NCBI GenBank assembly: GCA_903857495.1
Contig: CAIOFF010000003.1
Location: forward strand, 1-36,613
Direction of reading: 5' to 3'
Length of the DNA stretch: 36,613 bases
Origin: an uncultured Holophagaceae bacterium
GTDB lineage: Bacteria; Acidobacteriota; Holophagae; Holophagales; Holophagaceae
This document shows, piece by piece, positions 1 to 36,613 of this stretch. The notes beneath the pieces were generated by a model that saw only the letters and a list, made by a program, of their open reading frames with translations, ran no database searches and was not told the DNA's origin. Within the stretch, counting starts at the first letter, position 1, and every line of letters starts with the position of its first letter. Position numbers and translations under genes: made by a program.

Positions 1-138
1 CAGTATCGGATTCCGACGTATCACGAGGCGAGCTACAAGCCCTTCGTGATCAGCGCCCTCATGTTCCTCACGCGGCTGAAGGATCCGGGCGCCAAGCTCG
101 AGCAGATCATCCAGCGCGCCCAGAGCCTCAGCCTGTAA
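1..138 (+). CDS. ygeW: YgeW-type knotted carbamoyltransferase, C-terminal fragment (copy 1)
   Basis: The window opens inside this gene; 45 codons and a TAA stop are visible. The fragment contains YRIPTYHEASYKPFVISALM and ends in a helix with PGAKLEQIIQRAQ. This lines up with the recalled C-terminus of E. coli YgeW (YRIATYKEASWKPYIIAAM, then KPGALLEQLLKEAQ). YgeW belongs to the aspartate/ornithine carbamoyltransferase fold. In purine-fermenting clusters it is thought to split a carbamoylated diamine, giving carbamoyl phosphate and 2,3-diaminopropionate. The next two genes, carbamate kinase and diaminopropionate ammonia-lyase, would consume exactly those two products. The N-terminal catalytic region lies outside the window. 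The family call is firm and the substrate is inferred. Confidence 0.85.
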   Translation, partial: QYRIPTYHEASYKPFVISALMFLTRLKDPGAKLEQIIQRAQSLSL

Positions 139-175
139 ACCACTCTGAACCGAACCCCTGAACGCAGGAGTCCTG

Positions 176-1120
176 ATGTCCCGTACCGTCGTCATCGCCA
201 TTGGTGGTAATTCCCTCATTTCCGACAATGACCACCGGACCGTGTCCGATCAGTACAGCGCCGCCGCTGAGACTTGTGGGCACATCGCCGACATGTTTCA
301 GGAGTCGGACCTGCGGTTGGTGGTGACGCACGGTAACGGGCCCCAGGTGGGCTTCATCCTGCGGCGCTCGGAGATTGCAGCCCCGGAGCTGCACATGGTT
401 CCGCTCGACAGCTGTGTTGCCGACACGCAGGGCGCCCTGGGCTACCACCTGCAGTGCGCCCTCTACAACGAGTTCAAGCAGCGGGGCATCGGGCGCACTG
501 CGGCTACGGTGGTGACCCAGGTGCTGGTGGACGCGAAGGATCCCGCCTTCGCGCAGCCCAACAAGCCCATCGGCTCTTTCATGAGCGCCGAGCAGGCCCA
601 GGGGCACCGGGAGAAGGATGGCTGGGAGCTGGTGGAGGACTCCGGACGCGGCTGGCGCCGCGTGGTGGCCTCGCCTGCGCCTCAGCGTGTGCTGGAGCTG
701 GGGGTCGTGAAGACCCTGCTCGATGCAGGCATCGTGGTGGTGGCCTGCGGCGGCGGCGGCATTGCGGTCGTGGAGGACCCGGGGGGGAAGATCCACGGTG
801 CCGCCGCCGTCATCGACAAGGACCTGGCCAGCAGCCTGCTCGCCACGCAGCTGGGCGCCGACCTGCTGGTCATCTCCACCGCGGTGGAGAAGGTCTGCCT
901 GAACTTCGGCCAGCCCACCCAGCGCACCCTGGACACCATCACCCTGGCCGAGGCCAAGCGCTACATCCAGGAAGGCCACTTCAAGCCCGGCAGCATGCTG
1001 CCCAAGGTCCAGGCGGTCGTCGACTTCCTGGAGAAGGGCGGCAAGGAAGCCATCATCACCGATCCGTCGCACCTCGGGGCGGCGCTGGCCAACCGGGGCG
1101 GCACGCACATCATCCCGTAG
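176..1120 (+). CDS. arcC: Carbamate kinase (copy 1)
   Basis: This cytoplasmic 314-residue amino-acid-kinase-fold enzyme converts carbamoyl phosphate plus ADP to ATP, ammonia and carbon dioxide. Visible family motifs are the N-terminal glycine loop AIGGNSLI, the HGNGPQVG loop, VDAKDPAF followed by KPIGSF, SGRGWRRVVASP, the GGGGI loop and the AAVIDKD nucleotide-site motif. Length and these blocks resemble E. coli YqeA closely. The start has a clear AGGAG Shine-Dalgarno at 166-170. It lies 37 bp after ygeW and 49 bp before ygeX. That arrangement fits substrate-level phosphorylation from the carbamoyl phosphate released by YgeW. A second, diverged carbamate kinase lies at 23676-24623. Confidence 0.95.
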   Translation: MSRTVVIAIGGNSLISDNDHRTVSDQYSAAAETCGHIADMFQESDLRLVVTHGNGPQVGFILRRSEIAAPELHMVPLDSCVADTQGALGYHLQCALYNEFKQRGIGRTAATVVTQVLVDAKDPAFAQPNKPIGSFMSAEQAQGHREKDGWELVEDSGRGWRRVVASPAPQRVLELGVVKTLLDAGIVVVACGGGGIAVVEDPGGKIHGAAAVIDKDLASSLLATQLGADLLVISTAVEKVCLNFGQPTQRTLDTITLAEAKRYIQEGHFKPGSMLPKVQAVVDFLEKGGKEAIITDPSHLGAALANRGGTHIIP

Positions 1121-1169
1121 TCCAGATCGGCACCACCCCTCCGCCCGCCTCGTTGCCAGGAGATTGAAG

Positions 1170-2366
1170 ATGAACACCACGGTCGCCAAGGAATCCCTGC
1201 TGCTGCACAACCCGCTCTTCGATGCGGAGAAGCGGTGGCCCGCGCCGGATCCCGTGGTCTGGTCCTTCCACCGCCGCATGCCCGCCTACCTGGCGACCAC
1301 GCTCTTCGACTGCCCGGACCTGGCCCGGCAGTACGGGGTGGCGCGGGTGCTGGTGAAGGCGGAGACCCAGCGGCTGGGCCTGCCCAGCTTCAAGATCCTC
1401 GGGGCCTCCTGGGCCACCTACCGGGCGCTCTGCGACCACCTCGGCTTCGAGCCGGAGCCTTGGCTGAACATCAATGATCTGGCCCGGCGCATCAGCTACC
1501 TCAAACCCTTCGCCCTCGCCGCCGCCACCGACGGCAACCACGGCCGGGCCGTGGCCTTCATGGCGCGCCTGCTGGGCTTCCAGTGCCACATCTTCGTGCC
1601 CGCGGGCACGGTGCCGGCCCGCATCCACGCCATCCAGAACGAGGGGGCCACGGTCACCGTGGTGGACGGGGACTACGACGCCGCCGTGGCGCGCTCCGCC
1701 GAAGAAGCCAGCGACCGCTGCCTGGTCATCTCCGACACCTCCTGGCCCGGCTACGACGTGACGCCGCGCCGGGTGGTGGAGGGCTACACCACCATCTACA
1801 TGGAGATCGAGCAGGCCCTACGCTCGGCGGGTCTCCCGGATCCGGACGTGGTCGTGGTGCCCGTGGGCGTCGGCGCGTTCATGAGCGCCACCGTGAGCTA
1901 CTTCCGCAGCCGTCCCTGGCAGGGGGCCCTCGTGGGTGTCGAGCCCGCGGACGCCAACTGCGTCCAGGCCTCCGCCGCCAAAGGTGAGATGACGGCCGTG
2001 CCCGGCCCCCACTCCTCCATCATGGTCGGCCTCAACTGCGGCCTGCCGTCCCCGGTGGCGTGGCCCCGGGTGTCCACCGGCGTGGACTGGATGATCTCCA
2101 TCGGGGACCACCGCGCCCGGCAGGGCATGCGGGAGCTGGCGGGAGCTGGCGTCGTCGCGGGCGAGACCGGAGCCGCGGCCCTGGGCGCCCTGGCCGCCCT
2201 GCATGAAGATGCGTCCACGGCCGAGTTCCGGGAGCGGGGCCTGCTCGGTCCCGACAAGACCCTGCTGCTCATCGTCACCGAGGGCGCCACGGACCGCGGC
2301 AACTACCAGGCCGTGGTGGGTCGCCCGCCCGAAGAGGTCGGGACCATCCTCCGGCTGGCGCACTAA
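1170..2366 (+). CDS. ygeX: 2,3-Diaminopropionate ammonia-lyase
   Basis: This fold-type II PLP enzyme turns 2,3-diaminopropionate into pyruvate and two ammonia. The protein is 398 residues, the same length as E. coli YgeX. PLP-lysine Lys75 sits in LPSFKILGA. The phosphate loop and neighbouring block read TDGNHGRAVA, as in YgeX. Further shared blocks are VEGYTTIYMEIE, SSIMVGLNCG and the C-terminal VTEGATDRGNYQAVV. ATG 1170 is preferred over an in-frame TTG at 1164, because AGGAG at 1158-1162 is correctly spaced for the ATG. It is the last gene before a perfect terminator. Downstream of YgeW it would make the carbon skeleton fermentable. Confidence 0.93.
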   Translation: MNTTVAKESLLLHNPLFDAEKRWPAPDPVVWSFHRRMPAYLATTLFDCPDLARQYGVARVLVKAETQRLGLPSFKILGASWATYRALCDHLGFEPEPWLNINDLARRISYLKPFALAAATDGNHGRAVAFMARLLGFQCHIFVPAGTVPARIHAIQNEGATVTVVDGDYDAAVARSAEEASDRCLVISDTSWPGYDVTPRRVVEGYTTIYMEIEQALRSAGLPDPDVVVVPVGVGAFMSATVSYFRSRPWQGALVGVEPADANCVQASAAKGEMTAVPGPHSSIMVGLNCGLPSPVAWPRVSTGVDWMISIGDHRARQGMRELAGAGVVAGETGAAALGALAALHEDASTAEFRERGLLGPDKTLLLIVTEGATDRGNYQAVVGRPPEEVGTILRLAH

Positions 2367-2378
2367 GGATCTGTTGGT

Positions 2379-2413
2379 ACCAAGAAGGCCGGGCTTAGCC
2401 CGGCCTTCTTGGT
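2379..2413. terminator. Perfect bidirectional intrinsic terminator
   Basis: Left arm ACCAAGAAGGCCGGGC (2379-2394) and right arm GCCCGGCCTTCTTGGT (2398-2413) are perfect reverse complements around a 3-nt TTA loop. The stem ends are rich in A on one side and T on the other, so a U-containing tail forms on both strands. It sits between convergent ygeX (+) and the guanine deaminase (-), so it should end both transcripts. Confidence 0.88.
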
Positions 2414-2426
2414 GTTGAGGCGACGG

Positions 2427-2909
2427 TTAGTAGCGGACCTTGTCCGGCTTGGCGTCCCAGGCCTGGAAGACCGTGAGGGCCTCGTCCCGCAGGAGGTTCC
2501 GGGTGGGCAGGCTGCGGTCGCTGATGGGCAGGGCCACTTCCCGGTAGAGCCACTGGTCATCGAACTGGATGGCCGCGGCGTCCGCCTGGTTGTTGGCGTA
2601 CCAGATGCGGTCCAGCCGCGCCCAGTAGATGGCTGAGAGGCACATGGGGCAGGGCTCGCAGCTGGTGTAGATCTCGCAGCCCTTCAGCTCGAAGGTGCCC
2701 AGGCGGGAGCAGGCCTCGCGGATGGCTACCACCTCGGCGTGGGCGGTGGGGTCCTGGGTGGAGGTGACACGGTTCCAGCCCTCGGCGACGATCAGTCCCT
2801 CCCGGACCACCACGGCGCCGAAGGGGCCGCCCTCGCCAGCCTCCATGTGGATGCGGGAGAGCTCGATGGCGCGGCGCATGAAGGCCTTTGGATCAAGGTC
2901 CAGGGTCAT
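2427..2909 (-). CDS. guaD: Guanine deaminase (cytidine-deaminase fold)
   Basis: This 160-residue zinc hydrolase deaminates guanine to xanthine in the cytoplasm. The zinc and catalytic site is visible as TAHAEV (His57, proton-shuttle Glu59) and TSCEPCPMC (Cys87 and Cys90 as zinc ligands). AIYWARLDRIWYA after the second motif and FQAWDAKPDKVRY at the C-terminus match the recalled Bacillus subtilis GuaD, which ends in a similar FQAW...KEY block. This separates it from TadA-type tRNA adenosine deaminases. On the minus strand a GGAGG lies about 13 nt before the ATG. It is divergent from the purine importer, which supports a salvage/catabolic role feeding xanthine to the dehydrogenases. A broader nucleobase deaminase activity is possible. 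Confidence 0.9.
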   Translation of the reverse strand: MTLDLDPKAFMRRAIELSRIHMEAGEGGPFGAVVVREGLIVAEGWNRVTSTQDPTAHAEVVAIREACSRLGTFELKGCEIYTSCEPCPMCLSAIYWARLDRIWYANNQADAAAIQFDDQWLYREVALPISDRSLPTRNLLRDEALTVFQAWDAKPDKVRY

Positions 2910-2942
2910 GGGAAGGCGGTCCTCCAGGGGGGGGTCGGATGA

Positions 2943-2971
2943 ATTCTAGCGAAGAAGGGCTGCATCCACAA
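2943..2971 (-). promoter_or_regulatory. Candidate sigma-70 promoter for guanine deaminase
   Basis: Read on the minus strand, TTGTGG (2971-2966) is followed by a 17-nt spacer and TAGAAT (2948-2943). The predicted start of transcription is near 2936, giving a leader of about 27 nt. The -10 is good and the -35 is only half-conserved. Confidence 0.4.
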
Positions 2972-3083
2972 AATTTGGTGCCATTTACGTGATCCTGTTC
3001 CCGCCAGGGGGAGGGTGCCGAGGGTGGCAGCCTTCAGGTGACCGTGAGGGGGCGCCAGCCATCAACATCCATCCCTGAAACAG

Positions 3084-3100
3084 CCAATTAAATTAATTGG
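3084..3100. promoter_or_regulatory. 17-bp palindrome, candidate operator
   Basis: CCAATTAA, a central A, then TTAATTGG form a perfect 8+1+8 palindrome in an otherwise GC-rich genome. It lies 42 bp upstream of the importer -35 element and between the two divergent genes. That is a typical place for a dimeric regulator to control both directions. The regulator itself is not in the window. The function is inferred. Confidence 0.5.
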
Positions 3101-3142
3101 GTTTCTATGGGTGTGAGCAGAGGAACTATTTTGTGAAAAAAA

Positions 3143-3171
3143 TTGACTTACCTAGAGAAAAATTTTATGAT
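3143..3171 (+). promoter_or_regulatory. Strong sigma-70 promoter for the importer/xanthine dehydrogenase operon
   Basis: TTGACT (3143-3148), a 17-nt spacer and TATGAT (3166-3171) match the housekeeping consensus almost perfectly. An A-tract (3136-3142) directly upstream could act as an UP element. Transcription would start near 3178. Because the downstream genes are closely spaced, it may serve most of 3305-16259. Confidence 0.75.
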
Positions 3172-3304
3172 CAAACCCATTCTGGCACCAGTCTTATTCC
3201 GAAAAATTCCCGTCGAAGCCCCCCGTCCAGGATCCAGGCCGATTTTTGGCTCAGGCGTCTGAAGACCTCCGTGTCACCATCTGAAGATTCGCCGGGAATG
3301 CCCG

Positions 3305-4858
3305 ATGCAAACAGAGACACCCGCAACACCCAGGCTCGAAATCAAGGGAATTCGGAAGGTCTACCCCTCCGTGATCGCCAACGACGGCATTGATCTGACC
3401 GTGATGCCCGGCGAGATCCACGCCGTGCTGGGGGAGAACGGCGCGGGGAAGTCCACGCTCATGAAGGTGATCTACGGGGTCATCCGGCCCGATGAGGGTG
3501 AGCTCCGCTGGGAAGGGCAGCCGGTCACCATCTCCAGCCCGGGCCATGCGCGGGAGCTGGGCATCGGCATGGTGTTCCAGCACTTCTCCTTGTTCGAGAC
3601 CCTGTCCGTGGTGCAGAACGTGGCGCTGGCCCTGCCGGGCGAGTTCGACCTGCCGACTCTCTCCAAGCGCATCGAGGAGGTCTCCACCCGCTATGGCTTG
3701 CCCGTGGACCCCCGCCGGCTGGTCCACGCCCTCTCCGTGGGCGAGCGGCAGCGTGTGGAGATCATCCGCTGCCTGCTGCAGAATCCCCGCCTGCTGATCC
3801 TCGATGAGCCCACCTCGGTGCTCACGCCCCAGGCGGTGCGGAAGCTCTTCGAGACCCTGCGCCAGTTGGCCTCCGAAGGTGTGAGCATCCTCTACATCAG
3901 CCACAAGCTCGACGAGATTCAGGAGCTCTGCCACAAGGCCACGGTGCTTCGGAACGGCAAGGTCACAGGGACCTGCACTCCCTCGCAGGAGACGCCCAAG
4001 ACCATGGCGCGCATGATGATCGGCGAGGACCTGCCGGTCTGCCACCACGGCGAGCCCGGTGACGGCGGCGAGGTGCGGCTGCGGATCGAGCGCCTTTCGC
4101 AGCCCACCGAGGACCCCTTCGGCACCCACCTGCACAACATCAACCTCGAGGTGCGGGCGGGCGAGATCGTCGGCATCGCCGGGGTCTCGGGCAATGGCCA
4201 GCAGGAGCTGCTGCGGGCGATCTCCGGCGAGGAACCCCTGGCTGATCACCAGGCCGTGCAGATGTGCGGCATGCCGGTGGGTCACTTCAATCCGGCCCGG
4301 CGCCGGGGTCTGGGGATGTGCTTCGTGCCTGAGGAGCGCCTGGGGCGGGGGGCCGTCCCGCGCCTGAGCCTCACAGAGAACATCCTCCTCACGGCCTACC
4401 GCAAGGGCATGCTGTTCAGCGGCCTCATCCGGTGGGGCGTGGCCAAGAAGTTCGCCGAGGACTGCATCGCCCGCTTCGACGTGAAGTGCGGGGGCGCCAA
4501 CTCGGAAGCCAAGTCCCTCTCCGGCGGCAACCTCCAGAAGTTCATCGTGGGCCGCGAGATCATGCAGGAGCCCCGGCTGCTGGTGCTGGCCCAGCCCACC
4601 TGGGGGGTGGACGTGGGCGCCTCCTCCTTCATCCGGCGGACCCTGCTCGACCTGCGCAACTCGGGCACGGCGATCCTGGTCATCTCCGAGGAGCTGGAAG
4701 AGCTGTTCGAGATCTGCGACCGCATCGTGGTGATCGCCAAGGGCACCCTCTCTCCCAGCAAGGTCACGTCGGAGACCGGGGTCGAGGAGATCGGCATCTG
4801 GATGAGTGGCATGTGGCCGGACGCCGAGAAACCGGGAGACGCGCCCCATGTGGCTTAA
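3305..4858 (+). CDS. Nucleoside/purine ABC importer, double ATPase subunit
   Basis: The protein (517 residues) has two fused ATPase domains of the ribose/nucleoside importer type (NupO/RbsA-like). Domain 1 has Walker [10 protein letters not shown] near residues 43-51, signature [10 protein letters not shown] near 143 and Walker [10 protein letters not shown] near 163. Domain 2 has the usual degenerate Walker A (GVSGNGQQ), signature LSGGNLQKF and a Walker B ending LAQPTWGVD, with Gln before Pro in place of the catalytic Glu. The first site therefore probably does most of the hydrolysis. The gene overlaps the first permease start by 11 bp. Guanine deaminase and xanthine dehydrogenase neighbours suggest purine bases or nucleosides as cargo; the exact substrate is not readable. 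Confidence 0.9.
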
Positions 4859-5915
4859 ATTCGAGCAGCGGCCTGAGCCCTCCAAGACCATGAGCTACCT
4901 GTCACCGCTGCTCGCGGTGGCGCTCATGTTCCTGAGCGGGCTGATCCTCTTCCTGGTCCTGGGCAAGAGTCCCCTCGAAGGCTTCAAGGTCTTCTTCCTG
5001 AATCCCATCAAGGACTCCTACGGGATTGCGGAGTTGTTCCTCAAGGCCACCCCCCTGATGCTCTGCGCCGTGGGCCTGTCGGTGGGTTTCAAGGCCAACG
5101 TCTGGAACATCGGCGCCGAAGGCCAGCTGCTCATCGGCGCCCTGGTGGGCGGCGGCCTGGCCCTGCACTTTGAAGGCAGCACCAGCCCCTTCCTGCTGCC
5201 GGGCATGATCGTGGCGGGAGCCCTGGGAGGCATGGCCTGGGCCGCGATCCCCGCCTTCCTGCGGACGCGGTTCAACGCCAACGAGATCCTCACGAGCCTG
5301 ATGCTGGTCTACATCGCCGAGCTGCTGGTGTCCTGGCTGGTGCACGGCCCCTGGAAGGACCCGGACGGCTTCAACTTCCCCCAGACCAAGCTGCTGAGCG
5401 CCAAGGCCACCCTGCCCATCCTGGTGGAGGGTACCCGGGTGAACGCCGCCCTGCTCCTGGGCATCGGTGCGCTGCTGGTTGGCTGGATCTTCATGAACAA
5501 GAGCTTCATGGGCTACCAGATGAAGGTGGCGGGCCAGGCGGAGCACGCGGGCCGCTACGCGGGGTTCTCGGCCAAGCGCTCGGTCTGGATCGGCATGCTG
5601 GCGGGCGGTGCCATGGCGGGCATTGCAGGCATCTCCGAGGTCTCCGGACCCATCGGCCAGATCACGGAGCACATCAGCCCGGGCTACGGGTTCGCGGCCA
5701 TGATCGTGGCCTTCGTGGGCCGCCTGAGTCCCATCGGCATCTTCTTCTCCAGCCTGCTCATGGCGCTCCTCTACATGGGCGGCGAGCAGGCCCAGCAGTA
5801 TCTCAACCTGCCCTCGTCGATCTCCAAGGTCTTCCAGGGCATGTTGCTGTTCTTCCTCCTTGGATCCGACGTTTTCATCAATTTCCGGCTGCGGCTGGTC
5901 CGGCGCAGGAAGTAG
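4848..5915 (+). CDS. Nucleoside/purine ABC importer, permease subunit 1
   Basis: This 355-residue multi-span inner-membrane protein belongs to the branched-chain/ribose/nucleoside permease family (NupP-like). A short cytoplasmic N-terminus precedes hydrophobic segments beginning [20 protein letters not shown]. The family region [19 protein letters not shown], the cytoplasmic coupling stretch with [18 protein letters not shown], and [14 protein letters not shown] are visible. ATG 4848 was chosen over the upstream ATG at 4806 because GGGAG at about 4834-4838 fits it and it gives a normal N-terminus. It overlaps the ATPase gene by 11 bp and is followed after 9 bp by the second permease, so the three form a translationally linked unit. 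Confidence 0.9.
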
Positions 5916-5924
5916 GGACCCCCC

Positions 5925-6857
5925 ATGGGACTGAACTTCATCAGCTCGATCCTCTTCGCCACCGTGGTGGCGGGCACGCCCCTCATCATCGTCGCCCTCG
6001 GTGAGCTGGTGACCGAGAAGGCGGGCGTCCTCAACCTCGGCGCCGAAGGCACCATGTCCGTGGGCGCCGTGGCGGCCTTCGCCGTGGCCCACCACACCGG
6101 GAACCCCTTCCTGGGCATCCTCGCGGGCATGGGGGCCGGCATCTTCATGTCCCTGCTCTTCGGTATCTCGGCCCTCACCCTCATGGCCAACCAGGTGGCC
6201 TCGGGACTGGCGCTGTCGATCTTCGGCGTGGGCCTCTCGGCCTTCATCGGCAAGCCCTACGAATCGGTGGCCCTGGCCAGTGTCGAACCCATCCGCATCC
6301 CTCTGCTCCACAAGATTCCAGTGTTCGGTCCGGCCCTCTTCGAGCAGCAGGGCCTGGTCTACTTCTCCTGGGTCCTGATTGTTCTCGTCGCCTGGTTCCT
6401 CTACCGGACCAAGGCGGGACTGGTGCTGCGGGCCGTGGGCGAGTCCCCGGTCTCGGCCCATTCCATCGGCTATGGGGTGGTCAAAATCAGGTACCAGGCA
6501 GTCCTCTTCGGGGGCGCCATGGCGGGCATCGGCGGGGCCTTCATGTCCGTGTTCTACACGCCCATGTGGGTGGAGGGCATGGTGGCGGGTCGCGGCTGGA
6601 TCGCGCTCTCCCTGGTGGTATTCGCCACCTGGCGCCCGGCCCGGGTCATGATAGGGGCGTATCTCTTCGGTGGGTGCATGATCGCTCAGATGTTCGTACA
6701 GGGTTCCGGCGTGCGGATCAGCATCCCCGCCCAGTTCCTGTCGGCCATGCCCTATGCGGCCACCGTCCTGGTCCTCGTCCTGATCTCCAGGAACCGCAGC
6801 ACGATCCGCCTCAACTCACCCGCTTCTCTCGGGCAGACCTTCCTGCCCGACGCCTGA
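5925..6857 (+). CDS. Nucleoside/purine ABC importer, permease subunit 2
   Basis: The second permease (310 residues, NupQ-like) probably forms the transmembrane heterodimer with subunit 1. Diagnostic stretches are GTPLIIVALGELVTEKAGVL followed by NLGAEGTMSVGAVAAF, and the cytoplasmic YRTKAGLVLRAVGESP near the middle. Several hydrophobic spans alternate with short loops throughout. The start at 5925 follows an AGGGA stretch directly after the upstream stop. Its C-terminus (about 30 residues after the last span) is polar. The cargo call depends entirely on context: the binding-protein gene follows and purine catabolic genes flank the set. Confidence 0.9.
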   Translation: MGLNFISSILFATVVAGTPLIIVALGELVTEKAGVLNLGAEGTMSVGAVAAFAVAHHTGNPFLGILAGMGAGIFMSLLFGISALTLMANQVASGLALSIFGVGLSAFIGKPYESVALASVEPIRIPLLHKIPVFGPALFEQQGLVYFSWVLIVLVAWFLYRTKAGLVLRAVGESPVSAHSIGYGVVKIRYQAVLFGGAMAGIGGAFMSVFYTPMWVEGMVAGRGWIALSLVVFATWRPARVMIGAYLFGGCMIAQMFVQGSGVRISIPAQFLSAMPYAATVLVLVLISRNRSTIRLNSPASLGQTFLPDA

Positions 6858-6917
6858 CCCCCCCCAACCCTCCGCCCCCATGGGCGGCCCCCCCCATCCA
6901 CCTTGGAGGAACACCGA

Positions 6918-8006
6918 ATGAAAACCCGCAACCTCGCCCTCGCAACCCTGGCAGGGGCCGTGCTGTTTAGCACCGCCCTCACCGCCGCCGAGCCCGTCAA
7001 GGTCGGCTTCATCTACGTGAGCCCCGTCGGGGACGCGGGCTGGACCTACCAGCACGACCTCGGCCGCAAGCAGATGGAGGCCGCCCTCAAGGGTCAGGTC
7101 ACCACCAAGTTCATCGAGAACGTGCCCGAGGGTGCCGACGCCGAGCGCATCATTCGCCAGATGGCCCAGGACGGCAACCAGATCATCTTCACCACCTCCT
7201 TTGGCTACATGAACCCCACCGAGAAGGTCTCCAAGACTTTCCCGAAGGTGACCTTCTTCCACGCCACGGGCTACAAGTCCGGCGCGAACATGGGCATCTA
7301 CAACGCCCGCTTCTACGAAGGCCGCTACCTGAACGGCGTCATCGCCGGCAAGATGAGCAAGACCAATGTGGCCGGCTATGTGGCCGCCTTCCCGATCCCC
7401 GAAGTGGTGATGGGCATCAACGCCTTCGCCCGCGGCATGAAGAGCGTGAACCCCAAGGCCGAAGTGCGCGTCATCTGGGTGAACAGCTGGTTCGATCCGG
7501 GCAAGGAGCGGGAAGCCGCCATGACCCTGATCGCCCAGGGCGCCGACATGATCACCCACCACACGGACTCCACCGCCGTGGTGCAGGCCGCCGAGGAGAA
7601 GCACAAGGAAAAGGGCACCTGGGCCTTCTCCTACCACTCCGACATGGCCAAGTACGGCCCCACCGCCCAGCTGTCTGGCACGACCCACGTCTGGGGCGAG
7701 TTCTACATCCGGACCATCAAGGAAGTGCTCGACAAGAAGTGGAAGGGCACCAATGTCTGGGGCGGCATGAAGGAAGGCATGATCCAGCTCGCGCCCATGA
7801 GCAAGTCTGTGCCCGCCGACCTCCAGAAGCAGATCGTGAAGCTTGAGGGCGAGATCAAGACCGGCAAGCTGCACCCCTTCGCGGGCCCCGTCGTGGACCA
7901 GGAGGGCAAGGAGCGCGTCGCCAAGGGCAAGAACATGTCCGACAGCGACATGAACGCCATGAACTACTACGTCCAGGGCGTGGCCTCGGCCTTCCCCAAG
8001 AACTGA
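6918..8006 (+). CDS. BMP-family periplasmic purine/nucleoside binding protein
   Basis: This 362-residue substrate-binding protein belongs to the basic-membrane-protein (BMP/Med) family. A Sec signal peptide is clear (MKTRNLALATLAGAVLFSTA, cleavage likely near ALTAAEP). There is no lipobox cysteine, so it should be a soluble periplasmic protein rather than a lipoprotein. The mature N-terminus VKVGFIYVSPVGDAGWTYQH and later ADMITHHTDSTAVVQAAEEK are typical of the family. ATG 6918 follows GGAGGA (6905-6910); the in-frame TTG at 6903 is rejected. BMP proteins usually bind purine nucleosides or related ligands, which agrees with the setting. A strong hairpin follows the stop and may stabilise this message. 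Confidence 0.9.
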   Translation: MKTRNLALATLAGAVLFSTALTAAEPVKVGFIYVSPVGDAGWTYQHDLGRKQMEAALKGQVTTKFIENVPEGADAERIIRQMAQDGNQIIFTTSFGYMNPTEKVSKTFPKVTFFHATGYKSGANMGIYNARFYEGRYLNGVIAGKMSKTNVAGYVAAFPIPEVVMGINAFARGMKSVNPKAEVRVIWVNSWFDPGKEREAAMTLIAQGADMITHHTDSTAVVQAAEEKHKEKGTWAFSYHSDMAKYGPTAQLSGTTHVWGEFYIRTIKEVLDKKWKGTNVWGGMKEGMIQLAPMSKSVPADLQKQIVKLEGEIKTGKLHPFAGPVVDQEGKERVAKGKNMSDSDMNAMNYYVQGVASAFPKN

Positions 8007-8018
8007 TGCACGATCCGC

Positions 8019-8055
8019 GGTGGCGGGCGGGGACACCGGTCCCCTCCCGCCCACC
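8019..8055 (+). other. GC-rich intercistronic hairpin
   Basis: In the 83-bp gap after the binding-protein gene, 8019-8033 pairs with 8040-8055 (GGTGGCGGGCGGGGA against TCCCCTCCCGCCCACC, one bulge). The loop is about 6 nt and there is no U-tract. It is more likely an mRNA-stabilising or processing hairpin, or a partial attenuator, than a full terminator. Confidence 0.55.
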
Positions 8056-8089
8056 ACGGGGTTCCAAGCAAGCTTGAAAGGCATTACAG

Positions 8090-10654
8090 ATGGCCACGCT
8101 TCAGATCAACGGCCGCGAAGTTGTCACGTCGAAGGAAGGGAACCTCCTGGACTTTCTTCGGGACGAACTGAACCTCACCTCGGTGAAGAACGGTTGCTCG
8201 GAAGGAGCCTGCGGCGCCTGCATGGTGCTGGTGGACGGCAAGGCCTCCCGGGCCTGCCTGTTCAACACGGGCAAGCTGGAAGGCAAGCGTGTCCTCACGC
8301 TGGAAGGCCTCTCGCCCCGGGAGAAGGACGTCTACGCCTGGTCCTTCGCCCAGGCTGGCGCGGTCCAGTGCGGCTTCTGCATCCCGGGCATGGTGATCAG
8401 CGCCAAGGGGCTGCTGGATGCGAATCCGGATCCCCGCCCCGAGGAAGTGACCAAGGCCCTGGCGCAGAACATGTGCCGCTGCACGGGCTACGTGAAGATC
8501 GAAAAGGCGGTGCTGGAGTCCGCACGGCTCCTCCGCGAGAACCTTCCGGTGCCCGAGGAAGCCGCCACCCCGCTCAGCGTGGGCGCCCGCATCTGCCGGA
8601 CCGACGCCCGGGAGAAGGTCCTGGGCACGGGCCTCTACGTGGACGACATGAAGCGTCCGGGCATGCTGCACGGCGCTGTGCTGCGCGCCCCCAAGCCCCG
8701 GGTGAAGGTGCTGGGCATCGACACCACTGAAGCCCTGGCCATGCCGGGCGTGAAGCTCATTCTCACCGCCGCCGATGTTCCGGGCGAGCGGCACCAGGGC
8801 CACATCATCCATGACTGGCCCGCCATGATCGCTGTGGGCGAAGAGACCCGCTACGTGGGCGACGCCCTCGCCCTGGTGGCGGCTGCCACCCGCGCTGAGG
8901 CCAAGGCGGCCCTGGCCAAGATCAAGCTCGACTACGAGGTGCTGCCGCCCCAGGTCGACCCCCACCGCGCCCAGGACGAAGGCGCACCCCGGCTGCATCC
9001 CAAGGGCAACCTGCTGGCCCGGACCGTGCTCAAGCGCGGCGACGTGGAGGCGGCCTTTGCCGAGGCCACGCACATCATCCGCCAGACCTTCACTACCCCG
9101 GAGACCGAGCACGCCTTCATGGAGCCCGAGAGCGCCCTGGCGGTGCCCGAGGCCGACGGCACCCTGACGGTCTATACCGGGACCCAGAGCATCTACGACG
9201 ACCACAAGGGCATCATCGGCGTGCTGGGCGTGGGCCCCGAGCAGGTCAAAGTGGTCAGCGCCTACGTAGGCGGTGGCTTCGGCGGCAAGGAGGATCTCAT
9301 CGTCCAGCACCATGCCGCGCTGCTCGCCAACGCCGCGGGCGTGCCGGTGAAGGTCACTCTGGGCCGACAGGAGAGCCTGCGGGTGCACCCCAAGCGCCAC
9401 GCCTTCGAGATGGAATACGAAGTCGCCGCGGACGCGGCAGGCCGCATCACCGCCATGAAGGCCTACCTGCTGGAAGACACCGGCGCCTACGCCTCTCTGG
9501 GAGGCCCCGTGCTGCAGCGCGCCTGCACCCACGCCGCCGGTCCCTACAAGATCGCGAACGTCGACATCGTCGGCGAGGCGGTCTACACCAACAACCCGCC
9601 GGGCGGCGCCTACCGGGGCTTCGGTGTCACCCAGTCCTGCTTCGCCATGGAGTCCTGCCTGACGCTGCTGGCCAAGGAGGTGGGCCTCACTCCCTGGCAG
9701 ATCCGCTACCTCAACGCCGTGGAGCCCGGCGACGTGCTGCCCAACGGCCAGATCACCGATGCCGGCACGGCCCTCAAGGAGACCCTCCTGGCCGTGAAGG
9801 AGCTCTGCGAAGCTCGGCCCGACGCGGGCATCGCCTGCGCCATGAAGAACGCGGGCATCGGCGTGGGCCTCTCGGATGTGGGCCGCGTGCGGATCCGCAT
9901 CCAGGGCGGCAAGGCCGTCATCTACACCAGCGCCGCCTGCATCGGCCAGGGCCTGGCCTCGGTGCTCCTGCAGTTCGTGGCCGACGCCTCGGGGCTGGCC
10001 TGGGCCGAGCTCGACGTGGCCGTGCCGGACACCTCCACCTCGCCCAACGGCGGCACCACGACGGCCTCCCGGCAGACCGTGTTCAACGGCGAGGCCGCGC
10101 GCCTGGCCGCCACGGACCTGGGCGCGGACCTCAAGAGCCACAGCCTGGCGGAGCTCGAGGGCCGCGAGTACTACCGCGAATACTCGGGGGTGACGGATCC
10201 CATGGGCTCCGACAAGCCCAACCCCGTGAGCCACGTGTCCTATTCCTACGCCACCCAGGTGGTGCTGCTGAATGCCGAGGGGCGGCTGGAGCGGGTCGTG
10301 GCTGCCCACGACGTGGGCCGGGCCGTGAACCCCAACCAGGTGGAGGCCCAGATCGAAGGCGGTGTGGTGATGGCCCTGGGCTATGCCCTCACCGAGGACT
10401 TCCCGCTGAAGGACGGCGAGCCCCTCGCCAAGTACGGCACTCTCGGCCTCTTCAAGGCCACCCAGGTGCCGCCCATCGTGCCCCTCATCATCGAGAAGAA
10501 CCTGGATCCCCTGGCCTACGGCGCCAAGGGCATCGGCGAGATCGTCAGCATCCCCACAGCCCCGGCCGTGGCGGGCGCCTACTTCTACCGGGACGGGCAG
10601 TTCCGCACCAGCCTGCCCCTGCAGGGCACGCCCTACAGCCGGAAGAAGGCATGA
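8090..10654 (+). CDS. Fused selenium-type xanthine dehydrogenase (2Fe-2S plus molybdopterin), paralogue 1
   Basis: This 854-residue fusion has an N-terminal [2Fe-2S] pair domain (residues 1-155) and a molybdopterin domain (about 175-854), and it lacks an FAD domain. The first cluster has NGCSEGACGACMVL plus a later Cys; the second has VQCGFCIPG and CRCTGY. Mo-domain marks are YVGGGFGGKED (Glu401, matching bovine Glu802), AYRGFGVTQ with the substrate-binding Arg, and GAKGIGE with catalytic Glu817. The usual MGQG motif is CIGQG here. The architecture is that of the selenium-dependent xanthine dehydrogenase family (XdhD/Se_dep_XDH). It overlaps the downstream XdhC/CoxI maturation gene by ATGA. 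Substrate is inferred to be hypoxanthine, xanthine or another hydroxypurine. Confidence 0.88.
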   Translation: MATLQINGREVVTSKEGNLLDFLRDELNLTSVKNGCSEGACGACMVLVDGKASRACLFNTGKLEGKRVLTLEGLSPREKDVYAWSFAQAGAVQCGFCIPGMVISAKGLLDANPDPRPEEVTKALAQNMCRCTGYVKIEKAVLESARLLRENLPVPEEAATPLSVGARICRTDAREKVLGTGLYVDDMKRPGMLHGAVLRAPKPRVKVLGIDTTEALAMPGVKLILTAADVPGERHQGHIIHDWPAMIAVGEETRYVGDALALVAAATRAEAKAALAKIKLDYEVLPPQVDPHRAQDEGAPRLHPKGNLLARTVLKRGDVEAAFAEATHIIRQTFTTPETEHAFMEPESALAVPEADGTLTVYTGTQSIYDDHKGIIGVLGVGPEQVKVVSAYVGGGFGGKEDLIVQHHAALLANAAGVPVKVTLGRQESLRVHPKRHAFEMEYEVAADAAGRITAMKAYLLEDTGAYASLGGPVLQRACTHAAGPYKIANVDIVGEAVYTNNPPGGAYRGFGVTQSCFAMESCLTLLAKEVGLTPWQIRYLNAVEPGDVLPNGQITDAGTALKETLLAVKELCEARPDAGIACAMKNAGIGVGLSDVGRVRIRIQGGKAVIYTSAACIGQGLASVLLQFVADASGLAWAELDVAVPDTSTSPNGGTTTASRQTVFNGEAARLAATDLGADLKSHSLAELEGREYYREYSGVTDPMGSDKPNPVSHVSYSYATQVVLLNAEGRLERVVAAHDVGRAVNPNQVEAQIEGGVVMALGYALTEDFPLKDGEPLAKYGTLGLFKATQVPPIVPLIIEKNLDPLAYGAKGIGEIVSIPTAPAVAGAYFYRDGQFRTSLPLQGTPYSRKKA

Positions 10655-11691
10655 ACCTCGAGCTCCTCCGAGCCATCGTCGCCCACCCCCAGGACCTCGT
10701 GCTGTGCACGGTGCTGCGGGTCCGGGGCTCGGCGCCCCGCCACGCGGGCTCCAAGATGCTCGTGGGCCGCGAAGGCCGGCTGCTGGGCTCCGTGGGCGGC
10801 GGCCGCGGCGAAGCCCTGGCCCTGGCGGAGTCCGCCGCCCGGCTCGGCGGCGCGCAGCCCGCCGTCCTGGAGATCGACATGCAGGGCATGGACGCGGAAG
10901 GTCCCGCCATGGTCTGCGGCGGCACGAGCCGCCTCTTCGTGGAGCCCCTGGGCGACCGGACCTCCTACCGGTCGGCCCTCGGCCTGCTCGAGCAGGGCGT
11001 GGCCGCCTTGCTGGTGAAGCGGCTGGACACGGGGCAGACGGCCCTGCTGGATGCGGCGGGCGCCTGGGTGGAGAGCGCCCTGTCGGGCACCGACGCCCAG
11101 CACGCAAGCCAGGCCCTGGAGCACGGCCTGCCCGTGCTGGACGAGGAGGGGCAGCTCCTCTATGACCCGCTGCTGCCGAAGGAAAAGCTCCTGATCCTGG
11201 GCGCCGGCCACGTGGGCACGGCCCTGGCCGCCCTGGTGCCGAGCCTCGGCTTCGAGGTCACCATCGGCGATGACCGGCCCTCGTTCCTGGAGCCCCGGCG
11301 CTTCCCCGGCGGGGTCTACACCCTGGGCGGGTCCTACGCCGACATCGTCGCGGCCTTCCCCTTCGATGCGTCCACCTCGGTGGTGATCGTCACCCGGGGC
11401 CACCTCAGCGACCTGGAGTGCGTGCGGCTGATCCTCCCCAAGGCCTACCGCTACGCCGGCTTCATGGGCAGCCTGCGCAAGACCCGGCTGGTACTGGACC
11501 AGGTGGCCACCGAGGGCTTCGACCCCGCGAAGGTGGCGGCTCTGCGGGCGCCCATTGGCCTGGAGATCGGCGCCGAGACCCCCGAGGAGCTGGCCGTGGC
11601 CCTGGCTGCGGAGCTCATCGCCGCGCGCCGCAAGAGCCCCGCCTACGCAGCCACCCACGCGGCCCGCCAGGCCCGGCGCCAGACCCCATGA
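10651..11691 (+). CDS. XdhC/CoxI-family molybdenum hydroxylase maturation factor
   Basis: The protein (346 residues) has the N-terminal XdhC/CoxI module with LCTVLRVRGSAPRHAGSKML and GSVGGGRGE, followed by a Rossmann-like C-terminal domain starting LLILGAGHVGTALAAL near residue 175. Family members bind the molybdenum cofactor and insert the terminal sulfido ligand before it enters the apoenzyme. In this locus the ligand may be selenido. The gene starts within the stop of the fused dehydrogenase (ATGA) and overlaps yqeC the same way. The product is therefore probably made in step with its client. It should not be confused with the Fe-S subunit that E. coli nomenclature also calls XdhC. Confidence 0.9.
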   Translation: MNLELLRAIVAHPQDLVLCTVLRVRGSAPRHAGSKMLVGREGRLLGSVGGGRGEALALAESAARLGGAQPAVLEIDMQGMDAEGPAMVCGGTSRLFVEPLGDRTSYRSALGLLEQGVAALLVKRLDTGQTALLDAAGAWVESALSGTDAQHASQALEHGLPVLDEEGQLLYDPLLPKEKLLILGAGHVGTALAALVPSLGFEVTIGDDRPSFLEPRRFPGGVYTLGGSYADIVAAFPFDASTSVVIVTRGHLSDLECVRLILPKAYRYAGFMGSLRKTRLVLDQVATEGFDPAKVAALRAPIGLEIGAETPEELAVALAAELIAARRKSPAYAATHAARQARRQTP

Positions 11692-12455
11692 CCCTGGCTG
11701 CCGCCCTGCTGCCCCTGCTGCCCGGGGGCGCCGGTGTCATCGCCCTCGTCGGCGCGGGCGGCAAGACCAGCGCCCTCTTTCGCCTGGGGGCAGAGCTGGC
11801 GGCCGCAGGGCGCCGGGTGCTGCTCACCAGCACCACGCACCTGATGGACCCCCGGGGCGAAGCGGCCCGGCCCCCGCTGACCCTGGTGCTCCAGCCGGAG
11901 CTGGAGGCGCCGGCAGGTGACTGCGCGCTGCCTCCGGCTGTGCCGGGACTCACGGTGCTGATGGCCCGCCCGGCCGCGGAACCCGGCAAGCTGAAGGGTA
12001 TTCATCCTGCCTGGATCTCCGCCCTGAAGGCTTCCTGGGACTTTGTCCTGGTGGAAGCGGACGGCTCGCGCCGCCTGCCGCTCAAGGCGCCCGCTGACCA
12101 CGAGCCGGTCCTGCCTCCCGGCGCCGACCTGGTGGTGGGTGTCGTGGGTCTGGCGGCCCTGGGTCGGCCCCTGGACGGACGGACCGTCCATCGGCCCGAG
12201 CGCTTTCGGGACCTCACCGGCTGCCCCCTGGGCGAGCCCCTTGCGTGGGACCATGTGGTGGCCCTGGCCCGCCATCCCCAGGGCCTCTTCAAGGACGCTC
12301 CGGGACCCCGAGTCATGCTGCTCAACCAGGCCGACCAGGCCACCCTCCTGCCCACCGCGAGCCAGCTCGCGGAGCTGCCCGCGGACCGGGTGCTGCTGAC
12401 CATGCTGGCGCCGGACGTCCGGGTCCTCGCCTGCGTCCCCGGGAGGCGCCCATGA
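11688..12455 (+). CDS. yqeC: Selenium-dependent hydroxylase accessory protein YqeC
   Basis: This 255-residue P-loop protein has an N-terminal nucleotide-binding motif VGAGGKTS (about residues 20-27), then LLTSTTHL and a central DFVLVEADGSRRLPLKAP block. Those three blocks are hallmarks of the YqeC family, which co-occurs with SelD and YqeB in genomes carrying selenium-dependent molybdenum hydroxylases. The biochemical role is unknown; a GTPase/ATPase-like step in metal or selenium delivery is a guess. Start and stop overlap the neighbouring genes by 4 bp each. The real start is ATG 11688, although the frame stays open far upstream. Confidence 0.87.
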   Translation: MTLAAALLPLLPGGAGVIALVGAGGKTSALFRLGAELAAAGRRVLLTSTTHLMDPRGEAARPPLTLVLQPELEAPAGDCALPPAVPGLTVLMARPAAEPGKLKGIHPAWISALKASWDFVLVEADGSRRLPLKAPADHEPVLPPGADLVVGVVGLAALGRPLDGRTVHRPERFRDLTGCPLGEPLAWDHVVALARHPQGLFKDAPGPRVMLLNQADQATLLPTASQLAELPADRVLLTMLAPDVRVLACVPGRRP

Positions 12456-13258
12456 GCCTGCTGCACGGGGAGCTCGTCGTGGTGCGGGGCGCGGGGGACC
12501 TGGCCACGGGCTGCATCCTGCGGCTGGTCCGCGCGGGCTTCCGCGTGGTGGCCCTGGAGGTCGCGGAGCCCAGCGCCATCCGCCGCACGGTCAGCCTCTC
12601 TGAGGCGATGTACGAAGGCCGCGCCCGTGTGGAGGGCCTCGAGGCTTGGCGCTGCGAGGCGCTGCCCGCGACCTGGGCGCCCGGCGACCCCGTGCCGATC
12701 CTGCTGGACCCCGAGGGCCGGTGCCTCGAACACCTGCGGCCCGTGGCCCTGGTGGACGCCATCCTCGCCAAGCGCAACCTGGGTACCCGGCTGGACATGG
12801 CCCCGGTGGTGGTGGCCCTGGGCCCGGGCTTCGAGGCTGGGCGCGACGCCCACGCGGTGGTGGAGACCAACCGGGGTCACGACCTGGGCCGGGTGCTGCT
12901 GGCTGGTTGTGCCGAGCCCAACACCGGCGTGCCCGGCCTCATCGCGGGGCGCGGCGGAGAGCGAGTGATCCACGCGCCCGTGGCGGGCTCGGTGGAGCCC
13001 TGCTGCGCCATCGGCGACTTCGTGAAGGCCGGCGACCCAGTGCTGTCCATCCAGGGCGTGATGGTCTGCTCGGCCATCGACGGCGTGGTGCGGGGCCTCA
13101 TCCGCCCCGGCTTTGTCGCGCGGGCCGGCCTCAAGGTGGCGGATGTGGATCCCCGGGGTGAGCGGGAGCACTGCTTCACGGTGTCCGACAAGGCCCGGGC
13201 CATCGCCGGCGGGGCCCTGGAGGCCATCCTGATGCTGGGGGCCGGGGAGGCCCGATGA
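12452..13258 (+). CDS. yqeB: Selenium-dependent molybdenum hydroxylase system protein YqeB (EF2563 family)
   Basis: The protein has 268 residues and starts with a Rossmann-like VVVRGAGDLATGCILRL. It then has VALEVAEPSAIRRTVSLSEA, TRLDMAPVVVALGPGFEAG, and a C-terminal biotinyl-lipoyl-like stretch (HAPVAGSVEPCCAIGDFVKA). This is the EF2563/YqeB family, a marker of the labile-selenium molybdenum hydroxylase trait in organisms such as Enterococcus faecalis. Its exact activity is unknown. From memory, E. coli YqeB is a longer protein that also carries an XdhC-like part, whereas here the two functions are separate genes. It overlaps yqeC and the aminotransferase by ATGA junctions. Confidence 0.87.
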   Translation: MSLLHGELVVVRGAGDLATGCILRLVRAGFRVVALEVAEPSAIRRTVSLSEAMYEGRARVEGLEAWRCEALPATWAPGDPVPILLDPEGRCLEHLRPVALVDAILAKRNLGTRLDMAPVVVALGPGFEAGRDAHAVVETNRGHDLGRVLLAGCAEPNTGVPGLIAGRGGERVIHAPVAGSVEPCCAIGDFVKAGDPVLSIQGVMVCSAIDGVVRGLIRPGFVARAGLKVADVDPRGEREHCFTVSDKARAIAGGALEAILMLGAGEAR

Positions 13259-14385
13259 TCTACCTGGACAACGCGGCCACCAGCCATCCCAAGGCCCCCG
13301 GAGTCGCGGCGGCGGTAGCGGGCTGCCTCGACGAAGGGGCCTGCAGCCCTGGGCGCGGCAGCCATCCCCTGGCCCTGGCGGCGAGCCGCCTGCTCTTCGA
13401 GGCCCGCGAGGCCACGGTGGGGTTCCTGGGGGCGCCCCACTCCGAGCGCCTGATCTTCACGCCGAACGCCACTGCGGCCCTGAACCTGGCCCTCCTGGGC
13501 AGCGTTCCCCCCGGGGGGCTGGTGGCGCTCAGCAGCCTGGAGCACAACGCGGTCATGCGGCCCCTCCGCCACCTGGAGGCCACCCAGGGCGTGCGCCTCC
13601 GGGTGATCCCCTTCGACGGCTGTGGCCGCCCCGATCCTGGGAGCCTCCAGGAGGCCCTGGACCAGCGCCCGGACCTCTTCGTCCTGACCACGGCCAGCAA
13701 CGTGACTGGAGCCCTCACCCCGGTGGCTGAGATCGCGGAGCAGTGCGCCCGGCGCGGCATCCCGCTCTGCCTCGACGCCAGCCAGTCCCTGGGGCACCAT
13801 CCCCTGCCGGCCCTGGGCCAGTTCACCTGCTTCTCGGGTCACAAGGGCCTGCTGGGACCCACTGGCACCGGGGGCCTGCTGCTGGGACCCGGGACCCTGC
13901 CGCATCCGTTGTTGTTCGGCGGCACCGGCAGCGCCTCGGAGCTGGAGGTCCAGCCGGTCATCCTGCCGGACCGCTTCGAGCCGGGCACCCCCAACCTGCC
14001 GGGCCTGGCGGGTCTCAAGGCTGCGTTGCAGTTCCTCGCGGACACGGGGCTGCCGGCCATCCAGGCGCGGGAGGCGGCCCTCAGCGCCGAGCTCCTCCGG
14101 GGCCTGCTCGCGCTTCCCGGCGTGGTGGTCCATGGCCCCGGTCCCGGTGAGCCCCGGGTGCCCGTCGTCTCGCTCACGCTGCCCGGCCGGGACCCGGGCG
14201 AGGTTGCCCTGGAGCTGGACCGGCGCGGCATCTGCACCCGGGTGGGCCTCCACTGCGCCCCCGCCGCGCACCGCAGCCTTGGCACCTTCGCCGGGGGCGG
14301 CACCCTGCGCCTCTCGCCGGGATTCTTCACCACGGACCAGGAGATCCGCGACACCCTGGAAGCCCTGGAGGCGATCCTCACGTGA
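13255..14385 (+). CDS. Class V aminotransferase, cysteine desulfurase/selenocysteine lyase-like
   Basis: This PLP enzyme (376 residues) resembles the EF2568-type cysteine desulfurases that accompany SelD in selenium-hydroxylase loci. The N-terminus YLDNAATSHPKAPGV and the SLEHNAVMRPL block are typical. The PLP lysine is Lys197 in CFSGHKGLLGP, and the catalytic cysteine is Cys334 in RVGLHCAPAAHRSLGT. It would withdraw sulfur or selenium from cysteine or selenocysteine as a persulfide or perselenide and hand it to SelD or to the maturation factors. It is coupled to yqeB (ATGA) and selD (GTGA). Distinguishing a selenium from a sulfur donor is not possible from sequence alone. Confidence 0.88.
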   Translation: MIYLDNAATSHPKAPGVAAAVAGCLDEGACSPGRGSHPLALAASRLLFEAREATVGFLGAPHSERLIFTPNATAALNLALLGSVPPGGLVALSSLEHNAVMRPLRHLEATQGVRLRVIPFDGCGRPDPGSLQEALDQRPDLFVLTTASNVTGALTPVAEIAEQCARRGIPLCLDASQSLGHHPLPALGQFTCFSGHKGLLGPTGTGGLLLGPGTLPHPLLFGGTGSASELEVQPVILPDRFEPGTPNLPGLAGLKAALQFLADTGLPAIQAREAALSAELLRGLLALPGVVVHGPGPGEPRVPVVSLTLPGRDPGEVALELDRRGICTRVGLHCAPAAHRSLGTFAGGGTLRLSPGFFTTDQEIRDTLEALEAILT

Positions 14386-15401
14386 AGCTCACGGCCTACA
14401 CACGGTTCTCGGGTTGCGGCGCCAAGCTGGGCCCCGGCGTGCTCGAGCAGGCCCTCTGCGGGCTGGCGCAGCCCGCTTGTCCGGAGCTGCTGGCGGACTT
14501 CTCGGGCAGCGAGGACGCGGGCCTGTTCCGCCTGGGGCCCCACCAGGCCCTGGTGCAGACCGTGGACTTCTTCCCGCCCATCGTGGATGACCCCTATCTC
14601 TTTGGCCGCATCGCCGCGGCCAACGCCCTGTCGGACCTCTACGCCATGGGCGCCCGGCCCATCACGGCCCTGGCCCTGGTCTGCCACCCCCTCAAGGCCC
14701 TGGGCATGGAACCCCTCAAGGCCATGTTGGAGGGCGGCCTCGCGGCCCTGACCGAGGCTGGCTGCGCCCTGCTGGGCGGACACAGCATCGAGGACCCGGA
14801 GCCCAAGCTGGGCTACGCCGTCACGGGCCTGGTGGATCCGGACCGGGCCTGGCGGAACAACACCCTGGAGCCGGGCGGGAAGCTGCTCCTGACCAAGCCC
14901 ATCGGCACCGGCCTCGTGAACATGGCCCTTCGCGCCGAGTGCGCCTCGCCCGCGGCCCAGGCCGCCGCCGAGACCGCCATGGCCACCCTCAACAAGGCCG
15001 CCGCCCAGGTGCTGGCGGGCTTCCGGGTACAGGCCTGCACGGACGTCACGGGCTTCGGCCTGGCGGGCCACGCCGCCGAGATGGCCCTGGGCGACCGCTG
15101 TGGCCTGAGCCTCTGCATGGCCCAGGTCCCCCTGCTGCCGGAGGTCCAGGACTATGCCGCCATGGGCCTGATCCCCGAGGGCACCTACCGGAACCGCGAG
15201 GGGCGCCTCAAGTTCCTGCGCGGCGACCTCAGCCCCGCGAACCTGGACCTGCTCTTCGACCCCCAGACCTCGGGCGGCCTGCTGGCGGCCCTCCCCGCCG
15301 CCGAGGCCGACGCGGCCCTGGCCGCCCTCCACGCGGCGGGCGTGCCCGCCTGGATCATCGGCGAGACCGGGGGCGCTCCGGGCTTCGTGCAGGTCGTCTA
15401 G
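14382..15401 (+). CDS. selD: Selenide, water dikinase (selenophosphate synthase)
   Basis: The enzyme makes selenophosphate from selenide and ATP. At 339 residues it is near the E. coli length of 347. Catalytic Cys12 and Lys15 lie in FSGCGAKLGPG, so this is the Cys form rather than a selenoprotein. Other blocks are VDFFPPIVDDPYLFGRIAAA, DLYAMGARPITA, LGGHSIEDPEPKLGYAVTG, TDVTGFGLAGHAAEM and DPQTSGGLL. GTG 14382 overlaps the previous stop (GTGA). No selA, selB or tRNA-Sec is in the window. Its partners are YqeB, YqeC, YedF and DUF3343, which fits the orphan-SelD/labile-selenium trait. Other Se genes elsewhere in the genome cannot be excluded. Confidence 0.95.
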   Translation: MKLTAYTRFSGCGAKLGPGVLEQALCGLAQPACPELLADFSGSEDAGLFRLGPHQALVQTVDFFPPIVDDPYLFGRIAAANALSDLYAMGARPITALALVCHPLKALGMEPLKAMLEGGLAALTEAGCALLGGHSIEDPEPKLGYAVTGLVDPDRAWRNNTLEPGGKLLLTKPIGTGLVNMALRAECASPAAQAAAETAMATLNKAAAQVLAGFRVQACTDVTGFGLAGHAAEMALGDRCGLSLCMAQVPLLPEVQDYAAMGLIPEGTYRNREGRLKFLRGDLSPANLDLLFDPQTSGGLLAALPAAEADAALAALHAAGVPAWIIGETGGAPGFVQVV

Positions 15402-15403
15402 CC

Positions 15404-15649
15404 ATGCTTCTGCTCGCCACCTATGCCTCCAGCCACGCGGCCCTGCGGGCGGAAAAGGCCCTCAAGGCCGCGGGCGTCCCGGTCGAGCTGATCCCGGTGC
15501 CCCGCCAGGTCCAGAGCCTCTGCGGCTTCGGCCTGCTGGCCGAGGTCCCGGACGGCGTTTTATTGCAAGAGAGTGGCGCCGAGAATCTATGGCAAGTTAG
15601 AGAGCCCGAAGCAGGTCAATGGCGGAGGACCTATGAGCCCTACCCGTAG
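15404..15649 (+). CDS. DUF3343 small putative Se/S carrier protein
   Basis: This 81-residue protein begins two bases after selD and overlaps yedF by 17 bp. It has the DUF3343 pattern: LATYASSHAALRAEKALKAA, then VELIPVPRQVQSLCGFGLLA with a single conserved-looking cysteine in the LCGFG turn. DUF3343 proteins recur beside SelD and YedF, and a selenium or sulfur shuttle role has been proposed on context. The start is ATG 15404; the frame is open upstream but shadows selD. It could pass selenide or persulfide between the desulfurase and SelD. That is inference. Confidence 0.78.
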   Translation: MLLLATYASSHAALRAEKALKAAGVPVELIPVPRQVQSLCGFGLLAEVPDGVLLQESGAENLWQVREPEAGQWRRTYEPYP

Positions 15650-16259
15650 AACCCTGGACGCCCGCGGACTCCCCTGTCCCCAGCCCGTGATCCTGGCGCG
15701 GAAGGCCCTGGCCGAGGGGGGCTTCGACACCCTGGAGATCACCGTCGATGACGCGGCCTCCCGGGAGAACCTGCTGAAGTTCGGCGCCTACGCGAAGTGC
15801 CAGGTCGAGGCCGTGGACGAGGGCGGGGGGGTGACCCGCGTCCGCTTGAGCCCCCAGGGCTTGGCACCGGCTCCGGCGAAGGCCGAGGCCTGCCCGCTGC
15901 CCGAGGGGGGGCCGGGCGGCGGCCCGGTGGAGGTGGTCCTCCTGTCCGCTGACGGCATCGGCCAGGGCGATCCCGGGCTGGCCCGCCTGCTCATGCGTGG
16001 CTTCGTCTACACGCTGACGGAAGCCGAGCGGGTGCCCCGGCGGCTCCTGCTCATGAACAGCGGGGTGAAGCTGGCGGTGGAGGGCTCCGAGTCCCTGGCC
16101 AACCTCCAGAAGCTCGAGGCCCGGGGCGTGGAGGTATTGGCCTGCGGCACCTGCCTGGAGTTCTTCGGCCTGACCAGCTGTCTCGCCGTGGGCGGAATCA
16201 CGAACATGTATGAGATCGCCGGGCATCTCATGGAAGGACCGACCTTGAGCCTGGGCTAG
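15633..16259 (+). CDS. yedF: Selenium metabolism protein YedF (TusA plus DsrE-like domains)
   Basis: The 208-residue protein has an N-terminal TusA/SirA domain with the sulfur/selenium-carrying Cys in LDARGLPCPQPVILARKAL (about residues 8-26) and a C-terminal DsrE/DsrF-like domain. The C-terminal domain contains LLLMNSGVKLAVEGSE and VEVLACGTCLEFFGL, which has two Cys. This two-domain form is the selenium-metabolism YedF type that co-occurs with SelD. It probably carries the chalcogen to the cofactor-modifying step. ATG 15633 has a good GGAGG (15624-15628) and is chosen over an upstream in-frame ATG at 15573. It is the last gene of the coupled block and is followed by a 119-bp gap. Confidence 0.88.
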   Translation: MSPTRRTLDARGLPCPQPVILARKALAEGGFDTLEITVDDAASRENLLKFGAYAKCQVEAVDEGGGVTRVRLSPQGLAPAPAKAEACPLPEGGPGGGPVEVVLLSADGIGQGDPGLARLLMRGFVYTLTEAERVPRRLLLMNSGVKLAVEGSESLANLQKLEARGVEVLACGTCLEFFGLTSCLAVGGITNMYEIAGHLMEGPTLSLG

Positions 16260-16278
16260 CCCCGGGGAAAACTGAAAA

Positions 16279-16307
16279 TTGTGACCCCCTGCTGAAAATT
16301 TTTTACT
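16279..16307 (+). promoter_or_regulatory. Weak candidate promoter upstream of xdhA
   Basis: TTGTGA (16279-16284), a 17-nt spacer and TTTACT (16302-16307) lie in a short AT-rich patch between yedF and xdhA. An alternative pairing uses TTTACT as -35 and CATACT as -10 with 18 nt between. Two copies of CTGAAAATT (16272 and 16292) flank the element. A GGGGG/CCCCC hairpin (16349-16365) lies just before the xdhA ribosome site. The exact promoter is uncertain. Confidence 0.35.
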
Positions 16308-16378
16308 GTTCTCTGCGTCCCATTCCATACTTGCGGGGCGGGTGAACCGGGGGTTCCGCTCCCCCACTGAGGTGCCGC

Positions 16379-18694
16379 ATGGACCACAAGATCGTGGGAA
16401 AAAACACCCAGAGGCTCGATGCCGTCGCCAAGGTCACCGGCCGGGCCATGTACACGGACGACTTCTTTGAGCGGGACATGCTGGTGGGCAAGGTCCTCCG
16501 CAGTCCCCATGCCCACGCCCGGGTCACGCGCATCGATGCCTCCAAGGCCAAGGCCCTGCCCGGCGTGGTGGCGGTCCTGACCCCCGCGGACCTGCCGAAG
16601 ATCAAGTTCGCCACGGCGGGGCACCCCTGGTCCCTGGATCCCGGCCACCGGGACGTCGAGGACCGGCTGATCCTCACCGACAAGGCCCGCTTCGTGGGCG
16701 ATGCCATTGCGGCGGTGGTCGCCGAGGACCTGCTCACGGCGGAGAAGGCCCTGCACCTCATCGAGGTCGAGTACGAGGTGCTGCCCCACGTGCTCACCGC
16801 CGAGGACGCCATGCAGGAGGGCGCTCCCCTCCTCCACGAGAACCGGCCCGGCAACATCGTCAGCTCCTTCGGGGTCCAGTTCGGAGACGTGGAAGCCGAG
16901 TTCCAGAACGCGGAAGTCATCTTCGAGGGCGACTACGAGACCAGCATCGTCCAGCACTGCCACATCGAGTCCATGAGCGCCTACGCCTTCGTGGACTCCG
17001 ACGGGCGGGTGGTGGTGAACTCCTCCACCCAGATCCCCCACATCGTCCGGCGCATCGTGGCCCAGGCCCTGGGCCTGTCCTGGGGCCGGGTGAAGGTCAT
17101 CAAGCCGTACATCGGCGGCGGCTTCGGCAACAAGCAGGACGTGGTGGTGGAGCCCCTGACGGCGGCCATGAGCCTGGCGGCGGGCGGGCGGCCCGTGCGC
17201 TACTGCATGACCCGCGAGGAGGTCTTCATCGACACTCGCACCCGGCACGGCATGAAGCTCCACCTCAAGACCGCCCTCAGCCGGGACGGGAAGCTTCAGG
17301 GCATCCACATGCAGGTGCTGAGCAACACCGGCGCCTACGCCTCCCACGGCCACTCCATCGCCATGTCCGCAGGCGGGAAGTTCCGCCCCTTGTATGACTT
17401 CCGGGCCATCAAGTACGAGCCCAAGACGGTCTACACCAACCTGCCCGTGGCGGGCGCCATGCGCGGCTACGGCACGCCCCAGATCTTCTTCGCGCTGGAG
17501 AGCCACCTGGACGACATCGCCCGGAAGCTGGAGCTGGATCCCATCGAGCTGCGCCGGAAGAACCTCATCAAGCTGGGTCACCAGGATCCCCTCACCAAGA
17601 ACGTGGTCCGCTCCTTCGGCATCCCCGAGTGCATCGAGAAGGGCAAGGAGCTCATCCACTGGGAGGAGAAGAAGCAGGCGCACCAGGGCCAGACCGGCCA
17701 CCTGCGCCGCGGGCTCGGCATGGCCTGCTTCGCTTACGCCTCGGGCACCCATCCCGTGGCCCTGGAGCTGGCGGGCGCCCGCATCGTCATGAACCAGGAC
17801 GGCTCGGTGACCCTGCAGGTGGGCGCCACGGAGATCGGCCAGGGCAGCGACACGGTCTTCGCCCAGATCACCGCCGAGACCCTGGGACTGCCTGTGGACA
17901 TGGTCCATGTGGTCACCACCCAGGACACGGACATCACCCCCTTCGACTCCGGCGCCTACGCCTCGCGGCAGACCTTTGTCACGGGCATCGCCGTGCGCAA
18001 GGCGGCTCTGGAGGTCCGGCAGAAGGTGCTGGAGGTGGCCGCCCGCCGCACGGGCCTGGCCCCCGCCGAGATGGACCTCCGGGACCGGATGATCGTCGAG
18101 ACCAGCCTGGGCCGCACCGTCTGCAGCCTGGGGGACGTGGCCATGGACTCCTTCTACGACCGGCTCCTCGCCGCCCCCATCACCAGCGACACCTCGGCCA
18201 ACGTGCGCATCAACGCCATGTCCTATGGTGCCACCTTCGTGGAAGTGGAGGTCGACATCCAGACGGGTCGCGTCGAGGTCACCGAGCTCTGGAACATCCA
18301 CGACTCGGGCACCATCATCAACCCCAAGCTGGCCGAGGGCCAGGTCCACGGCGGCGTCAGCATGTCCCTGGGGGCCGCGCTGCTGGAGCAGATGCTCTTC
18401 GATCCCGTCACGGGCAAGCCCCTGAACCCCAACCTGCTCGACTACAAGCTGCCCACGGTCCTGGACACGCCCAAGATCAACGCGGCCTTCGTGGAGACCT
18501 TCGACGCGGCGGGCACCTTCGGCTCCAAGTCCCTGGGCGAGTGCCCGACGATCTCCCCGGCCCCGGCGGTGCGCAACGCGGTCATGGACGCCACCGGCGT
18601 GGCCTTCCACAAGATCCCCCTCTACCCGCAGGTGGTGTTCGAGAAGTTCCGGGAAGCCGGGCTCCTGGCCGAAAGGAGCGTGCAGCATGTTTGA
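16379..18694 (+). CDS. xdhA: Xanthine dehydrogenase, molybdenum subunit XdhA
   Basis: This 771-residue large subunit matches the recalled E. coli XdhA along its length: QRLDAVAKVTGRAMYTDDFF, IVQHCHIESMSAYAF, STQIPHIVRRIVAQALGL, LSNTGAYASHGHSIAMS, TNLPVAGAMRGYGTPQ and LLDYKLPTVLDTPKI. The MoCo site shows EIGQGSDTVFAQ, and catalytic Glu721 sits in SKSLGECP. The substrate-pocket position equivalent to bovine Glu802 is Gln253 (GGGFGNKQD), as in E. coli XdhA, whereas the three other molybdenum subunits here have Glu. GAGG (16369-16372) supports the start. It oxidises a hydroxypurine in complex with XdhB and the Fe-S subunit; the 8-bp overlap with xdhB suggests coupled translation. Confidence 0.93.
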   Translation: MDHKIVGKNTQRLDAVAKVTGRAMYTDDFFERDMLVGKVLRSPHAHARVTRIDASKAKALPGVVAVLTPADLPKIKFATAGHPWSLDPGHRDVEDRLILTDKARFVGDAIAAVVAEDLLTAEKALHLIEVEYEVLPHVLTAEDAMQEGAPLLHENRPGNIVSSFGVQFGDVEAEFQNAEVIFEGDYETSIVQHCHIESMSAYAFVDSDGRVVVNSSTQIPHIVRRIVAQALGLSWGRVKVIKPYIGGGFGNKQDVVVEPLTAAMSLAAGGRPVRYCMTREEVFIDTRTRHGMKLHLKTALSRDGKLQGIHMQVLSNTGAYASHGHSIAMSAGGKFRPLYDFRAIKYEPKTVYTNLPVAGAMRGYGTPQIFFALESHLDDIARKLELDPIELRRKNLIKLGHQDPLTKNVVRSFGIPECIEKGKELIHWEEKKQAHQGQTGHLRRGLGMACFAYASGTHPVALELAGARIVMNQDGSVTLQVGATEIGQGSDTVFAQITAETLGLPVDMVHVVTTQDTDITPFDSGAYASRQTFVTGIAVRKAALEVRQKVLEVAARRTGLAPAEMDLRDRMIVETSLGRTVCSLGDVAMDSFYDRLLAAPITSDTSANVRINAMSYGATFVEVEVDIQTGRVEVTELWNIHDSGTIINPKLAEGQVHGGVSMSLGAALLEQMLFDPVTGKPLNPNLLDYKLPTVLDTPKINAAFVETFDAAGTFGSKSLGECPTISPAPAVRNAVMDATGVAFHKIPLYPQVVFEKFREAGLLAERSVQHV

Positions 18695-19568
18695 CATCTG
18701 CGAACTCTGCGAACCCGAGACCCTCGCGGAGGCCAAGGCTCTCTTTCGCGCCAACCCCGAGCTGAAGGTCATCGCCGGCGGCACGGACGTGCTCATCCGG
18801 ATGCAGCACGGGAACCTGGCGGGCGCGGGCCTGCTTAGCCTGCGGAACATCCCGCACCTGGACGAGATCCAGCTGCTTGCGGACGGCACCCTCTCCATCG
18901 GCGCCATGGCGCCCTTCACCCGGATCTTCGAGCACGAGCTCATCCGCAAGCTTGTGCCCGTGCTGGGCGAGGCCTCGGTGTCCATGGGCGGCCCCCAGGT
19001 GCGCAACGTGGCCACCATCGGCGGCAACCTCTGCAACGGCGCCGTGTCCGCAGACAGCGCCTCGACGCTGTTCGCCCTGGACGCGCTGCTGAAGCTGGAG
19101 ACCGCCGAGGGCGAGCGCATCATCCCCATGCGGGACTTCTACGCGGGCCCCGGCAAGGTGAACCTGCTGCCGGGTGAACTGCTGGTCGCCATCCTCATCC
19201 CCCGCGAGGGCTACGAGGGCATGGGCGGCCACTACATCAAGTTCGCCCCCCGGAAGGCCATGGACATCGCCACCCTGGGCGTCGCGGCGGTGTGCAAGAT
19301 CCGGGAGAACCGCTTCGTGGAGCTGCGCATCGGTCTGGGCGTGGCCGCGCCCGTGCCCGTCCGCTGCTTCGAGGCCGAGGACTACGCCAAGGGCCGCGAG
19401 GTGACCTGGGAGTGCGTCCAGGAGATCGCCCGGCTGGCCCTGAAGCCCGCCAAGGCCCGCTCCTCCTGGCGCGCCTCCAAGGACTACCGGGAACACCTGA
19501 TTGAAGTGCTGGCCCAGCGCGCGGTGGCCGAAGCCGTGAAGCGGGGGGGAGGTTGCTGTGCTGACTAA
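18687..19568 (+). CDS. xdhB: Xanthine dehydrogenase, FAD subunit XdhB
   Basis: This 293-residue medium subunit binds FAD and passes electrons from the Fe-S centres to the acceptor. The two FAD loops are visible as VIAGGTDVLIRMQHG (near residue 29) and VRNVATIGGNLCNGAVSADSA (near 108). Further YgeT/XdhB-type blocks are GPGKVNLLPGELLVAI, RKAMDIATLGVAA and ARSSWRASKDYREHLIEVL, the last nearly identical to recalled E. coli XdhB. It overlaps xdhA by 8 bp and the Fe-S gene by 11 bp. NAD-binding capacity cannot be judged from the motifs. The C-terminus ends in a short Cys-containing tail that overlaps the next gene's start. Confidence 0.93.
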   Translation: MFDICELCEPETLAEAKALFRANPELKVIAGGTDVLIRMQHGNLAGAGLLSLRNIPHLDEIQLLADGTLSIGAMAPFTRIFEHELIRKLVPVLGEASVSMGGPQVRNVATIGGNLCNGAVSADSASTLFALDALLKLETAEGERIIPMRDFYAGPGKVNLLPGELLVAILIPREGYEGMGGHYIKFAPRKAMDIATLGVAAVCKIRENRFVELRIGLGVAAPVPVRCFEAEDYAKGREVTWECVQEIARLALKPAKARSSWRASKDYREHLIEVLAQRAVAEAVKRGGGCCAD

Positions 19569-20079
19569 GAACGCTGCAGGCGTGAAGGCCCGGAAGCGGC
19601 TCTGCATGACCGTGAACGGACGGGCTGTGGAGATCGAGATCGACATCCGCGAGTCCCTCCTGGACGTGCTGCGGGACCGCCTGCAGTTCACCGGCGTGAA
19701 GCAGGGCTGCTCCGTGGGCGAGTGCGGCGCCTGCACAGTGCTCCTCGACGGCACCCCCGTGAACTCCTGCATCTACCTGGCGGCCTGGGCCCACGGGAAG
19801 ACCGTCGTCACCATCGAGGGTCTCGCCCAGGACGGGAAGCTCACGCCGGTGCAGGAAGCCTTCGTGGACGAGGGCGCCATCCAGTGCGGCTTCTGCACCC
19901 CGGGCGTGGTGCTCTCCACCACCGCCATGGTGGACAGCGGGAAGTGCTTCACCCATGACGAAGTGCGCCGGGAGCTGTCCGGCCACCTCTGCCGCTGCAC
20001 CGGCTACCAGAAGATCGTGGACGCCGCCGAACGGGCGCTGCGCGAGGCGGAGATCGCCGCCGACGAGCACCCGGTTTAA
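19558..20079 (+). CDS. xdhC: Xanthine dehydrogenase, 2Fe-2S subunit (XdhC of E. coli nomenclature)
   Basis: This 173-residue small subunit carries two [2Fe-2S] clusters. The plant-ferredoxin-type cluster has QGCSVGECGACTVLLDG with a later Cys; the helical-type cluster has IQCGFCTPG and CRCTGYQ. The start is GTG 19558, inside the end of xdhB, with a GGGGGGAGG ribosome site just upstream. An internal ATG at codon 17 would also give a complete ferredoxin domain, so the first 16 residues are less certain. Gene order large-medium-small matches E. coli xdhABC. Together the three make a heterotrimeric dehydrogenase. Confidence 0.92.
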   Translation: MLTKNAAGVKARKRLCMTVNGRAVEIEIDIRESLLDVLRDRLQFTGVKQGCSVGECGACTVLLDGTPVNSCIYLAAWAHGKTVVTIEGLAQDGKLTPVQEAFVDEGAIQCGFCTPGVVLSTTAMVDSGKCFTHDEVRRELSGHLCRCTGYQKIVDAAERALREAEIAADEHPV

Positions 20080-20103
20080 CGAATCATCCCGCTAGGAGTC
20101 CCC

Positions 20104-22344
20104 GTGATCGGCGCTTCTTCCATCCGGAAGGAAGGCCGTGCCAAAGTCCTCGGCACCGCCATCTACACTGACGACAAGTTCATGTCCGGCGCCCTCCACG
20201 GGCTGACCGTGCGCTCCGAGGTGCCGCGCGGCATCCTGCGGGCGATCCACTTCGGCGAGGGCATCCCCTGGGAGGAGTTCACCCTTGTCACCGCCGCGGA
20301 CATCCCCGGCACGAACCTCGTGGCCTCGGTGGTGGATGACCAGCCCTTCCTGGTCGGGATCGGCGAGGAGATCACCCACTCCCAGCAGGCGGTGCTCCTG
20401 CTGGCCCATGCGGACCGGCACCTGGCCGAGAAGGCCCGCCGGGCCGTGCGCCTGGAGATCGAAGAGCTGCCCGCGGTCCTGGACATCCAGAGCTCCCTCG
20501 ACCTGCAGCCGCTGATCTACGGCACGAACAACCTCCTGAAGGAGATCCGCATCGCCAAGGGCGACCCCGATCCCGTCTGGGCGCAGGCGGCCCACGTCAT
20601 CGAGGGCGAGTACCGCACGGGCGCGCAGGAACAGATGTACATCGAGCCCAACGCCATGCTGTCCGTGGTGGAGCCCAAGGACGGGCTCCTGCAGGTGACG
20701 GTCTGGGGCTCCCTGCAGTGTCCCTACTACGTGCACGGCGCGCTCAAACAGCTCTTCGGCCTGCCCGAGAAGCAGGTGCGAGTGGTGGCCATGGAGATGG
20801 GCGGGGCCTTCGGCGGCAAGGAGGACTACCCCTCGGTGAACGGCGGCCACGCGGCACTGCTGGCCTGGAAGAGCGGCAAGCCCGTGCGGCTGATCTACGA
20901 CCGCGAAGAGGATCTGGCCTGCACCACCAAGCGGCACCCCTCCCGCACCCGGCTCCGCACGGCCTTTGATGCGGACGGAAACCTGCTGGCCCTGGAGGCG
21001 GACTTCATCCTGGACGGGGGCGCCTACGCCACCCTCTCGCCGGTGGTGCTCAGCCGCGGCGCCGTCCACGCGGCCGGCGTCTACCGCTGCCCCCACGTGC
21101 GCATCCACGCCCGGGCCGTGGCCACCAACACGCCGCCCCCCGGGGCCTTCCGCGGCTTCGGCGCGCCCCAGAGCCTGTTTGCCATGGAGCGCCACATGGA
21201 CCGCTGCGCCCGGGAGCTGGGCCTGGACGCCGTGGAGCTGCGCCGGAAGAACTTCCTCCGCATGGGTGACACCATGGCCACGGGCCAGGTGATCCGCGAG
21301 GACCTGGACCTGGCCGGCCTCATGGACCGGGCCCTGGCATCCATCGGCTACCGCGACAAGCGGGCGGCCTTCGCCCTCACCAACCCCGAGGACGGCCCCA
21401 TCAAGCGGGGCGTCGGCTTCTCGGTCTTCATGCACGGCTGCGGCTTCACGGGCAACGGCGAGTCCCACGTGGCCTCCGTGGCCGGAGTCGAAGGCCTGGC
21501 GGATGGCACCGTGGCGGTGCTGGCTGCGTCCACCGAGATGGGGCAGGGCAAGAACACGGTGTTCGCCCAGATCGTGGCCGAGGCCCTGCAGCTGCCCGTG
21601 GAGCTGGTGGACACCGCCCCGGTGGACACGGACCACGTGCCCAACAGCGGCCCCACCGTGGCCTCCCGCAGCACCATGATGGTGGGCCGGATCCTGGAGG
21701 ACGCCGCCATCGGCTTCAAGCAGGCCCTGGTGCAGCAGGGCTTCCTGGCGGAGCCCTACACCCCCGAGTCCTTCCAGGCCGCCGTGGCCAAGGCTGTGGC
21801 GACACTGGGTACCCTGCGGTGCTACGGGCAGTATCACCGTCCCCCCAACATCCAGTGGGATGACGTCACCTACCAGGGCGACGCCTACCCCACCTACTCC
21901 TGGGCCTGCTACGCCGCCGAGGTGGCCGTGGACCTGGACACGTTCGAAGTGAAGGTCGCCGACTTTGTCGCCGTGCAGGAGGTGGGCCGGGTGGTCAATC
22001 CGACCCTGGCCGCAGGCCAGATCGAGGGCGGCGTGGCCCAGGGCATCGGCTGGGGCCTCTGGGAAGAGGTCACCATGCAGCGCGGCCGCATGATCAACAA
22101 CCAGATGACCAACTACATCATCCCCACCAGCGTGGACCTGCCGCGCATCCAGGTGATCTTCCTGGAGAACGCCCATGCGGGCGGCCCCGGCGGGGCCAAG
22201 GGCATCGGCGAACTGCCCATGGATGGCCCCGCGCCTGCGGTGGTGAACGCCCTGGAGAACGCCTTGGGCGACCTGCGCCTGGACGAGGTGCCCATGACTC
22301 CGGATCGGCTGCTGGAGCGCTGCGAGGAGGTGTCCCATGGCTGA
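20104..22344 (+). CDS. Second three-subunit molybdenum hydroxylase, large subunit
   Basis: This 746-residue xanthine-dehydrogenase-family molybdopterin subunit is clearly distinct from XdhA. Motifs are IRKEGRAKVLGTAIYTDD at the N-terminus, MGGAFGGKEDYP with purine-pocket-type Glu240, AFRGFGAPQ with the conserved Arg, EMGQGKNTVFAQI, and PGGAKGIGELP with catalytic Glu703. There is no CoxL-type AYRCSFR loop, so carbon monoxide dehydrogenase is excluded. GTG 20104 has AGGAG at 20094-20098. It overlaps the small-subunit gene by 8 bp. The order is large-small-medium, unlike xdhABC. The substrate is unknown; a purine or other N-heterocycle hydroxylase is the reasonable range. Confidence 0.85.
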   Translation: MIGASSIRKEGRAKVLGTAIYTDDKFMSGALHGLTVRSEVPRGILRAIHFGEGIPWEEFTLVTAADIPGTNLVASVVDDQPFLVGIGEEITHSQQAVLLLAHADRHLAEKARRAVRLEIEELPAVLDIQSSLDLQPLIYGTNNLLKEIRIAKGDPDPVWAQAAHVIEGEYRTGAQEQMYIEPNAMLSVVEPKDGLLQVTVWGSLQCPYYVHGALKQLFGLPEKQVRVVAMEMGGAFGGKEDYPSVNGGHAALLAWKSGKPVRLIYDREEDLACTTKRHPSRTRLRTAFDADGNLLALEADFILDGGAYATLSPVVLSRGAVHAAGVYRCPHVRIHARAVATNTPPPGAFRGFGAPQSLFAMERHMDRCARELGLDAVELRRKNFLRMGDTMATGQVIREDLDLAGLMDRALASIGYRDKRAAFALTNPEDGPIKRGVGFSVFMHGCGFTGNGESHVASVAGVEGLADGTVAVLAASTEMGQGKNTVFAQIVAEALQLPVELVDTAPVDTDHVPNSGPTVASRSTMMVGRILEDAAIGFKQALVQQGFLAEPYTPESFQAAVAKAVATLGTLRCYGQYHRPPNIQWDDVTYQGDAYPTYSWACYAAEVAVDLDTFEVKVADFVAVQEVGRVVNPTLAAGQIEGGVAQGIGWGLWEEVTMQRGRMINNQMTNYIIPTSVDLPRIQVIFLENAHAGGPGGAKGIGELPMDGPAPAVVNALENALGDLRLDEVPMTPDRLLERCEEVSHG

Positions 22345-22816
22345 ACGCATCGACCTGAACCTGAAGGTCAACGGCGCGGACCACTCCGTCAGCGTGCACC
22401 CCTTCGCCCGACTCCTGGACGTGCTCCGCGAGGACCTGCGCCTCACGGGCACCAAGGAGGGCTGTGGTGAGGGCGAGTGCGGCGCCTGCTCGGTGCTGCT
22501 CAATGGCCGGGTGGTGAACAGTTGCCTGGTGCCCGCGGTGCAGGCCCAGGGGGCCGAGGTGGTCACCGTGGAGGGCCTGGCCGAGGGCGAGAACCTGTCC
22601 AGCCTCCAGGCTGCCTTCCTCGTTCACAACGGCGCCCAGTGCGGCTTCTGCACGCCGGGCATGCTGGTCTCGGCCACGGACCTCATCCACCGCTGCCCCA
22701 ACCCCAGCGATGACGAGATCCGCGACGGCCTGGCCGGGAACCTCTGCCGGTGCACCGGCTACGCCAAGATCCTGGATGCGGTGCATACCGCGGCCGAGCG
22801 GGAGGCCGCCCGATGA
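22337..22816 (+). CDS. Second molybdenum hydroxylase, 2Fe-2S subunit
   Basis: The 159-residue small subunit has both cluster motifs: EGCGEGECGACSVLLNG with a later Cys (NSCLV), and AQCGFCTPGM plus CRCTGYAKI. It starts inside the stop of the large subunit (8-bp overlap, GAGGAGG just upstream) and ends in an ATGA overlap with the FAD subunit. It should relay electrons from the molybdenum site to FAD. It is paralogous to the Fe-S subunit at 19558 and to the N-terminal domains of the two fused dehydrogenases. Confidence 0.92.
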   Translation: MAERIDLNLKVNGADHSVSVHPFARLLDVLREDLRLTGTKEGCGEGECGACSVLLNGRVVNSCLVPAVQAQGAEVVTVEGLAEGENLSSLQAAFLVHNGAQCGFCTPGMLVSATDLIHRCPNPSDDEIRDGLAGNLCRCTGYAKILDAVHTAAEREAAR

Positions 22817-23679
22817 GAGGCTACCTGCCCGACTTCGACGTCCGCGTACCCGCAAGCCTGAGTGAGGCCCTCGAGCTCATGGCCCAGGCGCCCGGGACCT
22901 ACACGCCCCTGGCTGGCGGCACGGACCTGATGGTGGTTTACAACGCGGGTCGTCTGAAGCCCACCCGCTTCCTGGACCTCTCCCGCCTGGCGGAGCTACG
23001 CGGCATCGAGGAGGACGCCACCAGCCTGCGCTTCGGCGCCCTGACGACGTTCACGGAGCTGCGCGAGTGCCGCGCGGTCCACCAGCACTTCCCCAACCTG
23101 GTGAAGAGCGCCCGGGCCACCGGCGCCCTGGCCATCCAGAACCGCGGCACCCTCGCGGGCAACATCGCCAATGCCAGCCCCGCGGCGGACACCCCGCCCA
23201 GCCTGCTGGCCTACGGCGCCGAGCTGGAGTTGGTCTCGCCCCGGGGTCTCCGGCGCGTGGCCTACGACCAGTTCCACCAGGGCTACAAGTGCCTGGACCT
23301 GGCCGCGGACGAGCTGCTCGCGAAGATCATCGTGCCCAAGCCCAGCGGCCGGGGCTTCCACTACTTCCGCAAGGTGGGCACCCGCCAGGCCCAGGCCATC
23401 TCCAAGACCTGCCTGGCCGCCTACGCCCGCATCGAGGACGGCTGCGTGGCCGAGCTGCGCATCGGCCTCGGGTCCGTGGCCCCGGCCCCCGTGCGGGCCC
23501 GGAATGCCGAAGCCGCGCTGCTCGGGCAGCCCCTGGCCAGCCTGCCCGTGGCGGCTGCCCGCGAAGCCCTGCTGGCCGACATGAGCCCCATCGACGACAT
23601 CCGTGCCACCGCCCACTACCGCAGCGTCGTCACCCGGAACCTGCTGGGCCAGATGCTCAGGGAGCTGGCGAGCCTATGA
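22813..23679 (+). CDS. Second molybdenum hydroxylase, FAD subunit
   Basis: This medium subunit (288 residues) has FAD loops LAGGTDLMVVYNAG (near residue 36) and IQNRGTLAGNIANASPAAD (near 109). The fold continues with FHYFRKVGTRQAQAISK and a C-terminal CO-dehydrogenase-flavoprotein-like domain. It overlaps both neighbours by ATGA, including the carbamate kinase that follows. So the hydroxylase set and the kinase are read as one operon. Its closest functional relatives are XdhB-type subunits; no extra Fe-S insertion like that of 4-hydroxybenzoyl-CoA reductase is seen. Confidence 0.9.
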   Translation: MRGYLPDFDVRVPASLSEALELMAQAPGTYTPLAGGTDLMVVYNAGRLKPTRFLDLSRLAELRGIEEDATSLRFGALTTFTELRECRAVHQHFPNLVKSARATGALAIQNRGTLAGNIANASPAADTPPSLLAYGAELELVSPRGLRRVAYDQFHQGYKCLDLAADELLAKIIVPKPSGRGFHYFRKVGTRQAQAISKTCLAAYARIEDGCVAELRIGLGSVAPAPVRARNAEAALLGQPLASLPVAAAREALLADMSPIDDIRATAHYRSVVTRNLLGQMLRELASL

Positions 23680-24623
23680 AGCGGAAGATCGCACTGCTGG
23701 CGGTGGGCGGCAATGCCCTGCTCCGGGAAGGGGAGTGGGGCCACCAGGAAGATCAGCTGGCCAATGCGCGGGAGACCGCGGAGATGCTGGCTCGGGTGGT
23801 GGCCGAGGGCTACGCGCTCTGCGTGGTCCATGGCAACGGCCCCCAGGTGGGGAACCTGCTGATCCAGCAGGAAGCCGCCTCCGGCCAGATCCCGCCCTAC
23901 ACCCTGGACATCTGCGGGGCCATGACCCAGGGCTCCATGGGCTACATGCTGGAGCGCATGCTCATCAACCGCCTGCGCTTCATGGGCCATGCGGCGCCCG
24001 TCACCTCGGTGCTCACCGAGGTGGTGGTGGACAAGGAGGACCCGGGCTTCCAGGATCCCGCCAAGCCCGTGGGGCCCTTCTACGCCCCGACCCGGGCCAA
24101 GGAGCTGATGCGGACCAAGAAGTGGAAGATGAAGGAGGATGCCGGCCGCGGCTGGCGGAAGGTCGTCCCTTCGCCGCGCCCCCTGGAGATCGTCCAGCTG
24201 GAGGCCATCAAGCTGCTGCTCCAGGCCGGGCACTCGGTCATCGCCGGCGGCGGCGGAGGCATCCCGGTCATCCGGGACTCCAGCGGCTTCCTGGTGGGGG
24301 TCGAAGCGGTCATCGACAAGGACCGGCTCAGCGCCCTGCTGGCGGCCGAGCTGGGCGCGGACCTGTTCATCATCCTCACGGGGGTGGCCAAGGTGGCCCT
24401 GGACTTCGGCAAGCCCACCCAGCGCTGGGTGGACCGCCTCACGGCCGCCGAGGCCCGGCAGCACCTGGCCGAGGGCCAGTTTCCGGCGGGCAGCATGGGT
24501 CCCAAGATCGAGAGTGCCCTGGCCTACCTCTCCGAGGGCGGCCAGGAGGTGCTCATCACCACCGCCGAGGCCCTGGCCACGGAGGACCCCGCCACGGTCG
24601 GCACCCGGATCGTGGCCGGCTGA
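23676..24623 (+). CDS. arcC: Carbamate kinase (copy 2)
   Basis: This 315-residue second carbamate kinase has LAVGGNALL, HGNGPQVGNLL, the VDKEDPGFQDP and KPVGPFYA pair, DAGRGWRKVVPSPRP, AGGGGGIPV, VIDKDRLSALLA and PAGSMGPKIESAL. It is as conserved as copy 1 in the active site but clearly diverged elsewhere. For example DICGAMTQGSMGYML stands where copy 1 has DSCVADTQGALGYHL. That makes a recent duplication unlikely. The ATGA overlap with the FAD subunit ties it to the second hydroxylase set. About 278 bp without a gene follow and hold the next promoter. It may serve a second carbamoyl-phosphate-yielding route or different expression conditions. Confidence 0.95.
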   Translation: MKRKIALLAVGGNALLREGEWGHQEDQLANARETAEMLARVVAEGYALCVVHGNGPQVGNLLIQQEAASGQIPPYTLDICGAMTQGSMGYMLERMLINRLRFMGHAAPVTSVLTEVVVDKEDPGFQDPAKPVGPFYAPTRAKELMRTKKWKMKEDAGRGWRKVVPSPRPLEIVQLEAIKLLLQAGHSVIAGGGGGIPVIRDSSGFLVGVEAVIDKDRLSALLAAELGADLFIILTGVAKVALDFGKPTQRWVDRLTAAEARQHLAEGQFPAGSMGPKIESALAYLSEGGQEVLITTAEALATEDPATVGTRIVAG

Positions 24624-24768
24624 ACGGAACTCACCGCCCAGGCATCCCATCCCAGAGGGGAAACCACCCCCCTTGGCTTTGTCTTTGATTTTCATACAGT
24701 TGGCTTCATGGGACGAATAAGGGTTTTGGGAGATAGATAAAAAAATTTTTTTCGAATGAAAAAAATTA

Positions 24769-24796
24769 TTGACCTGCCTGTCGAGATTCCTAGAAT
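24769..24796 (+). promoter_or_regulatory. Sigma-70 promoter for the xdh2-ygeY-ygfK operon
   Basis: TTGACC (24769-24774), a 16-nt spacer and TAGAAT (24791-24796) form a good promoter in the 278-bp gap after arcC. Upstream lie an A7T7 tract (24739-24752) and TGAAAAAAATT (24757-24767), likely UP-element or bent DNA. The leader to the next ATG is about 100 nt. Confidence 0.65.
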
Positions 24797-24901
24797 TGAA
24801 CTGCAACTTGACGCACAACTCCCCAGAGCCTGCTGCGCGGAAATGGCGATCCCTGGGGAACCGAAGCGAACACCCAACAGGTCAAGAGAGGGGAGGGAGC
24901 C

Positions 24902-27508
24902 ATGGACTTCACGCTCAACACTCAGCCCGTGAGCTACAGTCTCGATCCGGACATGGAGGTGCTCACCTACCTGCGGGAAGTGGCCGGCATCCTCAGTCCC
25001 AAGGACGGCTGCTCGGGCGAGGGCGTCTGTGGCTGCTGCACCATCCTCGTGGAAGGCAAGCCGCGCCTCAGCTGCCGCATGAAGATGAAGGAGCTCGACG
25101 GCAAGAGCCTCACGACCGTGGAGGGTCTCAGCCAGGCCGAGCAGGATGCCTTCGCCGATGCCTTCGTGGTCAAGGGCGGCGTCCAGTGCGGCTTCTGCAC
25201 CCCCGGCATCGTCATGAAGGCCGCCGCCATCGTGCGGAAGAACCCCGATCCCAGCCGCCAGGAGATCACCGAGGGTCTGTCGGGAAACATCTGCCGCTGC
25301 ACCGGCTACAAGAAGGTCGTGGACTCCATCGCCTGCGCCGCCGAGGCCCTGCGCGAGGGCAAGGCTGTGGCCTACCCGGGGGGCACCGGCAAGGTCGGCA
25401 CCCGGCACCCCAAGTACACGGGCCGCGAGGCCGTGCTGGGCCAGCGGGTCTTCGTGGGTGACATGAAGGAACCGGACATGATCTGGGCGGCCCTGCGCTT
25501 CTCGGACTACCCCCGGGCCAAGGTCTTGAAGATCGACATCTCCGAAGCCCTGGCGACGCCCGGCGTCGTGAAAGTGCTCACCGCCAAGGACGTCCCCGCC
25601 AAGCGCCACATGGGCTCCATCACCATGGACTGGCCGGTGCTGGTGGCCGAGGGCGAGATCACCTGCTTTGTGGGCGATGTGCTCGCCACCGTGGCCGCCG
25701 AGACCGAGGCCATTGCCCGGGTCGCCGCCGCCAAGGTGCGCGTGGAATACGAAGTGCTGGCGCCCGTTACGGACGTGTTCGAGGCTCTGCAGCCCGGCGC
25801 CGATCAGGTGCATCCGATGTTCCCCGGCAACGTGCTGCACCGGGCCTCGGTGACCGTGGGCGACGCGGAGACGGCCCTGGCCGGCTCGGCCTTCGTGACC
25901 CGCAACCGCTTCACCACCCAGCGCGTGGAGCACGCCTTCCTGGAGCCCGAGGCCACCCTGGCCCTGCCCTGGCAGAAGGATGGCCGGCCCGGCGTGAAGC
26001 TCTACAGCTGCAGCCAGGGCGTCTATGAAGACCGCCACCAGGTCGCGCTGCTTCTGGGCCTGCCCAAGGAGCTGGTGAACGTGGTGCAGGTGCAGAATGG
26101 TGGCGGCTTCGGCGGCAAGGAGGACATCACCACCCAGAGCCACGTGGCGATGCTGGCCTGGTCCACGGGCCGTCCAGCCATGCTACGCCTCACCCGCCAG
26201 GACTCCCTGCGCATGCACACCAAGCGGCATCCCATCGTCATGGACTACGCCGTGGGCTGCGACAAGAACGGCAACCTTACCGGCATGGTGGTCACCATGC
26301 ACTCAGACAGCGGCGCCTACTCCAGCGTCGGCCTGGCCGTCATCGAGCGGGCCGTGTCCCACTCCGCCGCCGCCTATTACGTGCCGAACGTGAAGGTGCA
26401 CGGCACCGCCGTGGTCACCAACAACGCACCCTGCGGAGCCTTCCGGGGCTTCGGGGTCAACCAGTCCAACTTCGCCTTTGAATCCTGCCTGGACGAGCTC
26501 TGCAAGCAGGGCGGCTTCGACCGTTGGCAGTTCCGCTGGGACAACGCCCTCACCGAGGGCCGCACCATCGCCACGGGCCAGACCCTGACCTCAGGCGTCG
26601 GCGTCCGCAAGTGCTTGGAGGCCCTCAAGGACCGCTTCCGCGCGGCCAAGTACGCGGGCCTTGCCGCCGGCATGAAGAACACCGGCATCGGCTGCGGCCT
26701 GGCGGACTTCGGCCACGCCAAGATCATCATCCGCGCCGAGGACCGGGTGGAGCTCCACCACGGCTGGTGCGAGATGGGCCAGGGCAACTTCACCATGGGC
26801 GTCCAGTCCCTGGTGGAAGAGACAGGCATCGACCCGGCCTTCATCGAGGTCATCGTGGAGACCAACGAGGAGGCCGAGTCCGGCATGACCACCGGGTCCC
26901 GCGGCACCTCGCTGCTGGCCAACTCCGTCATCGCCGCCTGCAAGGACCTGAAGGTGGACCTGGCCTCGGGCAAGCGCCTGAAGGATCTCGTCGGCAAGGA
27001 GTATCGGGGCAGCTGGGTCTGCGACTGGACCGTGCCCCCCGGCAAGCCCCCCAAGCCCGGCTACGACGTGATCACCCACTACTCCTTCGGCTACGCGGCC
27101 CAGCTGGTCGAGCTGGATGAGACAGGCAAGATCACCCGCATCACCGCCGCCCACGACGCGGGCCGGATCATGAACCCCACCCTCTACGAAGGCCAGATCG
27201 AGGGCTCGCTGCACATGGGCCTGGGCTACGCCGTGTCCGAGGAGTTCCCCTACAAGGACGGCCGACCGGTGTCCCTCAAGATGTCCGACCTGGGCCTCAT
27301 CAAGGCCAAGGACATGCCGCCCATGGAGATCATCGGCATCGAGGTGCCGGACGCGGTCGGCCCCTACGGCGCGAAGGGTGTGGGCGAGATCGGCCTGGTC
27401 CCCACCGCCGGGGCCGTGGCCAACGCCCTCTGCCAGCTCGACGGCATCCGCCGCACGACCCTGCCCCTGAAAGAAATGAAGCTGCTCGGCAAGAAGAACA
27501 AGGCCTGA
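24902..27508 (+). CDS. Fused selenium-dependent xanthine dehydrogenase, paralogue 2
   Basis: This 868-residue fusion has the same two-part plan as the gene at 8090: a double [2Fe-2S] module (residues 1-160) then a molybdopterin domain. The first cluster reads DGCSGEGVCGCC, with one more residue between the first two Cys than the usual C-x4-C. The second is VQCGFCTPG and CRCTGYKK. Mo-domain marks are NGGGFGGKED (Glu407), AFRGFGVNQ, EMGQGNFT and GAKGVGEIG with Glu829. It most resembles the TIGR03311-type Se-dependent xanthine dehydrogenase. GGAGGGAG precedes the ATG. It leads an operon with ygeY and ygfK, so it may be the dehydrogenase paired with YgfK. Confidence 0.88.
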   Translation: MDFTLNTQPVSYSLDPDMEVLTYLREVAGILSPKDGCSGEGVCGCCTILVEGKPRLSCRMKMKELDGKSLTTVEGLSQAEQDAFADAFVVKGGVQCGFCTPGIVMKAAAIVRKNPDPSRQEITEGLSGNICRCTGYKKVVDSIACAAEALREGKAVAYPGGTGKVGTRHPKYTGREAVLGQRVFVGDMKEPDMIWAALRFSDYPRAKVLKIDISEALATPGVVKVLTAKDVPAKRHMGSITMDWPVLVAEGEITCFVGDVLATVAAETEAIARVAAAKVRVEYEVLAPVTDVFEALQPGADQVHPMFPGNVLHRASVTVGDAETALAGSAFVTRNRFTTQRVEHAFLEPEATLALPWQKDGRPGVKLYSCSQGVYEDRHQVALLLGLPKELVNVVQVQNGGGFGGKEDITTQSHVAMLAWSTGRPAMLRLTRQDSLRMHTKRHPIVMDYAVGCDKNGNLTGMVVTMHSDSGAYSSVGLAVIERAVSHSAAAYYVPNVKVHGTAVVTNNAPCGAFRGFGVNQSNFAFESCLDELCKQGGFDRWQFRWDNALTEGRTIATGQTLTSGVGVRKCLEALKDRFRAAKYAGLAAGMKNTGIGCGLADFGHAKIIIRAEDRVELHHGWCEMGQGNFTMGVQSLVEETGIDPAFIEVIVETNEEAESGMTTGSRGTSLLANSVIAACKDLKVDLASGKRLKDLVGKEYRGSWVCDWTVPPGKPPKPGYDVITHYSFGYAAQLVELDETGKITRITAAHDAGRIMNPTLYEGQIEGSLHMGLGYAVSEEFPYKDGRPVSLKMSDLGLIKAKDMPPMEIIGIEVPDAVGPYGAKGVGEIGLVPTAGAVANALCQLDGIRRTTLPLKEMKLLGKKNKA

Positions 27509-27577
27509 ACCTCACCAACCCCATCCCGGCAGCTCTCGCCGGATTTCACTTCCCTTCATCCCACCGGAGTCCCCCCC

Positions 27578-29113
27578 ATGTCCAACCTCGACACCCGCAT
27601 CGCCGAACTGGCTGCCAAATACCTGCCCCTGGCGGCAGAGATGCTGAAGGAGGCCATCCGGATCCCCGCCGACTACGTCGAAAAGCCCGTGGACCAGGGC
27701 GGCGATCCTGCCTGCGGCACTTCCAACCACGAGTTCCCCCGCATCGACTACCTCCGCAAGAAGATCGTGGCGATCAAGGCTGTGCGGAAGGATGAGGATG
27801 CCTACTTCGATGACTTCGGCAACCTGGTGTGGCGGGTGGAAGATCCCAACGACGGCATCCCCGCGGACCAGAAGAAGGTGGTCTACATCGATGGCCACAC
27901 GGACACCGTGAAGCCCCTCCGGGCCCAGTGGCTCCAGAACACCGGTGGCATCGACTGCTTCGACGGTGTCATCAACGCCACCAAGGTGAACAAGGACTTC
28001 CTGAACAAGGAGCTGGGCTACCTGCCCCCCGAGAGTGAGTGGAACCACCTCATCTTCGGCCGCGGCTCCGCGGATCAGCTGGGGGGCGTGATCTCCGCCG
28101 CCATCGCCACCAAGATCATGCTGGAGCTGGAGGCCGAGGGCGCCCTCAAGGGCGTGATCGTCTACTCCTACGCCACGGTCTGCGAAGAAGACAACGACGG
28201 CGCCGGCCCCATGTATCTCAACCGCCAGGTGTTCCCCACCGCCGCTCCCGCCGTGGTGCCGGATGTGGTGATCCTGACCGACAGCTCCGGCTGCTCCAAG
28301 AATGGCGCCCTGGGCATCTACCGGGGCCAGCGCGGCCGCATGCAGATCGAGGTCACCGTCAAGGGCAAGTCCTGCCACGGCTCCATGCCCTGGGAAGGCA
28401 AGAACCCCCTGGAGTTCGGCGGCGCCATCCTGAAGGAAGCCGCGGACAAGTACGACCAGCGTGTTGGCTTCCTGGACGACAAGTTCCTGGGCCACGGCAC
28501 CCGCACCGCCTCCTGGTCCAAGCTGGACACCCCCAGCGATTGCGCCGTGCCTGAGAAATTCACCTTCCGCTTCGACCGCCGCCTGACCATCGGTGAGACC
28601 CCGGAGCAGTCCTGCGCCGACGTCGAGGCCCTCGACGCCGTGGCCGTGGCCCGCAAGGCCGGCCTCACGGTGGAGGTCTCCATCCCCACCTACACCGACG
28701 CCTCCTGGAAGGGCTATGTCCTGAACAACCCCCAGGTCTACCTGGGCTGGCTCACCCCCGAGGAGCACCCTGCCGTGCAGGCCGCCGTGGCCGCCTACAA
28801 GCAGGTCATCTCTCCCAACGTGGACGGCAAGGTGGGTACCGGCGGCGTCCTCACCAAGGAGCCCCGCGTGGACCGCTGGGTCTTCAGCACGGACGGCGTG
28901 GGCTACCCCATCCCCAAGGACGCCAGTGTTCCCGGCGCCGCCGCGAAGCGGTGGGTGAACAACGGGGTCTACAAGCACCCCGCCATGATCGGCTTCGGCA
29001 CGGGCATCGAGCAGAACACCCACAAAATTGGTGAGTGCCTGGACGAGCGCGAGCTCCAGCACAGCGCTGCCTTCCTGGCCCGCTACCCCACCGTCTTCGC
29101 CGGGCTCGTCTAG
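27578..29113 (+). CDS. ygeY: YgeY-family M20 metallohydrolase, long form
   Basis: This zinc-peptidase-fold amidohydrolase is linked to selenium-associated purine catabolism. Metal-site motifs are YIDGHTDTV (His107, Asp109), FGRGSADQLGG, CEEDNDG, and a late His in GFGTGIEQNTHKIGE. Blocks shared with recalled E. coli YgeY are YRGQRGRMQIEVTVKGKSCH, CAVPEKFTFRFDRRLTIGET and VDRWVFSTDGV. At 511 residues it is about 100 longer than E. coli YgeY (about 403). The extra residues lie in the N-terminal part, after HTDTV and in the C-terminal third. It follows xdh2 by 69 bp. The reaction is probably hydrolysis of a ring-opened purine amide or ureide; the substrate is inferred. Confidence 0.85.
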   Translation: MSNLDTRIAELAAKYLPLAAEMLKEAIRIPADYVEKPVDQGGDPACGTSNHEFPRIDYLRKKIVAIKAVRKDEDAYFDDFGNLVWRVEDPNDGIPADQKKVVYIDGHTDTVKPLRAQWLQNTGGIDCFDGVINATKVNKDFLNKELGYLPPESEWNHLIFGRGSADQLGGVISAAIATKIMLELEAEGALKGVIVYSYATVCEEDNDGAGPMYLNRQVFPTAAPAVVPDVVILTDSSGCSKNGALGIYRGQRGRMQIEVTVKGKSCHGSMPWEGKNPLEFGGAILKEAADKYDQRVGFLDDKFLGHGTRTASWSKLDTPSDCAVPEKFTFRFDRRLTIGETPEQSCADVEALDAVAVARKAGLTVEVSIPTYTDASWKGYVLNNPQVYLGWLTPEEHPAVQAAVAAYKQVISPNVDGKVGTGGVLTKEPRVDRWVFSTDGVGYPIPKDASVPGAAAKRWVNNGVYKHPAMIGFGTGIEQNTHKIGECLDERELQHSAAFLARYPTVFAGLV

Positions 29114-29166
29114 CTGGCCGCACCAAGGCAGTTCCGTCTCCTCCGTTTGCACGGGAGCAAGGCACC

Positions 29167-32100
29167 ATGGAAAAAGCATTCCGCTCCGCCTCGATCGACC
29201 TGCTGGCTCGCTGGATCTTCAGCGAGCTCGACAGCCGGGACGCCGTCATGGGCATCCCCAAGGCGAACTTCCAGGTGCCCCATCCCAAGCTGGCCCGGGA
29301 GATGTTCGGGCACACCGTGGCCGCGCCCCTGGGCGTGGCCGCGGGGCCCCACACCCAGCTGGCGCAGAACATCGTGGCCAGCTGGCTGTGCGGCGCCCGC
29401 TTCATCGAGCTAAAGACGGTCCAGATCCTCGACGAGATCGAGGTGAGCCGCCCCTGCATCGATGCGGCGGACGAGACCTACAACTGCGAGTGGTCCCAGG
29501 AGCTCAAGCTCGAAGAGTCCTTCACGGAGTACCTCAACGCCTGGGTGCTCATCCACGCCCTGGCCCACAAGCTGGGGCTCAAGGATCCGGGCACCCACTT
29601 CAGCATGAGCGTGGGCTACAACCTGGAGGGCATCCAGCACCCCCGGGTGCAGAAGTTCATCGCGGATATGCGCAACGCCGGCCCGGCCCTGGAGGCCGCC
29701 ATCGCGGCGGTGGCCGAGGTCTATCCGGGCGTGCGCGACATAGCCATCCCCACCGAGCTGTCCAACCAGATCACCCTCTCCACCATGCACGGCTGCCCCC
29801 CGGCGGAGATCGAGCGCATCGCCCGGTTCCTGCTCACGGACATGGGCATGCACACCTGGGTGAAGCTGAACCCCACCCTGCTCGGCCCTGAGCGGCTGCG
29901 GGGCCTGCTCAATGACACCCTGGGCTTCGACATCACCGTGCCTGACGAGGCTTTCGGCCACGACCCCAAGTGGCCGGACGCCATGGCCATGGTCAAGGCC
30001 CTGGCCCAGGTGGCCGAGGGTCGCCCGAACGGCTTCGGCCTCAAGCTCTCCAACACCCTCGAGGTGGTGAACCACCGGCCCGTGTTCCCCACGAACGAAA
30101 AGATGATGTATCTGTCGGGTCGCGCCCTGCATCCGCTCACGCTCACCCTGGCCACCCTGGTCACCGAGGAGCTCGACGGCCAGGTGCCCGTCAGCTTCTG
30201 CGGCGGCGCCGACGCGCGCAACTTCGCGGACCTGGTGGCGGCGGGCCTCGGCCCCGTCACCGTCTGCACCGACCTGCTCAAGCCCGGCGGCTACGCCCGC
30301 CTGCAGCAGTACCTGGTCAACCTGGAAGCGGCCATGGACGAGGTGGGCGCGGCCAGCCTCGACGCCTTCATCCAGGCCCGCTCCGGCGGCCACGGCGCCC
30401 GCTTCAACCTGGCCAGCTACGGCGTGAAGGCCGTGGGCGATGAGGTCTACGCCCGCCGCACCCGCCCTCTTGAGTTCAAGGGTGACCGGCCCCTGGGCCA
30501 CTTCGACTGCATCGCCGCGCCCTGCGTGGATGCCTGTCCGACGCACCAGAACATCCCGGACTACCTGTGGCTGGTGGCCCACGGCAAGCCCACTGAGGCC
30601 ATGGAGGTCATCCTCCGCACCAACCCCCAGCCGGGCATCACCGGCAGCGTCTGCGACCACCCCTGCACCGAGCGCTGTGTCCGCAACTTCTACGACGCGC
30701 CCCTGGCCATCCGCGAGATCAAGCGCTTCGCCTTCGAGAACGCCGGACCCCTGCCTGCCGAGGTGGCTGGCAAGTCTCTGGGCATCAAGGTGGCCATCGT
30801 CGGCGCGGGCCCCTCGGGCCTGTCCGCCGCCTACTACCTGGCCAAGATGGGCTTCGAGCCCGTCGTGTTCGAAGCCAAGCAGGAGCTGGGCGGCATGGTG
30901 GGAGGTCTGATCCCGGCCTACCGCCTGCCGAACGCGACCCTGGAAGGTGACCTGGTGCGCCTGCGGGAGCTGGGTGTGCAGATCCTGCTGGGCAAGGCGC
31001 TGGGCCGGGACTTCACCCTGGCTGAGCTGCGCCGGGACTACGGTTCGGTGTTCCTCGGCGTTGGCGCCCAGAAGGGCAAGCGCCTGGGGATTCCTGGCGA
31101 GGACACGCCGGGAGTCATGGACGCCCTGGACTTCCTCGCGAAGGTGCGGGCCGGAACGCCCATGGACCTGGGCCAGCGCATCCTGGTCATCGGCGCGGGC
31201 AACTCCGCCATGGATGCGGTGCGCTCCGCCATCCGGCTGGCACCGGGCAGCGAGGTGACCATCGTCTACCGCCGCACCCGGGCCCAGATGCCTGCGGATC
31301 CCGCGGAGGTCCACGACTGCGTGGAAGAGGGCATCCAGATCCGGGACCTGCTGGCCCCGGCCTCGGTGGTTGCGGAGAATGGCCGGGTCAAGGCCCTGGC
31401 CTGCACCCGCATGCGCCTGGGTGAGCGGGACGCTTCCGGTCGACCCCGGCCGGTGCCGGTGGAGGGCAGCGTCGAGCTGGTCCCCGCGGACACCATCATC
31501 TCGGCCATCAGCCAGGAGGCCGTGCTGGACTTCCTGGCGGGCCTGGAGCTCAAGCGGAACGGCAGCGGCTACCTCGTGGTGGACCCCGCCACCGGCGCGA
31601 CCTCGGTGCCCGGCCTCTTCGCCGGGGGCGACGTGGTGCATGGCGCCTCCTCGGTGATCATGGCCATCGCCGATGGCCGAGCCGTGGCGGAAGCCATCGC
31701 CCTGAGCCACGGGGTGGAGCTCAAGGCCGAGCCCCTGCTCGAGAAGGGCGCGGCAGATGCGGCGCTCATGGAGAAGAAGGGTCGCCTCGTGGGGGCGCAG
31801 CAGGTGCCCGTGCTGCCCCTGGTGGACCGGCACGGCTTTGACGAAGTGCTCAAGCCCTTCACCGCGGAGTCCGCCGCCAAGGAAGCCAGCCGCTGCCTGG
31901 ACTGCGACGACCTCTGCAGCCTGTGTGTGACAGTCTGCCCCAACCGCGCCAACCTGGCCTACAGCCTTGAGCCCTTCAGCCTGCAGCTGCCCCTCCTCGT
32001 CCAGCGGCAGGGACAGCTGGTAGCAGAGGGTTCTCGGCCCTTCGCCGTGACCCAGCGGGTCCAGACCCTCAACGTCGCGGACTTCTGCAATGAGTGCGGC

Positions 32101-32469
32101 AACTGCGACACCTTCTGTCCCGCCGCCGGCGCCCCCTACAAGGACAAGCCCCGGTTCTGGATCGACAAGGAGGGCTACCGCGAGGCCAAGGGCGACGCCT
32201 TCCGGCTCGCGCGCAAGCCCGCGGGCCTGGTTATCGAAGCCCGCCTGGCCGGGAAGACCTACCATCTGGAGGTAACCGGCGAGCTAGCCTCCTTCCGCAG
32301 CGAGCAGGTCAGCGCCAGATTCAGGACCGGAACCTGGGCCCTGGTGGATTGGACGGCCCCAGCAGTGCTGCCCGAGGGGACCGTGGTGGACCTCTCCCCC
32401 TGCCTCACCCTGGCGGCGCTGCTGCATGCGGAGTCGGTGCTGCCACCGCTGTCCCAGCCCGTTGGGTAA
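29167..32469 (+). CDS. ygfK: YgfK-type multidomain Fe-S flavoprotein
   Basis: This 1100-residue protein matches E. coli YgfK (1032 aa, annotated as a putative selenate reductase subunit). The N-terminal half is a dihydroorotate-dehydrogenase-like barrel (VAAGPHTQLAQNIVASWL, FIELKTVQILDEIE, STMHGCPPAEIE, KLNPTLLG). Next come a Cys-rich GltD-type Fe-S segment (CIAAPCVDACPTHQNIPDY) and two dinucleotide folds (VAIVGAGPSGLSAAYYL, ILVIGAGNSAMDA). The C-terminus has ferredoxin-like clusters (CLDCDDLCSLCVTVCPNRAN, CNECGNCDTFCP). ATG 29167 with GGGAG just upstream is chosen over a frame open back to 29035 inside ygeY. It probably moves electrons between NAD(P)H and a purine substrate or the dehydrogenase; its true reaction is unsettled. 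Confidence 0.92.
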   Translation: MEKAFRSASIDLLARWIFSELDSRDAVMGIPKANFQVPHPKLAREMFGHTVAAPLGVAAGPHTQLAQNIVASWLCGARFIELKTVQILDEIEVSRPCIDAADETYNCEWSQELKLEESFTEYLNAWVLIHALAHKLGLKDPGTHFSMSVGYNLEGIQHPRVQKFIADMRNAGPALEAAIAAVAEVYPGVRDIAIPTELSNQITLSTMHGCPPAEIERIARFLLTDMGMHTWVKLNPTLLGPERLRGLLNDTLGFDITVPDEAFGHDPKWPDAMAMVKALAQVAEGRPNGFGLKLSNTLEVVNHRPVFPTNEKMMYLSGRALHPLTLTLATLVTEELDGQVPVSFCGGADARNFADLVAAGLGPVTVCTDLLKPGGYARLQQYLVNLEAAMDEVGAASLDAFIQARSGGHGARFNLASYGVKAVGDEVYARRTRPLEFKGDRPLGHFDCIAAPCVDACPTHQNIPDYLWLVAHGKPTEAMEVILRTNPQPGITGSVCDHPCTERCVRNFYDAPLAIREIKRFAFENAGPLPAEVAGKSLGIKVAIVGAGPSGLSAAYYLAKMGFEPVVFEAKQELGGMVGGLIPAYRLPNATLEGDLVRLRELGVQILLGKALGRDFTLAELRRDYGSVFLGVGAQKGKRLGIPGEDTPGVMDALDFLAKVRAGTPMDLGQRILVIGAGNSAMDAVRSAIRLAPGSEVTIVYRRTRAQMPADPAEVHDCVEEGIQIRDLLAPASVVAENGRVKALACTRMRLGERDASGRPRPVPVEGSVELVPADTIISAISQEAVLDFLAGLELKRNGSGYLVVDPATGATSVPGLFAGGDVVHGASSVIMAIADGRAVAEAIALSHGVELKAEPLLEKGAADAALMEKKGRLVGAQQVPVLPLVDRHGFDEVLKPFTAESAAKEASRCLDCDDLCSLCVTVCPNRANLAYSLEPFSLQLPLLVQRQGQLVAEGSRPFAVTQRVQTLNVADFCNECGNCDTFCPAAGAPYKDKPRFWIDKEGYREAKGDAFRLARKPAGLVIEARLAGKTYHLEVTGELASFRSEQVSARFRTGTWALVDWTAPAVLPEGTVVDLSPCLTLAALLHAESVLPPLSQPVG

Positions 32470-32905
32470 AAATTTTCACATATCAGTATTTTTTTATTGA
32501 CCTACAGGGTTTCTATTTTAATCTTTTAAGCGTCAGCACCGGCTTTCCAGCAGTTGTGGTCCGTTTTGCGCAAGGTCCCAAATGGTAACGGTTTGCACAC
32601 AAGGCCAGCGGGCGTTCGACCCGTGCCAAGCGCCCTCCGGCAAGGCGGTCGGGATCCTTCCGGCCTCATGGCAGGTGCATTTGGGCGGCTTTTCGGTGAA
32701 AATCGAGGCACAGCGGGCCTTTGCACAGCGGACTGGCGCGGTTCTCACCAACTGCATCTCAGACCGTTTTCGACTCGGAGGGAGTTGAACACGGGCAATC
32801 CCACGGCTCCACCGTCAAGGACTTTGCTGTACCGCTCCCCACCACCCCCACCCCCCCCCACCCGAGGTCCAGGTCTTCCTGGCCACCTCAACCAAGGAGA
32901 ACTTC
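32470..32905 (+). other. 436-bp intergenic region with long, possibly structured leader
   Basis: No credible gene is present; short frames here lack homology and overlap the channel gene out of frame. After an AT-rich promoter candidate, the likely transcript has a leader of about 375 nt. It can fold CCCAAATG (32577) with CATTTGGG (32678), enclosing hairpins CGGG/CCCG (32609-32623) and GGTCGG/CCGGCC (32647-32665). I do not recognise a known riboswitch class. A pyrimidine-rich run ending in two C-tracts lies near 32840-32865, before the AAGGAG ribosome site. Confidence 0.4.
32497..32524 (+). promoter_or_regulatory. Candidate sigma-70 promoter upstream of the outer-membrane channel
   Basis: TTGACC (32497-32502) follows a T7 tract. 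With a 16-nt spacer the -10 would be TAATCT (32519-32524), a weak match. The -35 context ATTGACCTAC is nearly the same as at 24768 and 3142. The -35 assignment is more secure than the -10. Confidence 0.45.
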
Positions 32906-33820
32906 ATGAAGAAGCTCACCCTCACCGCCCTGGCCCTCGTGGCCCTGGCCGCCGTCCCCGTCAGCGCCGCTGACTGGAGCGACACGTTCCTCGGCTACCG
33001 CACTGGCACAAAGTTCCAGGAAACCGGCATCCAGGACGCCATTAAGAAGGACATCTACTCCCTGAGCCACGTGTCTGGCTACTCCATGGGCACGAACTTC
33101 TTCAACGTGGACATGCTGAAGTCCGATTCGAAGGATCCTGCGAACACCGCTGGCAAGTTCGCTGGTGAAGGTTCCAACGGCGCCCAGGAAGTCTATGTGG
33201 CCTACCGCACCAACCTCAGCCTGAGCAAGCTCTTCGGCACCAAGATGTCGGGCGGCATCGTGCGCGACGTGGAATTCACCGCCGGCATGGACTACAACGC
33301 CAAGAACACCACCTTTGCTCCTTCCGTGTTCAAGGTCATGGCTGGCCCCACGGTGGCCTTCCAGGTCCCCGGCTTCTTCACACTGGGCGTCCTCTACTAC
33401 AACGAAAAGAACCACAACGCCTTCGCCACCTACAAGGGCGAGAACATCAATGTCTCCTTTGATCCCACCTACCAGGTCGCCGCTGCCTGGGGCATCGACG
33501 TGAAGCTGGGCGAAGTAAACACCAAGGTGAAGGGCTTCGGCACATACACCGGCGCCAAGGGCAAGGATGGCGGCAACGTCAAGACCAAGCCCGAGACCCT
33601 CGTCGACATCTACTGGATGTTTGATGCGAGCCCCGTCTTCGGCGCGAAGAAGGGCACCTGGCAGATCGGCCCCGGCTTCGAGTACTGGGACAACAAGTTC
33701 GGCGATCCCACCTACAAGACCGTGGCTGCCGCCAATGCCGCTACCGCCTCCACGGGCGTCTTCACTTCCGTGAATCCCCAGGTCAGCTGCTTCATGCTGG
33801 CGCTCGAATACCACTTCTAG
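32906..33820 (+). CDS. Predicted outer-membrane beta-barrel channel (Tsx-like/outer envelope protein family)
   Basis: This 304-residue secreted protein has signal peptide MKKLTLTALALVALAAVPVS with likely cleavage before ADWSDTFL. The mature part is rich in alternating hydrophobic and polar strands with many Tyr, Gly and Asn. It ends in FMLALEYHF, a classical outer-membrane beta-signal with terminal Phe. The N-terminal WSDTFLGYRTGTKFQETG plus NFFNVDMLKSDSKDPAN resemble the 'outer envelope protein' family of purine-using betaproteobacteria, which I recall as related to nucleoside channel Tsx. AAGGAG precedes the ATG. It is a single-gene unit closed by a terminator. It is likely the outer-membrane entry for purines or nucleosides; the ligand is inferred from context. 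Confidence 0.75.
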   Translation: MKKLTLTALALVALAAVPVSAADWSDTFLGYRTGTKFQETGIQDAIKKDIYSLSHVSGYSMGTNFFNVDMLKSDSKDPANTAGKFAGEGSNGAQEVYVAYRTNLSLSKLFGTKMSGGIVRDVEFTAGMDYNAKNTTFAPSVFKVMAGPTVAFQVPGFFTLGVLYYNEKNHNAFATYKGENINVSFDPTYQVAAAWGIDVKLGEVNTKVKGFGTYTGAKGKDGGNVKTKPETLVDIYWMFDASPVFGAKKGTWQIGPGFEYWDNKFGDPTYKTVAAANAATASTGVFTSVNPQVSCFMLALEYHF

Positions 33821-33831
33821 ACCGCAGTACC

Positions 33832-33870
33832 AACCCGCGCGGGGGGCGACTTCCGCGCGGGTTTCTTCTT
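33832..33870 (+). terminator. Intrinsic terminator after the channel gene
   Basis: AACCCGCGCGG (33832-33842) and CCGCGCGGGTT (33853-33863) form an 11-bp stem with a 10-nt loop, followed by the T-rich TCTTCTT. It begins 11 bp after the channel stop and ends about 16 bp before the next gene. Expression of the PLP enzyme would then need read-through or an unseen promoter. Confidence 0.8.
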
Positions 33871-33886
33871 GTTCCAAGGAAGCTTT

Positions 33887-35101
33887 ATGACTCCCTTCAG
33901 CTATCGGTGCACGGACTGTGGTCGGACCTACTCCAGGGACGAGGTGCGCTACCTCTGCCCCGAGTGCGGGAAGGGCTACCATCCCGGCATCCCCCTCCTG
34001 GGCGTGCTGGAAGTGGTCTTTGATTACGAGGCCATCCGTCGAGCCTTCGACCGCGCCCAGCCGGACTGGAACCTGTTCTGCCCTGTGGAAAAGGAATTCC
34101 ACCCGCCCCTCCCGGTGGGCAACACGCCCCTAGGTCGTGTGGATCGCCTGGGCGCGGAGCTGGGCCTCTCGAGCCTGTGGGTGAAGAACGACGGACTCAA
34201 CCCCAGCGGCAGCCTCAAGGACCGCGCCTCCTTCCTGGTGGTGGCCGAAGCGCGCCGCCTGGGCATCGACCTGGTGGTGGCCGCCTCCACGGGCAACGCC
34301 GCCTCGGCCCTGGCCGCGGTGTGCGCGACCACGGACACCAAGGCGCTGATCTTCGTGCCCGAGAAGGCCCCCAAGGCCAAGCTGGTGCAGATGGTGCTGT
34401 ACGGCGCGAAGGTGGTCCCCGTGAAGGGCACCTACGACGACGCCTTCGCCCTCTCGCTCGAGTACACCGCCCAGCGCGGCGGCCTTAACCGCAACACCGC
34501 CTATCATCCGCTGACCATCGAGGGCAAGAAGACCGCGGGCCTGGAGATCTGGGCCCAGCTGGGCTACCAGGTGCCCGAGGCGATCCTCATCTCCGTGGGC
34601 GATGGCGTCATCCTCGGCGGCGTGCACAAGGCCTTCGTGGACCTGCAGCGGGCCGGCCTCATCGACCGCCTGCCGCGCCTCATCGGGGTGCAGGCCGAGA
34701 CCTCCGATGCCATCCACCGCTACGTGGAGACCGGCGTCTACAGCGACGCAGCCAACCCCACCACCCGGGCCGACTCGATCTCCGTCACCTGCCCGAGCAA
34801 CGCCCACGGCGCCCGGCGCGCAGTGCTGGACAGCCAGGGGCTGACCCTCACGGTCACCGACGACGAGATCCTCGAGGCCCAGGCCCTGCTCGCGGGCCGC
34901 AGCGGCATCTTCACGGAGCCCGCCGGCGCCACGGCCCTGGCCGGCCTGGTCAAGCTCCAGGCGGGCCCGAACCGACTCACCGGCTCGGGGCCGGTGGTCA
35001 TCCTCGCCACGGGCCACGGCCTCAAGGACGTGGAAGCGCCCCTCTCCCGCATCAGCATTCCCGCCGCCGTCGCGCCCGTGCTGGCCTCGCTGAGCCTGTG
35101 A
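33887..35101 (+). CDS. Threonine-synthase-like PLP-dependent enzyme with N-terminal zinc ribbon
   Basis: This 404-residue fold-type II PLP protein has an N-terminal zinc ribbon (Cys8, Cys11, Cys24, Cys27), then the threonine-synthase-like core. PLP-lysine Lys111 lies in NPSGSLKDRASF, the phosphate-binding turn is ASTGNAASALAA, and the glycine-rich ISVGDGVILGG follows. ATG 33887 is preferred to one six codons upstream because AGGAAG fits it. Its stop overlaps hyuA (GTGA) and ygeW follows, so a housekeeping threonine synthase is unlikely. A lyase or dehydratase acting on an amino-acid intermediate of purine breakdown, or a second diaminopropionate-type lyase, is a reasonable guess. The substrate is unknown. 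Confidence 0.8.
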   Translation: MTPFSYRCTDCGRTYSRDEVRYLCPECGKGYHPGIPLLGVLEVVFDYEAIRRAFDRAQPDWNLFCPVEKEFHPPLPVGNTPLGRVDRLGAELGLSSLWVKNDGLNPSGSLKDRASFLVVAEARRLGIDLVVAASTGNAASALAAVCATTDTKALIFVPEKAPKAKLVQMVLYGAKVVPVKGTYDDAFALSLEYTAQRGGLNRNTAYHPLTIEGKKTAGLEIWAQLGYQVPEAILISVGDGVILGGVHKAFVDLQRAGLIDRLPRLIGVQAETSDAIHRYVETGVYSDAANPTTRADSISVTCPSNAHGARRAVLDSQGLTLTVTDDEILEAQALLAGRSGIFTEPAGATALAGLVKLQAGPNRLTGSGPVVILATGHGLKDVEAPLSRISIPAAVAPVLASLSL

Positions 35102-36465
35102 AGACCCTCGTCCGCAACGGCCGGGTGGCCCTCGACGGGAAGCTCCAGGCGCTGGATGTGCTGGTCGAAGGCGAGCGCATTGCCGCCGTGGGCTCCCTGG
35201 GTGCGGCCTCTGCGGACCGGGTGGTGGACGCCCAGGGCTGCTACGTCCTGCCGGGCTTCATCGACTTCCACACCCACGTGGACGACCAGATCGGCCCCTA
35301 CTACCTGGCCGACACCTACGAGTCCGCCACCCGGGTGGGCCTCGAGAACGGCATCACCACCCTCTGCACCTTCGTCACCCAGGAGCCTGGCGACACCCTG
35401 CTGCGCGGCCTGGAGCGGGCCCGGGCCAAGGCCGAGGGCCGCACCCACGCCGACGTGCTCTGGCACCTGACCCCCACCACCTTCAGCCCCGGCGACCTCG
35501 CGACCCTGCGGGTCCTCCAGGCCGGCGGCTACTGCACCCTGAAGCTCTACACCACCTACAAGGCCGCGGGCATCTTCGCCAGCTACGACCTCATCGAGCA
35601 GCTCTTCCAGAGCCTCGGCGACCTGGGCGGCTGCTTCCTGGTGCACTGCGAGGACGACGAGCTCATCGCCGCCGTGGATGCCCGCGGCCTGGACCTGAGC
35701 AAGGCCTTCACCCACACCCTGCTGCGGCCCGAGGCCGCCGAGGTGGTGGCCATCCAGCGGGTGGTGGACCTGGCCCTGAAGCACAGGGCCTCGCTGCACG
35801 TGGTGCACGTCTCCACCCTGGCCGGCGCCCAGTACCTGCAGGCGAACCGCGCGAAGGGCGACCTCAGCTTCGAGACCTGCCCCCAGTACCTGTTCCTGGA
35901 CGAGTCCTGGTTGGCCCGCCCGGATGGCCACCGCTGGCTCTGCTCCCCGCCCCTGCGCGGGAACCGGGCCCCCTTCCTGGAGCTCATGCGCCAGGGCGCC
36001 GCCGACGTCCTCGCCACGGACCACTGTCCCTTCTGCGCCGCCCACAAGGACGCCTGGGATGGCACGGACCTGCGCCAGGTGCCCAACGGCATGCCCGGTC
36101 TGGGCTCCCTCCCGCACACCGCCTGGAAGCTCTGGGAGGGTGATCCCGACCGCGCCGCCCTGGGCCTCGCCACCAAGCTCTCCCTGAACCCCGCCCGCCG
36201 GGCCGGTGTCGGGGACCGCAAGGGCGCCCTGCAGCCGGGCCTGGACGCGGACCTCGTGGTGCTGGATCCCAATGGCCCCGCCCGGCCGCTGCGTTCCTCC
36301 GCCTCGGATGCCTTCGAGGCCTTCCCCGGCTTCACCTCCACCCTGGCCTTCCGCGAGGTCCTGCTGCGCGGCGAGTCCCGGGTGCGGGATGGCCAGCTCA
36401 CCCAGCCCCAGGCTCCTGGCGGCATCCTCCTGCAACCTTCTCCAGCCTCGCTTTCCCTGCCCTGA
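35098..36465 (+). CDS. hyuA: Hydantoinase/dihydropyrimidinase-family amidohydrolase
   Basis: This 455-residue cyclic amidohydrolase opens hydantoin-, dihydropyrimidine- or related rings. The binuclear metal site is complete: DFHTHVD (His58, His60), carbamylated Lys149 in CTLKLYTTYKA, His183 in LVHCEDDE, His237 in HVVHVS and Asp308 in ATDHCPF. E. coli HyuA/YgeZ lies in the equivalent ygeWXYZ cluster and has a similar length. GTG 35098 overlaps the stop of the PLP enzyme gene (GTGA). ygeW begins 20 bp later. In this operon it would hydrolyse a ring intermediate upstream of YgeW. The natural substrate is inferred. Confidence 0.9.
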   Translation: MKTLVRNGRVALDGKLQALDVLVEGERIAAVGSLGAASADRVVDAQGCYVLPGFIDFHTHVDDQIGPYYLADTYESATRVGLENGITTLCTFVTQEPGDTLLRGLERARAKAEGRTHADVLWHLTPTTFSPGDLATLRVLQAGGYCTLKLYTTYKAAGIFASYDLIEQLFQSLGDLGGCFLVHCEDDELIAAVDARGLDLSKAFTHTLLRPEAAEVVAIQRVVDLALKHRASLHVVHVSTLAGAQYLQANRAKGDLSFETCPQYLFLDESWLARPDGHRWLCSPPLRGNRAPFLELMRQGAADVLATDHCPFCAAHKDAWDGTDLRQVPNGMPGLGSLPHTAWKLWEGDPDRAALGLATKLSLNPARRAGVGDRKGALQPGLDADLVVLDPNGPARPLRSSASDAFEAFPGFTSTLAFREVLLRGESRVRDGQLTQPQAPGGILLQPSPASLSLP

Positions 36466-36485
36466 CCCTTCCTCAAGGAGCCTCC

Positions 36486-36613
36486 ATGCCGACCCTCGCC
36501 GAGAACCTGAAAGCCTTCCAGGCCCTCAAGACCGACCTCTACCAGAAGGATTTCCTGCTGACATGGCAGCACCCGGAGGAGGAGCTGCGGGCGATCGTGA
36601 CGCTGGCGGACAC
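36486..36613 (+). CDS. ygeW: YgeW-type carbamoyltransferase, N-terminal fragment (copy 2)
   Basis: The window ends after 42 codons. The visible LYQKDFLLTWQHPEEELRAI matches the recalled N-terminus of E. coli YgeW (LHEKDFLLTWEQTPDELKQV). AAGGAG (36475-36480) precedes ATG 36486. This cannot be the same gene as the C-terminal fragment at 1-138, since it lies 36 kb away in the same orientation. The genome therefore has two YgeW-family genes, unless the window derives from a circle or an assembly join. The catalytic residues are off the end. Confidence 0.82.
   Translation, partial: MPTLAENLKAFQALKTDLYQKDFLLTWQHPEEELRAIVTLAD

Follow-up and report, generated by a model that had tools for sequence, protein, structure and literature searches.

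The block of genes described here is most probably a self-contained maturation operon of a bacterium that has selenium as a cofactor only, serving adjacent xanthine-dehydrogenase-type enzymes. It lies in the genome of an uncultured Holophagaceae bacterium (Acidobacteriota; GCA_903857495.1), a 70-contig draft that is 98.5% complete, on a 36,613-nt stretch of contig CAIOFF010000003.1 that was analysed as a whole and is called the window here. An earlier note had listed seven open reading frames downstream of one dehydrogenase, and our ORF and family calls agree with that list to the base. These genes, and a second dehydrogenase of the window, are as follows:

8090..10654, + strand: selenium-dependent xanthine dehydrogenase, single-chain FeS + Mo subunit (TIGR03311, 1294.5 bits; cut-off 830)
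10651..11691, + strand: XdhC/CoxI-family molybdenum-cofactor maturation factor (PF02625 and PF13478, above cut-off)
11688..12455, + strand: YqeC (TIGR03172, 187 bits; cut-off 73)
12452..13258, + strand: YqeB (TIGR03309, 341.5 bits; cut-off 220)
13255..14385, + strand: class-V (NifS-like) cysteine desulfurase or selenocysteine lyase (PF00266)
14382..15401, + strand: SelD, selenophosphate synthetase, Cys form (TIGR00476, 355.6 bits; cut-off 125)
15404..15649, + strand: DUF3343 (Se_S_carrier; PF11823, 49.1 bits; cut-off 25)
15633..16259, + strand: YedF (TIGR03527, 177.3 bits; cut-off 110; PF01206)
24902..27508, + strand: second TIGR03311-type selenium-dependent xanthine dehydrogenase (855 bits; cut-off 830)

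The junctions are also as the note had described them: 4-bp overlaps join the dehydrogenase to XdhC, XdhC to YqeC, YqeC to YqeB, YqeB to the desulfurase and the desulfurase to SelD, a 2-bp gap separates SelD from DUF3343, and DUF3343 and YedF overlap by 17 bp. YedF starts at the ATG at 15633, with a ribosome-binding-site-like stretch present. The 17-bp overlap occurs in all six of the Holophagaceae loci compared and, since it is kept despite protein identities to those of the window down to 52-78%, it is not a matter of chance. The further proposal of "stoichiometric" co-translation is unsupported, as overlapping junctions occur elsewhere in the window too. The block is two joined sub-modules, one for selenium supply (desulfurase, SelD, DUF3343, and YedF) and one for cofactor loading (XdhC, YqeC, and YqeB). 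Its gene order is the same in all six Holophagaceae loci and in loci L082 and L084, and partly so in the Spirochaetes loci L086 and L088.

Exactly one SelD in the whole genome scores above the TIGR00476 cut-off, and its catalytic Cys and Lys are retained (motif GCGAK). The whole-genome search for selA, selB and selC that the earlier note had proposed found no selA, no selB above the cut-off of 242 (best match 188.5 bits, a below-cut-off signal that was also given by 14 of 14 control genomes) and no tRNA-Sec above the threshold of 47 (best 41.3 bits). The eight best tRNA-Sec-like loci are ordinary tRNAs (Leu, Ser, Arg, Tyr, and Phe), and there is no tRNA inside the window. No selU/ybbB was found in the genome, where partial matches reached 18.8 and 17.9 bits against a cut-off of 220, and SelU was rejected as the user of SelD on this basis. 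Since the genome has a single SelD, accompanied by YqeB and YqeC, and selA, selU, tRNA-Sec and an above-cut-off selB were all missing from it, the block is identified as a selenium-cofactor-only ("orphan SelD") operon, in agreement with the note.

Such a pattern could also arise if SelD served a selenocysteine system whose genes are too diverged or lie in the unassembled 1.5% of the genome. A 70-contig draft could hide such a gene, and DUF3343, YedF and lyases are known to accompany selenocysteine systems too (PMC5322559). However, selA is lacking from all six of the Holophagaceae YqeB carriers, two of which are single-contig genomes, whereas it is present in 22 of the 24 other YqeB carriers of the Acidobacteriota, a result indicating that selA detection works. 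Based on these relatives and on the selA, selB and tRNA-Sec searches, with no tRNA-Sec among the best-scoring tRNA loci, we rejected a selenocysteine system with missing genes as very unlikely.

The dehydrogenase at 8090..10654, the first gene of the coupled run, is the presumed client of the selenium-cofactor operon; its nearest solved chains are aldehyde oxidoreductase 1sij and the nicotinate dehydrogenase large subunit 3hrd_A. A possible further client is the dehydrogenase at 24902..27508, both enzymes being matches to the selenium-dependent family of molybdenum hydroxylases near the SelD block. The block belongs to an anaerobic purine-degradation cluster: in the window it sits amid four molybdenum-hydroxylase gene sets and further purine-catabolism genes, including carbamate kinases, a diaminopropionate ammonia-lyase, a hydantoinase and a BMP-type transporter. 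This purine setting had been given no stress in the earlier note. YgfK is encoded at 29035-32469, and the name of its model (TIGR03315), putative selenate reductase subunit, would suit selenate or selenite handling via the neighbouring YgfK-type genes, with SelD clearing selenide. We give this explanation next to no credence, as the neighbours are purine catabolism genes and as Haft and Self considered it and judged it less likely (PMC2276186).

Within the supply sub-module, DUF3343 has a conserved Cys within PR..S.CG (PRQVQSLCG in the window). Nine Acidobacteriota genomes, belonging to two other families, encode a SelD that has DUF3343 as a fused N-terminal domain, and in most cases a desulfurase adjoins the fusion gene. 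Based on this fusion, DUF3343 probably hands selenium to SelD. The SelD fusions described earlier, NADH-dehydrogenase-like::SelD and NifS-like::SelD (PMC4561486), likewise have an N-terminal partner on a Cys-type SelD but the partner differs, and in the literature examined we did not find DUF3343 (PF11823) named as a SelD fusion partner. Among 80 YqeB loci, for which the counts are blurred by truncated contigs, naive Fisher tests gave p-values for co-occurrence with DUF3343 of 1.6e-11 for YedF, 3.8e-10 for the desulfurase and 3e-8 for SelD, as opposed to 1 for YqeC and 0.6 for XdhC. Correction with a quick YqeB tree, using supported branches only, left nothing significant in an underpowered set of only 5 independent pairs, with the same direction of effect.

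The other members of this sub-module have the motifs of their families. YedF combines a TusA-like domain with CPQP and a DsrE-like domain with CGTC, and the desulfurase has the motifs SGHK and HCAP, its score against TIGR01977 (351 bits) being under the cut-off of 377. Its identity as the selenocysteine lyase SclA was rejected (NF040779, 283.7 versus a cut-off of 525), leaving its assignment at desulfurase/lyase only. The desulfurase has been lost from the block of one relative (L083), so the operon copy is not indispensable. XdhC, at 238 bits, is under the NF045664 cut-off of 350. Together, XdhC and a desulfurase form an established route of molybdenum-cofactor sulfuration, for example in Rhodobacter capsulatus. 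The same pairing in the block, with a desulfurase under the SclA cut-off, would fit an operon that yields ordinary sulfurated molybdenum cofactor and in which SelD, DUF3343 and YedF are detoxification or passenger genes; the occurrence of DUF3343 in organisms without SelD (PMC5322559) is in line with this. We nevertheless regard the use of sulfur as unlikely, based on the fact that SelD, YqeB, YqeC and YedF are selenium-linked families, that the catalytic residues of SelD are intact, that the dehydrogenase exceeds the cut-off of the selenium-dependent model, and that YqeB, SelD, DUF3343 and YedF are present or absent jointly in the genus (all four in 4 of 24 sampled genomes, none in the other 20).

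YqeB, YqeC and DUF3343 had been left unassigned in the note. Along with DUF3343 as a probable SelD partner, the two loading proteins can now be narrowed to predicted folds. In YqeC, residues G22, G24, G25 and K26 of the Walker A loop (GxGGKT) are invariant in 34 sequences, and N213 of an NKxD-like motif, which reads NQAD in the window, is found in 32 of the 34. The best fold matches of its model (pLDDT 95.8) are SRP GTPases and MinD (Z 11-12.4, the top match over 175 residues), and we predict YqeC to be a SIMIBI-type P-loop NTPase. YqeB (pLDDT 94.1) is predicted to have a biotinyl/lipoyl-like domain inserted into a Rossmann-like one, as residues 170-233 of the model superpose on BCCP domains with an rmsd of 1.0-1.3 A over 62-65 residues (Z ~10.5). 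Carriage of biotin or lipoate by YqeB has been proposed from its similarity to AccB (PMC11448449), and the predicted fold agrees. However, the hairpin is about 4 residues shorter at the position of the lipoyl-Lys and has no conserved Lys in 42 sequences; with the modifiable lysine absent, we rejected this role. In Clostridioides difficile, selD and yqeB are required for growth on xanthine and urate, and deletion of yqeC has no clear phenotype (PMC11448449).

The earlier note had proposed a relay from the desulfurase through DUF3343/YedF and SelD to the XdhC-bound cofactor. Extended to XdhC/YqeB/YqeC and the hydroxylase, this relay fits the gene order, the co-occurrence and the DUF3343::SelD fusion; we infer every selenium transfer step in it, and likewise that the enzymes contain selenium. 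Selenium would be set free by the pyridoxal-phosphate desulfurase/selenocysteine lyase and transported as perselenide on cysteines of DUF3343 and YedF, and SelD would use ATP to make selenophosphate. XdhC would keep hold of the molybdenum cofactor while YqeB adds labile selenium to it together with YqeC, which would act as a nucleotide-driven helper. The selenium-bearing cofactor would then enter the neighbouring xanthine-dehydrogenase-type enzymes, whose role would be in anaerobic purine breakdown.

Of all selenium pathways, the one that inserts the element into molybdenum hydroxylases is understood least (PMC11448449). The Holophagaceae operon, with supply and loading genes together and no competing use of selenium detected, offers a clean set for its dissection. 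Three "unknown" proteins become testable through the fusion and the fold predictions, DUF3343 as donor to SelD, YqeC as nucleotide-driven helper, and YqeB as a scaffold for which ordinary biotinylation or lipoylation is impossible. We put at about even the chance that DUF3343 is a dedicated carrier passing perselenide directly to SelD and that the operon is a natural minimal two-part system, a horizontally transferable selenium-cofactor trait; if so, horizontal transfer of the Holophagaceae operon could confer the trait.

The operon arrangement has been described before in gut bacteria and in archaea, and SelD with YqeB and YqeC beside molybdenum hydroxylases is the third selenium trait of Haft and Self (2008) and Zhang et al. 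(2008). What we present as new detail is the two-sub-module layout, the fusion of DUF3343 to SelD and the folds predicted for YqeC and YqeB. The orphan-SelD locus of Enterococcus faecalis (EF2563-EF2570; a copy is on plasmid pCF3A-343-2, NZ_CP142821.1) shares XdhC, the selenium-dependent XDH, SelD, YedF, DUF3343, YqeC and YqeB in one run, with a selenocysteine lyase in place of the window's desulfurase/lyase and purine-catabolism genes beside both; the proteins are 28-53% identical. Like the genome studied here, E. faecalis has the selenium-cofactor trait only (PMC2276186, PMC2432076), and its selenium is present as a labile non-Sec species (PMC2432076). The order there is XdhC-xdh-mocA-sclA-selD-yedF-DUF3343-yqeC-yqeB, whereas in the window it is xdh-XdhC-YqeC-YqeB-desulfurase-SelD-DUF3343-YedF, with tighter overlaps. 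MocA/YgfJ is absent from the window block, and no gene of the genome scores above its cut-off of 186; a candidate at C59:123729 (101 bits) was rejected, similar matches occurring in genus members without the operon. Most of the other YqeB carriers sampled in the Acidobacteriota, unlike those in Holophagaceae, also have selA, and in the loci examined their SelD lies elsewhere. C. difficile shares YqeB, YqeC and SelD, but its genes are scattered and it also makes selenocysteine. The E. coli xdhABC-ygfK (yge/ygf) region shares XdhABC, carbamate kinase, DAP ammonia-lyase, a YgeY-like hydrolase, YgfK, hydantoinase, YqeB and YqeC with the window (PMC2276186). E. coli has both Sec and SeU, with selD elsewhere, whereas the cluster in the window itself includes SelD, the desulfurase, DUF3343 and YedF.

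The seven genes that the earlier note placed in a block at 10651-16259 (XdhC, YqeC, YqeB, desulfurase, SelD, DUF3343 and YedF) are present, with their junctions, exactly as it stated, as checked against the ORFs and coordinates of the window. In a profile search of the window, YqeC, YqeB, SelD, DUF3343 and YedF all scored above the cut-offs of curated models, the identity of XdhC was clear from Pfam, and the desulfurase is of class V, falling short of both the TIGR01977 and the SclA cut-off. SelD is the Cys form, with a GCGAK motif; YedF carries CPQP and CGTC, DUF3343 carries PRQVQSLCG and the desulfurase carries SGHK and HCAP. In front of the block lies:

8090-10654, first selenium-dependent xanthine dehydrogenase (TIGR03311, 1294 bits; cut-off 830)

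The proposal of an orphan SelD system held at the scale of the genome (3.70 Mb, 98.5% complete), in which our search found a single SelD, no selA, no selU, no selB above cut-off and no tRNA-Sec above threshold, the best eight loci being ordinary tRNAs. The searches for selB, selU and tRNA-Sec covered this genome. The sole MocA/YgfJ-like nucleotidyltransferase of note in this genome (contig C59:123729-124253; 101 bits, below cut-off) is distant from the operon. Across the phylum, YqeB scored above cut-off in 27 of 396 genomes. Of the 30 genomes in which a YqeB-like match was found, selA is present in 22 and absent from eight, namely six Holophagaceae (two of them single-contig assemblies), one 77%-complete genome and genome G341. 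The system type is already known, and the block is a new, unusually compact Holophagaceae case to which we add a split into two sub-modules (supply and loading), a DUF3343::SelD fusion and predicted folds.

In most other Acidobacteriota YqeB loci examined, YqeB lies beside XdhC or a molybdenum hydroxylase with SelD elsewhere, and at two loci (L074 and L075) desulfurase, SelD, DUF3343 and YedF form a cluster of their own. Across 80 YqeB loci spanning many phyla, the genes that accompany DUF3343 are those for YedF, desulfurase and SelD rather than YqeC or XdhC, a pattern that is suggestive only, as a tree-corrected test has too few pairs. A Holophagaceae relative (UBA692, L083:10001-11866) has this block except for the desulfurase, SelD directly following YqeB; this is a natural deletion, the desulfurase having been lost from the block.

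PF11823 (DUF3343) and SelD share one unbroken ORF in nine Acidobacteriota genomes, which belong to two families (Pfam domains verified in two of the nine):

L074:13259-14548 (also L162-L170 and L174-L180), DUF3343 fused to the N-terminus of a Cys-type SelD

The other eight proteins are 66-74% identical to that of L074 over essentially their full length, and the fusions retain both the DUF3343 and the SelD cysteines. The fusion usually lies just downstream of YedF and desulfurase, the latter being upstream in seven of the nine genomes and the immediate neighbor in six. Since six of the nine lack a YqeB match, the pairing of DUF3343 with SelD is independent of molybdenum hydroxylases. A survey of SelD fusions describes partners resembling NADH dehydrogenase and NifS, which are likewise N-terminal and almost always joined to Cys-SelD (PMC4561486), and a second paper proposes DUF3343 as a selenium chaperone from gene neighborhood (PMC5322559). 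The DUF3343::SelD fusion was not found in the main texts consulted on SelD fusions and DUF3343. It is independent support for DUF3343 as a putative selenium chaperone.

Selenium would pass from the desulfurase through cysteines of DUF3343/YedF to SelD, yielding selenophosphate, and would then be loaded, with YqeB and YqeC, onto the XdhC-held molybdenum cofactor, which may go into the xanthine dehydrogenases. Genetics in C. difficile support SelD and YqeB, with no clear support for YqeC (PMC11448449). The YqeC model is confident (pLDDT 95.8) and predicts a SIMIBI-type P-loop NTPase, with structural matches to SRP GTPases and MinD (Z up to 12.4), invariant Walker A residues and a profile match to FtsY (E 1.5e-6). 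YqeB (pLDDT 94.1) is predicted to be a Rossmann-like domain into which a biotinyl-like domain is inserted; the latter superimposes on BCCP at an rmsd of 1.0-1.3 A and has no modifiable lysine in its hairpin. A divergent Acidobacteriota YqeB group (L070, L072) has a long insertion in this hairpin.

The block junctions comprise five 4-bp overlaps, one 2-bp gap and one 17-bp overlap. The last, between DUF3343 and YedF, and the 4-bp overlaps flanking the desulfurase (YqeB/desulfurase and desulfurase/SelD) are kept in all six Holophagaceae loci compared; the remaining junctions range from -10 to +9. Overlaps of -4, -8 and -11 also occur outside the block, so they are partly local style. Of the co-translation proposed previously, coupling is plausible, but its stoichiometric form is unsupported, as overlaps also occur elsewhere in the window.

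The closest named relatives are Holophagaceae, followed by Propionivibrio and Spirochaetes. A quick tree of YqeB places the Holophagaceae sequences with Spirochaetes and Propionivibrio (support 99), away from those of other Acidobacteriota, and within the window's genus YqeB, SelD, DUF3343 and YedF are all present in four genomes and all absent in 20. This grouping and patchy presence suggest horizontal transfer, as reported earlier for the selenium-cofactor trait (PMC5029168).

The window as a whole is a cluster for anaerobic purine degradation, which also includes a YgeY-like hydrolase and YgfK:

176-1120, carbamate kinase
1164-2366, diaminopropionate ammonia-lyase
3305-8006, BMP-type ABC transporter
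16379-20079, XdhA/B/C
20104-23679, pucD-like enzyme, plus FeS and FAD subunits
24902-27508, second TIGR03311 selenium-dependent xanthine dehydrogenase (855 bits, barely above the cut-off of 830)
35098-36465, hydantoinase-like gene

There are two carbamate-kinase-like genes, at 176-1120 and 23676-24623, the second assigned by sequence alone and joined to the FAD subunit gene by an ATGA overlap. An AT-rich gap with a poly-A/T stretch (24625-24900), likely a promoter or terminator region, separates transcription units. A deaminase-like gene (PF00383; 2427-2909, minus strand) is possibly a guanine deaminase of the cluster.
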